The notes under the pieces were generated by a model. The model saw only the letters and a program-made list of their open reading frames with translations. It had not been told where the DNA came from and did not search any database. Made by a program: the position numbers and the translations under genes. From positions 47,455,777 through 47,519,776 of the forward strand of contig NC_065543.1 in NCBI RefSeq assembly GCF_932294415.1: DNA of 64,000 bases. Direction: 5' to 3'. The DNA is from Quercus robur. Its lineage: Eukaryota > Streptophyta > Magnoliopsida > Fagales > Fagaceae. The stretch's first letter is position 1; every line of letters starts with the position of its first letter. Positions 1 through 64,000 of the stretch are shown here, piece by piece.

Positions 1-522
1 GACAGCAAGTAATCGAATGCGCCTGTGTAATAGGACCATGCTGACGGACGTTATGTTGAAGTAATTTCAGAAGAGTATCTTCTGAAATCCTTCAAGCTGA
101 TTTTAAGTTGGAGTAATTTCAGAAAATGAGTTTTGAGGTACCAGCAACGATGACCTTTGGGTCCCATAGTAGTGGGGACATGGAATAAAGCTTTGGTGAC
201 CATTTACCGGCACCAAAGGCTGAATTCTGATGAGCTGGCGCCTTGGGGGCTGTTTTAAGTGTTGATGGAAAACAATTTGTAGGATACCCCAACACTTTTT
301 TACCATCTTCACTTACTGCCACTTGTTGGAAAAGCACAGAAAAATGAAAGATGGAGCTAACTTGTGAACCTGGTTTGGAAACCAAACAAGTTGCTGTTTG
401 TTCCGAACCTCTACCTTTGCTGTAAGACCAAACAACTTGAGAAGGACTACGGAGTTCCCAAAGCAGTTAGGAAGCTCCTTGAGCTAGGGTACAAGAGATT
501 CAGTTGGCCTTAGATCTCCTGA
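1..522. other. Unassigned stretch, possible minus-strand exon remnant
   Basis: No gene is recognised. On the minus strand 385-119 is open for 88 codons with a non-repetitive, protein-like composition, and lies downstream of the minus-strand TATA-like motif near 860, so it could be transcribed from it. I recognise no domain. Positions 64-88 form a perfect inverted repeat. Confidence 0.3.
64..88. repeat. Perfect 11-bp inverted repeat, 3-nt loop
   Basis: ATTTCAGAAGA (64-74) and TCTTCTGAAAT (78-88) are exact reverse complements around GTA. A related half (AATTTCAGAAAA) recurs near 114-125. The role is unknown; it could be a hairpin in a minus-strand transcript. Confidence 0.6.
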
Positions 523-874
523 TTAGGTAGATCTGAGACTACAAGGAACAATGATACAGGCTATGTTATGAGAAATTTTATGGACAAAGGTGGTCGTTAA
601 GTGGAGAAACAAAGTTTGTTTGGATCTCAAAACTGCAATGATGTTGTAAATAGGGTTTCGACCGAACCATGGGAGGGTTGGTCTCAAACCGATTATGAAG
701 CAAGATTGGTTGCTAGACGTTGAGAATGATGAGGTTATAGTGAGAAATGGTTGTGAAAAGGAGGATTTGAAAATCTGAAAGAGGCAAATCTTCATTTCAT
801 GATTCAGTGTTTTTTTTTTTCTTTTTTTCTGGATGAGTTTTTGATGAACCCGGCCCTCCTATTTATAGTAGAGA
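523..874 (-). promoter_or_regulatory. Minus-strand promoter-like segment with TATA box and leader
   Basis: On the minus strand a TATA-type motif (CTATAAATAGG, about 858-868) is followed by a T/A-rich leader and an ATG at 795 that opens a 90-codon frame ending at 523. No domain is recognised. The arrangement (repeat array, TATA box, leader) resembles an LTR U3/R region, but I could not find LTR ends or a partner copy. A solo or 3' LTR is therefore only a guess. Confidence 0.35.
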
Positions 875-1060
875 GATGAAGAATGGTAGGTAGGTAGTTG
901 AGAATGGTAGTTGAGAATTTTTGGTGAGAATGGTAGATGGGAACGGTAGGTGGGAACGGTAGGTGGAAATGGTAGGTTGGAACGGTAGGTGGGAATGGTA
1001 GGCACCGAACGGGAATGGTAAGTTGGAGACTGGTAGGCACCGAACGGGAATAGCAGATTG
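875..1060. repeat. Short-period imperfect tandem repeat (GGTAGGTGGGAAC type)
   Basis: At least ten imperfect copies of a 10-20 bp unit built on GGTAGGTGGGAAYGGTAG, the last ones interspersed with GCACCGAACGGGAAT. It lies just upstream, in minus-strand sense, of the TATA-like motif near 860, the place where LTR enhancer repeats usually occur. Confidence 0.7.
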
Positions 1061-1194
1061 AACTAATGACCTAGTGTAATTTTAAGACACACTTGTGAGA
1101 GTTCATTTGTACTTTGAAAGGCAAGCCTTGATGGAATCTGGAGAATAACCCTGCGAGGATCCCAATTAAATGGATGAATCTCAAATTTTGTTCT

Positions 1195-1510
1195 TGAGGA
1201 CCTAAGTTTTGAACACTTGGAATTGAGTCATTTTTGCAATTTTCAAGTCTCAAATGACAGAACGGACTCCAAAATCGGAATGTACTCGAAAAGTTGAGCA
1301 AGATAGGTCCATCTCAAAAATTTTGACATTTGGTCAACATTCGCACAAAAGTCAACTTTTTTGGAAATTGGACGTTTGCACAATTTCTGAGCTTCGAATG
1401 AAGAAACGGGTCCCAAAATCGGAATGTACTCGAAAAATCGAGTGGGACAAGTCCGTTTTGAAAATTTTGATTTTCTGGTCAAGGTCAAAGGTCCATTTGG
1501 TCAAAGTATT
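1195..1510. repeat. Two-copy degenerate direct duplication, period about 144 bp
   Basis: The motif AAAATCGGAATGTACTCGAA occurs at 1271 and again at 1415, in similar surroundings (AACGGACTCC / AACGGGTCCC before; GGTCCATC / AGTCCGTT after). The copies are well diverged. No coding function is seen. Confidence 0.7.
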
Positions 1511-1639
1511 TTCTCTCTTTTTTTTTTTTTTTTAGTTCGGATCCGGGTCAAATTTCCGGGTCGGTCCAGGTCGGATCTGGGCAACGGGTCAAGCCGGTTG
1601 TATGATGATGACGTCATCCATGACGTCATGGAGCGCGTC

Positions 1640-2090
1640 AACGCTTGAGAAGCTGCCAGCGCGTGAGGAAACCTCCCGGCGCGTGTGAGCGCGTGAAAGA
1701 AGCTGGAGGCGCGTGGCGGCGCGTCAGCGTTTGCCGGATTTTCTGGTGGCGAGTGGCGGCGCGTGGATTTACGTTTGGGCCTGAAATTTTCAGGTTTTGC
1801 AGATTGGAGGCCTTAGAACACGATGGTATAGTCAGCTTTCCAAAATCATGGGCAGATTTGCACAGATTTGAAGGATTAGGCCGCGGATCGTCGCTAGCCT
1901 GTGGCGGCGCGTGGAGGCGCGTGCCTAGGATTTTGGACCTGAAATTTCTGGGTTTTGTAGATCGTGGGCCGTAAAAGACCATGGTATAGTCAGTTTTCTA
2001 AAACCATTGGCAGATTTGCACAGATTTGAAGGATTAGGCCGCGGGTCGTCGCGAGTCTGAGGCCATGCGTGGCGGTGCGTGGTGGCGCCG
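1640..2090. repeat. GCGCGTG-rich direct duplication, period about 158 bp
   Basis: The segment containing CACAGATTTGAAGGATTAGG occurs at 1861 and 2019, with matching upstream text (GGTATAGTCAG, then GGCAGATTTG) and downstream GCCGCGG. Clusters of GGCGCGTG raise local GC content well above the neighbouring DNA. Short open frames on both strands here are by-products of the repeat. Confidence 0.7.
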
Positions 2091-2194
2091 CTGCTGAAGA
2101 TTTTTCTGGGTTTTGTACACCAAAGTCCTTAGAAGATTTTTGTGGGTTGACTTCTTTGTGCAATCTTGTCAGAAACTTTAGAAATCCAAAATGG

Positions 2195-2570
2195 AGTCCG
2201 CACACTTTGTTGGATTTGTTGCCACCTTGGTCTACTTTGACGGGGGCCATTCTGACAATGCTTGACAATCCAGGCAGAGAGTGGTTCCAGAGTAATGACT
2301 GAATATCTCTGTTGTCCTCAAGAAGTCGGTGACACAGTAGAACAAGAAGCTTTCCTTCGTCGGTCTAGGATGGGAGACTGAAAGCATTTACTGGACTTGT
2401 TGGCACCTTGATCTATATTAATGGTGGTTGTTCTGACAACATTTGACAATCCAGGCAGAGAGTGGTTCCAGAGTAATCACTGAGTATCTCTGCTGTTTAC
2501 AAAGGAGTAGAACAAGAAGCTTTCCTTCGTCGGTCTAAGACTTCATTCACAGTCTAGTGTCATAATTTCT
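2195..2570. repeat. Two-copy direct duplication, period about 181 bp
   Basis: CCAGGCAGAGAGTGGTTCC followed by AGAGTAAT occurs near 2270 and near 2451, and each copy is followed about 70-80 bp later by AAGCTTTCCTTCGTCGGTCT. No gene is seen between 2091 and 2730 apart from these repeats. Confidence 0.75.
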
Positions 2571-2730
2571 GAGGTCTAGTGTAATTTTTTTCCTTCTGAC
2601 AGCATGATACATTTATGGGCTTTGATATTTTTGATTTTTCAAATGGGCACGTCACCCTTTGAAGATATGGCACTTTTAACTTTTTTACAGGTGTATTTTT
2701 TTGTTTTGTCTACTAGCTTCTATGGATCTC

Positions 2731-2912
2731 TATATAAAGCCACTCAGGACATGCACTAACTCGTACAAAGGTAATCTCTAATAACAGAATACTCTATAGT
2801 AACATAATACTCTGTATGGAGAAACCATGCCCACCCCCTTTTCTTTTTTTTTTTTTTATTTTTTTTTATTTTTTTTTTTTTTATGTTAATTTATTTATTT
2901 TCTATTATTTGA

Positions 2913-2943
<31 letters not shown>

Positions 2944-2949
2944 GGTATC
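2731..2949 (+). promoter_or_regulatory. TATA box, leader and 5'-UTR intron of the PMD gene
   Basis: TATATAAAG at 2731-2739 is followed about 30 bp later by a plausible start region. A donor AAAG|GTAATC (intron starts 2771) and an acceptor at the end of a very long T-rich tract (ACAG ending at 2944) define a 174-bp intron. The first ATG after it is at 2950 and opens the long frame. Spacing and splice signals are seen; actual use is inferred. Confidence 0.6.
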
Positions 2950-5718
2950 ATGATGCTCTTCTTTAAGGATTCGAAAATTGGTGAAGAACCAGCCTTGTTT
3001 ATTTATAAGAAGAAAGATGACAAGGATGCGAAGCCTACGACCTTGATTGTTCGTCCGCCCACAATTGGAAAATTTTCAGAGAAATGGGGTCGTAACTCTT
3101 ATCCTCTCAATTTGCCGAAATGGTCACAGGTTGTTTCTTCTAATGGCGGCTCTAACTTGGAAACAACCATCCTTCTTGCCTCGCATCACAAAAATGTTGC
3201 TAAATCAAAGCCGTACAACACTTTGGGACGGGAGATAATTGCCAAACATGCGGATTGGGATTTTTCCTTTAACGTGAATGGAGGATCTTCTTACTTCTTC
3301 CTTTATTGGGATTGGCTAGAAGATGTGCTCAGCCGGTGTAAACAGCTCCTTGATGTGACCCACCTCTACAGTGCGGTCTTTGCTTCCTTATTCACATATG
3401 ATTATGATGAAAACCTCATGAAAGCATTTTGTGAGTGTTGGAGTCCGTCCACTAATACCCTCCATACCTCCGTTGGGGAAATTTCCATCACACCATGGGA
3501 TCTTTCCATTCTCGGTGGACTTCCTTGTACCGGTGCATTTTATGATGAAGTAGTACCCAATGCGGAAGAGCTAGATGGGATCAATGATCAAGGACGACCT
3601 TATCTACCGTACAGCTGTCGCTACCTCTTCCTGGCGTATCATCATCTTCAAAATCGGCTGAAGAAACAAGGGAAAGTAAGTGTTCGTGACTGGATCACTT
3701 TTTGGTATAGAGGAAATAGCAAGTATTCGGCTCCTAGAAAACCAGCGAGACGGACAACCATTCCCAAGTATAGTCAGAATCCCTCGGGTGAGATAAAGGA
3801 ACATGGGCCATGGCTTGATAAAGAACACGAGGTCTTTGTGGATCTTCAAGTTGAAGGTGACTTAAAGGAGGAGACTTATTTATCGGCGCTTCTTTCCTGT
3901 TGGCTGTGCATATTTGTCTTCCCTATCAAGGATCAGAACAGCATCCGTCCGGGCACTTTCAAAATTGCTAGTTCCATAGCTAGTGGTCGTTCATTTGGCC
4001 TTGCTTCCCCAGTATTGGCTAGCATTTATCGTGGGCTTAATACCATTTCTTCCTCTTCTACCCCGAGCAAGTCCGGAGCTAGCTTTGCCATCCATTATGT
4101 TCATGCCTGGGTAGGTCATTTCTTCCGAAGCAATCGCCTCACCCAAGATAAACCATCTGATGCTTTGATGACTAAATATTCTGGTGTGGGCTATGTCTCT
4201 CCGTTCAACGAATTCTCTGCACGCAAGCATATACGAAACGCCACCAACTTTCTTTGGCACCGAACTGCTTTCAAGAAAAACTATGACCAGACTTTTATTG
4301 ACAATGATCATTTATCCGTTCAGAAGTTCGACTACTTTATAAGCCTTCGCTCGGGGTACTTGTCACTTCGATGTGAAGACCAACATATTGTAGAAGCATA
4401 CAGTCCTCACAGATTCAGTCGGCGCTTTGGATTTCATCAAGACATCCCAGGTGATTTGAAGGAGGAAATTCATACCGGTTCTTTGAAAGACCTCTACCAA
4501 TTCTATCAATCCTTCACTTGCTGCAACACAGATTCTAAGGTATTCATTCCAGCTTTTGCCACAGACTTTGGAAGTCGAGTCAGACATAGCTACAAACAAT
4601 GGTGGGAAAGGGTTTGCGGAAATGATTTTACCAAAGGAACAGACCTCCTAGCTGACATCGCCTCCTTCCCTGTTAAGCCATTAACATTCAACAAGCCTCA
4701 GAAGGGAAAGAGGGAACTACCAGACCCATACATTCCACAGCATTTGTCAGAGTTTGCACGACGTCGTCTTGAAGATGATAGTCATTCAAAAGCCTCATCT
4801 CGACATATCGAAGTCACCTGCAGTCAAGGCACCAAAGGTCTATTTGTTGTACCAGTTAAGGATGCCAGTAAAATTTCTGAGGAGGAGGTGGGTAACGACC
4901 TGGGCTATAATTGGAAACAATCGAAGAGTCCAATGGAGGGTGTTGATGTGGAGATTTCTATTAATCATGCACAGCTTCTTTCAAATAGCGAGTCTTCTAT
5001 TTCAAAGCCATCTGCAAAGAGTTCGGATCTTGAGAGGTGTGAATTTGCTGATGTTGGTACGTCGTCCCAATTTCCGATTGAGACAGAAAGGGCGCCTCTG
5101 CCATGCCTACAACCAGTTAAACCTCCGGAAGTCTCTGTGTTTCAAGCCAAGGCACATATTTCTTTTGTGCGTAGGAAAGGGGCTTCTATGCTAGGAGATG
5201 TTCTTCTAAACAGGCTTTCAAATCTTTCCGTAGACACCATCCTCCCACAAGCTGAAGTACAAGAGATTTATAGTGGGGTTAAAAGTCTTGGAGTGGACCC
5301 TCAACACTTGCGCGAGAATGTTGACAAATATTGCGAGGGTATTGTAGACTATTTGAAGATGAAGGAATTTCTAAACCAACGACCAAGTTCTGTCATCTTG
5401 TCTCAACGCCAGGCTGAAGTTGAATCCCTTTTTTCTGAAGCATCGCAGAAGAAAGCGTCTTTGAAGACTGAACTTGATGCTGTTAGATTGAGGATGGTTG
5501 ACTTGAAAACTGAGCTTGTCCAGTTAGAACAATTATTGTCTCAAATTGAAACTCATCAAGTTGAACAAGACGATGTTGTGCAAGACTTAGAAGAACAACT
5601 TGAAGAAGTCAAATCTACCCCCGCTCTTGAAGACCAGGATATGGAGGCTTTAGAGAAGATACGAGCCCTTCTGGAAGATAATCGTTCTAGCTTGAAAGAT
5701 TTGAAATGGATGTCGTAA
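2950..5718 (+). CDS. Plant mobile domain (PMD) protein with C-terminal coiled coil
   Basis: A 922-residue frame. Residues about 130-520 carry the plant mobile domain (aminotransferase-like PMD family). The diagnostic block is near 155-200: FCECWSPSTNTLHTSVGEIS, then TPWDLSILGGLPCTGAFYDE. A Ser-rich linker follows (about 620-760), then a Glu/Leu-rich coiled coil (about 820-915). PMD proteins include cellular regulators (the MAIN/MAIL group), but many copies belong to transposons. Here the gene lies antisense to, and just beyond, a minus-strand gypsy gag (6606-8414), so I infer it is an antisense extra ORF of that element rather than a host gene. The frame has no stop or shift. The start is the first ATG after the 5'-UTR intron. 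A poly(A) signal follows the stop. Biochemical function is unknown. Confidence 0.8.
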   Translation: MMLFFKDSKIGEEPALFIYKKKDDKDAKPTTLIVRPPTIGKFSEKWGRNSYPLNLPKWSQVVSSNGGSNLETTILLASHHKNVAKSKPYNTLGREIIAKHADWDFSFNVNGGSSYFFLYWDWLEDVLSRCKQLLDVTHLYSAVFASLFTYDYDENLMKAFCECWSPSTNTLHTSVGEISITPWDLSILGGLPCTGAFYDEVVPNAEELDGINDQGRPYLPYSCRYLFLAYHHLQNRLKKQGKVSVRDWITFWYRGNSKYSAPRKPARRTTIPKYSQNPSGEIKEHGPWLDKEHEVFVDLQVEGDLKEETYLSALLSCWLCIFVFPIKDQNSIRPGTFKIASSIASGRSFGLASPVLASIYRGLNTISSSSTPSKSGASFAIHYVHAWVGHFFRSNRLTQDKPSDALMTKYSGVGYVSPFNEFSARKHIRNATNFLWHRTAFKKNYDQTFIDNDHLSVQKFDYFISLRSGYLSLRCEDQHIVEAYSPHRFSRRFGFHQDIPGDLKEEIHTGSLKDLYQFYQSFTCCNTDSKVFIPAFATDFGSRVRHSYKQWWERVCGNDFTKGTDLLADIASFPVKPLTFNKPQKGKRELPDPYIPQHLSEFARRRLEDDSHSKASSRHIEVTCSQGTKGLFVVPVKDASKISEEEVGNDLGYNWKQSKSPMEGVDVEISINHAQLLSNSESSISKPSAKSSDLERCEFADVGTSSQFPIETERAPLPCLQPVKPPEVSVFQAKAHISFVRRKGASMLGDVLLNRLSNLSVDTILPQAEVQEIYSGVKSLGVDPQHLRENVDKYCEGIVDYLKMKEFLNQRPSSVILSQRQAEVESLFSEASQKKASLKTELDAVRLRMVDLKTELVQLEQLLSQIETHQVEQDDVVQDLEEQLEEVKSTPALEDQDMEALEKIRALLEDNRSSLKDLKWMS

Positions 5719-5789
5719 TTTCTTTTGTTTTAATTTCCTTTATATATGTCAACATGCTTTCCTCTTGTACTATATTTCTTTCGTTAATC

Positions 5790-5795
5790 AATAAA
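5790..5795 (+). promoter_or_regulatory. Poly(A) signal of the PMD gene
   Basis: AATAAA lies 72 bp after the PMD stop codon and is preceded by T-rich sequence, the normal context for a plant 3' end. Confidence 0.6.
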
Positions 5796-5821
5796 GAAGA
5801 CTTTATTTTCTGTTCCTTCAT

Positions 5822-5822
<1 letters not shown>

Positions 5823-5855
<33 letters not shown>

Positions 5856-5925
5856 AGACTGAACTTAGCAAAGGATACTAAGTTGCCTACGTACCCTTGA
5901 GAGGGATCAAGTCATCACGTAGTTC
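5823..5925 (-). other. Structured segment ending in poly(A) (minus strand)
   Basis: Read on the minus strand, 5925-5855 folds into two stem-loops. One has outer stem CTACGT/ACGTAG with inner CCCT/AGGG; the other is ACTTAG/CTAAGT. A run of about 32 A (5854-5823) follows directly. It looks like the 3' end of a retroposed RNA or a conserved untranslated block of a retroelement. Identity is not established. Confidence 0.4.
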
Positions 5926-5938
5926 AAAAGATTTTTGT

Positions 5939-5940
<2 letters not shown>

Positions 5941-5989
<49 letters not shown>

Positions 5990-6091
5990 AAAAAGGGGGG
6001 GCGCAGTGTGTAATAGTGGGTATCACCACTGATCGAACCCGAGATGGCCTCAAGGGTGACACGGGCGTCCGACCGCTACGCCACACTCGCA
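5941..6091 (-). mobile_element. tRNA-derived SINE, copy 1
   Basis: The minus strand starts GCGAGTGTGGCGTAGCGG. TGGCGTAGCGG matches a tRNA/Pol III A box, and GGGTTCGATCA, about 40 bp further on, matches a B box. About 100 bp from its start the element ends in a long poly(A) (47 T on the plus strand, 5941-5987). Internal promoter plus A tail define a tRNA-type SINE. No clear target duplication was found. Confidence 0.65.
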
Positions 6092-6109
6092 ATTGTTGAC
6101 ATGGAGTGA

Positions 6110-6320
6110 GATTAATTTCTCCTTATTGGTACACTTTCAAGCATAGAAGCATTTGAGGAACTTCCCATTGATGGGGCCGATCTTTGCATCGTCATTGTTG
6201 ATCAACTTGTGAGCTTGGTTAGTGTTTGCCCCCTGCTTGAGAGTTGGAAGTACACCATAAGCAATGGTTACATGGTTTGACCTGACAACTTCATTGAAGT
6301 CTAGATCAATCTTGTTTTCT
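6110..6320 (-). pseudogene. Duplicated 3' fragment of the gypsy gag
   Basis: Positions 6145-6310 repeat the gag 3' end and its trailer at 6610-6790: AGGAACTTCCCATTGATGGG, then GATCAACTTGTGAGC and the Leu/Pro-rich tail codons. There are many substitutions. Each of the two copies is bordered by a SINE on its low-coordinate side, so a segment of SINE plus gag end appears to have been duplicated. Confidence 0.6.
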
Positions 6321-6349
6321 TTGGCAAAAATGGAGGGCTCACGTGTGTA

Positions 6350-6476
6350 ATCCTCGCCCTACGCCCCACGGTATTTCATGGGTACCAATTGCGCATAGCG
6401 GGTATTACCACTAATCGAACCCGAGACCTTGGCCTCAAGGGCGACATAGGCATCCAACCACTACGCCACACTCGCA
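6350..6476 (-). mobile_element. tRNA-derived SINE, copy 2 (no poly(A) tail seen)
   Basis: Minus strand: GCGAGTGTGGCGTAGTGG (A box) and GGGTTCGATTAGTGG (B box), in the same order and spacing as copy 1 at 5941-6091. It continues into TACCCGCTATGCGCAATTGG and a GC-rich end without a long A run. Interior copies of this kind suggest duplication together with the gag fragment. Confidence 0.55.
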
Positions 6477-6605
6477 AATGGTGTCATAAAGGGGGATTAA
6501 TTTTTCTTTATTTGTACGCTTTCAAAGGTAATGGGAAGACATCATGTACCCTTGCAGCGTTATGGTGGGTAGTTTAAGCTCTTACCGAGGAGCACTCCTC
6601 GATTT

Positions 6606-8414
6606 TCAAGTGTAGAAGTATTTAAGGAACTTCCCATTGATGGGGCCGATCCTTATGCCATCGTCATTGTCGATCAACTTGTGAGCTCCAATGGTTTTTG
6701 CCCCCTGCCTAAGAGTTGGAAGTATATCACAAGCAACGGTCACATGGTTTGACCCAACAACTTCATTGAAGTTTAGATCAATCTTGTTTTCTTTGGCAAG
6801 CTTCATGATTTGTTCTTTGAAGACGAAGCATTTTTGTATTGGGTGGCCAATGATGCGATGATATTTGCAGTAGTTAGGGTCATCAACTTTCCCCATGTCT
6901 TTTGGTCGCCTGCATTCTGGCAATTCAATTAGCTTCAATTGCAATAGTTGTTCTAAGATGTTTGGCACATCTTCATCGGGGAACGGATATACTTTTTGCT
7001 CACGTTCTTTAAAGGTCAGGCGACGCACTTCATTCTTTTGCCACCCTTCAAGTTGTTCTTCATTTGCCTTTGCTCCTCTTCTTGGAACCTTGATTTCGGC
7101 AGTGCTAACAACCATTGGGTCTTTGAGGCTGACTTTTGCATTCCTATCATTCCTCCTTACTTCCCTTCTGTTTTCCTCAGGTATGGGAGGGTTTGTACTT
7201 CCGCGGCTAGCAATGCTCAACTCCATGTCATGGGCACGAGTTGCTAACTCTTCAAATGTTCGGGGCTTTATCCCTTGAAGGATGTAAAGAAGTCCCCAAT
7301 GCATGCCTTGAATGCACATCTCTATAGCAGATATTTCAGTAAGTCTATCTTTGCAATCTAGACTCAAAGAACGCCACCGATTGATATAATCAACGACGGG
7401 CTCATCCTGCCACTGTTTAGTATTGGTAAGCTCCATCATGCCTACCGTACGCCGTGTGCTGTAGAATCGGTTGAGAAACTCTCTTTCTAGTTGTTCCCAA
7501 CTGTCAATTGACTCAGGTTCTAAGTCTGTATACCAATCAAAGGCATTTCCCTTGAGTGAACGAACAAATTGCTTTACAAAGAGGCCTCCTTGAGTCCCTG
7601 CGTTCTCGCAAGTTTCTACAAAGTGAGCAATGTGTTGCTTAGGATTTCCTTTGCCATCAAATTGCAAGAACTTGGGAGGTTGATACCCATTTGGCATTCT
7701 CATGTTGTCGATGCGCTTTGTGTAAGGTTTTGAATATGTGAGAGAACTTGTAGAAGAACCTCCATATTGTGCTCGGATGGTATTTGTTATCATGTCTTGT
7801 AATTGTTGGACTGACAACGAAGCAACCGAAGTAGATTGTTCTCGTCGGGGAGTGTTTTCAATTTCTCTCCCTTCGTCATCTTTCGTAGATGTGAATTTAT
7901 GACCATGGCTTGATTCACCAAGATTTTGCACTTCGAGCTTGTTCATCAAAGTTGCAATTTGGAGGTCCTTATCTTCAAGTGCTTTTGTGAGAAGGACAAC
8001 TTTTTGTTCCATTTCGGCCATCTTTTCTTCCATGGTAGAGGTGTTAGTCATCATGACTGACACAACTTCCCAAGATGATGGAGAAGAAAGTGAATTGATG
8101 TGAGTCGGTGAAATCTCATTTTTTGGGTTCCCTTCGATGGGAGAGAAATCATGCGACCAACTTCTTGTGAAGGAAGAAGGGGATTTGCCCCCATACTTGA
8201 GGTGTTCCAAGGTGGAGATGTCCTTGTTGATGAACTTGTTTCTTGTAAGAGGGTCTAAGGAGATGATTGTTTGAACCTTGGTTGATTGAGATTGAAGTTG
8301 ATTGTTTGCTTTAGGTTGGCTACAATTGATTGTACCAATGTAGTTGTTGGTAGTAGCCGCAAGTCTAATTGAAGTAGCTATTGTTGAAGCTTGAATGTTC
8401 TTGCTAGAAGCCAT
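6606..8414 (-). CDS. gag: Ty3/gypsy Gag protein
   Basis: 602 residues from the ATG at 8414. The frame stays open upstream to 8561, but that part runs through the primer-binding site and into the LTR, so the internal ATG is the likely start. A coiled coil (about residues 127-165) is followed by the retrotransposon gag core (about 250-365), with [14 protein letters not shown], then the [16 protein letters not shown] and [10 protein letters not shown] blocks. Near the end a CxYHxxxGHxxxxC-type knuckle ([13 protein letters not shown]) sits about residue 530. It forms the capsid-like particle of the element. A stop follows at 6606; no protease, reverse transcriptase or integrase is found downstream in this window, so the element looks non-autonomous or truncated. 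Part of the gag end is duplicated at 6145-6310. Confidence 0.85.
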
Positions 8415-8482
8415 TGAAGTAGATAGCAAGATGGTGATGTTGATTTCTTTCTTTGAAGGAGAATGAGATGAGAGGCAGAGAG

Positions 8483-8500
8483 GTCCCACTGGGCGTGCCA
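8483..8500 (-). other. Primer-binding site of the gypsy element
   Basis: Minus strand TGGCACGCCCAGTGGGAC, five bases after the LTR end (CTTACA at 8506). A TGGCRYGCCC-type tRNA primer site at this place is usual for plant Ty3/gypsy elements and fixes the element orientation as minus. Confidence 0.75.
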
Positions 8501-8505
8501 GAATT

Positions 8506-9457
8506 TGTAAGCGACTAAATTTCTCGGTTCGAAATAAATCAAACAAGTAAAATAGTTTCACAAATGCGAATTTGTATTGATGATTGTGTGGTACAATTCT
8601 CTGGAATTACAAAAGAGTGATCCTCTGATTCGATCTCCTTAAAAGACTTGTTGATTGGATTTGTAGTAATGTGATTTTGATTTGAACACCCAATGTACTT
8701 CAATTTGGCTGAAGAATGGATCGAAGATCTTTGGAACAGAATTACAATGAATTTCTGGCTATGAGCTTGTTGGAAATCCTTTGTTCTTCACGTTCTTCGT
8801 GTTCTTCGTGTGTTCTTCGTCTTCGAAGGTTTGTTGTGGAAGTTCTCCGGGGCTTTAGGGGCTTGAATCCGTGGAGCTTCACTGATTTGTGGTTGTTTGA
8901 GGTTTCTGGAGGCTTTTGAGCTTGATTCCAGTGAACTTTGAGATCTAGGCAGATAGTTTGGATGATTCCGCTTCGAATGTTCTTCGATTTTGGGGCTGAA
9001 GTTCTTGAAGTTCTTGAAGGCTTTGAGGCTTGATCTTCGCAGAGCTTTTTCACTTCTGAATCCCTGGTCCTCTCAAATGTCTCAGGAAGGCTTCTATTTA
9101 TAGGAGTTTTGGGGTGGGTGAGCGACACGTGGCGGAGCTTGATTGGTGACACATGTCACAGCTTGATTGGTCTGCTTAAGTCATCGCTTACACGTGCGAG
9201 ATTGCTTGAGTCATCGCTTACACGTGCGAGGTCGCCTGAGTCATTGCTTACACGTGCGAGGCTGCTTGAGTCATCGCTTACACGTGCGCTGATGCGTGAT
9301 TGGCTCTTGCATGACACTTGGCAAATTTCTGTTGGCTTCTGAATAGTGATAGCAAAACCTAGCAGCAATACATGGTGTTCTGTAATTGGCTGTATTTTGT
9401 GGACTTGATAACGTGATGTGTCAGCTTGTGATAGGTCGGGAATTTTCCCTCTCTACA
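8506..9457 (-). mobile_element. 5' LTR of a Ty3/gypsy element (952 bp)
   Basis: Minus strand begins TGTAGAGAGGGAAAATTCCC (at 9457) and ends GTCGCTTACA (8506), directly before the primer-binding site. A TATA box CTATAAATAG is at 9103-9094, with four tandem G-box repeats upstream of it (9180-9290). The low-coordinate side leads into gag. The high-coordinate side breaks a BAM-like LRR gene at 9458, where the target copy would be GCTAC (9458-9462). No 3' LTR of this family was found down to position 1, so it should lie outside the window or be lost. Confidence 0.8.
9180..9290 (-). promoter_or_regulatory. Four 30-bp repeats with G-box (CACGTG) in LTR U3
   Basis: CGCTTACACGTGCGAG or a near-copy occurs at 9185, 9215, 9245 and 9275 at an exact 30-bp period. 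Each carries the palindrome CACGTG, a bZIP/bHLH binding core. Two further related sites (ACACGTGG near 9125 and ACATGT near 9150) follow. All lie about 20-200 bp upstream of the minus-strand TATA box. Confidence 0.75.
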
Positions 9458-10492
9458 GCTACCAGTAAAGTTGTTCTCCCGCAACTGTAAAACCTCGAGC
9501 GCCGGCAGGTCTCCGATACAGTCCGGAATAGCTCCATGAAGCTTGTTGCGAAACAAGTTCAACAGCGTCATCTTCTTCAGCTGAGCAAACGAGGATGGAA
9601 TTTCACCCGTGAGCATGTTGATCGACAAGTCCATTAATTTCAAGCTCGCCAAATTCCCAAGCTCCACCGTCAAAGACCCCGAAAGCGCATTCACTTGCAA
9701 AAACAGAGTGTGGAGCTTCTGTAGCTTCCCAATCTCCGGTGGTATCTTTCCGGTTAACCCACAGTTTGCGGCGTCGATACGAACAAGCTCCGACAGGTTT
9801 CCGATCTCGGCGGGAATGTCTCCCTCGTAGGCATTGTATCCAAGGTAAAGCTCACGCAGGGTCGTCAAGTTTCCGATCTCGGCAGGTATAGTTCCGTTTA
9901 GTTCGTTGCCGGAAACGGCCAAATACTCAAGAAACTGCCATTTTCCGTACTGGGTCGGGATCTGACCGGTGAAATAGTTTCCGCCGAGATGCAAGTGGCG
10001 GAGGTTAGGCATTTCAACGACAGTCAGAGGCAACTCACCGGTCATGTAGTTGTTGTAGAGATCGAGGACTTGGAGGTTCTTGAGGGAAGCGAGTTGGGTT
10101 GGGAAAGTGCCGTTGAAAATGTTGTTGGAGAGGTTGAGGTAGCGGAGAGCCGAGAGAGAAGAGAGCTGCGGAGGAATGGGGCCGGAGAGTCGGTTAGAGG
10201 CGACGGTGAGGTTCGAAACGAAGCGGAGGTGGGCGAGGTCAGGGGAGAGAGTGCCGGAGAGGTTGAGACCGGAGAGGTCAAGAGATGTCACGTGACGGTG
10301 AGTGGTGTCGCTGCACGTGACGCCCCTCCACGTGCAGTGGTTGGTGGTGGCGTTCCATGATGAAAGGGCCGATTGTGGGTCGTCTATGAGGGACTTTGCC
10401 GAGAGAAGTGCTTTGTATTCTGGGATGTGGGCTGAGTGAGTTGTGTGGATTTGGAGGTGGAGGTGGAGGAGTAGCAAGAGGAGGAGCTGCAT
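9458..10492 (-). pseudogene. BAM/CLV1-like LRR receptor kinase, N-terminal part only
   Basis: From the ATG at 10492 (followed by a Leu/His-rich signal peptide) 345 residues are open. They contain the LRR N-terminal cap with CTWRGVTC and about 11 LRRs of the LRR-XI subclass. The closest match by eye is the BAM1-3/CLV1 group: LRELYLGYNAYEGDIPAEIGN and LHTLFLQVNALSGSL are its hallmarks. Such proteins are about 1000 residues and end in a membrane helix and kinase, sensing CLE peptides in meristems and anthers. Here the frame stops being LRR after ENNFTGS, exactly where the gypsy LTR begins, and then runs into LTR sequence. A Mutator-like element also sits about 160 bp upstream of the ATG. The rest of the gene may lie beyond the window start. 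Confidence 0.85.
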
Positions 10493-10653
10493 TTTTTTTT
10501 GGATTGGGATGGGGGTAGATGGAGAGCGGCTGTGGTGGGAGTGAAGAGTTTCAGTGGGACTAATGAGAAGGGTTGAAACTTTGTACTTTGAAGGTAGTGT
10601 GATTTTATTCTTCAATCTTTATTTAAAATACTAAAAAAGTAACTCATATTATT
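10493..10653 (-). promoter_or_regulatory. Leader/promoter remnant of the BAM-like gene
   Basis: 160 bp between the BAM-like ATG and the Mutator-like element. The frame remains open upstream to 10615, but the residues there are not signal-peptide-like. No clear TATA box is seen. The last 9 bp (CATATTATT, 10645-10653) are the target duplication of the transposon. Confidence 0.5.
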
Positions 10654-11722
10654 GAGTCTTTTGACTAAATATTACAAAAAAACAAAGTTTGTTGTTGTTA
10701 TAGACATTATTCAAAGTTATTTAGCAAAATGAGGATAAAGACTTGCCGAAATTATAAGAAAAAGTATGAGAGAGAAGAAAGCTGAGTGATGTGATTGGAA
10801 GGGAGAAAAAATGAATTTCAATAATGATATTACTGAAATTCATCCCACTGCCCAAGCTCTGCCCGTGAAGTACCCTAGCGGGAGTGCCCAAATGATTTAC
10901 CAATTGTGGCAATCAAGTTGCCGAAATTGTAGGGAATTGAGGAGAGAGAAAATATGAATTGTGGCAACCAAGTTGCCGAAAATGGGAGGGAAAAAAAAAA
11001 GTGGTTGCCGAAATCTGGGAAGCAATTAAAATAAAAAAAAATGCTACGTTCACAATATTTTTACAATATTTTCACAACAAGTCACAGGTGATTAGTTGTT
11101 ATTAGTTCAAATTTGAATTTAACAATGATATTACTTTTTAACAACTAGTAACAATTTGCTATTTAGGATTTGTTTTAAAAATATTGTAAAAATGGTGTGC
11201 ACATATCATTTCTCCAAAAAAAAAAAAAAAAAAGTGGCAATTAATTTATGGCAATGGCATTGCCGAAATAGAGGGGAAAAAGAAATTGTGGAACGGATTT
11301 GTGGCAATGGCATTGCCGAAATAGAGGGAAAAAAAATTGTGGGAATGAATTTTGGCAATGGCATTGCCGAAATAGGAGGGAAAAAAAATTTTGTTGCAAT
11401 TGGTTTGTGGCAATGGTATTGCTGAAATAGAGAGGAAAAAAATTTGTGGGAATGAATTTGTGGCAATGGCATTGTTGAAATAGGAGGGGAGAAAAAAAAA
11501 TTGTTGCAATTGGTTTGTGACAATGGCTTTGCCAAAATAGGAGGAAAAAGAAAAAAAAATAATTGATTTTTGGTAATGGCATTGCCGAAATAGGAAATTG
11601 GAGAAGAGAGAGAGAGAGAGCTGTCTGAATAAAAAAAATATATAGTACACAGATTCTTATTCTTCAGTAGTTTTTTTGACCTGTTTTGTGTGTATGTCAT
11701 GTTCCTTCCTTTTGTATTGTAA
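10654..11722 (+). repeat. Left terminal inverted repeat of the MULE
   Basis: Matches 18518-17380 in inverse orientation throughout: the outer 100 bp, the GGCAAN5TTGCC motifs, an AATTTGAATTTAA-containing block (11100-11200), an array of palindromic repeats (11246-11590), a GA run and the inner edge near TTTTGTATTGTAAG. The two arms have diverged by substitutions and small indels. Confidence 0.85.
11246..11592. repeat. Palindromic tandem repeats in left TIR (7 copies, about 54 bp)
   Basis: GGCAATGGCATTGCC, a near-perfect palindrome, recurs at about 11251, 11303, 11354, 11409, 11462, 11519 and 11573, each followed by GAAATAG and an A-rich spacer. The right TIR (17510-17905) holds the corresponding inverted array. 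Candidate subterminal transposase-binding sites. Confidence 0.85.
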
Positions 11723-12240
11723 GTGAAGAGTCAATCAACCAATCACCTTAACTCCTCGTCTGATTCTTATTTTCTACTTGGAATATATTCATTGATCATT
11801 CCCAATAAAACCACTATTCATATCACGCCTAAATCTATCTCAGAGATTCTTTTTTGTCTTTTTATTTCTCCTCTTTGTAATAAAAGGCAAGTACCCTTGT
11901 CTTTTTATTTCTCCTCGCATGCTGAAGAATTGCATCTCCTCACAAAGTTACATCCTCCGATTGTTCAGTTACTCTTTTGCCTTGCTTCAGTGTACACAAC
12001 TAAGTATTGTAAATTTTTTGTTAATGTAAGTTTTTTTTTGCTTTACTTATTAATTTATAGCTCTAGAAATTAACAGATTTATTATTATTGTATAAACATA
12101 TGCTTTGTAAATATTAGAAGCTAATACATTGTAAAATATTATGTATTGTTGTAGTTAATATTATTTGTATGCCTGTGATTATGATTATTGTTGTTGTCAT
12201 TCAAATTTTAGATTAATGAATTATTTTTTATGGTTATCTA

Positions 12241-12304
<64 letters not shown>

Positions 12305-12472
12305 TGCAAGTATCACTCTATAATTCTCACTCTTTCAGTTGGTATCACAATTATGGTAAGCATCTCAACTCTCTAATTAAATTTATGTATGTGTTTTGTT
12401 AATTTTGAAATTATTTAATATTATTTATTGTTATTATTAGTATATGACCACAGAAATTGTAATAAATTGTAT
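11723..12472. other. AT-rich interior of the MULE, no gene
   Basis: Between the left TIR and the transposase 3' end I see only AT-rich sequence and the (GT)n run at 12244-12301. It probably includes the transposase 3' UTR. Confidence 0.5.
12244..12301. repeat. (GT)n microsatellite
   Basis: An uninterrupted run of about 28 GT dinucleotides. Confidence 0.97.
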
Positions 12473-15003
12473 TATTTTGATCTTTTTATAATCAATTTTA
12501 CTTTGTTATTATCAATTATTACATCTATTACCGGGAAATTAGGCTTATTCCAATGTACACTGTCTAGAACCATGCAAAATCTAGGTGCATAACAAGCAAC
12601 TTGTTCTTCCAAATGATAGCAACAGTCGATATATTGCATTGCAGAGATGCCTTGATATTTACACATGACAATGACATGTGAGCACGAAATCTTATAAACC
12701 TGCCATTTTTTACAACTACAAGTGCTCTGCTTCAAATTTACCTCATAACGATGATTACCCCTATATGCAGAGTTAGGGTTTATTGATGTTCTGACTTCAA
12801 ATAGACCATCTTCATGACTAAACACAGTAACTGAATGCTTTGGTGCCTTTTTTTTCCCATTTATTGAATTTATTCTTTGCAAAGGCCGTAATGAGTTCAC
12901 CGGCAGTAACCTTTGCGCATGCCTTAGTATACCGATTGGCAAAGTAGGCTACACAATGGTAGAATGTAAGTTCAACTAACGCAATTATGGACATATTTCT
13001 AGCACTCTTTAGAATTCCGTTGAAGCTTTCAGACAAGTTTGTGGTCATTGCCCCATAACGATGTCCACCCTTGTGTGCTAACTTCCACTTTTCCACCGGT
13101 ATTTCCATTAAATACTTCTCACCATCTGCACTTAATTGAGTAATTCTATCCCTAGTTATTTGATACTTTCGTAACTAATTCTCCATGCTTGCCCATATTA
13201 CCATAGCATTTAAGTTTTTATTCCCAATTTGTTGATTGAAATTGATAGCCACATGGCGAAGGCAAAAACGATGATACCAATATGTCGATTGACATATAGT
13301 CTGTATCGCTGCCATTATACCAGGGTGACGATTAGATATGATACATAACCCTTCCCGATTAGTGACATTAATCTGAATACAACGCAAAAACCAATACCAG
13401 CTATCATCAGTTTCCTTCTCCACAGTGGCAAAGGCAAGTGGAAAAAGTCTGTTGTCACCATCCCACGTTGATGCAATCAATAATGTACCTTTGTACTTAC
13501 CATATAGGAAAGTTCCATCTATATTAATCATTGGCCTACAATGTTGAAAACCTTCAATTGATGGACCAAAAGCCCAGAACACTCTCTCGAATATCGCACA
13601 GCCTGGCATAGTAGCAAATATTGTTCTCCAAACAACCCCGCTGCCCGGGTTTGAATCAGTCAAAGCTTTCAACCATTTTGGCAATAATTGGTAAGATTTG
13701 TCCCAATCACCAAACGCTTTACCAATTGCTTTTTCTTTTACCTCCCACACCTTAAAATAAGAAGGTTGGTATTGGTACTTATTGTAAAGAGTCTGTTGAA
13801 GTGAAAAAATCTTTATGGTTGGATCATTTTTGACAACATCCCTCAACTCTTTCTCAATAACATGGGTGTCTAATTGCTCATGATCTTGTGTGAACATGGA
13901 CTCGATACATGTGTGTGAACCATTGTATTTCCTAACCTCAAATAACCCATGTGTAGCCCGGAAGCATGCTCGAAGACGCCAAGAATGATGTTTGCACCTT
14001 ACAAACCAACATGCTGGATCTAACGCTCTTACACAAAATGTTTGGTTCCTTTTGATGTGATAGTGTTTAATAGCCGCTTGTAGTTCATCCTTATCGACAA
14101 AAGCAAGCCCACATAAAACTCTTGGGTAGGGTCCTAAATACTCTAAGTGGGCTTTTTGAATGGTGGGGTTGGATCAATCATATTATCTCACGTGTTCTAT
14201 GAAAAGCTTAATTATGAAGGTTGATGGAATGTCATTGCTGGACTGCTTTCATGATTAGGTTCATTGAGAGGCTCCTGTTCATCTCCAACATCATCAAGGA
14301 CCTCATCGTCATCAAGTTGGTCATTACTATCCATGGCCCACATCCTTTCTGATAATGTATGGACCGCATTTTCAGTAGTAGTAGCTATGCGGTATATCAT
14401 TGGGATCATTAGTAGCTCTCTGAGAGTGGCAGTTTGGTCATACTAAGTTTCAAACTCAAAACAAGTAGTCTCTTGTGTGACATGCTCAGTTGGATTATCA
14501 TAGTCAGCATCACTGGTGTTCATTGGCCAATAAGAAACATGTTGGTCTTCAATTGCAACATGGGTATATGGAGCATGATGGTCAACACCACTAATGTTGA
14601 TTGGGGAATGAGTCGCATCTTTAGAATAATGACCAGTATGAGTGGCATATGGATCATGGAAGTGCCCGCCATGTGAATAACTAAATGATGCATTCGGTCC
14701 TTTGTTGACATATCGAATGGAAGAAACATTTCGGTGGCTTCTTATGGGCTCTACACCCACGTATAACTCTGCACCCACAAATCCATATTGGCGGTCTAAC
14801 ATATCGAATATTGAATTGACACCATTATCATCTTCTACCAAAACTTGCTGGTAAGTTACAGGATGTGGATGACATTGAAAAGGAACTCTATACCAAATAG
14901 TTAGTTTTGAATCTTTTTTGTTTATATGAAGCGTGGATGCTACTCCATCACAGAGATCTTCAAATGTAACACCCCGGCTTAATGGATCATAGAAGGAGGT
15001 GGC
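12473..15003 (-). pseudogene. MuDR-type MULE transposase, decayed
   Basis: Parts in order on the minus strand: N-terminal block (15003-14446: YDPLSRGVTFEDLCDGV, KLTIWYRVPFQ); an acidic linker to 14212; the MuDR DNA-binding zinc domain (about 14150-13900: KDELQAAIKHYHIKRNQTFC, WRLRACFRATHG); the DDE domain (13897-13175: first Asp in INIDGTFLYGKY, CxxH in CLRHVAINFN); and the SWIM zinc finger (12750-12640: CSCKKWQVYKISCSHVI). Damage: an in-frame TAG at 14443-14445, a frame change near 14200, TAG at 13175-13177, and a frameshift in an A-run near 12850. The usual ISDRHxGI block reads ISNRHPGI, so the second catalytic Asp is Asn. It would cut and paste the element; this copy cannot be active. Confidence 0.9.
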
Positions 15004-15766
15004 CCTTCGTAATAAACCCCATTTTCGCCATGTTTAATTATTCCGCCAGAATGGATGAGAAAAATGAACAACTTTTCTGCCATCTACACTAAAACATTAT
15101 AATCGTATTAATATATTAACACTAAACAATCATTACAATGCAATACAAGAAGGTAATCCACTAAAAATGTTCAATGTTTAAATAGTTAGAGCTAAGAGAA
15201 TTCTATTAAAGATGATTGGTTCACTGATAATTTATTACTGTCCATCATAGTAGTTAAAATTATTTTTTGTTTCCCTTTTCTTAAGTAACTAGGCAAAACA
15301 TTATGTTGGAGCATTTTAATATTAAATAATTAAAATGAATAAATGTTACAACATAAATGTAAAGATGTGGAAGTGAATATAGAAGATGAGGAGTTAGTGA
15401 AAATGTTTAATCCCACATTGAAAAGAAGAGAGACTATTTTATTCTTTTTAATTGTGGTGATTAATGGGCTAACACGAATTGTCTTAGATATTGGACTAGA
15501 TACGTGCGCAAGGGGGAGGTGAAGGGTGGAGGTAGTTAATTATTTTATGTAACTCTTCATTTTGCTTCTTCTAAAACAAGACAGATTATATAATATTCTC
15601 ATGCATCCATACAATAATTATCAAACAAATATCTAATATCGTACAATTTTCTTTATTATTATTATACCTAAAACTTAGATATTAGGGTTTATGAGCATGT
15701 ACTAACCTTTTTTTTTTTTGGTTTTCTTATAGCATACGTGTATATTATAGGCTAACAAACTAAGTA
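15004..15766. other. MULE interior upstream of the transposase
   Basis: Probably the transposase 5' region (minus strand reads upward from here). No second gene such as a mudrB-like frame is seen. The sequence is AT-rich with only short frames. Confidence 0.4.
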
Positions 15767-16520
15767 TTTCTTTAAGGAAATATATGTCAATTTTGAAAAA
15801 TATTTTTGCTATATGAAATTTTAGGCAAGAATTCATGGACAAATAATTCAAAACATATCATACAAATCAGTTCATGTTGCAAAACACATAATACAAAAAC
15901 AAGATTTGCATGAACAAATAATTTAACAAAAACAAGATTTTCATGCTTAGCTATGCCCCTAAAACATATCAACATGAATATTATAAAAAGAAAAGTAACT
16001 ACTTAAGAGATGTAACTCACCTTGTAAGAGATAAAGAACAAATAGATATTTGCAAGTGTTGTTACTTATAGTTGTTTGTAGAATGTATGGCACACATGAA
16101 TTGAAAATGGTTGGTAGAATTATAAGGGAAATAAGAGTGGAGAAGAATGTTGATGGAATTTCTTTAAGGAAATATATGTCAATTTTGAAATATATTTTTG
16201 CTATATGAAATTTTAGGCAAGAATTCATGGACAAATAATTTAAAACATATCATATAAATCAGTTCATGTTGTAAAACACATAATACAAAAACAAGATTTT
16301 CATGCTTAGCTATGCCCTTAAAACATATCAACATGAATATTATAAAAAGAAAAGTAACTACTTAAGAGATATAACGCACCTTGTCAGAGATAAAGAACGG
16401 ATAGATATTTGCAAGTGTTGTTACTTATAGTTGTTTGTAGAATCTATGGCATGCATGAATTGAAAATGATTGGTAGAATTATGAGGGGAATAAGAGTGGA
16501 GAAGAATGTTGATGGAATTT
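15767..16520. repeat. Direct tandem duplication inside the MULE (2 x about 360-390 bp)
   Basis: The block starting TTTCTTTAAGGAAATATATG at about 15767 recurs at about 16159, followed by the same order of motifs (GGCAAGAATTCATGGACAAA, AACACATAATACAAAAACAA, AGAGATAAAGAAC). The second copy lacks a short internal stretch. Short minus-strand frames across it are not convincing genes. Confidence 0.85.
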
Positions 16521-16754
16521 ATAGGGGAAAAAGAGTAGAAAATAAGAATCATGGAAATTTTAATAACATTAGTGCTGTTTAAATAGGATACAAGTTTCAT
16601 ATCAGTTAAATTCTTAGATTTTAAACTGTATAATTAGATACGCAATTGACCAAATATAACACAACACAGATGAGACACTTTAATACAAATAAATTACTTA
16701 ACTATAAACATATATTCACTGCAAAGAATCTCTGCAAAAATCTCAAATTTTTTT

Positions 16755-17335
16755 TTTGGTTTACAGTGTGCACATCAATCATTTTTTTTTTCCGTATTGT
16801 TAGAATCTATGTACCTTTTTTTGTTTCGTTTTTTTTTTTTTTACAATGTGCACATCAATCATTTTTTTCTTCTGTATTGTAAGAATCTATGTACTTTTTT
16901 TTTTTTTTTTTGTTTACAGCGTGCACATAAGAATCTATGTACTTTTTCTACTTTGTTTTGTTTATAGCGTGCACATCAATCATTTTTTTTCTTCCGTATT
17001 GTAAGAATCTATGTACTTTCATTGTTTACAGTGTGCACATCTATCATTTTTTTCTTCCGTATTGTAAGAATCTATATACTTTCTTTATTTTTTATTTTTT
17101 TTATTTACAGTGAGCACATCAATCATTTTTTTCTTTCCTATTGTAAGAATCTATATACTTTCTTTGTTTTTTTGTTTACAGCGTCCACATCAATCATTTT
17201 TTTTCTTCTGTAAGAATCTATGTATATATATATATATATATTTTTTGTTCACAGCATGCACATTATTAATTTTTTTTCTTCCATTTCGTATTATAAGAAT
17301 CTATGTACTTTTTTTAGAATAAGAATCAATGTACT
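16755..17335. repeat. Tandem repeat of about 60-80 bp next to right TIR
   Basis: About eight copies of a unit with GTGCACATCAATCATTTTTT, then CCGTATTGTAAGAATCTATG and a T-rich spacer. A (TA)n run interrupts near 17224. It abuts the inner edge of the right TIR. Confidence 0.85.
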
Positions 17336-17379
17336 CATTGTACTTGAATCTATCATTATTTGTTTCATAGGGTACTTTT

Positions 17380-18518
17380 ACAATACGAAATGAAATAACA
17401 TGTCATACACACAAACCAAATTGCTTCGGTCAAAAAAATATTGAAGAATAACAATATGCATACTTTTTTTTAAAATTTTTTATTTAGACAACTCTCTCTC
17501 TTTCCTCTATTTTGGTAATGCCATTGCCATAAACCAATTGCGACAATTTTTTTTTCTCGTATTTCAGTAATGCCATTGCCACAAATCAATTGCCACCTTT
17601 TTTTTTTTTTTCCCCTTCTATTTCGGCAATGCTATTGCCACAAACCAATTGCAACAATTTTCTTTTCCTCCTATTTCGGCAATGCCATTGCCACAAATCA
17701 ATTGCCACTTTTTTTTTCCCCTTCCATTTCAGCAATGCCATTGCCATAAACCAATTGCAACAAATTTTTTTCCCCTCCTATTTCGGCAAAGCCATTGCCA
17801 CAAATTCATTCTCACAAGCTTTTTTTCCCTCTATTTCGGCAATATCATTACCACAAACCAATTGCAACAATTTTTTTCCCCTCTATTTTGGCAATGCCAT
17901 TGCCACTTTTTTTTCTTTTTTTTTTTTAAGAAATGATATGTGCACATCATTTTTACAATATTTTTACAACAAATCCTAAATGGCAGGTTGTTACTAGTTG
18001 TTATTATTTGAATTAAAAAAGTAATCTCAGTGTTAAATTCAAATTTGAACTAATAATAATCACCTGTGATTTGTTATGAAAATATTGTAAAAATGTTGTA
18101 AAAATATTGTGGACATAACATTTTTTTTTTATTCCTCCCCAGATTTCGGCAACCATTTTTTTTCCTCCCATTTTCGGCAACTTGGTCGCCACAATTCATA
18201 TTTTCTCTCTCCTCAATTCCCTACAATTTTGGCAACTTGGTTGCCACAATTGGTAATCATTCGGGCACTCCCACTAGGGCACTTCACGGGCAGAGGTTGG
18301 GCAGTGGAATGAATTTCGGTAATATTATTACCAAAATTCATTTTTTTTCCTCCCTCCCAATCACATCACTCAACTTTCTTCTCTCTCATACTATTTCTTA
18401 TAATTTGGGCAACGGTGTTGCCAAAATTCAGTCTCTCTCCTCATATTGCTAAATAACTTTGAACAGTGCCTATAACAACAATAAACTCCGTTTTTTGCAA
18501 TATTTAGCCAAAAGACTC
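17380..18518 (-). repeat. Right terminal inverted repeat of the MULE
   Basis: Inverted counterpart of 10654-11722. The palindromic array (GGCAATGCCATTGCC-type) runs from about 17510 to 17905 with 7-8 copies, then the block with AAATTCAAATTTGAAC, then the GGCAAC...TTGCC motifs and the outer end CCAAAAGACTC. Confidence 0.85.
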
Positions 18519-18527
18519 CGTATTATT

Positions 18528-19033
18528 AGTATTATTGATTAGATATTATTCTTTATTTATTATATGCTAGTAGCAAGTGGAAATATATAGGTCATATTCA
18601 GCCAAAAAAACAAAAAGTAGATATGTCATAGGGCGGGTTTTTCAATTCTTTTCTTTTTTTTTGGGAGGGGGGGGGGGGGGGGGGGGGATACATAGCAATA
18701 TGATTTTTTAAAAAAAATTAAAGTAGTTAGGTCCTAGCTTTAAATTTTAATCATGAAGAGATGCATTGGGGGTGGGGAGGTACTTACAAATTACGACTTA
18801 CGAGTAGAGAGAGAGAGAGAGAGAGTTATGCTTGAAATCTTGAAGGTTATTCATTTATTATTTTTATTTTTGATGTATGTTTACTGTTCTTTAACTAGGG
18901 CAGGAAGGTTCCAATAAAAAATTTTTAAAAATAAATAAATAAAGGATGCAGTATGCAGATTCAGGAAGGGAATAAATAAAAAGGTAAGAAAGCAAAAAGG
19001 AAATTTTCGAATATGCATCTCTCATTAGCCCAA
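18528..19033. other. Gene-free AT-rich stretch with poly(G) and (GA)n
   Basis: No coding sequence seen. It contains a G run of about 24 (18664-18687) and a GA microsatellite (18806-18825). Confidence 0.6.
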
Positions 19034-19717
19034 GTAGGGATGACAATTTTTCCCTGCTCCGATTAACCCACCCCTCCCTACTTCGCCCCACATGGATTTT
19101 CCCCGCCCCGCAAAGATGGTGGGGCGAGGATAGGGTAAGCTTTTAGCCCCGTACCATGGGACGGGGCGGGGATGGGTTTAGACTTTTTAGACGCACCCCG
19201 CCCCACCCCTTCCCGTCCCCACTCCCTCTCGCATTGTTAAGGGTTATAATTATAAATTTTTCATACCCTAAAACCCTACTATTTAAACAAACATATTAAT
19301 ATTAGCTTATTTTATTTTACCCAATGTGGTTCTCTGCCTTTATTTTGTTATGTGTTATACTATGAGATTTTTATTATTATTATTAATGATTGTCTTGTTA
19401 AACACTTGGATATATTATTCAATTTTTTTCTAAAAATTGATTTGATTTGATGGGATAAATTTAGTTGTAATTTCAAGTATATTTTTATTAATGAAGTAAG
19501 TTTCATTAAAAAAATTATACTAGTTGTAGGGAAAATTAACAAAAAATAGAATTTTACGGAGTGGGGTGGGGCTTCGCGGGCCCTAAAAGGTGGAGATGGG
19601 GCAAGAAAATTTTCTCCATCATGCGAGGTGGAGTGGGGATAGGGTAAGACAAAATCTTGCGAGGTAGGGGCAAAGACCCCATCCTTCGAACCCGCCCCAC
19701 CTCATTACCATCCCTAC
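19034..19717. mobile_element. GC-armed inverted-repeat element (hAT-like, non-autonomous)
   Basis: Ends GTAGGGATGACAAT (19034) and ATTACCATCCCTAC (19717) are imperfect inverted repeats. The arms (19060-19230 and 19555-19700) are rich in CCCCGCCCC/GGGGCGGGG, while the 320-bp core is AT-rich with no gene. The layout resembles non-autonomous hAT elements common in dicots. I found no 8-bp target duplication, so the superfamily is a guess. Confidence 0.55.
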
Positions 19718-20980
19718 AATTCGCAACTGGTTTTAGATGTTTGACTAAAATACAAAACCCACCCCCTATGTTTCACCATAATTCATTTCAATACTCTAAT
19801 TTTGCTTTTGTTCAATTTAGTTCTCTAAGTTTTAAAAGTATTCAATTAAGACCTTAGTTAGTATTCCATTAAACTATCTGTTAACTCTCATTAAAATTGC
19901 ATTTTTTTTTGGTCTTTCACAATATTTAATTAATAACATTATTATTTTATTATTTCTTTTGAAAAAGAAGATAGAATTTTATATATAAAAGTAAGAAAAG
20001 ACTGAACAAAGAGGCCTAAACCCAACAACTACAAATTGATAGGTGATACCACAAGGTCACACTATGAAATCTCAATCCATTCCCCTAGTGCCAATAAGAG
20101 TTTGGAGCTATTATTAGAAGATACTAGTCAATAATCCAAGAACTTGAAAGTGATCTTGTTTGAAAATTGAATTGTAAAGAAATATACTTTTGAATTAGTG
20201 AATGTAATTTCTACAATGATAGAGACTGAATAGGCCTACATCCTTGTTATTTCGTTTAACTTGCTAATAACTACCTAAACAATTTGAGTTTTAGTCAGTC
20301 AGTGCTTTAATTTTCTACATTGAGGTGATTGTTGAAGAACACCGATTCAAGCACATTCATATTTTGATTAGACCTTTATTTTTTTTTTGCAATAGATGTT
20401 GAAACATTAATTCTATGAAGTAAAGATAGTTGCATACTAGAGAACGAATATGCGTGAAAGACTTAAAAGGAAAACGCAAGACTAGACTTAGCATTTGACG
20501 CATGAATTTTATGTTAGGACCCTATTTCCACATTAACATGATATGGATTGATTGGAGCTATATCATTTGCATTGCCTTGCTAAAAGCAACCAATGCATTA
20601 TTGAAGGTATCTACTAAAATATCTAAATTTCCACATTCACATGAACTGGTGTACTTTTTAAAACTTTGATGGAGACATGCCGTTTAGCGTACTCAAATTG
20701 CATTTTCAAGTCTCAAGTAATAATTCATGAACAAGGATGATTGAATCTCAACAAAAATGTTTTAGAATTAGAAAACCCCTCTAAAAAGTTTGTTTCATGC
20801 CATTGATTTCAGTGTTAAAATTGAACTAACCCAATCTAGCAAGTGTATCAATAAATAAATAAATTTTAACTTGTAACTTCAAGTGAGATTAAAATGTGGG
20901 TAGAGGTATAGGTGTAAGCAATTTTTTTTTTTTAAGGAAATATTGGTAGTTGTGTTTGTGAACAGTTAAAAGTCTTAAGT
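19718..20980. other. Gene-free AT-rich stretch
   Basis: No open frame of note, no repeat family recognised and no RNA gene seen between the inverted-repeat element and the satellite array. Confidence 0.5.
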
Positions 20981-20984
20981 TTAA

Positions 20985-23900
20985 AAATTTTAGATAAGTT
21001 AAAACTTAAGACTTTCAAAGTTATTGTAGAAACGGTGACCGAAGGTCACTTTTCAACACATTTTCTTAGCGAATGCGTCTCACGAAGAACAAGCCAATAA
21101 CGATTTAATTTCAAAAAATTTAATTTCAAGAATATTGATCTCGCGATATAGGAAATATATTTCCAAGCCAAAGTCTTGTGTGAATCGTTAGACTTCCATT
21201 TTTACGCCCCTCCATTGACACATGATTGGAATCTATATTTCAGGTAACTCATTGGGACATATTCAAATGAAAATAAGTCTCTTGATTTCCTTCGAAAGAA
21301 TACAAGATTTGTGTTCAAATTCAAGCTCTGAATTCTTAATTTAGAAAATATTCAGGCCGCGTCTAAAAATTCCTTACCGTTCAAAAGTTATTGTCGAAAT
21401 GGTGAAAGAAGGTCACATTTCAACACATATTCTAAGCGATTATGGCTCGTGAATAAATTGCCACCAATGTATTTTTTACCCAAAATTTGATTTCAAGATT
21501 ATTGATCTCGCGATATAGGTAAAATATTTCCAAACCAAATTTGTGAGCGAATCGTTAAACTTCCATTTTTACGCCCCTACATCGACAGATAATTGGAATC
21601 CGTATTTCAGATAACTTAATGGGACTGATTCAAATGACAATTACTCTCTTGATTTCCATAAAAAAAAAAAAAAAAAATACAAGATTTGTGTTCAAATTCA
21701 GGCTCCGAATTTGTACTTTCGAAAACATTCAGGTCACGTCTAAAAATTCCTTACCATTCAAAAACTATTGTCGAAATGGTGAAAGGTCACATTTCAACAC
21801 ATTTTCTAAGAAATTACGGCTCGTGAATAACTAGCCGATATCATTTTTTTTTTTACCCAAAATTTGATTTCAAGATTATTGATCTCGCGATATGGGAAAA
21901 ATATTTGTATACCAAATTCGTATGCAAAACGTTGAAATTCCATTTTTACACTCCTCCATTGGCACATAATTGGAATCCGTATTTCGGGTAACTCGGTGGG
22001 ACTGATTCAAATGACATTAACTCTCTTGCTTAGCATTGAAAAAAAACAAAATTTGTTTTCAAATTCAAGTTCTGAATCTGTGCTTTCGAAAACATTCCTG
22101 CCGCATCTAAAAATTTCTTACCGTTCAAAAGTTATTGTCGAAACAGTGAAAGAAGGTCACATTTCAACACAATTTCTAAGCGAATACGGCTCGTGAATAA
22201 ATTGCCAGTAATGTATTTTTTACCCAAGATTTGATTTCAAGATTATTGATCTTGCTATATAGGAAAATTATTTCGCCAAATTCGTGAGCTAATCGTTGAA
22301 CTTCCATTTTTACGCCCTTCTATCGGCACATAATTGGAATACGAATTTTAGGTAACTCAGTGGGACTGATTCAAATGGAAATAACTCTCTTGATTTCCAC
22401 CGAAAAAAACAAGATTTGCGTTCAAATTTAAGCTCCGAATTTGTACTTTCGAAAACATTTAGGCCGTGTCGAAAAATTCCTTACAGTTCAAAAGTTAATG
22501 TCGAAATGGTGAAAGAAGGTCACATTTCTACACATCTTATAAGCGATTACGGCTCTTGAATAAATTGCCACTAACGTATTTTTTACCCAAAATTTGATTT
22601 CAAGATTATTGATCTTGCGATATAAGAAAAATATTTCCCAGCCAAATTCGTGAGCAAATCGTTAAACTTCCATTTTTACTCCCCTTAATCGGTAGATAAT
22701 TGGAATCCGTATTTCGGGTAACTCAGTGGGACTGATTCAAATGACAATTACTCTTTTGATTTCCACCAAAAAAAAAAAAACAAGATTTTTGTTCAAATTC
22801 AAGCTCCGAATTTGTATTTTTGAAAACATTCAGGCTGCGTCTAAGAATTCCTTACCATTCAAAAGTTATTGTCGAAATGGTGAAAGAAGGTCACATTTCA
22901 ACACATCTTCTAAGAGATTACGGCTCGTGAATAAATTGCCCCTAACTTATTTTTTACCCAAAATTTGATTTCAAGATTATTGATCTTGTGATATAGGAAA
23001 AATATTTTCAAGCCAAATTCGTGAGTGAATCGTTAAACTTCCATTTTTACACCCCTCCATCGGTAGATAATTGGAATCCATATTTCGGATAACTCGGTGG
23101 GACTGATTCAAATGACAATGACTCTCTTGATTTCCAACAAAAAAAAAAACAAAAAACAAAAAACAAGATTTGTGTTCAAATTCAAGCTTTGAATTTGTAC
23201 TTTCGAAAACATTAAGGCCACGTCTAAAAATTCCTTACCATTCAAATGTTATTGTCGGAATGGAGAAAGAAGGTCACATTTCTACACATCTTTTAAGCGA
23301 TTACGGCTCTTGAATAAATTTCCAATAATGTATTGTTTACACAAAATTTGATTTCAACATTATTGATCTCACGATAATGCAAAAATATTTCCAAGCCAAA
23401 TTCGTGAGTGAATCGTTCAACTTCCATTTTTACGCCCCTCCATCGGCAGATAATTGGAATTCGTATTTCGGATAACTCGGTGGGACTAATTCAAATGGTA
23501 ATTACTCTCTTGATTTCCATCGAAAAAATAAAAGATTTTGTTCAAATTCAGGCTCCGAATTTGTAATTTCGAAAACATTCAGGCCGCGTCTAAAAATTCC
23601 TTACCATTCAAAAGCTATTGTCGAAATGGTGAAAGAAGGTCACATTTCAACACATTTTCTAAGCAATTACGGCTCGAGAATAACTAGCCAATAACGTTTT
23701 TTTTACCCAAAAATTTGATTTCAAGATTATTGATCTCGCGATGTAGGAAAAATATTTCCAAGCCAAATTCGTTTGCAAATCGTTAAACTTCCATTTTTAC
23801 GCCCCTCCATCGGCACATAATTGGAATCCGTATTTTGGATAACTCGGTGGGACTTATTCAAAAGACATTAACTCTCTTGCTTACCATTGAAAAAATACAA

Positions 23901-24661
23901 AATTTGTGTTCAAATTCAAGCTCCGAATCTGTACTTTCAAAAACATTCTACCGCATCTAAAAATTCCTTACCGTTCAAAAGTTATTGTCAAAACAGTGAA
24001 AGAAGGTCACATTTCAACACATTTTCTAAGCGAATACGGCTCGTGAATAAATTGCCACTAACGTATTTTTTACCCAAGATTTGATTTCAAGATTATTGAT
24101 CTCGCTGTATAGGAAAATTATTTCCAAGCCAAATTCATGAGCGAATCGTTAAACTACCATTTTCACGACCCTCCATTGGCACATAATTGGAATCTGTATT
24201 TCGGGTAACTTAGTGGGACTTATTAAAATGACAATAACTCTCTTGATTGCCATCGAAAAAAATACACAATTTGTGTTCAAATTTAAGCTCTGAATCTTTA
24301 CTTTCGAAAACATTCAGGCCACATCTAAAAATTCCATACCGTTCAGAAGTTATTGTCGAAAAAGAGAAGGAAGGTCACATTTCAACACATTTTCTCAGCG
24401 AATACGGCTCGTGAATAAATTGCCACAAACGTATTTTTTACCCAAGATTTGATTTCAAGATTATTGATCTCATAATATAGGAAAATTATTTCCAAGCCAA
24501 ATTCATGAGCAAATCATTAAACTTCCATTCTTAAGCCCCTCCATCGGCACATAATTGGTATCCGTATTTCGGATAACTCAGTGAGACTGATTCAAATGAC
24601 AATAACACTCTTCATTTCCATCGAAAAAATACAAAATTTGTGTTCAAATTCAAGCTCTGAA
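20985..24661. repeat. Satellite array, about 10 copies of a 370-bp monomer
   Basis: The marker GGTCACATTTCAACACAT recurs at about 21043, 21410, 21783, 22155, 22519, 22889, 23271, 23636, 24005 and 24375, spacing 364-382 bp. Other fixed landmarks per monomer are TTGATTTCAAGATTATTGAT, AACTTCCATTTTTACGCCCC and GTGGGACTGATTCAAATGAC. The short frames beginning at each TGGGACTGATT are artefacts of the monomer. The first copy is the most diverged. The array ends abruptly at 24661 inside an LRR gene. Confidence 0.92.
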
Positions 24662-26339
24662 AATTGCCAATGATGTAAGATTTATCAATTGCATAGGAAT
24701 GTCTCCTGTGAGCTTGTTTGAGGAGAGATCTAACCATTCAAGATTAGTTAAATTTCCAAATGATATAGGCATATGACCCATAAGATTATTGTGTGGAGAA
24801 TTTAGCCCTTTAAGTGATCCAAGCTTTCCAATTACCTCTGAAATTTCTCCTTTGAAACTATTGTTGGAAAAATCAATGGTTGTCAATAGAGTTAGTATTT
24901 TCACCACATCAATATAATTCCCTTTAATATCAATCATAATGGAATCTTGATAATAATCATCACCCATATGTTGCAATTTACCTTTCTCCATGTTCCCATT
25001 CATCATGGTTGTTAAATGCGTGAAAAAGTTTGATGGCAAATGACCATGGAATGCATTGTGAGAGAGGTCTATGATTCTCAAATTAGGGAATGAGAATTTA
25101 GTCTTGTGATTGTCTATGGCACCATGAAAGCCGTTTGATCGCAATAAGAGAACCTACAACTCCGAGATATTTTTCAACCAATAAGGGAATGTGTTGTTAA
25201 CCTTGTTAGTGGCAACGTCTAGAATTTCCAATTTTTTGCAATTGACTAATGAATGTGGTAATGGCCCTTCAAATTGATTGTCAATGATTTTAAGACTTCT
25301 AAAGTTATTGCACTTTTCAAATTTTGGGATGGTGCCATGAAAATTGTTATTTCGTAGATCCAAATTTTTGAGATCATTCATGTTTCCCAAACATGGAGGA
25401 ATCATACTAAAATGATTATGAGCGACGTCAAGGTAGTTGATGAAATTGAGATGGCAAAGATAGGAAGGGATTTCTCCACTTAAATTGTTCCTTGAGATTG
25501 AAAAGAAAACAATGTGCAGTGGAAGTACCTGAAGTGGCCAAGTACTTTCGATCAAATTATCCGAAAAATTGAGAAATCTTAAGTTCTTGCAATTCCCAAG
25601 CTCTGATGGAAAGTACCCACCAAATTGTTCTGCCAGAGCAAAATAATTCGAAGATTTTTAAGGTTTCCAAGACCTTTTTGTATTGAACCAGTGAACAAGT
25701 TTTGCGAGAGGGAGATATTTTGGAGGGCGATACAGTTGCCTATTTCAGGTGGGATTTGGTCGGAGAGGAGAGTTTTCCAGATTTTTATGGTTTCAAGCTT
25801 CTTGAGGAGACCAAGACTCGGAGGAAGGGAACCCAAGAAACTTGTTTTGGCTAGGCCTAACATGGTCAACTCAGTACAATTCCAGATTTCTCGGATATAA
25901 TGCCTCCAAGGTCTTGTTCTTACCGGCTCTTATCACTTGGAGGTTCTTCAAGTTGCCTATTGTATTGGGTATTTCTCCATTGAGTTGGTTCTCATAAAGA
26001 GTCAGCCATTTCAAGCTTGTGAGGTTGCCGATTTGAACCAAAATCGAGCCCTCTAGCTGGTTGGAGTTGAGGAGGATTTCTTGGAGCTTAAGCAAGTTGC
26101 AAATCTCAGATGGGATTTCACCGGTTAACGCATTGCCACTCAAGTCCAATTAATTCAGTTCATGTAGTAAGCAATCTCTCTTGGGACTGAACCCGTGAGG
26201 TTTGTTCTAGAAAGTACAACCTTGGTTAATGAAACCAATGAAGAGAGATTAGTTGGAACTATACCATATAAACTCATTGACTTAAGTACCTTAATTCCAA
26301 TTCCGCGAACTCCTTGTTGATGTTGCAAGTGATTCCAAG
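24662..26339 (-). pseudogene. Chimeric LRR receptor, copy 1, main part (pseudogene)
   Basis: Corresponds residue by residue to copy 2 (59642-62581). Reading from 26339 downward: LRRs 1-10 of LRR-XI (RGI-like) type, then directly the Cf-type receptor-like-protein LRRs (TWPLQVLP, FFSISRNNLSGEIPS) and the island. It ends in the LRR after LTSL, where satellite DNA replaces the rest, so cap, membrane helix and tail are missing. Lesions: frame changes near 26150 and 25890; a 1-base deletion near 25610 (GGTACTTTCCATCAGAG against GGTACCATTCCATCAGAG); loss of about ten LRRs between LRR10 and LRR20; and TAG for CGG at about 25154 (SEL*VLLLRSN). The 5' part is separated from 30777-30989 by a hAT-type insertion. 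Confidence 0.9.
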
Positions 26340-26509
26340 TAGGACTGATATTGGTTCAGGTTGGGTAGGGTTTACTGTGACCCGAAACCCGACCCGATAG
26401 AAATTGGGTTTAGCTGCCTGAAAACCGACCCGACCCGAAAAATCAGGTCTGTGATCCAGTCAGTTTTCTTAGTCTCAGGTCGAGTCTCGGGTTGATTTTT
26501 TTATTTTTT

Positions 26510-27716
26510 ATTGTTGCTTGTTAAATGGGAAGTTAAGGTAAGGGTTGCTATTGGGTCATCTCTATTTCAACTTTAGATTTTCCTATCCTTTTTTTTTTTT
26601 TGGTAAACTAGACTTTCCTATCCTTGGCTAAAGCAGGTCGTTTCTTTTGAATGAATTTGCTTATTCATAAAAAAATAAAATAAAATAAAAAATCATTCCT
26701 AGGTTTTAAGATTAGTATTGTCCTAAGCAAATTGGCAACAGCCAAAAACGAAATTTACATATCAATAAAATTGCATGGTCCTTCTCCAATTACCCATCAA
26801 GGAAATTGCAGTGTGACTTAACACATAACACTTCATTCAGTGTTCTTGCAAAATGTATCCTCTGTATCAACTACTATGAATGCAAAACCTTGAAGTTCAC
26901 CAAAATTGATGAAAACAAAGACCAAGTCTTACATTAACAATTATACACACACACACACCTAAAATAAACAATGTCTACTACAATGCCCTACTTATTTTTA
27001 TCAAAGTTCCAACTTTTGACATAAACTCCAAACTATCCAAATTTGTAAATATGGGTAATTGATTTTTCAAGCAAACTATCTATTGGTAAAAAGTCGGTGC
27101 ACATCAAGAATGTGATTGTGACCGAACAAAATCTTCTAGATTTTCCCACACATCCAACACTGCAGTTTTATCTTGGTGTTGCTTATTCTTGCTAATCTAC
27201 ACATTTGCAATATACATTCACATCAAATCTTAATAATAAATGGTCACAGACATTGATATACTCATATCCCATTCAACATAACTAAGATCAAAACAACCAA
27301 CCAGATCAAGAAAAACAGTCCTCACTGAGATAATCTTTACATTCCACTGCTTCACAGTCTTTGCAAACTCCAAATTGTCATCTTCAAACTGCATAAAAAA
27401 TCCTAAAACTGCAAACACTAATCCAACATATAACTCAATGTCAATTCCACAAAGAATACACGATTTCATTTGTTTATAGTTCTATTAGAGCAGTAGCAAC
27501 TATTACAACCAAGGAAAAAAAACCCAAAAAAAAAAAAAAAAAAAAAAACGGATCCAAGAAAATCACATTTGCAATCCACACATTCATACTTTAATTCAAT
27601 GAATCCAAGGAATTGCTTATGTGTTTCCTTATGTTTTTGTTTTTGACTTGCTCTCACCTTGTTCTGATTTCTTAGCTTAATATAAATCCGTATTTACCAA
27701 AAAAAAAAAAAATAGT
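26510..27716. other. hAT interior, left part, no gene recognised
   Basis: AT-rich. Short minus-strand frames (27469-27230 and 27657-27466) look unlike any family I know and include poly(A)-encoded Phe/Lys runs. An A run lies at 27524-27548. Confidence 0.45.
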
Positions 27717-28827
27717 TGAAAGTTCAAAAACGTGTACAAAAACACTTTTGAACGTTTAGACCCCCAAAAACCAACTTAACCAACACAAGCAATATGTCAA
27801 ACAACTAGTGTGCGGAAACTTAACATATGCTATAATATGAAATTGGTTAAACAACTATCTAAGCCATAACAAAATAAAACCACAGCAGATAATGTAAAGG
27901 CAGAGATAGAGAGGAAGGAAGATGCAAACACAAAGATAACACCCGATGTGTTATCGAAGAGGAAACCGAAGACCTCGGCGAAAAACCTCTCCGCCGCCCT
28001 CTAAGCGGTAATCAATCCACTAGAAAATACAGTTGGGATACAAGGACAGCAATAGACCCTCCAAGCCTAATCTACCCAGTGCACCTAAGCCCTCCAAGCT
28101 TCTTGCTCCAACGAGGTTGCGCCGAACCTTTTTCTTTTCTAGCTTCCCGGATTCCGCTACTAGACCATAGCATCAACCAATGAAGATTGGCTTCTTCCTA
28201 ACTGCTTCCCAGAACTCCAAACGACTGTCTCACAGAGATGATAATGGTGAGAACCAGGTTTGGTATAATGCCTCTCAAGGTTTTGACAATGGAGAGGAAG
28301 AGAGTGAGGGAATTTGATGAGACTCTAAGGTATAGATTGTGGGTGAAACAATCTGGTTTTTCTTTAGGGTTTCTCTCTCAAAATTCTCTCTGGAAGCCCT
28401 CTTTCAATTGTGGGTTAAAGGGGTATTTATACTGGAGTGGAGAGGAATGTGAAACGTCAGGTTTTGGCAAAACAGGGGTGGCTCGCGGCTTGACCTCGCG
28501 GCTTGACCAAGTCGCGAGATCCAGTCGCGAGTTAACCGTATGGCCAGTTGTCCTGTTTTGTCCTGTAGTGCTCTAGCTAGCATGACTGTTCATCTTCCAG
28601 CATGCTTGGCACGTGTGCAGCTTCAGGCGGCTTGCAGCCGCGAGTCCACCCGCGAGTCCCAGCCGCGACACTCTGTTTTCTTGCACACTCTTGAGCAAAC
28701 TTCACTCTATCTCACTCACTACCCTTACAACAAATCCACCTAAATACAGGGTTACTAAATGCTGAATTACAAGCAAATTTGGCACGGAATAAAGCCAATT
28801 AGATGGTTGAATAAATTCAACCTTACA
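27717..28827 (-). mobile_element. Solo LTR of a Ty1/copia-like element (1111 bp)
   Basis: Minus strand begins TGTAAGGTTGAATTTATTCA (28827) and ends GAACTTTCA (27717), TG...CA type, with a 5-bp target duplication ATAGT on both sides (27712-27716 and 28828-28832). A TATA box (AGTATAAATACC on the minus strand, about 28424-28435) and a leader follow LTR order. No internal region or second LTR adjoins it, so it is a recombination remnant. Assignment to copia rests on size and terminal sequence and is moderately secure. Confidence 0.8.
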
Positions 28828-29349
28828 ATAGTTCAAGCATTTTATCATGCAACATCCATTAGAAATGAAATAAATCAATAAAATGGAGCTCCAAACAGAG
28901 AATTAAGTCAAATAGATATACAATGGCAAGTTAGCAATACTATTAGTTATTGTTAGCTCCTAACCTCAAGAACAAACTATGAACCTCAACAATGCGATAA
29001 CAAACCAATACAGAATAGAGATAAGAAACAGTTCATTCATTCCCTTAAACAACTAGCACGCATGAAAAATAAAGGACCTTGTACAAAACCACAAATGCCC
29101 ATGTTAAATAACAAAAACGCCCATTATAGAAACTCAAACACCCAAATAGTCAGATTAGACAAAATGTTGAAAACTGGAAAAACAAAATCTAAACAGATGG
29201 TAAAAAGTAAGTTCACACACACCAAAATAGAATGCAAAACGCAGCCTAAATCAGAATCTCTAAATTGTAAACTACACAATGCAATCCCATTTTGCTAAAT
29301 CTTTAATCCAAACCAAACAAACATTTAAAGAAAAAAAATTACCTTTCAC

Positions 29350-29504
29350 TACTTATACACTGACACCCTCAACGCAGGAGTAGGACTCTTGATCGGCTCC
29401 AACAGATCTACAACACGATTAGATTCACGCCTCACAGTCACATCACTCAATTTGTAAGGCTCCGATACCCTTCCGTTTGAGTTCTCCGGCTGAGATAACC
29501 TCTC
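29350..29504 (-). other. Exon-like segment inside the hAT element
   Basis: Minus strand: acceptor TTTTTTTTTGCAG|GAG at 29505, then about 50 open codons (RLSQPENSNGRVSEPYKLSD, later RRESNRVVDLLEP) ending at TAG, with a possible donor AAAG|GTAAT just after. A good donor ACTAG|GTATG lies upstream at 30146/30145, and another exon-like piece near 30550-30505. Codon usage is gene-like and unlike the surroundings, suggesting a captured host gene fragment. The frame from the upstream piece does not join cleanly, so this may be untranslated or broken. Confidence 0.35.
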
Positions 29505-30776
29505 CTGCAATTTTTTTTTAGACAAACAAAAACATAAGGAAAAACATAATCAAAAACCCCAAGCAAAATAGATAAAAATGTTACCAAAACAAAGCACAGC
29601 AAAGATTAACCCACTAGTCTAGCAAAAAAGCTTAGTGGAACACAAAACAAAGATAAATTAACACATTCCCAAAAATTGCAAGTTTTCTTTTTTTATTAAC
29701 AAAAAAGAGAAAAAGGAAACAACCCAACAAGAAAAGCAAAAAACAAATGAAGTTTGCAGCCATTGGGATTGTAAAGGACAAACATTGAGCTACACAATTC
29801 CAGAGATATAAATTGTAAACCCCCCAAAAAAGGCCAAAACAAGAATGAAGAAAAGAGACATAAAATCACCAACACAAAATAAATGAATTAACCAAAACAT
29901 TTGAAGCTACACAAGAACATGAGAACAAACATGAATCATACATATTCCAAAGTTACACCAGCTAAAAGTGTTTTCAGAAGCACCCAGAACCAAATGTGAA
30001 GCACTTAACAGAGAAAATTCATAATTCCTAGTTTAAAAACCCAACTAGAAAAGCCCAAATAAAAACTGATAAAAAAATCTTATCTTTAGCAAAACCCAGA
30101 ACACCCATTGGAGTGAAGCATAGAGAAAACAAGAACTACACATACCTAGTAGCACTGTAGAACAGATCTGGCGGTTTGAAACTACAAAACTCCAACTGGG
30201 TTTTTGTTCTTGTTCAAAGAGAGAACAAAAAACTGCGGGAAAATCCAATAATGTGTATAATGAGTGAAGAAAGAGTAAACCCAAAAAGCAAATAAATAAA
30301 AAATTGAAACTTGAAGGCTTTAGCCGCAAACCCAGATAGAATATATGAAAAAAATTGAAACTTGAAGGCACTCAGATTCAAGTCATCCATAAGTACATAA
30401 ACCCATTATTGAATCAGGTTTAGACTATCACACACACAAACACAACAACACTATCCAAAATCTAAAACCAAACACAAAATGAGAATGATGACTTACACAG
30501 AGATAATTGAGGCCCTGAGGGAGGCAGAGAGCTGAGGGAGGCGGAGAGAACAAACAACAGAGTAGGGTTTTTTTCAAAAGAAAAAATCGAGTTCAGACTA
30601 GTGTACTTATATGACCCGATGACTGACTTGATACCAACCCAAACCCGAAAATAATCTGAAATTAAGACCCAAAACTCGACCTGAATATTCTCAGGCCCGC
30701 CCAAAACCTATCGGTTAGGGTCAGGTCGGGTCGGGTTTTTGGGTGGGCCGGGTCCTTGCTCAGTCCTAATTCCAAG

Positions 30777-30989
30777 CCACCCACATGGAGTTTCATCTGT
30801 TGGGTTCCAATTAGACAAGGCCTTAGTGGGTCCATTCAGGCTTTGCTTCCATGGAAGAAGGGCTTCACCTTGTGGATTAACTGCAAAAGCTACAAAAGGG
30901 TTCAAGAGGGGAAGGATGATTGTTAAGAAGGAGAAGAGGGTGATCCATGGATTTAGTTGAAGTGTAATGAGAGGGAGGAAAGTACACAA
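30777..30989 (-). pseudogene. Chimeric LRR receptor, copy 1, N-terminal part
   Basis: ATG at 30989. The signal peptide and LRR N-terminal cap match copy 2 closely (NPFVAFAVNPQGEALL, LSNWNPTDETPCGWLGI). The frame breaks after GWLGI, where the hAT element begins; the gene continues at 26339. The start region carries an extension (MCTFLPLITLQ) relative to copy 2, which starts MPLNPWNN. Confidence 0.88.
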
Positions 30990-31491
30990 AGGAAGAGGGG
31001 TTGGTTGTGTTTGAACTAAAAATGTTGGTTCAGTTGAGGCTAGGGAGAGACAATGAGAGGAACCAAATCATATATTGTGGGCTACAAGCTTGTAGTAACA
31101 ATATTTTAATTTCTCTATTTCGATTTAAATTCTAATCCAAGGATTGGTATGGCGGTTTGGCCCCCCAAAACGAAAAACCCAGACTTTCGCTTTTCACGTA
31201 AAAATGTTTTATAATGCATGTAATGATGCACAGAATACAAAAGAAAAAAAAAATCCACTCCATTTGATGGTTAATTGAATTTTATGTCACATTCTCTATA
31301 AAATATTCACTGTGAACCTTTTTCGAACAAGTTTAAATAAATCCGTTGGGTTTTCATTTTGATTTAATCATCTAACATTATTTCTCCTTGCTAGATGGAT
31401 GCTTCACGGTCCCATGGAACAATATTTTCATCATGATGATTACAAATTAGTATTATTTTTGTATAATGTGTAGATTAATAAAATATTGTAT

Positions 31492-31532
<41 letters not shown>

Positions 31533-32880
31533 AAACAAACAAACAAACAAAAATATAATTGAAAATGAACGATAAAATACATGGTAAAAATGAAAAATTA
31601 CTTTATGTTACACAGAGAAATGAAGTTATGTAAGACTGAGATTTATCACAACCTAAAAAGTATAATGGATTATTAAAATAATCTAAATAAATAATAAAAT
31701 TTTTAATTTTTTTTGCACTTTTGGTAATACTAGTTTGGGTTGCAATGCAAGGTATGTGCTGCACCTTAAGCAAGAAAAATAAGATAATATATTTTTTGGA
31801 AGAAGTATGAAATCATGTACTTAAATTTAGTATAGTTATTTACCATATGAATATCTGTTTAATATAATAATTTCTTAGATCCTATTTTACTAAAAGTGAT
31901 ATTTACTCACGAAAAAATTATGCTAAGAATGATAATGAATGTCATCATCTTCCAATAATAAACAATTAAGTTTTGATAAGACATTGCCACAATATTTAAA
32001 ATTTCATAATGAATGATATATGCTATAATTGAAACTTTTCATCAAATTAAATACCTACAACCATCTACAATGAATATTTTGTTATTCATATTTCCTAATT
32101 TATCATCTTATTTTATAAGTGTAATTACGTTTGGTACATAGTAATGATTATTATATAGGAATAGAAATAAGTATTACATAGAATACATTAAGTTGAAATG
32201 TAATAAGTATTATTATTCATTAGTTTGGTGACCATTTAGGAATAGAATCCTGAATATGCATCCTCAATTTAGTAGAGAATAAAAGGAAGGTGTAATTAAA
32301 TCATTTTTAAGTCAAATTTCCTAAAATACACTTATTTTAGGGTGTTCAAAATAGAGTTAATAATTATCAACAGGGAAAATTTCTTTTCTTTTCTTTTAAA
32401 AATGTGGCAACTAATGGCTTTTTAGGAAATTTTTTTAAAAAGTTATTACATAAGGTAAAGGAATAGATATTCAGTACTTTTGATAATGAATAGTTATTTC
32501 TCATTTTGAAGAATAGCTATTCATAAGGAATAATTATTCATTGTAATAAAAACATAACCAAACAACTGAATAGTTATGTCATAGGAATATCTATTACATT
32601 ACAGTGTCTATTACAGTCTACCAAACGTGCCCTTATAAATCTAGAAGATTTAAACCTCTAGTAAATTAGTGTTCTCTAGGTAGCAAATAGAGACCATACA
32701 TCACCATTCTTGCTTTCCAAGTATTACCATCACATAAAACTCAAAATACATGAATAAATTTTTGGGACATTTAAGACATTAATTGCACAACGAAATTTTC
32801 TAAGAGTCATAAGTTTTCATTAAAGTTTAACTAAAACAGTAATAGTAGGCATATATGCTCATTTACATAAAATTGTGCTT
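30990..32880. repeat. Duplicated upstream flank of LRR copy 1
   Basis: Positions 31055-32125 and 32637-32850 match 62670-63715 and 63795-64000 with few changes, for example AACAATATTTTAATTTCTCT and TGGTAATACTAGTTTGGGTT. The duplication therefore includes at least 1.9 kb upstream of the LRR gene. An A run with AAAC repeats lies at 31495-31550. The stretch 32127-32636 is unique to this copy. Confidence 0.88.
32127..32636. mobile_element. MITE-like insertion, about 510 bp
   Basis: Present in copy 1 flank but not in the corresponding place of copy 2 (after GTAATTACG at 63715). Ends ACGTTTGGTA and TACCAAACGT are perfect inverted repeats, and the inside has further mirrored runs (TATTCATAAGGAATA). 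No gene. The copy-2 site holds a different 80-bp spacer, so the exact empty site is unclear. Confidence 0.6.
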
Positions 32881-32884
32881 AGAA

Positions 32885-33119
32885 AGTGAATTTTGGCTCA
32901 ACAAATTAAGACATTACCAAAAAAGAAACTTAGGAATACAACAAAATGTTATAATATTTTCATATTACATTTATTTTTAGCTATGGAGGGCCCTGGTATG
33001 ATATTTTATTATTTTATTTTAAAGCAATGCTATGTTCACAACATTTTAATAACAAATCTTAGGATGCAAATTGTTATTTGTTTTAAGCTGGGCCAACCAC
33101 TTTAAATCATGCATTAAAA

Positions 33120-33155
<36 letters not shown>

Positions 33156-33540
33156 AAAAACAAAATGCCAACCGAAGAAAGTTGTGCTTTAAATTGTAAA
33201 TTTTGGCTCACTAAATTTTGACTAAACCAAAAAAAAAGTTTAGGAATACAACAAAATGTCATGACATTTTCACAATACCTTTTATTTCCAACTATGGTAG
33301 GTCACAGTTTGATATTTTATTATTTGTATCTATAACATTTTCATAACAAATTTTAAGTGCTAAATTGTTACTGGTTTTAAACTATGATCACCATTTAAAA
33401 TTGTGCATTTAAAAAAAAAAAAAAAATCCAGCCCAAGAAGACTATGGGTGGAACAATGAATTTTGGCTCACCTAATTTGACTAAACTAAAAAAAAAAAAA
33501 GGAATATAACAAAATGATACAACATTTTCACAAGAAGACT
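32885..33540. repeat. Imperfect tandem repeat, about 2.5 copies of 270-310 bp
   Basis: AATTTTGGCTCAC/AAC-type starts occur at about 32889, 33198 and 33467, each followed by GGAATACAACAAAATG and, in two copies, TTTGATATTTTATTATTT then CATTTTAATAACAAAT and a long A run. Confidence 0.75.
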
Positions 33541-33899
33541 AGATTTATTCCCTCATAATAGCTAGACCAGTACCCGTATCCATAGATAAGATTTTTGACT
33601 TCCACAAAGATTCCACTTAATTTTGTCTTAGATGCATTCCAAAAAGCAGATTAGAAAGTATGACAATTTAAAATACGAGTCCTTTGTATTGTTTTTGTAT
33701 GATGAGTTTTTCCTTTTAGAATGAACATTAATTGTTTTGGTTTTCTTTCTCCTTTTCTAAAGAATTAATTGTTTGAACTTTGATATCTCATTAGCATTCT
33801 TTAATCATTAAACATTTAAACAATAGAAAGAGATGAGAATTAAGATAGCACAGAAAGATATTTATATGCTGCAAAGTGATTAGAAGTCTTCAACCTACA
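33541..33899. other. Gene-free stretch
   Basis: AT-rich, no coding sequence or repeat recognised. Confidence 0.5.
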
Positions 33900-35390
33900 G
33901 ATGTTTCTTCAAGTCATTGGCCAAAGCCTTGGAAAATTATAGGCCTTGTGGATCTCTTATTAGCGAGTGTGAATTGTGGAAGACTTGTGAAAATTATGAC
34001 CTTATGGGTCATTCCACTAACCAAATTAACCAATGTAAACCAGAGGTTGTAAAATTTTAGTAAAACAGCACTATCGGTTCTTAGATGATGTTTAGATTGG
34101 GCTGATTTCCAGCGCGTCTGTGTCTGCGATTTTCCCTTCTTCTTTTTTCACATGTTTTTGTGACTTGTGGCTACTGTTCATGCAATTTCAATGAACAGTA
34201 GCCACAAAGTTTGACTTTTCTAACTTTTTTCAGCTAATCAGTGCACATCATGTACTGTTCACGAACCCACAAATTTCACTTTTCAACAACTTTTTCATTA
34301 AAAATGGGTCCCACGGTACTATTCATACATTTAAAAATTATTTTGCTATAGTGTTTTTCAATTTTCAGTTTCAGTTTCAGTTTTCAGCTGTATCCAAACG
34401 AACCCTTAAAGTTTACTTTATAAGTACAATTCGTCTCTCAAGTTTCATCTGAGCACTATTGGTCTCGTAAATTTAAAAAATTAGCATTATTAGTCTTTTT
34501 GTTAACTGTTATTATTGTATTGCCTATATGGCTAACGAAAGTAATGGAACAATAATGTGGCATCTTTTTTTTTTTTTTTAATCGATGTAACATTTCTTTT
34601 TATTAAAAAGAAGAAAAATAGATTATAGGCCAAAGCCTCAGAAAATTATAGGCCTTGTGGGTCTCTTATTAGTGAGCATGAATTGTGGAAGACTTGTGAA
34701 AATTATGACCTTATGGGTCATTCCACTAACCAAATTAACCAATGTAAACCAAAGGCTATAAAATTTTAGCAAATCAGCACTATCAGTTCTTAAAGTTTAC
34801 TCTATGAGTACAATTCGACCCTCAAGTTTCATGTGAGCACTATTGATCTCGCAAATTTAAAAAATTAGCATTATTAGTCTTTTTGTTAACTGTTGTTATT
34901 GTATTGCCTATATGGCTAACGGAAGTTATGGAACAATAATGTGGCATCTTTTTTTTTTTAATCAATGTAACATTTCTTTTTATTAAAAAGAAGAAAAATA
35001 GATTATATACCAAAGCCTCGGAAAATTATAGGCCTTGTGGGTCTCTTATTAGTGAGCGTGAATTGTGGAAGACTTGTGAAAATTATGACCTTATGGGTCA
35101 TTCCACTAACCAAATTAACCAATGTAAACCAGAGGCTGTAAAATTTTAGCAAAACAGCACTATCGGTCCTTAAAGTTTACTCTATGAGTACAATTCGTCC
35201 CTCAAGTTTCATGTAAGCACTATTGGGTCTCGCAAATTTTAAAAATTAGCATTATTAATCTTTTTGTTAACTGTTGTTATTGTATTGCCTATATGGCTAA
35301 CAGAAGTTATGGAACAATAATGTGGCATCTTTTTTTTTAATCGATGTAACATTTCTTTTTATTAAAAAGAAGAAAAATAGATTTACATGT
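33900..35390. repeat. Three tandem copies of a roughly 380-bp unit
   Basis: GGCCAAAGCCT...GAAAATTATAGGCC begins copies at about 33921, 34630 and 35014 (the last with a small change). Copy 1 is longer because a 322-bp MITE sits in it. The 3' half of each unit (AAGTTTACT to TTGCCTATATGGCTAAC) reappears inverted at 36300-36500. Confidence 0.85.
34084..34405. mobile_element. Tourist/PIF-Harbinger-like MITE (322 bp)
   Basis: Comparison with the sister repeat copies gives the empty site GTTCTTAAAGTTTAC. The insert is flanked by TTA (34081-34083, 34406-34408), the target type of PIF/Harbinger. The ends are imperfectly inverted (GTTTAGATTGGGCTG against GTTTGGATACAGCTG). The inside has a perfect 15-bp hairpin GTGGCTACTGTTCAT / ATGAACAGTAGCCAC (about 34166-34204). 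No gene. Confidence 0.75.
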
Positions 35391-36269
35391 ATTATGGAAT
35401 GTAATTAACTTTAAAATAGATTTACACGTACGCATGTTTTAATTAATTAATTCATCAATCTGTTAAAAACTTAAAAATAAAAACTAGATCAGTCTCCCCT
35501 TATCTCTCTTGCAATTCTTCCTCTACCATTTGCTAGCAATACCCAAAATCAAACTTTAATATGGCTGGTTTATCTTCACAACACCAAAGCCCCTTTTGAG
35601 TCAATAGTGAATACAATTGTTTCAATTTCAAAATATCTTCTCAAATCTAAATCTAATCTAATTCTCCCTTTTAATTTCACTTTCATTGGAATTATAATTT
35701 AAATTTAACCTTAATCTTCTTCTCAAATCCAAATCTATGTGTTCACAAGACATGATGAAGCCATATGGGAAAAAGAATGAGCAAGAGCTCTATATAGGCA
35801 TATACATGCAAATTCATATCCAATTTGTACTAAAGGAGCACAATTGTTTTAGATACAATTGCTTCAACAAAAATCAAAAAAGAAAAATAGAGAGAGGATT
35901 CAATGATAGTTAAAGACTAGAATAGAAAACCAAAAATGGTGTTTGAAAGTTCAAATACTAAACCCATATTCATTACATGAAAGTTCAAAAGCACCCAAAA
36001 AAGATAAACAAAGACCGAATCTATCTTTGGTGTCTGACACAATAAAAACCCAGGAAAAAAAAAATCAACTTTATCAATAAACCCACTCTCGCCCTCTTCA
36101 ATCTCAAAACAAAAAACCAAGGCAAAAAAAAGAAAAAAAGAAAAAAAAAAAAGACAATCAATAAAATCTCAAATAAAGCAAAAGGAACTCTTGGCAGAAT
36201 GGCTGATTCGTGGTGATGCGAAGAAGGCAAAATGGAGATGAACAATGGGCTTACATTTGAGAATTTTGA
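35391..36269. other. Gene-free stretch, possible captured leader
   Basis: No domain. Minus strand 36245-35917 gives two overlapping short frames with Phe runs and looks like a 5'-UTR rather than protein coding. Confidence 0.4.
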
Positions 36270-36510
36270 TGTTTTGGTGTTTTAAGTTTTTATTTTAAAT
36301 CTTTTTTTAAAGCTGATGCAGCGTCATGCCAGGTCAGAGGTGTAAAACACATAGACAATAGCAATAACGGCAATTAACAAAAGAACTATAAATGGCCCTC
36401 ATTCTTTAAATTTAAGGGACCAATAGTGATTACTTATAACTAGAATAATCAATTGCACTCACACGGTAAACTTCAATACTAACAGTGTAGTTTCGAGTAA
36501 AATTTTTTGA
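36270..36510 (-). repeat. Inverted copy of the 34.4-35.4 kb repeat half
   Basis: Read on the minus strand it gives AAAATTTTACTC, GAAGTTTACCGTGTGAGTGC, CACTATTGGTCCC, AATTTAAAGAATG and TTGTTAATTGCCG, in the same order as the plus-strand units ending at 35340. This could be the right arm of a terminal-inverted-repeat element whose left arm was duplicated in tandem. Confidence 0.6.
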
Positions 36511-36698
36511 TGCAGAATTTTGAATCCAACTAGCTTGAAACTGAAAAAATTGGATGCCAAAATTTTATTCTCATGGGTCTCCTCTACTTACCAGCACAAA
36601 ATTGGAGGCTATAGAATTGTTTTATGCAGATTAATTGATTCTAGATTAATTGTTGACAACCAATCTTTGCTTCTTGGTACTAAACCTTGAAAGGATAT

Positions 36699-37405
36699 TG
36701 TAGGGACTCAATTCGTGATGACCTCAAGATGATATTGGGCTTGTACGTAAATAGGGCCCAAACAATATCATTTGTAGAGCGTGGGTTTGAAAGGCTAGGC
36801 CTTGGTCACTAGTCGGTGGTTAACTATGGTGTTCATACAAAAGTAAGCCATGTTCGCTTCGTGGAGTCTTTCTCCTCGATACAGACTGGGAGGCTTTGGT
36901 TCTTGGCCTTTTTTCCCAGCCCCCCCTCTCTTGGCGCATCAACCTTCACATTATATAGCCCTTCTTGGTTGATCATGGCCCTCTACTTGTTGATCAAGCA
37001 GGTGCCTACTTAAGTACCTGTTCCATCGGCTGCCTCCCCTTGCTTTTTGTTAGTTGCAATAACCGAAGCCACACTATTCAGACGTCTTTTCTCATTAATA
37101 TGGTTAGGACGTTTGTGGGCACATTTAATGCAGAGGGGACGTATTTACCTTGAACCAGCTCCACACCGTACCCCCACGCGGGTCCCATTCTACTCGCCTC
37201 TTCTTCAGGGGGCGTTTTGGGGGTAGCCTTCAACGAGATGTCGCTCTTCCCTTTAAAGTCTTGGGATGCCAAGAACAGGGTCATCCTCGGCTGTGTCCCC
37301 AGGCTATTCGGCCTTTCCCTACTCATCCTCGGCAAATACCCTCCTCGGCACGGGCCCTGGGCCTTAGTAGAGCATGGGTCGGATCATAAGCTCTCTGGCC
37401 CCACA
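36699..37405 (-). repeat. 3' LTR of the 5.8-kb gypsy element
   Basis: TGTAGGGACTC...GGCCCCACA on the plus strand, 707 bp. A minus-strand TATA box GGCTATATAATG is at about 36948-36959. Short plus-strand frames inside it are shadows. A second copy of this LTR, at 41773-42479, is the 5' LTR. Confidence 0.9.
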
Positions 37406-37942
37406 ATAGCCCCTCAAAATCCTGCTATCCGGCTCCTCGGAAGGATAGGAGGGTTTTGATGACATCAGACATCTATCAATGCTTGTCAATCCTTATACCT
37501 ATCGGTTCCCGAGATTTTTTGTCTGTCCGAGACACGTTCCTGGAGCCTTTGGAAGGTGAAACGTGTCCTCATAAAATGCGGGCGGCTCTATGTTTCCCAC
37601 ATTCAACGGCGTGATGAAGATCTAACGGTGGGGATTTCCTTGCCTTTATGGGCAGGAAAATTTGTGCAGTTAATCTCAATGGGAGGCATAAATGATTTTT
37701 GGAACTGATTTGTCTCTTCAGTTTTGCACTTAAGAGTTCTATCGCATATACCCTGGGTTCATCTGAACTTTCGTCCAAACTCAAGTCTATCTCCAGCACA
37801 AAAACCCTGTTCGAGGTGCCTTTCCTCTTTTCTGTAAGTTCCCTGCCTCCATTAACTCGTGCTTTTTCTTTTCTGGGTTTATTTTTCTCTAGTTCCCTTC
37901 CTTCTCCCGTCATTGGTTGAGTTTGTTTAGTAACTCGTAGAG
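37406..37942 (+). promoter_or_regulatory. Purine tract and leader of the antisense gene
   Basis: The first 15 bp, read on the minus strand, are the polypurine tract of the element. The remainder is the probable promoter/leader of the plus-strand gene starting at 37943. No convincing TATA box was identified. Minus-strand frames here are not gene-like. Confidence 0.4.
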
Positions 37943-40635
37943 ATGGCTAAATTGAGACTGAGGAAATTGGTTGATATTGAGGAGGCGATGGAAAAGTTCA
38001 TTGCCGACTTCAGGATTCCCCCCAACGTGAGTCTGAGGCATTGTAAGATGGGGGAGTGGCACTTTCTGAGGAGAACAAGCGAGGTGGTAATTCCTGTCCT
38101 CGACTTCATAAAGGGGGGTATGAGAATCCCCATGGGGCAGGTAACTAAGGGTTACCTCAGGCACTTCCGATTAGCCCCCACCCAGTGCACCGGCAACATG
38201 TTTAGGATTCTGGGTTGTGTGGATGCCTTAAATGAAAAGATGGGGCTAAGATTGACCCACCACGACGTGAATTGGTGCTATAATCTCCAAAATTTGAAGG
38301 GGAAATCCTATTATATGAAGACGAGAGACGAGAGGGTTCGACTAATTCAATGCCTCCCTAATTCTAACAAGGGGTTAAACAAGGACTTCCTTATCGTATC
38401 CGGTGAATGGCATGATGGCGATCAGTGCCCCACGGTAGAGGGAAAACCAGGTGGGGTATAGAGAATGGAAGGGTGCCGATCCTTTGCACCATTTTAATTT
38501 GATGTGGTTCGGTTACTAACCATGTGCATGTGTTTTCCTTATAGATCCACACGCTTTTCATCGACACTTTCACCTAGTTCATTGGGTGGACTTGGAGACT
38601 GTTCTTCAAGCGGCAGTTTTCGTAAATGACGAGGATGGTCAAGTCCGAGCCGCTCACAAAATCTTAGGGTATGCTCCTTTTCAGAAGTCATTTGCCGACT
38701 CTAGGCACGTGATCAGCGCCAGCCATCCTCGGCTTCCAAAAATTACCGTGGTCGAATCAGGATTTTTAATTTTCGAAAGATTTTCTGTCCCAGAAGGCAT
38801 CCCACTAGTGGACCTCTCCTTATCTCACCAAGCAGCGGAGGACGAAGGCGAGTTAGATCAGTCCGAGGAAGGATTTGGGGTATTTGACCTAGCTGACCAA
38901 TCCGAGGATCCTTCTGGTGATCTAGGTGACCCGGCCTTGTCTGAGGCGGAATTGTCATCAGTAGGCACATCTTCCCGAACCGAGATGGGACTTAAGAGAA
39001 AGCCCCCGACCAGCTTACTCGACCTCCTCGAGGGTCAACCGGGGAAGGGTGCGTAGGGAACAACGCAGTCCAGCGCTCCATCTCCACCAACTCAGCCCCA
39101 GACCATCCAGACTAGGTCATCCTCCACTAAGTCGCAGTCACAATCTCCCCACCCTAAACTTCCTGCTCCTCCTTGATCAGCTCTGCCTCCTCGACCGAAG
39201 CCCACGAACTCAAAGAGAAAGAGGAGCCCCAAAGGTAAGGAACCCATGGACGGGGGAAAGTCCTAATCTTCTCAGGAGAGGGATGAAGCCCCGCGTGTGA
39301 AATAATTAAAGATTGGGCACCAAAGCAAGGGTAAAGAAACTGAAGCCCAATCTGCCCAAAGTAAGGGGAAGGGGATCGAAGCCCAATCCTCGCCAAGCGC
39401 CTAGCTTCCCTCCCCAATGCTTCACGAGGGGCCATTGTTGGAAACCACATCCATGAGGGACCTCGGAGATGGAGAGGGCGGTTATGTGGCCAATGCATTA
39501 GGGAGAGCTATGCTGCTTCCCACCGACATGGATGAGTTGAAGAAAATGAGGATACAGGAGGTTTTCCTCAGTACGAAGAGGTACTTGGGAATGGTAAGGC
39601 TCTTGAAACCTAAAACTTTATTAACTCTTGCTCCCGATTTGTCATTCACGATGTATTTACCTCACTTGACAGGCTTTCCAGGCCACATATAGAATGGAGG
39701 AGGAAGTTCACAAGCAGAGTAAGGCCGCCGAGAATGAACGCTCCAAACGCATAGACACCGCGTGGACTCTCAAAGCTTTCGAGGACAACCTCATAAAGGC
39801 TAAATAGGCCTTAAAGAAGGCTATCCGAGAAAGGGATAGCGCTTCAGCGGGTTTAGATGGTGCCCAAAAACAGGCCGAGGAACCGACAAAACGTTTGCTC
39901 GAAGCCGAGGATCAATTGCGAATAGCCAAGGAGCAGATCAGTGATTTGAAGAAAAGACTAATCTTGGCAGAGAATGCTAAAGGTGTGGCGGAGCATGCCT
40001 AGGACGAAGCCGTGAGGGCCAAGCAGGAGGCTGAGTTTGCCAGATATGAGGCCGAAGCTGCTAGGGAAACGGCCGAGGATGATGGTTACAATACGGGGGT
40101 AGCTGAAACCCAAGCCTCCCTTAAAGCCCAAATTCCCGAAGTGTGCAGGCTATACTACTCCCAGGTTTGGGAAGAGGCCTTAAAACGAGCTGGGGTGGAT
40201 GCTTCGACTGATTTGTGGAAGGCGGAGAGCATATTTTACCCTCCAGCCATCCGTGAGGCCGCCTCCTCCAGCTCCGAGGCTATGAGCAACCAACACAATG
40301 CAGGGGTCACTCAGTCAGAAGCTGCACAGACCAGCGTCCCCCCTGGCGAGTCGCTTAAAGGGGGAGAGCTTCACGATGTGATAGAAGCACCCGAAAGTAT
40401 GGATCCCGAGGTACCCAAAAAGGACGTCGAGCCTACGGTCAGCGCTCAGATCCCTGAAGCCGAAGAGCCAGCCATCCTTGCCCGGCCCCTGCAGGCAATT
40501 CCCCTTGCTGAGGTCCCCAAGAGTACCAACACCGATCCTGCTCAGCCTTCCCCAGAAGTGACTATCCTCCAGGACGTCGAAGCTAGTCCTGTTCTGCCCT
40601 CCCAGGATGTGGCCGACACAGAACTGAAGAAGTAG
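37943..40635 (+). pseudogene. Antisense extra gene, gypsy-type transposon domain protein (decayed)
   Basis: Exon 1 37943-38450 (MAKLRLRKLVDIEEAMEKFI, then ADFRIPPNVSLRH) has the globular domain known as putative gypsy-type transposon. Splicing at CCAG|GTGGGG (38450/38451) and TTATAG|ATCC (38544/38545) keeps the frame (GKP-DPHAFHRHFHLVHWV), with exon 2 open to 39056. A second intron, 39594-39672 (AATG|GTAAGG...GACAG|GCTTTCC), also keeps phase. The rest is a long Glu/Ala-rich coiled coil (about 39690-40150) and an acidic Pro-rich tail. Stops break it at 39054, within 39170-39300, near 39805 and near 40002; most are TAG/TGA where CAG, CGA or similar is expected. Function unknown; such ORFs travel with gypsy elements. 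Confidence 0.75.
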
Positions 40636-41012
40636 AAACCCCGACCAGCCTCCGTATTTGTTTTTAGTTCAATGATTAACTAGTTTTTTTTTTTTTTCCC
40701 GAAAACTTTGTAGTTTTCTTGTAGTTGAACCTGTTGAACACGTATACGAAATTCTTTTCTTCCTCTTTCCTTTTGATTACATGTTAGTTGCCCTCGTCGA
40801 TGCTTACTACCGTTTATGATTTTTGAGCTAATTATCTTAACATGTATGAATGGTTGTGCATATGATATATTTAGGATCATGTTTCGGAATGCTAGCTCAC
40901 CCGCACCCATAGGGTATTGAACTCGTGTCTGAACCTATTTCAGTCGGGATATAGGCATCACCTGAGATGTCATGTGTGTTTTTAGGACCAACTTGGTGTC
41001 CAGATTTCCTTT
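40636..41012. other. 3' region of antisense gene and element leader
   Basis: T-rich tract at 40684-40698 and the presumed 3' UTR of the antisense gene. No gene on either strand. Confidence 0.45.
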
Positions 41013-41544
41013 AAGTAGTTGGTTTCCCCATAGGTTTAAGTCCGAGGACTATACAATACCTTGGTTCTGTCCAAAACTTAGATTTTTTAAGTAGTTGGTT
41101 TCCCCATAGGTTTGAGTCCGAGGACCATGCAATACCTTGGTTCTGTCCAAAACTTAGATTTTTTAAGTAGTTGGTTTCCCCATAGGTTTGAGTCCGAGGA
41201 CCATGCAATACCTTGGTTCTGTCCAAAACTTAGATTTTTTAAGTAGTTGGTTTCCCCATAGGTTTGAGTCCGAGGACCATGCAATACCTTGGTTCTGTCC
41301 AAAACTTAAATTTTTTAAGTAGTTGGTTTCCCCATAGGTTTGAGTCCGAAGATCATGCAATACCTTGGTTCTGTCCAAAACTTAGATTTTTTAAGTAGTT
41401 GGTTTCCCCATAGGTTTGAGTCCGAGGACCATGCAATACCTTGGTTCTGTCCAAAACTTAGATTTTTTATGTAGTTGGTTTCCCCATAGGTTTGAGTCCG
41501 AAGACCATGCAATACCTTGGTTCTGTCCAAAACTTAGATTTTTT
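41013..41544. repeat. 76-bp tandem repeat, 7 copies, inside the gypsy element
   Basis: AAGTAGTTGGTTTCCCCATA begins units at 41013, 41089, 41165, 41241, 41317, 41393 and 41469 at exactly 76 bp, with only a few substitutions. Because 76 is not a multiple of 3, the minus strand shows overlapping 71-codon frames that are artefacts. The same unit occurs six times in the related element at 55722-56185. Confidence 0.95.
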
Positions 41545-41752
41545 AAGTATGGAAAGGGTTAGCCCCTTGAGGGATTAGCCCCTCAATCAAGATGTGAGAC
41601 GTTGATCCACCGTGGAAAGCCCCTAAAACCGTCCGCGTTACTAACGCTTTGAAACGCAGCCCCTAGTGGAACTCTACGTTAGGACACGGTAGCGGGCTGC
41701 TGGAAGTAATAGGAGGACCTTTCGCTCCACCGCCTGGGCCAACGTACAAGCC

Positions 41753-41770
41753 TTCCCACAGACGGCGCCA
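41753..41770 (-). other. Primer-binding site of the 5.8-kb gypsy element
   Basis: Minus strand TGGCGCCGTCTGTGGGAA immediately after the 5' LTR (which ends ...CCCTACA at 41773), separated by AT. This is a familiar primer site of plant Tat-type Ty3/gypsy elements. Confidence 0.85.
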
Positions 41771-41772
41771 AT

Positions 41773-42479
41773 TGTAGGGATTCAATTCGTGATGACCCTA
41801 AGATGATATTGGGCTCGTACGTAAAGAGGGCCTAAACAATATCATCTGTAAAGCGTGGGTTTGAAAGGCTAGGCCTTGGTCACTGGTCGGTGGTTAACCA
41901 TGGTGTTCATACAAAAGTAAGTCATGTTCGCTTCGAGGAGTCTTTCTCCTCAATACGGTCTGGGAGGCTCTGGTTCTTGGCCTTTTTTCCCAGCCCCCCC
42001 TCTCTTGGCGCATCAACCTTCACATTATATAGCCCTTCTTGGTTGATCCTGGCCCTCCACCTGTTGATCAGGCAGGTGCCTACTTAAGTACCTGTTCCAT
42101 CGGCTGCCTCCCCTTGCTTTTTGTTAGTTGCAATAACTGAAACCACACTGTTCAAGCGTCTTTTCTCATTAATATGGTTAGGACGTTTGTGGGCGCATTT
42201 AATGCGGAGGGGACGTATTTACCTTGAACCAACTCCACACCGTACCCCCACGTAGGTCCCATTCTTCTCGCCTCTTCTTCAGGGGGTGTTTTGGGGGCAG
42301 CCTTCAACGAGATGTTGCTCTTCCCTTTGAAGTCTTGGGATGCCGAGGATAGGGTCATACTCGGCTATGCCCCCAGGCTATTCGGCCTTTCCCTATTCGT
42401 CCTCGGCAAATACCCTCCTCGGCACGGGCCCTAGGCCTTAGTAGAGCGTGGGCCGGATCATAAGCTTTCTGGCCCCACA
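41773..42479 (-). repeat. 5' LTR of the 5.8-kb gypsy element
   Basis: 707 bp, same length as its partner at 36699-37405, ending GGCCCCACA before the TSD GATAT at 42480. Confidence 0.9.
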
Positions 42480-42540
42480 GATATAATACTCGACTTTTAA
42501 ATATTTAATTTATTTTTACTGTTTTCTCCTTTTATTAACC

Positions 42541-43100
42541 TTAGTCTTCTCTCGTCCCTTGACAAAGAATAGTGCACTATTTTCTTTTTCTATTGACCTG
42601 TCTCCTCTCATCCCTTGACAAAGAACAGTGCCCTGTTTTCACTTTTTATTGACCTTAGTCTCCTCTCGTCCCTTGACAAAGAACAATGCACATCCCTTGA
42701 CAGAGAACAGTGCCGTGTTTTCTCTTTTTATTGACCTCAGTCTCCTCTCGTCCCTTGACAAAGAACAGTGCACATCCCTTGACAAAGAATAGTGCACTGT
42801 TTTCTCTTTTTATTGACCTTAGTCTCCTCTCATCCCTTGACAAAGAACAGTGCACTATTTTTTCTTTTTATTGACCTCAGTCTCCTCTCCTCCCTTGACA
42901 AAGAACAGTGCACTATTTTCTCTTTTTATTGACCTCAGTCTCCTCTCATCCCTTGACACTTGACAAAGAACAGTGCACTATTTTTTCTTTTTATTGACCT
43001 CAGTCTCCTCTCCTCCCTTGACAAAGAACAGTGCACTGTTTTCTCTTTCTTTTGATCTCAAGTTTCCTCTTTTCTTTTGACAAAGAACAGGGGGAGGGTG
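42541..43100. repeat. Minisatellite, about 9-10 copies of 57-62 bp
   Basis: Units built on TCCCTTGACAAAGAACAGTG, then CACTGTTTTCTCTTTTTATT and GACCTCAGTCTCCTCTC, from about 42541. Two units contain an extra partial copy (GCACATCCCTTGACA). The minus-strand short frame across it is a shadow. Confidence 0.9.
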
Positions 43101-43653
43101 TTTGGTCATTTGAGACTTTCCTCTAGATATTAGTGTTGACTCAAGAATTAAAAATTTAATATTGTTTATTTAATTTTATTTTGAACACAAGTTAAGTTTT
43201 ACTTTGTTCACGAATTATTTGATTAATTTATTTTATTTTTGTACATAATAAACTCTACAACTAAAATTTTTGCATTCCTTTAGAAATCTATACCAGGTTG
43301 TAATCCATGCTTATGCATGGAAATAGTAGTGATAAAAGAAAAAAATTGAAGAATAATTAATATTTATTTGGATTTTGTAAATTATAATTATAATTATTAT
43401 TATTTACTGTTGTTAATATTTGTACAAGGAATATGATACCATGGAACTCTATGTTTGACAACAATCTTGTAAAATGTAAAAACATCATGTGTACAAATTA
43501 AATGTGCCTACTTTATAAATTTAGACATAATAAATGGAGATAATTTGTTTTTTTACAAAAGAAAATGATAAGTAATCGATTTATATCCTAAAGCTTTAAA
43601 TCAAACTTGTTATCTGCTCTGCCAAAACAAAACCATGAGCCATCATATGTCAT

Positions 43654-43697
<44 letters not shown>

Positions 43698-45188
43698 GGG
43701 GTGGGGTATGGGGGGAGTAAAGATACAAATGGACATGTGTGTGGTATGGGTTAATTTATTTATTTTTCCTGTTTTGAAGTAATTTTTTGTAGTATTATTG
43801 TTTTGTGCAAATTAAAGTGTGCAAACAATGATGATGAGGTGGTCTTATATAGATCAAGATCTTCTATATATAGTTCTAGAAAAACTTTACCGCATACAGT
43901 CACTTTAATTTTAACATTTCTTTTATAATGAATTCAGATTATGTCATGTCATTGATTTACTAACAAAATCACTAAAATAATGGTTTCTAAAAAGCAGCTA
44001 AAAAAAAAAAAAAAAATCTAAACTTTAGATTCATCTCCTCCCCCAAACCCTCTGCCTCTGCCTCTGCCTCTGCCTCAACCTCCAACTGACATTCAATGTC
44101 CGCGGTTGCCAATCTAACAAGAGCTACCTTAGGCTCATGGACAAATCAATTTCGTAGAGTACTAAAGCAATTATCTTAAAATTACACTAACCAGACATTG
44201 TCTAACTTTTGAAATCTAATTTGGAATTTAACTAAATTTTCTCTTAGTCTTAAGATGGTTTAAATCATAGGTAATTATATAAAAAAACTAATATATAACC
44301 TTAGGTATATGCATGGGTATATGTAAAAACAATCACAATTACACACATATATGAGTTCAAATTATACCTAGTATTAGAGTTACAATTTACACAATTTTTA
44401 AGCCGTGAATTTCTAAAATATATAATAATTTCTCATTATATATATATATATATATATAAAAAACTTGTTTTAACAGTACCATCAAGATATTGTTGAATAC
44501 GAGTAAGATCAAGTTAATATATATATATATATATATAGTTTGTATCTTTAGTATTATTCATTTTCATCTATTCACACCACTAACATCACGTTTTCACCAC
44601 TCACTATATCATTAGTTTGTAAAAAATGTTGTAATATACTTTGAAACTCTAGCATTTTCCTTTCTATAATATTTATTAAAAAAACAATTATGAACTTTTT
44701 TTAGACAAAAAAAAAAAAAAAAATTCAAAATATGTCAACTAGTTGAGTTAGAAGGCTCTTGGACATACTTAACAAGAGTTAAATGGTCATGATGCAAAGA
44801 TTATCTTATTTATATAAAAAATTATATATGATAAATGTTTTCATATTTCGGCTACGATTTTATCAAAAATAAACATATAATACTCGTACTATACACGTAC
44901 TGTTTTTTCACCATTTCTATATTTTTATGACAAATTTTTGAAACATAATTTTATGAAAAATACTGAATTATACCCGTCCATATATTTATAATATTAAACG
45001 CGTACCTTATATTACTAACTTTGTTTGGATTTACATGTAATTATTAATTTGAAAGGAAAAAAAAAAAAAAAAAACACTCACACATATCCAACCTAAAATA
45101 AATCCCATCAACCCATGAAAAAACCAACACGAAGAATCATGTTGGTTGGTTGAATAAACACTCTTACTTGGATCTACGTGTAATTATT
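43101..45188. other. Gene-free AT-rich stretch
   Basis: No gene. It contains a T run of about 44 (43653-43696), a (CTCTGC)n run (44050-44078), (TA)n microsatellites (44437-44457 and 44518-44537) and several A runs. Confidence 0.6.
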
Positions 45189-45255
45189 AATCTGACACTA
45201 GTTTTTTTTTTTTTTTTTTTTGAGAATCAGGCCTGCCCGACCAGGCCGACAAAAA

Positions 45256-48200
45256 TTATTTTATTACTGGAATGTCAGACACAAAAAAACGATAAATATC
45301 CGTAGGAACAGAATTCATCCAAACTAAAGTAGGAAAAGACAATCTCGCTCGTCTAGCCAACGCATGTGCTAAAACATTGCCATGCCGACGCGTATGAGAG
45401 AAAGAATAGTATTGGAACACACTGACTGAAGACATAATGTCTTGAACTAAATGACCCACAACTGGATGCTGAAAATTTTTCTTCTTTATAGCTGAAATAG
45501 ACTCTTCCGAATCCCCTTCAAAAATAACACCACTGAAACCACACTCACGGACAAACAGAGCAGCCCGCCTTGCTGCCATAGTTTCCAGAGCAACAATGGA
45601 TGAAGGCAGGGGAATTATTTCAGACAGAGCCGCCAAGACCTCACCCAGCGCATTACGCACCACCACACCAATTCCAGCAGCTCCCAGATCGTCGAAAACC
45701 GCTCCGTCGAAATTAGCTTTCAGCAGCGCTACATCAGGAGGCTTCCAGATGGCCTTCCGCGCCACCATTTTTGCTTCTGGTTTTGCACACAATTGTTGAA
45801 AATCCGTCAGCTGCTTCTGTGCCAGCTCCGGAATCTTCTCAAGGGGAGTAGCAACCTCATTAACTCGGATTTTGTTGCGCCGATTCCAGATAGACCAACA
45901 GATCATTATGAAACCTTCAGCTCCACGTGGATTCTGCAGCGCCAACCTGAAAAGATCAACAAAAAATAAATTTTGATTCGTTGCACTCCGCAACTCATCA
46001 AAGTTAGTACCCCATGCCTCCTTCACCTTCTCACACCCCCATAGAGCATGAAACACTGTCTCAGGCCCCCTGTTACACCCCGTGCAGCTGCTGGACAGAA
46101 CCACTCTTCGCCTAGCCAAATTCACCATCGTGGGAAGGGACTCCGAGCAAGCCCGCCAAGAAAAAGTCTTAACTTTGCTGGGCACCTTCATTCTCCATAA
46201 ACCAGACCACAACCTCCGGTTTGCCTCATTTGATGATCCTGACGGTGAACCAGAGAGCTCCTTGGCACACACCAGTTGGTACCCAAGCTTCACCGAATAC
46301 TGGCCATCCTTAGTTTTTGGCCAAATCAACATGTCTTCTTGTGGGATAAGACAAAGAGGGATGGATTTTATTTTCTGCACCTCAAATGGCAGAAAAACTC
46401 GCTCCAACAGATACACATTCCACCAACCCGTATCAGCATCTATAATGTCTGAAACTCTCGAATCAGCAGATAACAAAGAGGGGGGAGAGATCACTTTGCC
46501 TGACCCATCACCAGGCAGCCAACAATCATTGTAAATCCGGACAGATTGGCCATTCCCCACTCTATATCTAGCACCTTCAGCAATTATGTAGCGTGCCTTA
46601 AGGATACTCCGCCATGCATATGACCCCGTTTTGACATGTGCTGAAAAAATGTCCCCCGAAGGAAAAAACTTTGCCTTAAAAACCCAATAAAAGAGAGATT
46701 TTTGGTCATGAACCAGCCGCCAAACTTGCTTAGCTAACATGGCTTCGTTGAACTTCCTAAGTTCCTTGAAACCCATTCCGCCTTCATTTTTTGGCATACA
46801 CAAAGACTCCCAATTTTTCCAATGAATCTTTCTTCTCTCTCCACGTTGACCCCAAAAAATTTTTTTTATCATAACCTCAATTTCATGGCAAAGGTTCACC
46901 GGTAAAAGAAAACAACTCATAGCAAAAGATGGGATTGCTTGCACAATAGCTTTCAATAACACCTCCCTACCGGCTTGTGACAAAAGTTTCTCCTTCCACC
47001 CTTGAAGTTTCCCCCAAATCCTCTCCTTAATATAGATAAAACTCTCCTTTTTCTTCCTACCCACCATAGCCAGCAATCCTAGGTACTTTTCATACTCCTT
47101 TACCTCCAGCACCCCTAGGTAGTTCATCAAATCTAATTTGGTGCTCTCAGGGACAGATTTACCAAAAAAAAGATTTGTTTTTGAGCCATTTATTTTTTGC
47201 CCGGATGCTCTCTCATATAGGGATAACGCCACTTGGATTGCTTGCACATCACCCATCCTTGCCCGACAAAAGATCAAGCTATCATCGGCAAAGAATAAGT
47301 GTGAGATTTGTGGGCCATTCTTACAAAGCGAGAAGCCCCTTAAATCACCCCTAGCCACAGCTTTATTGAGCAACCCATTTAATCCTTCCGAGCACAACAA
47401 GAAAAGATAAGGGGATAAGGGGTCGCCTTGACGAATCCCCCTAGTAGGCTTAATTAATCCTCGAGGGAACCCATTGATCAAGAAAGAGTAAGACACGGAT
47501 TTGATTGTAACCATAACCATATCAACCCATCTCTCATGGAAACCCATCTTTCGCATCAACTTCTCCAAAAAAATCCACTCAACCCTATCGTACGCCTTAC
47601 TCATATCCAATTTCATAGCCATAAACCCCTCCTTCCCCGTTTTTTTTATCTTCATATGATGTAATGTTTCAAAAGCTACCAAAATATTATCCGAGATAGC
47701 CTTATCGGATTGAAAGGCACTCTGGGATTCTGATACAACATATGGCAACAGAGTTTTCAAACGGTTAGCCAACACCTTAGAAATTAACTTATACAGAATG
47801 TTACATAAAGATATAGGCCTAAAATCAGAAACACTTTCGGGATTTTTTATTTTGGGGATAAGGGTGATATGAGTATGATTAAGGCTAGCTGGGATAGAAC
47901 CTGAATTAAGGCAGGAAAGAACAGCACAAGACACGTCATCACCAATGGAGTCCCAATAGTGTTGATAGAAAATGGGGGGCATGCCATCCGGGCCTGGCGC
48001 TTTCAGAGGTGCCATCTGCTTAAGAGCCACATCCACCTCTTTCTTAACAAAAGGTTTCACCAAATCCGCATTCATAGAATCTGAGACAACCTGCGGAATA
48101 TTCTCCAATACCTCCTCCAAATGAGAAGGATTTGAAGTTGTGAAAAGCTCACTGTAATAGTCAATAAATAATTGAGCAATTTGGTCCTCCCCATCAACCC

Positions 48201-49350
48201 ACTCCCCATTTTTGTTTCTTAAGCGTTTGATACAATTTTTCCTATACCTCTGAGAAGCTTTACCATGGAAGTAACGTGTATTTTGATCCCCTTCTTTAAG
48301 CCAATGCAACTTGGAACGCTGCTGCCAAAGCTTTTCTTCCTTAATAAGAAGTTCCCTTAATTCAACCTTCAAGGCATGTAACCGGTCCCCATTTCCACTT
48401 CTCACCGCCTCCCCCTCCGCCACTTTGATTTGTTTTTTTTTTTCCACAAGAGCCCGAGATATATTACCAAAAGATTCCTTACTCCATTTTTTTAAATGCC
48501 TCTGACAATTTTCCACGTTAGTCTCAACCACCGACATCGGGTTGGGAGAGAAAAAAGGGCTCTCCCAAGCGGCTTCCACCGTAGAACGACACGCCTCATC
48601 ATTCAACCAAACTTGTTCAAACCTCCATGGTCTTTGATTTCGGATTTGAAACCCCTCCATATAAATACTTAAGGGTTTATGGTCCGAGAAGACCGTGTCA
48701 AGATGAGTTACTGAGTATCCCGGAAACATAGAAATCCATTCTTGATTAGCCACGGCCCTATCAAGACGCTCCCAAACCATAACACCTCCTGCCAACCTTT
48801 TACACCAAGTGAATTTTTGGCCACTAAACCCCAAGTCGGCAAAACCACATTCATCCAATGTGTCCCGGAATTCCCGCATCTGCACCTCCGGTCTTGCTCT
48901 ACCACCTTTCTTTTCATGGGACCTTAAAATCTCATTAAAATCACCCGAACAAAGCCAAGGCAAGGAAGAATTTCGGTTCAGATTTTTTAGGACAGCCCAA
49001 GACTCATGATGTTTGTGAGTCTCGGGATTACCGTAGAAACCCGTGAACCTCCAAGAGTTTTCCTTCCCTGAATTAATCACAGCATCAATATGATTTATTG
49101 AAGAAGACACTACCTTAACGTCAAAATCAGACCTCCACAGAAGAGCAAGACCGCCCCCCTGACTTATTTTTGAAACAACAAACTTCTGATCACAAACAAA
49201 ATTCCGCAAAAGAAACTTCAGCCTATCTTCTGTTAGCCATGTCTCGGCCAAGAACACAACCGCAGGATCTTGTGCCCGGACCAAATTCCCGAGCTCTCGA
49301 ATTGTCTGTGGGTTCCCAAGCCCACGACAATTCCAAACTAGGACACTCAT
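45256..49350 (-). CDS. LINE ORF2: endonuclease, reverse transcriptase, RNase H
   Basis: 1364 residues, no stop. Order: apurinic-type endonuclease (residues 1-230; WNCRGLGN at 6, GDFNE, SDHKPLSIYM near 225); reverse transcriptase (about 490-770; LDMSKAYDRVEW near 577, RQGDPLSPYLF near 640, catalytic FADDSLIF near 688); zinc-binding RT region (about 1040-1100; CTGCNRGPETVFHALWGC); and a C-terminal plant-type RNase H (about 1205-1340; NFDGAVFDD, GDSEES, HALARRA). It nicks DNA and copies the LINE RNA in place. The start ATG overlaps the ORF1 stop (ATGA, 49347-49350), pointing to termination-reinitiation. All catalytic motifs that I can recognise are kept. Confidence 0.93.
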   Translation of the reverse strand: MSVLVWNCRGLGNPQTIRELGNLVRAQDPAVVFLAETWLTEDRLKFLLRNFVCDQKFVVSKISQGGGLALLWRSDFDVKVVSSSINHIDAVINSGKENSWRFTGFYGNPETHKHHESWAVLKNLNRNSSLPWLCSGDFNEILRSHEKKGGRARPEVQMREFRDTLDECGFADLGFSGQKFTWCKRLAGGVMVWERLDRAVANQEWISMFPGYSVTHLDTVFSDHKPLSIYMEGFQIRNQRPWRFEQVWLNDEACRSTVEAAWESPFFSPNPMSVVETNVENCQRHLKKWSKESFGNISRALVEKKKQIKVAEGEAVRSGNGDRLHALKVELRELLIKEEKLWQQRSKLHWLKEGDQNTRYFHGKASQRYRKNCIKRLRNKNGEWVDGEDQIAQLFIDYYSELFTTSNPSHLEEVLENIPQVVSDSMNADLVKPFVKKEVDVALKQMAPLKAPGPDGMPPIFYQHYWDSIGDDVSCAVLSCLNSGSIPASLNHTHITLIPKIKNPESVSDFRPISLCNILYKLISKVLANRLKTLLPYVVSESQSAFQSDKAISDNILVAFETLHHMKIKKTGKEGFMAMKLDMSKAYDRVEWIFLEKLMRKMGFHERWVDMVMVTIKSVSYSFLINGFPRGLIKPTRGIRQGDPLSPYLFLLCSEGLNGLLNKAVARGDLRGFSLCKNGPQISHLFFADDSLIFCRARMGDVQAIQVALSLYERASGQKINGSKTNLFFGKSVPESTKLDLMNYLGVLEVKEYEKYLGLLAMVGRKKKESFIYIKERIWGKLQGWKEKLLSQAGREVLLKAIVQAIPSFAMSCFLLPVNLCHEIEVMIKKIFWGQRGERRKIHWKNWESLCMPKNEGGMGFKELRKFNEAMLAKQVWRLVHDQKSLFYWVFKAKFFPSGDIFSAHVKTGSYAWRSILKARYIIAEGARYRVGNGQSVRIYNDCWLPGDGSGKVISPPSLLSADSRVSDIIDADTGWWNVYLLERVFLPFEVQKIKSIPLCLIPQEDMLIWPKTKDGQYSVKLGYQLVCAKELSGSPSGSSNEANRRLWSGLWRMKVPSKVKTFSWRACSESLPTMVNLARRRVVLSSSCTGCNRGPETVFHALWGCEKVKEAWGTNFDELRSATNQNLFFVDLFRLALQNPRGAEGFIMICWSIWNRRNKIRVNEVATPLEKIPELAQKQLTDFQQLCAKPEAKMVARKAIWKPPDVALLKANFDGAVFDDLGAAGIGVVVRNALGEVLAALSEIIPLPSSIVALETMAARRAALFVRECGFSGVIFEGDSEESISAIKKKNFQHPVVGHLVQDIMSSVSVFQYYSFSHTRRHGNVLAHALARRARLSFPTLVWMNSVPTDIYRFFVSDIPVIK

Positions 49351-50816
49351 GGCTCCTGGCAGGACTGAATATCAGTCTCTGCCAATTGAGTAATACTTCC
49401 TGACTTCGCCTGAGAAACCAAACGTTTTTTGTTAGGTAACTCATTTGATTCATGGAGTAGAGAAAAGGGCCTTTTTAAGGATGAGTTTTGGACTTGCGAA
49501 GAGGCTGCCCCCTGAAGTGGGCGAGAAAATCTTTTCCAGGTACCTGAATATGGAACAGAGGTATCGGTCAAAACAGGGACGTCAGTGAGGGTCGAATTCT
49601 GTAACTGGAAAGAGCTGGGCTGCTTAAGTGAGTCACGTGCTTGGGGCGTGGGGCAAGGATCACTACGGACAGAACAATTGCCTTGAGACTCGTTGCTTAC
49701 ATCCACGTGGCTAAGGGAATCAAATTTGGAAATTTCAGCGTCAATCTCCTTAAGAGTTTCCGAGAATAAATCCCTGTCATTACTCTGTTTCTGACCCGTT
49801 GGAATTTCCAAAACTGGCTGGGATACTGCTACCGTAATTTTTGGAATAGAGCTATTAAGTTTGTCATGCGTTACTCCATCCATCCCAGCAGATGAGTTTG
49901 GATTTGAAACGGATACTGCATTAACTAACTCCTCAACATGCGCCTTTCCCTTAACTGAATGCTCCATCGGCGCCTCTGAATTAATTCCCACCTCCATAGC
50001 CGCTGCATCCACCGGACACTGTGACAGATTATCCGGCTTCGAGAACCGGTTCTCATAATACCCCGGAACGTAGATAACGTCTCTCCCTGCAGAGGTGTAC
50101 GGAGCGGCTCTTAAACATGGCCCAAATTGTTGATTTTCAGTCTTGAGAGTACCCTTACTGCTAATCCATAATTCACAATTTTTTTCATCATGGCTTAGAC
50201 CACCACACCAGTAACACAAATTCGGAAGGCGCTCATACTTGAAGGAAACCCAAGACTTGCCCCCTCCTTCAAGGGTAATAACACGGCCCCGGCATAGCGG
50301 TAAGTTAATATCAAGAGTAACTCGAACTCTCATGAACTGACCCCCATCATCATCGACTGCCCCAGAAGATTTTTGCACTTCACCGATAATATCACATAAG
50401 CATTCAGCCATATGCTTCGTCATATACCTGTATGGGATGTCATGAACCTGCACCCAAAACGTAACCTTATTAAAGATTAATTCACGCACCGGGGATTCAC
50501 CATCATACCTTTGAATAACAACTAGGTATTTGTCGAAGCTCCAAGGCTGATTTTTGATGATACGGTCTACATCAGGGAGGTTGTCAAAGACAAAAAGACA
50601 CTTATGTTCGCCCAAGCGCCTAACTTTAAAGCCATTTGTTGATCTCCATAGCTGCTTAAATGTTCTAGCCACCGCCTCCATTATCAAGAAGCGTGGAGTA
50701 AGAAATTTGGCAGCCAACATATACTCCCCAGTACGATGGTCCGCCCGCATAGTGTACCCAGTATTTTCTTTTTCGGACAAAGACAAGTTATCCCAACTAG
50801 CTGCTAGGTCTTCCAT
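49347..50816 (-). CDS. LINE ORF1: DUF4283 and zinc-knuckle RNA-binding protein
   Basis: 489 residues from the ATG at 50816 (MEDLAASWDNLSLSEKE). The frame is open 67 codons further up to 51017, but that part is hydrophobic and low-complexity and looks like 5' UTR. Residues about 35-180 form the DUF4283 domain (MEAVARTFKQLW, QPWSFDKYLVVIQRY, FWVQVHDIPYRYM); residues about 200-217 are a CCHC knuckle (CYWCGGLSHDEKNC). The C-terminal 250 residues are polar and probably disordered. It should coat the LINE RNA. It overlaps ORF2 by 4 bp. Confidence 0.9.
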   Translation of the reverse strand: MEDLAASWDNLSLSEKENTGYTMRADHRTGEYMLAAKFLTPRFLIMEAVARTFKQLWRSTNGFKVRRLGEHKCLFVFDNLPDVDRIIKNQPWSFDKYLVVIQRYDGESPVRELIFNKVTFWVQVHDIPYRYMTKHMAECLCDIIGEVQKSSGAVDDDGGQFMRVRVTLDINLPLCRGRVITLEGGGKSWVSFKYERLPNLCYWCGGLSHDEKNCELWISSKGTLKTENQQFGPCLRAAPYTSAGRDVIYVPGYYENRFSKPDNLSQCPVDAAAMEVGINSEAPMEHSVKGKAHVEELVNAVSVSNPNSSAGMDGVTHDKLNSSIPKITVAVSQPVLEIPTGQKQSNDRDLFSETLKEIDAEISKFDSLSHVDVSNESQGNCSVRSDPCPTPQARDSLKQPSSFQLQNSTLTDVPVLTDTSVPYSGTWKRFSRPLQGAASSQVQNSSLKRPFSLLHESNELPNKKRLVSQAKSGSITQLAETDIQSCQEP

Positions 50817-51080
50817 ATCAAAGAACAAGTTGAAGAAGAAAAAAATGAAAGAAAATTGTTTCCCAATACCCCAGAAAAAGACACCCACTAGTCTCGGCAC
50901 ACCAGTAGTGAGACGAGAATGGAGACAAATAGAAGTCAATAACAAAACAACACAACCAGATAAAACAGTAGAATAAGAAAACAAACACTCCTTACTTACG
51001 TAAGGGACAAAACACATCTACTGCCTAGAGGGAGAATGGGACCATTCTTCCAGAGAGACAGAGAGAATCTGACACTAGTT

Positions 51081-52215
51081 AAAAAAGTATAAACAATGAT
51101 ATAAATACTAACAAATTGAATATTCAGTCATATAATCTCAAACACCATCCTTATAAAATAGAAACGGAGAATAGCGATTCAGTTGAAAATCTTGGAGTGT
51201 TAAAATTCCTCAAAATTGCTAATGCGATTGGAGTAAATTTTTGGATCAAACACTCCATTGCTAATGGTGGTAAAACATTCGTTAGGCAGGATAAATAAAT
51301 AAAAAACACTATTAAGTTCCACGCAACTATATTCAACGAGCAACCCAACAGGCCCACACGTTAATGCTTGTTCCTAGTAATGGGTTCACCAAATCAACGA
51401 ATTAGTTGGGCTCATTTATTTCATTTTTTGTTAAAAGGAAACTTGCATTAAGAAACTAACTAGCCAATACAGGCATAGTCCTACAGGCAGAAAGCCTATA
51501 AGAGAACAGGCCAGAAGCATCAAAGCTTCGCAAATGGCTATAGACCAGTTGGGCTCATGAAGGCATAGTTGGGCGCATCTAAATTTCATCTCACAATGCT
51601 TGTCGGTCTTTTAAGCCTTGCCCAAGCAGCTCATTACCCAACTTGGGCCACTCAGCTTTTGTTTTGCATCCTGGGCTGAAAGTCCAAGAGTTTCTTCGAT
51701 CAGGTTTGATTTAAATTTCCTCTAAAAATGGTTATTTGGCAGTTTACAAAACTATCTCGTCAATAACACGATTGATGACTTTCAAATTTCAATCACTAAC
51801 TGATATAGTTAATATGACCAATTTAATAGCCATATCATTCATAAATGAGATCATGTGATATGGATTTGTGAATTGCCTTTTACTCATTTTAAGAAAAACA
51901 TTTCTTCAAATTGGAGGAAAAGTTTGTCCTCAACTAAATCAATTGATAATCTATATATATATAAATATAAAATAATAATAGGTGAAGTGAAGAAAAACTC
52001 AAATTATAATTTCAAATTAGAGTTCCAATTTTGTATCATGTGTCTAGATTTATGTGGGGACTACACAATAATTATCTTTCCAATTGTTCAATTCACATGG
52101 AATTAGAATTCAATTTTGCTCCATCTGTCTAAATTTAAGTGGAACCATGTTATAATTATCCACTGCCCCCTCTCATTAAAAAAAAAATCTGTCCTCCTTT
52201 CTTTTTTTCTAAATA
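51081..52215. other. Gene-free AT-rich stretch
   Basis: No supported gene. 51420-51560 has a more balanced composition and could be an old retroelement fragment, but I cannot name it. Confidence 0.45.
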
Positions 52216-53182
52216 AATGGTTATTTGGTAGTACTTTACTTTCAAAAAATTAAGTACTGGGTAAATTTTGTTTTCACTTTTTTTTTCTTTTATAAAATTC
52301 ATATTATTATGTAAATTATAAATATTTGAGATAGTAATTAGAATTGAAAGTGTAGACTATGTATTGATTTATCCTTATTTTTCTATCTTTCTTTTTCTGT
52401 TTGTATAGTACTTTACTTTCAAGAAATAAAGTACTAGGTAAATTTTTTTTTTCCTTTTTTTTTTGTAAATTTTATATTATTATGTGGATTATAAATATTT
52501 GAGATAGTAATTAGCATTTAGAGTGTGGACTGTGTAGTGATTTATCATTATCTTTTTTTTCCTTTTTTATTCTGTTTGTATGGTACTTTACTTTCAAGAA
52601 ATAAAGTACTAAGTAATTTTTTTTTTTGTAAATTTAATATTATTATATGGATTATAAATATTTGAGATAATAATTAGTATTTAGAGTATGGACTATGTAG
52701 TGATTTTCTTTATCTTTATCTTTTTTTTTTCTTTTTTTGTTTGTATGATACTTTACTTTCAAGAAATCAAGTATTGGGTAATTTTTTTTTTTTCATTTTT
52801 ATATTATTAAGTAGATTATAAATATTTAAGATATAAATTAGTATTTAGAGTATGGACTGTAAAGTGATTTATCTTTTTTTTTTTTCCTTTTTTTTTTTTT
52901 GTATAGGACTATACTTTCAAAAAATCAAGTACTGGGTAAATTTTTTTCACTTTTTTTTTTCTTTTATAAATTTTATATTATTAAGAGGATTATAAATATT
53001 TAAGATAGTAATTAGTATTTAGATTGTAGATTGTGAAGTGATTTATTTTATTTTATTTTTTTCCTTTTATATAGGACTTTACTTTCAAGAAATAAAGAAC
53101 TAGGTAATTTTTTTAAATTTTTTTTCTTTTGTAAATTTTATATTATTATGTGGATTATAAAAATATTTAAGATAGTAATTAG
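52216..53182. repeat. Tandem array, about 160-180 bp unit, left part
   Basis: GTACTTTACTTTCAAGAAAT begins units at about 52231, 52411, 52583, 52748, 52907 and 53072 (variants), each with ATATTATTATGTGGATTATA, then AATATTTGAGATAGTAATTAG and a T-rich end. The array is interrupted at 53183 by a gypsy element and resumes at 57124. Confidence 0.85.
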
Positions 53183-53895
53183 TGTAGGGACTCGATTCGT
53201 GACGACCCTAAGATGACATCGGGCTCGTACGTAAAGAGGGCCCAAACAATATCATTTGTAGAGCGTGGGTTTGAAAGGTTAGGCCTTGGTCACCGGACGG
53301 TGGTTTGGGTTGGCTCCGGTCAGTGAATCTCGTCCAAGGAGTTTGGGGAGCTTTGTGCTCTTGTTATTCTCCTTATTTCTAGGACACCATGGTTGGGAGG
53401 ACTAGTTGTCCCCCTCCCTTTTGGCGTATAAGTCTTCCTTTTTATATCTCTTTTCGGTTGATCCTGACCCTCCACATGTTTATTAGGCAGGATCCTATTC
53501 GTATGTCTGTCCCATTAGCCGCCTCCCCCTACTTTTTGTTAGTTGCTCTAACCGAAGCCACCCTATCCAGGCGTCTTCTCTCATTAATATGGCTGGGACG
53601 TTTGTGGGCGCATTTAATGCAGTGATGACGTATTTACCTTGAACCACCCCCACTCCGTATCCCTACGTGGGTCCCATTCTACTCGCCTCTTCTTCCGGGT
53701 GCGTTTTAGGGGCTGCCTTTGACGTGATGTCATTTTGCCCTCTGAAGACTTGGGATGCCGAGGACAGGGTCATCCTCGGCTATGCCCCTAGGCTACTCAG
53801 TTTTTCCTTATTCGTCCTCGGTAAATTCCCTCCCCGGCACGGTCCCTGGGCCTTAACATGAAATGGGCCGGGGTCATAAGTTCTCTGACCCCACA
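53183..53895 (-). repeat. 3' LTR of the 3.9-kb gypsy element
   Basis: 713 bp, TGTAGGGACTCG...GACCCCACA on the plus strand. A minus-strand TATA-like GATATAAAAAGG lies near 53433-53445. Confidence 0.9.
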
Positions 53896-55715
53896 ATAGC
53901 CCCTCAAAATCCTGCTGTTCGACCTCTTAGTCGGAGAGGAGGATTTTGGTGATGCCACATCTTTATTACGGTCTGTTTAGCTCTACCCTTCATCAATGTG
54001 GGTATCTCTTCACCTACCCAGGAAACACGCCGGACTACGAGACATTCTTTTAGATTCACTCACGATGCGCTCCTGCCGTTTCAGTGTTCGAGACGCATCT
54101 TTAATGATTTCCCTTTACGAGACCATTCAAATTCGACGGTTATTGACGGCGTTGGGAAGTGGAGTGGGTATATTCGCGTTTACAGATCTTCTTGGAAATT
54201 TGGATAGATTAAATGCCACCCATCTTGCCCTCCATATAAGAAGAAAGGCAAGAGGTTACTTCTCTTACACAGAGACCCTTTAATCCCTCTAAAGTCTTAA
54301 ACCCCTAGCTTCACCCAGAGTTTCCCTTATCCGCTCGCTTACACCTTGAATTGTGATATGTCTGAGGTCGGAGCAGGAATGAAGAGACCATACCCCTCCT
54401 AGAAACGTTATGTTCTTCCGAAGTTTAAAATGGCTCGGTCAGGGCAGGGTTGGCAGAGACTCAAGATACCTCTCATCCCCCCTTCAGCCAAAATCTGAAG
54501 CAGGGGCTCATCGCGTCAAGCTTTTGGTGCGACTGAGCTGGGGTCACCCATTATCAGTACTAGCCGCTCTCTTATGAGCATAGCTAACATGGCACCAGCG
54601 TGTTAGGAGTCAGGGCTGATGCAGGGACAAAGTGTCCCTGTTTCTTCCTCTCTTCCTTCACTGGTGCCTCCTTTTGCCTCCCCTTCTTCTTCTTTCCCAT
54701 CACCAGATCCATCCTGGTGCTTTTACTTCTTCCTCTTCTTCTCCTCGTCCATCGAAGGAGGTCCTCCTCTCAATATGGTTGCTACTGGAGCAAAGTTTGG
54801 AAAGACTTCTGGTTGTTTGTTTTTTTTTTTTTCTTTTTTTCTTTTTATTATTGTTTCTGTAATTCGTTTCCTGTATAGGCTTGTTTAAGCCCTTCATTGT
54901 ACGCTGTAATACCTCTTTATATTAATAAAAGTCAACATTGCTTCATTTTGTGTATTCTATCTTTTTTTGCAATGGTTATGCCGTGAATAGACGTACTACC
55001 ACATGACTTCTTTTTTATTTCTATATTCTGAACGATGCTTAGGACCGAAATCCCTATTAATAAAAAGACCTTGCTTTGTGCTTATTGAAACTATCCGGCA
55101 CAACAATGTCAACTTGAACAAATGATATCTAGGGCAAAAACCTATATTTAAGAGAAAGATGTTATTCTGTACTTATCAGGCTAGTCAGCTTAATAATGCC
55201 GACCTGAAAAAGACAAAACTTAGGGCCGAAACCCTTGCAAAGAAAAAGATGTTATTATGAACTTATTAGAGCTGTCCGGCACAATAATACCGACCTGAAA
55301 AAACGATACTTAGGGTCAAAACCCTTGCTAGGAAAAAGATGTTATTATGAACTTACGGCACAATAATGCCGACCTAAGAAAGCGGTACATACTCCAAACT
55401 AGCCGAGATGACAGTTGAATTCTCGGTGCGGTGTAGGAGGTAACCATCCGAGGATGGGTGGTTCAAAAGAGGATCGTCCATGCGGGCCGCCAAGTACTAG
55501 AGTGTTTCGCCGCCTTCCTGATGGCTTTCATAGCCTTGGTCCTTTTTTGGTATCCAGTCCGAGGACTGAGGTACGATCGTGCCGAGCTCAAATGCTCGTT
55601 TGCATCAGTTCCCTTAGAGTTGAGACTCTGATGACAGGTTGGGATCTTCATTATGTCTAGGACTTAATCCGACTTTAGTAAATAATCTCCCCATAGGTCT
55701 GAGTAACCTAGAACT
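53896..55715. other. Interior of the 3.9-kb element, non-coding
   Basis: Carries the minus-strand purine tract (first 15 bp). A plus-strand segment 54357-54900 resembles the decayed leader and end of an antisense gene (TTAATAAAAGTC near 54920 could be its poly(A) signal). Imperfect repeats of AAAGATGTTATTATGAACTT occur between 55100 and 55360. No intact frame. Confidence 0.5.
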
Positions 55716-55721
55716 CTCCTT

Positions 55722-56185
55722 AAGTAGTTAGTTTCCCCATAGGTTTGAGTCCGAGGACCATGCAATACCTTGGTTCTGTCCAAAACTTAGATTTATTAAG
55801 TAGTTGGTTTCCCCATAGGTTTGAGTCCGAGGACCATGCAATACCTTGGTTCTGTCCAAAACTTAGATTTATGAAGTAGTTGATTTCCCCATAGGTTTGA
55901 GTCCAAGGACCATGCAATACCTTGGTTCTGTCCAAAACTTAGATTTATTAAGTAGTTGGTTTCCCCATAGGTTTGAGTCCGAGGACCATGCAATACCTTG
56001 GTTCTGTCCAAAATTTAGATTTATTAAGTAGTTGGTTTTCCCATAGGTTTAAGTCCGAGGACCATGCAATACCCTGATTCTGTCCAAAACTTAGATTTCT
56101 TTTAAGTAGTTGGTTTCCCCATAGGTTTGAATCCGAGGACCATGCAATACCCTGGTTTTGTCCAAAACTTAAATTTCTTTTAAGT
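55722..56185. repeat. 76-bp tandem repeat, 6 copies
   Basis: Units start near 55722, 55798, 55874, 55950, 56026 and 56103. The unit is the same as at 41013-41544, ending TTAGATTTATTAAG instead of TTAGATTTTTTAAG in most copies. Confidence 0.93.
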
Positions 56186-56410
56186 ATGGGAAGGATTAGC
56201 CCCTTGAGGGATTAGCCCCTCAACCAAGATGTGAGACGTTGATCCGCCATGGAAAGCCCCTAGAACCGTCCGCGTTACTAACGTTTCGACGCACAGCCCC
56301 TAGTGGAACTTTGTGTTAAGACACAACAACGGTCTGCTGGAAATGATGAGAGGACTTCTCGTTCCTCCGCCTGGGCCAACGCACAAGCCTTTCCCACAGA
56401 TGGCGCTAAT

Positions 56411-57123
56411 TGTAGGGACTCGATTCGTGACGACCCCAAGATGACATCGGGCTCGTACGTAAAGAGGGCCCAAACAATATCATTTGTAGAGCGTGGGTTT
56501 GAAAGGCTAGGCCTTGGTCACCGGACGGTGGTTTGGGTTGGCTTCGGTCAATGAATCTCGTCCAAGGAGTCTGGGGAGCTTTGTGCTCTTGTTATTCTCC
56601 TTATTTCTAGGACACCATGGTTGGGAGGACTGGTTATCCCCCTCCCTTTTGGCGTACAAGTCTTCCTTTTTATATCTCTTTTCGGTTGATCCTGACCCTC
56701 CACCTGTTTATCAGGCAGGATCCTATTTGTATGTCTGTCCCATCAGCCGTCTCCCCCTACTTTTTGTTAGTTGCTCTAACCGAAGCCACCCTGTCCAGAC
56801 GTCTTCTCTCATTAATATGGCTGGGACGTTTGTGGGCGCATTTAATGCAGTGATGACGTATTTACCTTGAACCACCCCCACTCCGTATCCCTACGTGGGT
56901 CCCATTCTACTCGCCTCTTCTTCCGAGTGCGTTTTGGGGGCCGCCTTCGACGTGATGTCGTTCTGCCCTCTGAAGACTTGGGATGACGAGGACAGGGTCA
57001 TTCTCGGCTGTGGCCCTAGGCTACTCGGTTTTTTCCTATTCGTCCTTGGCAAATTCCCTCCCCGGCACGGGCCCTGGGCCTTAACATGAAATGGGCCGGG
57101 GTCATAAGTTCTCTGACCCCAAA
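56411..57123 (-). repeat. 5' LTR of the 3.9-kb gypsy element
   Basis: 713 bp, preceded on the plus strand by the mutated primer site (56392-56409). The outer terminus has lost its CA (reads CAAA), shown by the position of the TSD ATTAG at 57124. Confidence 0.88.
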
Positions 57124-57295
57124 ATTAGTATTTAGAATGTGGAATTTGGAGCGATTTATCTTTATTTTTTTTTTCTTTTTATATGGTACATTACTTTTCA
57201 GAAATCAAGTACTAGATAATTTTTTTTTTCACTTTTTTTTCTTTTGCTAATTTTATATTATTAAGTGGATTATAAATATTTATAATAGTAATTGT
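57124..57295. repeat. Tandem array, right remainder
   Basis: Continues the unit interrupted at 53182 (ATTAG|TATTTAGAATGTGG) and one further partial unit (GGTACATTACTTTTCAGAAA...), ending near AATAGTAATTGTGGGC. Confidence 0.8.
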
Positions 57296-57348
57296 GGGCG
57301 CATTTTTTACTTCAAGGAAACTCATGTACTCCTCGGCAATTTTTGCTT

Positions 57349-57391
57349 GTCCCACATCGAAGAAATCTCCCTCCCCCTTAAGCCTTATAAG
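57349..57391 (+). promoter_or_regulatory. snRNA-type promoter motif pair (USE and TATA)
   Basis: GTCCCACATCG (57349-57359) matches the plant snRNA upstream sequence element RTCCCACATCG exactly. A TATA-like CCTTATAAG (57383-57391) follows after about 24 bp, the spacing of Pol III (U6-like) genes. No U6, U3 or other known RNA body follows; the first T run is at 57487-57491. It may instead be a chance or transposon-borne motif. Confidence 0.4.
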
Positions 57392-59641
57392 CATGAGCCG
57401 AAGAAGTAAGGGTACCAAAGAATATGAAACTCAATGGGTATCAGTTAACACTTATACTCTATTTATAATACTTTATAAATCTGTAATTTTTCAAACTTCA
57501 TATAGTTTATCTACATGAAATTTATAAAATCTAAAAGTAAAAAAAAAAAGTGTGTACATTTGGCTTGTGAGCTTTAATTATGGGTATATACGTGGAATGG
57601 ATTCCCAGTTTCCCACATAAAGAAAGAAAACTGAGAGAATTGCTTCTCATTGTATGGGCTATAAATGAAACCAAACAATTTTCTTCCAAATTGTCTAACC
57701 TATTTTATGGCAAATCATTTGGTCATTCACATGTATGCTTCATATTAGTTTTCGCGGAAAAGCTAGAAAGAGGAGCTAATTGGTGTTTTAATTGTCGTCC
57801 TTGTAGCACTCTGATTTTTTACTACAAGTTTCTACTGATCCAACATTTCTAGGAAGACCATCCCCAACATGCTCATTGGGAAAGAAACTACTATATATAT
57901 ATATATATATATGCTAATATTCTAACTAAAACAATAATTAATAGTCGGGAGGCTTTTGTTATGTATTAATCCCCCTAATTTTGTTATAAGCTAATGGTTG
58001 ACAAATGCATGGGTGACGCATGTGTAAAAATTGTGGTAGAGTGTTTATCTTTAGACAATTTGATCATGAATTAATACCCAAAGAAAAAAAAAATAGATGC
58101 TGAATTAAAAAGAAAAAGATATTTAAAAGTTTTGGTGGATTTCTTAAAGAAATATGTGAGACTACTGGTCTTTGTAGTTTCATCATATCTTGGGGTAAAT
58201 TATTTATTTGTGTTTTGTTGAAGTGTGTTGCTTACTTTGTAATCCTTTCATAGTTTAATATCAATAGAGAACACTCCTTAAAAAAAAAGTAGGGAAAAAA
58301 AGGCCAAATTGAATCTTGCTAGGTTGTATGAGTTACCCTTGAAAATCCACATAATAATTTGCCTCAGTCAAGAAATAAGCAACTTGTACACATCTGACAG
58401 ACCTTAATAATATAATTGCTCTAATTTCCCTACGAATGATAGATTAAACAATGTGTGTTTTAACCATATAAGTGTCAATCCTTATTCCTTAAAGCACTAG
58501 GTGCATTTTCTATATTGTTTCTCCCCTGGAAAATGTGCTTTACACTAGGTCCCAAAGATATATATACTTTTAAATATATGAAAATGTATTTAATCATCAC
58601 AAACTATTCTTTTTGAAGAATTAGATGGTATAAAAGGAAGAGAAAACTCAATAAGTAAACAACTATCATAAGGACTTAAATTTAAATTCCACTCTTGTCT
58701 GCATTGAATATTTCTAAAGAAATTTGCTAATGCAAATAAAATAATTATCCTTTTTAATTCTTTAGTTGATGATCATTTTAAGTAGGAATTAAAGTACAGA
58801 ACTAAATGCTGCTACAGCAATCCAGCTAGAAATATTTGTTTGTTTGTTTGATATAAGGAAGTGTTATCTTAATATCTGACCAAATTATTCCACTTTTTTT
58901 TTATGAAATACCCCAAAAACCCCATGAATAGATAATGTCATAGATTAAGAGTAGGACCTCCAAATTTATTGCAAACCCTAGATCAATGAGCTCATCACTC
59001 AAGTAACCCATGAGGGTCAAACAAATAGTTCAAAATAACAACAAATAATCTACCAAGACAAAGAGAAAAAATAAAAGCAGAAACAAAATGCATCACAGCT
59101 TAGTTATATCAAAATAAAGTTTTATTTCAACACATTGGTGAAAAAAAAAAAAAAAAAAAACTCTAGGAGAAACATAATTGAATTAAAACGTGCATAATTA
59201 AAACATCTTACTTTGTACTATAAAATTAACTCCACTCTTCAAGTGATCCAACCAACATCTTCTTTGTTCTGCAAAATGTAGGTAATAATCACAAGGAAGT
59301 AATAATAATAATTTTTTTAAGTGTGGTTTTAGAATATGTCCCAGATTATTTGGCACTTCAACTAGCAAGGTACAGGAGTTGCCCCTTAAAATAATAATAA
59401 TAACAAATAAAATAAAATATGGTAATAGCCTCAACATTGACACAAAAAAAGGTATTTCTGATTGGTAGAAAATAAATTAAAACTGAAAATTCATATTTAC
59501 AATTTAAAAGAACATTTTTTTAAGAACCAAAATAATGAAGTAAAGTATTCTCTAATATGACTCAATAAAAAATGTATTTTCTAATATAATAGTACATAAA
59601 TAAATACCTAAAATCATTATTTGTATTTGCAAAATTCTGCT
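57392..59641. other. Gene-free AT-rich stretch
   Basis: A plus-strand frame at 57580-57852 (90 codons) has no recognisable domain. There is a (TA)n run at 57892-57912 and A runs near 59140. No RNA gene or transposon ends were recognised. Confidence 0.5.
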
Positions 59642-62581
59642 TCAACTAATTCTTCCATGAACATTCTTCTTGGATCTTCGCACCTTGTTGCGTCGTTCTC
59701 CATAAATAATAGTCAAGAGATATTTTGATTTTTCACTTGAGAACACAAGATATCCCATACCTAATCCGAACATGAAACCACATCCATACCCCAACAATAC
59801 AACTTTCCAATGAAATCCATTTGCAAACCCAACATCATCTTCTTGGATGGTTGGTGATGGTGGTGGTTGTTGTCCCTCATCATTGCCACAAGTTTTTGTC
59901 AATGGAAATCCACATAAACCCAAGTTTTCACTGTAAGAAGCATTTGTAAATGTATTGAATTGTTTACCTTGAGGTATCAATCCCACAAGATGGTTTTTTG
60001 AGAGATTTAAAATTTCCAATGATGTAAGATCTGTCAATTGTATAGGAATGTTGCCTGTGAGCTTGTTTGAGGAAAGATCTAACCATTCAAGATTAGTTAA
60101 ATTTCCGAATAATATAGGTATATGACCCATAAGATTATTGTGTGAAAAATTTAGCCCTTTGAGTGATCCAAGCTTTCCAATTACTTTTGGAATTTCTCCT
60201 TTGAAACTATTATTGGAAAAATCAATAGTTTTCAATAGAGTTAGTATTTTCCCCATGTCAATATAATTCCCTTTAATATCAATTGTAACATCAATTATTA
60301 CAGAATCTTAATCATCACCCATATAATAATTAGCATAATCCATCTCTCTTTTGAAAACAAAATAATAATCATCACTCATATATTGCAATCCATCATTATC
60401 CATGTCCCCATTTATCATGGCTGATAAATATTTGAAAAGATTTGATGGCAAATGACCATGGAACATATTGTGAGAGAGGTCTATAATTCTCAAATTAGAA
60501 AATGAGAATTTAGTCTTGTGATTGCCTATGGAACCATGAAAGTTGTTTGATCGCAATAAGAGAACCCGCAACTCTGGAAGATTTACCAACCAATGAGGGA
60601 ATGTGTCGTTAAGCTTGTTGTTAGCGACGTCTAGAATTTTTAATTTCTTGCAATTGACCAATGAACGTGGCAATGGCCCTTCTAATTGATTGTTGGCAAG
60701 TTTAAGATTTCTCAAGTTACTGCACTTTACAAATTTTGGGATGGTGTCATGAAGATTGTTATTTTGCAGTCCCAAATTTATGATATCACTCATATTTCCC
60801 AAGCATGGAGGAATCATACTAAAATGGTTATGAGAGAAATCAAGGTAGTTAACAAAATTGAGATTACAAATCGAGGAAGAGATCTCTCCACTTAAATTGT
60901 TCCTTGAGATTGAAAAGAAATCAATGTGCCGTGGAAGTACATGAAGTGGCCAAGTACCTTCAATAAAATTATTGGAAAAATCAACAAACTGCAACAAAAC
61001 AAGGCGGCTTAACTTACCAAGAAAGTTTCCAGTGATCAAATTAGAATGCAAATTGAGATACTCCAAGTTTCGGCAGCCAAAGATCTCGGCAGGTACATTT
61101 CCCGAAATTCGATTCAAACTGAGATCCAAGATATCTAGATTTTCCAAGTTCCCAATCTCTCTCGGTATTGGCCCTGTAAGCTTGTTATCTCCAACTCTGA
61201 ACCGAATTAGAGACGAACAGTTTCCGATATTTTCCGGTATTTCACCCGATAAATTGTTGGAGGAAAGATAGATTATTTTCATTTTCTTGAACTGAAAGAT
61301 TTCCTGGGGAATATACCCAGTCAAACCATTAGAAGCCGAATCAAGAATTTCAAGATTCTGACATTTGAATATTGAGGATGGAATGGGTCCCACTAACTCG
61401 TTTTCATACAAGAAAAGTTGTTGAAGTTTCGTAAGGTTTCCGACTTCGGATGGTATCGTACCGGCGACACTGTTTTCGCCTAAGTCGATCCAAGTGAGCT
61501 CCTTACAGTTTTCTAATTGTGCTGGAATTTCGCCCGATATTTGATTCATTTGGAGTGCGAGATCTTGCATAGCCGATAAGTTTCCGAAACTTTGCAGAAT
61601 GTTTCCGGATAACGAGTTCCACGAAACATCGAGAAGTGTAAACTTATTGCAATTCCCAAGCTCTGATGGAATGGTACCCACCAAGCTGTTCCCCCAGAGA
61701 TAAAGAATTCGGAGGTTTTTGAGGTTTCCGATACTTTTCGGTATTGAACCGGTGAGCGAGTTTTGATAGAGGAAGATATCTTGGAGGGCGGTACAGTTGC
61801 CAATTTCAGGTGGGATTTGGCCGGAGAGGAGAGTTTTCCAGATGCTTATGGTTCCAAGCTTCTTGAGGAGGCCAAGACTCGGAGGAAGGAAACCCGAGAC
61901 GCTTGTTTTGGCTAGGCCTGACATGGTCAACTCGGTACAATTCCCGATTTCTCGGGGTATAAGGCCTCTGATATTCTTGTTCCCACCGACTCTTATCACC
62001 TGGAGGTTCTTCAAGTTGCCAATTGAACTGGGTATTTCTCCACTGAGCTGGTTATCATAAGGAGTCACCCATTTCAAGCTTGTGAGGTTGCCGATTTGAG
62101 CCAGAATTGAGCCTTCTAGCTGGTTTGAGTTGAGGTGGATTTCTTGGAGCTTAAGTAAGTTGCAAATCTCAGATGGGATTTCACCGGTTAACGCATTGTC
62201 ACTCAAGTCCAAGTAATTCAGTTCATGTAGTATAGCAACCTCTCTTGGGATTGAACCCGTGAGGTTTGTACTAGAAAGTACAACCTTGGTTAATGAAACC
62301 AATGAAGTGAGATTAGTTGGAACTGTACCATATAAACTCAAGTCTCTTAACTTCAATTCCACGACCTCCTTGTTGATGTTGCAAGTGATTCCAAGCCACC
62401 CACATGGAGTTTCATCTGTTGGGTTCCAATTAGACAAGGCCACAGTGGGTCCATTTAGGCTTTGCTTCCATGAAAGAAGAGCTTCGCCTTGTGGATTAAC
62501 TGCGAAAGCTACAAAAGGGTTCAAGAGGGGAAGGATGATTGTTAAGAAGGAGAAGAGGTTGTTCCATGGATTTAGAGGCAT
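59642..62581 (-). pseudogene. Chimeric LRR receptor, copy 2 (one in-frame stop)
   Basis: One frame of 979 codons from the ATG at 62581, broken only by TAA at 60308-60310 (codon 758). Signal peptide (1-27); LRR cap with CGWLGITC; LRRs 1-19 of the RGI/RCH1-like LRR-XI receptor-kinase type (VGGNKNIRGLIPREIGNC, LSGQIPPEIGNCTALQ). From about residue 540 (TWPLHVLPRHIDFFSISRNN) it is of Cf-type receptor-like-protein character: LRRs 20-27, island (about 700-775), LRRs 28-31, the cap GKQFNTF...NLGLCGFPL, an acidic stretch (QEDDVGF), a GxxxG membrane helix (VVLLGYGCGFMFGLGMGYLV) and a short basic tail without kinase. With the stop, the product would be a secreted 757-residue LRR protein. I list it as a pseudogene, but the lesion is small and could be an assembly error or an allele. 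A role in ligand sensing with a co-receptor kinase is inferred from the families. Confidence 0.85.
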
Positions 62582-64000
62582 TACAGCTATGCTACAAAAG
62601 TGGAATGAGAGGGAGGAAAGTATGCGAAGAAAGAGGCGTTGGTTGTGTTTGAACTATAAAAAAAATAAAAATGAGAGGAACCAAGTCATATATTGTGCGA
62701 TACAAGCTTGTAGTAACAATATTTTAATTTCTCTATTTCGATTTAAATTCTAATCCAAGGATTGGGTACGGCGGTTTGGCCCCCCAAAATGAAAAACCAA
62801 GACTTCGCCTTTTCGCGTAAAAATGTTTTATCATGCATGTAATGATGCACAGAATACAAAAGAAAAAAAAAATCCACTCCATTTGATGGTTTATGTAATT
62901 TTACGTCACATTCTCTATAAAATATTCACCGTGAACCTTCTTCAAACAAGTTTAAATAAATCCATTGGGTTTTCATTTTAATTTAATTATCTAACATTAT
63001 TTCTCCTTGCTAGATGGATGATTCACAGTCCCATGGAACACTATTTTCATTATGATGATTACAAATTAGTATTATTTTTGTATAATGTGCAGATTAATAA
63101 AATATTGTATGCAAAAAAAAAAAAATAATAATAAAAAATATAATTGAAAATGAACGATAAAATACATGGTAAAAATGAAAAATTACTTTATGTTACATAG
63201 AGAAATGAAATTATGTAAGACTGAGTTTTATCATCACAACCTAAAAAGTATAATGGATTATTAAAATAATCTAAATAAATAATAAAAATTTTAATTTTTT
63301 TTGCACTTTTGGTAATACTAGTTTGGGTTGCAGTGCAAGGCACGTGCTGCACCTTAAGCAAGAAAAATAAGATAATATTTTTTTAGAAGAAGTATGAAAT
63401 CATGTACTCAAATTTAGTATAGTTATTTACCATTGAATATCTATTTAATATAATAATTTCTTAGATCCTATTTTACTAAAAGTGATATCTACTCACGAAA
63501 AAATTCTACTAAGAATGATAATGAATGTCATCATCTTCCAATAATAAACAATTAAGTTTTGATAAGACATTACCACAATATTTAAAATTTCATAATGAAT
63601 GATATATGCTATAATTGAAACTTTTCATCAAATTAAATACCTACAACCATCTACAATGAATATTTTGTTATTCATATTTCCTAATTTATCATCTTATTCT
63701 ATAAGCGTAATTACGATGTTTAACTTATTTAATTTGTAATGAACACCCTTTTAAGCAAGGAAAAAAAGGACATGTCATTGAAGTTTTCATTAGATAAACT
63801 TATAAATCTAGAAGATTTAAACCTCTAGTAAATTAGTGTTCTCTAGGTGGCAAATAGAGACCATACATCACCATTCTTATTTTCCAAGTATTACCACCAC
63901 ATAACACTCAGAACACATGAATAAATTTTTGGGACATTTAAGACATTAATTGCACAACAAAATTTTCTAGGAGTCATAAGATTTCTTTAAAGTTTAACGA
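62582..64000. repeat. Upstream flank of LRR copy 2, duplicated at 30.99-32.85 kb
   Basis: Promoter-side DNA of the gene (minus strand reads upward from 62581). It is nearly the same as the copy-1 flank, without the MITE-like insert. No TATA box could be placed with certainty. The duplication continues to the window end. Confidence 0.85.

Follow-up and report, generated by a model that had tools for sequence, protein, structure and literature searches.

A young tandem family of oak receptor-like proteins that probably carry ectodomains borrowed from hormone receptors

The oak (Quercus robur) DNA analysed here, a window of 64,000 nucleotides (C39:47455777-47519776), lies within a cluster of nine loci that we read, at a probability of roughly 0.65, as a young family of tandemly arranged RLP-type receptors, probably of an immune kind, with ectodomains borrowed from hormone receptors, which would have arisen through a crossover internal to the LRRs. 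This reading is based on what is observed in the genes themselves, namely the fusion of two receptor types, the join common to the loci, the frames that remain uninterrupted, the loss of the RGF anchors, and a constrained LRR scaffold combined with an excess of change on the concave face. If it is true, a route to new plant cell-surface receptors would exist in which a developmental peptide sensor is moved onto a kinase-less immune chassis, repeatedly and at one locus.

The copy referred to here as chimera A (Table 1) is translated from the minus strand, from window position 62581 to 59642, a span that the preliminary description had placed correctly while missing the strand. That description had also supposed one continuous frame, which is not the case, given that an in-frame TAA at 60310-60308 takes the place of codon 758 and divides the frame into 757 and 221 codons. 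The LRR map of A comprises 20 LRRs of RGI type and seven of RLP type, followed by the island (about 62 residues), four LRRs and a cap, with the 24-residue LRR register unbroken across the join. After the cap follow the acidic juxtamembrane stretch (net -5 over 24 residues), the helix with three GxxxG steps and the short tail that had been recognised from the start. Neither piece of A has a kinase match in Pfam, no membrane helix lies upstream of the stop, and the search of Rfam gave no match.

Table 1. Features of chimera A and of related loci in the window (window positions; all on the minus strand)
Feature	Position	Strand	Basis
Start codon and signal-peptide-like hydrophobic N-terminus, residues ~1-27	62501..62581	-	hydropathy windows from residues 8-12 >1.6; translation
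LRRNT_2 cap, residues 29-68	62378..62497	-	Pfam PF08263, E 1.2e-12
LRR-XI (RGI-type) part, LRRs 1-20, residues 72-542	60956..62368	-	RGFR1 5hyx collinear, 503 bits; 79% to L009; LRR map
RxGG motif R197-V-G-G200, kept in A	61982..61993	-	sequence; motif role from PMC11534595
RxR motif R460-F-R462, kept in A	61196..61204	-	sequence; site assigned via RGFR1 alignment; role from PMC6749341
Fusion point, codons 542/543, common to nine loci	60955..60956	-	nine-locus join alignment with L009; DNA identity to L009 stops at 60956
RLP part C1, residues 543-719, with the LRRs N-terminal of the island	60425..60955	-	65% to RLP L035; RXEG1 7drb_C 4-210 = 594-799
Island domain, ~62 residues, directly N-terminal of last four LRRs	60239..60424	-	LRR map
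In-frame TAA, codon 758, within the island	60308..60310	-	translation
C3 region, last four LRRs, residues 782-877	59951..60238	-	LRR map
Transmembrane helix, three GxxxG steps in succession, directly preceded by an acidic stretch (net -5/24 residues)	59744..59803	-	sequence
Short basic cytoplasmic tail and terminal stop, without kinase	59642..59743	-	translation; Pfam
Copy B, a further, dead instance of the fusion, including its 5' flank	24660..31381	-	coding homology 30962-24660
4.43-kb hAT-like insertion in copy B	26340..30768	-	terminal inverted repeats; target duplication of 8 bp
5' part (BAM/CLV1-like ectodomain) of a BAM-RGI-RLP chimera	9460..10492	-	97% DNA identity to L013

A is an interrupted member of the chimera family. 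An intron excising its stop was considered and not adopted: 38 in-frame GT-AG pairs of 60-400 nt would remove the stop, many such pairs are expected in AT-rich DNA, and three other copies (L010, L011 and L013) as well as the RLP L035 are open here without one. In a simulation of neutral stops, a single stop is slightly less than predicted when the drift of A is set at half of the coding divergence between A and B (P 0.026), but not when it is set at half of the flank divergence (P 0.28).

Searched separately, the two halves of A fall into different families, as had been anticipated. RGFR1 (At4g26540, 5hyx) is collinear with residues 60-545 as one domain of 503 bits, with 251 of 478 residues identical, and the match stops at residue 545 although the RGFR1 chain runs further, which bears out the proposed architecture, LRR-XI-like in its first half and of Cf-type RLP kind in its second. 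In pairwise comparison the N half is 78.6% identical to the LRR-XI kinase L009 and 29% to L035. The kinase L009, at C39 47.340-47.343 Mb, on the same strand and about 173 kb away, is the best N-half match outside the chimeras (79% over residues 1-540, and likewise 79% for residues 28-542 against this linked RGI-type kinase), the next match outside the cluster being on C37 at 52%. It combines an LRR-XI-type ectodomain with a Pfam Pkinase match of 106 bits, and its listed frame ends within the kinase, at a presumed intron.

The aligned C pieces of A, on the other hand, are 65.2% and 72.4% identical to L035 vs 32-33% to L009, the highest value for the second piece being 49% (92 residues of common LRRs). 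L035, one of the nearest relatives of the RLP half outside the cluster, on C4, is a protein of 1006 aa with an N-terminus that is RLP-like by eye and the same C-terminal end as the chimeras. RXEG1 (7drb) is collinear with the C half (query 4-210 = 594-799; query 15-137 = 810-932) and is the only Cf-type RLP recognised among the listed solved structures, where many-LRR kinases rank higher by summed score in both searches. In a search with the read-through C half, summed LRR scores masked any more specific signal, and phmmer with the island alone gave a single weak, chance-like match, so that neither was informative. Single scans of bacterial-genome and viral collections for relatives of these plant sequences returned 39 and 3 pattern-matching stretches, respectively, none of them confirmed.

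The search of the 786-Mb assembly for related fusions, which the preliminary description had proposed to seek in other trees, found nine loci with the RLP end in this same genome, three of them uninterrupted, at C39 47.358-47.566 Mb (about 208 kb) and all on the minus strand. For the RLP half there are at least nine matches at 73-100%, all in the cluster, followed by matches of no more than 66%, the nearest on C4, among the best 150 of 4093 candidates scored. All nine loci have the same join, and the kinase L009 departs from them exactly there; given this, a single fusion event most likely preceded the tandem expansion. An independent fusion of A and copy B was considered and rejected, as the upstream join seen in B is an exact loss of 648 nt, or nine LRRs, and the fusion point itself is common to both.

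The switch falls where it had first been placed, the DNA identity of A to L009 ending at 60956|60955, inside an LRR motif common to both parental types (LQ-x-x-D-x-x-x-N-L-[IL]-E-G) that is accompanied by a short, nearly identical run of DNA. Given the shared motif and the near-identical DNA, a homeologous crossover would be the simplest origin of the fusion. Such a crossover, within one LRR unit, may have joined the first 20 RGI-type LRRs to the membrane-proximal half of a Cf-type RLP, and the fused gene would then have multiplied in tandem beside L009.

Three copies retain uninterrupted frames, L010 (1049 aa), L011 (895 aa) and L013 (916 aa), each with an island of 52-61 residues followed by four LRRs, a juxtamembrane stretch of net -5 and a GxxxG helix; none of the three has a Pfam kinase match, and their signal peptides were judged by eye only. 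The number of LRRs varies among them: L010 (C39:47359.7-47361.5 kb) carries 72 extra residues, or three LRRs, in its RGI part, apparently an in-register duplication, and L011 has fewer LRRs and an irregular LRR gap. The remaining six of the nine loci, A among them, are broken, with stops, frame breaks or missing parts in H (L014), L012, L015 and B.

Of the other loci, one is contained in the window at 24660-31381 and one reaches into it with a 5' part at 9460-10492; the preliminary description had not linked them to A. The former, copy B, has frameshifts and stops in addition to its 648-nt loss, and its 3' end is cut at a 367-bp tandem array, about ten repeats of which (21017-24661) adjoin the truncated end at 24660. 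The longest frame seen in the hAT-like element inserted in B is 124 aa.

The divergence between A and B is uneven: windows of the 5' flank differ by 1-7%, the one that spans the start codon by 15%, the opening third of the gene by 5-13% and the stretch 61789-60206 by 13-18%, after which the value is 7%. This unevenness may be taken as a sign of mosaic ancestry. The 5' flank of A (62582-63998) is about 95% identical to that of B (30963-32831), and the coding blocks are 85-93% identical, so that either the coding part may have diverged faster than the flank or the ancestry may be mosaic.

A second exchange may have taken place in some copies, in which the RGI N-terminus would have been swapped for a different one. 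The N-terminus of L013 is an ectodomain of presumed BAM/CLV1 type, and it meets A-like DNA at RGI LRR 14; its paralogue in the window matches LRR-RLKs in general. The 3' part of this paralogue, G7, lies outside the window at about C39:47454223-47452422, beyond an LTR retrotransposon, and is a 618-codon open frame with no internal stop, which enters the RGI part at the same residues as L013, after one more BAM-like LRR (by eye). A similar BAM remnant is found in L015/L029, and the BAM-RGI-RLP architecture is thus present in three of the nine loci.

The retrotransposon that splits the BAM-fragment/G7 locus is about 11 kb long, from about window 9457 to about C39:47454224, and its 5-bp target duplication and ends were read by eye. 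Its LTRs are identical at 527 of 527 compared bases, which indicates a very young insertion. The portion in the window (1 to about 9457) holds a gag-like frame at 6606-8606 and, inside the element, a 942-codon plant mobile domain frame at 2890-5718.

A Mutator-like element with long, internally repeated inverted-repeat arms occupies window positions 10677-18496 and contains remnants of a MULE transposase (13178-14173) and a SWIM domain (12475-12948). About 185 bp separate its nearest arm from the downstream start codon of the BAM-like gene, for which this arm could act as a promoter source.

Among the uninterrupted copies, which differ by a dS of about 0.11-0.16 in their common parts, omega ranges from 0.34 to 0.58 over the LRR parts. 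The RLP part gives 0.53 for L010-L011 (z 2.29), 0.41 for L010-L013 (z 2.90) and 0.44 for L011-L013 (z 3.17), and the RGI part of L010-L011 gives 0.58 (z 2.48); sub-regions are weaker, at z 1.79-2.38 (L010-L011: RLP C1 z 1.83, C3-tail z 1.79). Between these copies the juxtamembrane-TM-tail has an omega of about 1 to 1.5, i.e., no constraint, with just two synonymous changes per pair.

When the xxLxLxx sites of the LRRs, which form the concave face, are set against the remaining LRR residues, the RGI part of L010-L011 has a pN/pS of 0.95 at concave sites vs 0.37 elsewhere, and non-synonymous change is 4.8 times denser at the former (Fisher p 0.001). In RLP C1 the concave excess gives p 0.068 (L010-L011), 0.008 (L011-L013) and 0.013 (L010-L013), with 0-1.3 synonymous concave changes per pair and scaffold pN/pS of 0.34, 0.27 and 0.22, respectively, the scaffold of uninterrupted pairs lying at about 0.2-0.4 in general; in these tests fractional counts were rounded, the pairs are not independent, and the p values are uncorrected for several tests. 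The four C3 LRRs show 0-3 concave replacements per pair. Given that the kinase L009 also shows a concave excess against the chimeras, of 3.0-3.7-fold, the excess is a feature of the receptor type and not of the fusion alone. The A-B control, which has one dead member, gives an excess of 1.88-fold (p 0.16), and the omega of A is 0.72 (RGI) and 0.38 (RLP) against L010, 0.44 and 0.51 against L011, and 0.73 (RLP) against L013, the values of 0.72 and 0.73 pointing to weak constraint. The uninterrupted copies look as if their LRR framework had been kept by selection, with the sensing face free to change. Gene conversion with functional relatives as donors could produce a similar pattern of constraint.

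According to published descriptions, RGF is recognised chiefly through RxGG (PMC11534595, in part), and RxR contacts the last residue of RGF1 (PMC6749341, in part). The two anchors read RAGG/RFR in L009 and RVGG/RFR in A, RVGF/WFE in L010, RVGM/WFN in L011 and RVDG/WFE in H, while RxGG is RAGG in L012 and RAGK in B, the RxR site is QFR in L015 and RFR in G7, and L013 combines an RFR at this site with the absence of an RxGG equivalent. The peptide-sensing surface that had been proposed is thus retained in A as far as RxGG and RxR are concerned and has lost both in L010 and L011. As these are the two uninterrupted RGI-type chimeras, RGF is probably not their ligand.

In RLPs, the island and C3 recruit BAK1/SERK, the C3 LRRs being those that bind SERKs in RXEG1, and the acidic GxxxG end recruits a SOBIR1-type kinase; by the Cf-type ID+4LRR definition, the island has 30-90 residues and the LRRs that follow it number exactly four (PMC10834447). 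By analogy, the uninterrupted copies, which are presumably expressed, would most likely act as receptors of the RLP type. A putative ligand, probably no longer RGF, would be bound at the concave face of the borrowed LRRs, the island and the last four LRRs would recruit a SERK/BAK1-type co-receptor, and the acidic, GxxxG-rich end would pair with a SOBIR1-type kinase.

The chimeras resemble Cf-type RLPs such as RXEG1 and L035 in their LRRs, the island with four LRRs, the acidic juxtamembrane stretch, the GxxxG helix and the short tail, and differ in that the RLP's own N-terminal LRRs have been replaced. They resemble RGFR1/RGI3 and L009 in a collinear N half, yet lack the RGI LRRs beyond the 20th and the kinase, with the anchors lost in the uninterrupted RGI-type copies. 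A precedent is found in RFO2/RLP2 of Arabidopsis, a kinase-less RLP with the ectodomain of the sulfated-peptide receptor PSY1R, at 74 or 80% identity in the LRRs (PMC3662643, PMC7318236, both in part), and with an unrelated RLP-type end, which has been proposed as an immunity decoy (PMC3662643, in part). The likeness, in that a peptide-hormone RLK has lent its ectodomain to an RLP end, is one of architecture and does not imply homology. PSY1R belongs to LRR-X, a group that already has an island and four-LRR end like that of RLPs, whereas here the donors are LRR-XI (RGI-type and, presumably, BAM-like), the join sits inside the array of LRRs, and the nine loci carry ectodomains of two types. The engineered EFR-Cf-9, in which a Cf end carries the ectodomain of an RLK, uses SOBIR1 and BAK1 for signalling (PMC6637901, in part); it is a laboratory construct of the EFR (LRR-XII) ectodomain and the Cf-9 endodomain, unlike the chimeras, in which the join is natural, lies inside LRR 20 and retains the RLP's own island and C3. 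A decoy or new immune receptor, as the preliminary description had imagined, would fit both the selection pattern and the RFO2 precedent; for A itself, with its interrupted frame, the idea is not supported.

For the oak genome, large tandem RLK expansions are reported, 19 of the 24 expanded paralogue groups being under positive selection (PMC6086335, in part). LRR-RLK fusion genes are described as recent, infrequent and probably mostly soon lost (PMC7318236, in part), which fits the six broken loci. No earlier description of LRR-XI/RLP fusions was found in literature titles and the starts of abstracts, which is weak evidence, subscription papers and preprints being outside this scope.

The cluster may also be viewed as neutral recombination debris, i.e., tandem, non-functional LRR fusions in which three frames are still open by chance. 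This is unlikely but deserves serious weight, given the two-thirds of loci that are broken, the near-neutral overall omega of A-B (0.88), the unconstrained TM-tail, and the sites at which A and B differ, of which 20 have retained the RGFR1 residue in A, 13 in B and 21 in neither, with no clear difference. It would leave unexplained, however, the low omega of the uninterrupted pairs over the LRR parts, their scaffold pN/pS combined with the concave excess, and three open frames of 895-1049 codons. An assembly artefact that joined a kinase gene to an RLP gene scarcely merits belief and is already contradicted, for although tandem clusters are difficult to assemble, the join recurs in nine loci with distinct sequences (by dS among the uninterrupted copies) and different lesions.

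The retention of anchors bears on two further alternatives. The chimeras might still sense RGF-type peptides as dominant-negative or alternative RGF receptors, given both anchors in A, RxGG in L012, and RxR in L013 and G7, but this is improbable in view of the altered residues at both sites in L010 and L011 and of the BAM-like N-terminus of L013. It is less probable still that A is a secreted, soluble protein of 757 residues that traps a peptide: its signal-peptide-like start, its 20 RGI LRRs with RxGG and RxR, and the lack of a membrane helix before the stop would suit such a role, but about 670 nt of former coding sequence would become a 3' UTR, and a long 3' UTR after an early stop favours mRNA decay. 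Moreover, L010, L011 and L013 are open across the stop region, and A carries changes at scaffold positions that are the same in B as in RGFR1 (174 P, 221 S).

The reading of a tandem family of RLP-type receptors may be extended, tentatively and at somewhat less than even odds, to a modular receptor-making locus, in which one RLP end would have captured RGI-type and then BAM/CLV1-type ectodomains through repeated in-register LRR recombination, and in which decoy-like immune receptors, having shed the residues for hormone binding, would now diversify their ligand face. Given the linked kinase, the common join, the uninterrupted and freshly broken copies and the two ectodomain types, the evolutionary steps are directly testable, as is the possibility that such decoys are driven by pathogens which mimic or exploit growth peptides.

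Elsewhere in the window, arrays of a 76-bp unit are found about 14 kb apart, at 41010-41549 (97% internal match) and 55720-56176 (93%), each near further common duplicated sequence (36.7-37.4, 41.8-42.5, 53.2-53.9 and 56.4-57.1 kb). A LINE on the minus strand, at 45256-51017, contains a 556-aa frame with DUF4283 and a zinc knuckle, and a 1371-aa frame with endonuclease, reverse transcriptase and RNase H-like domains.
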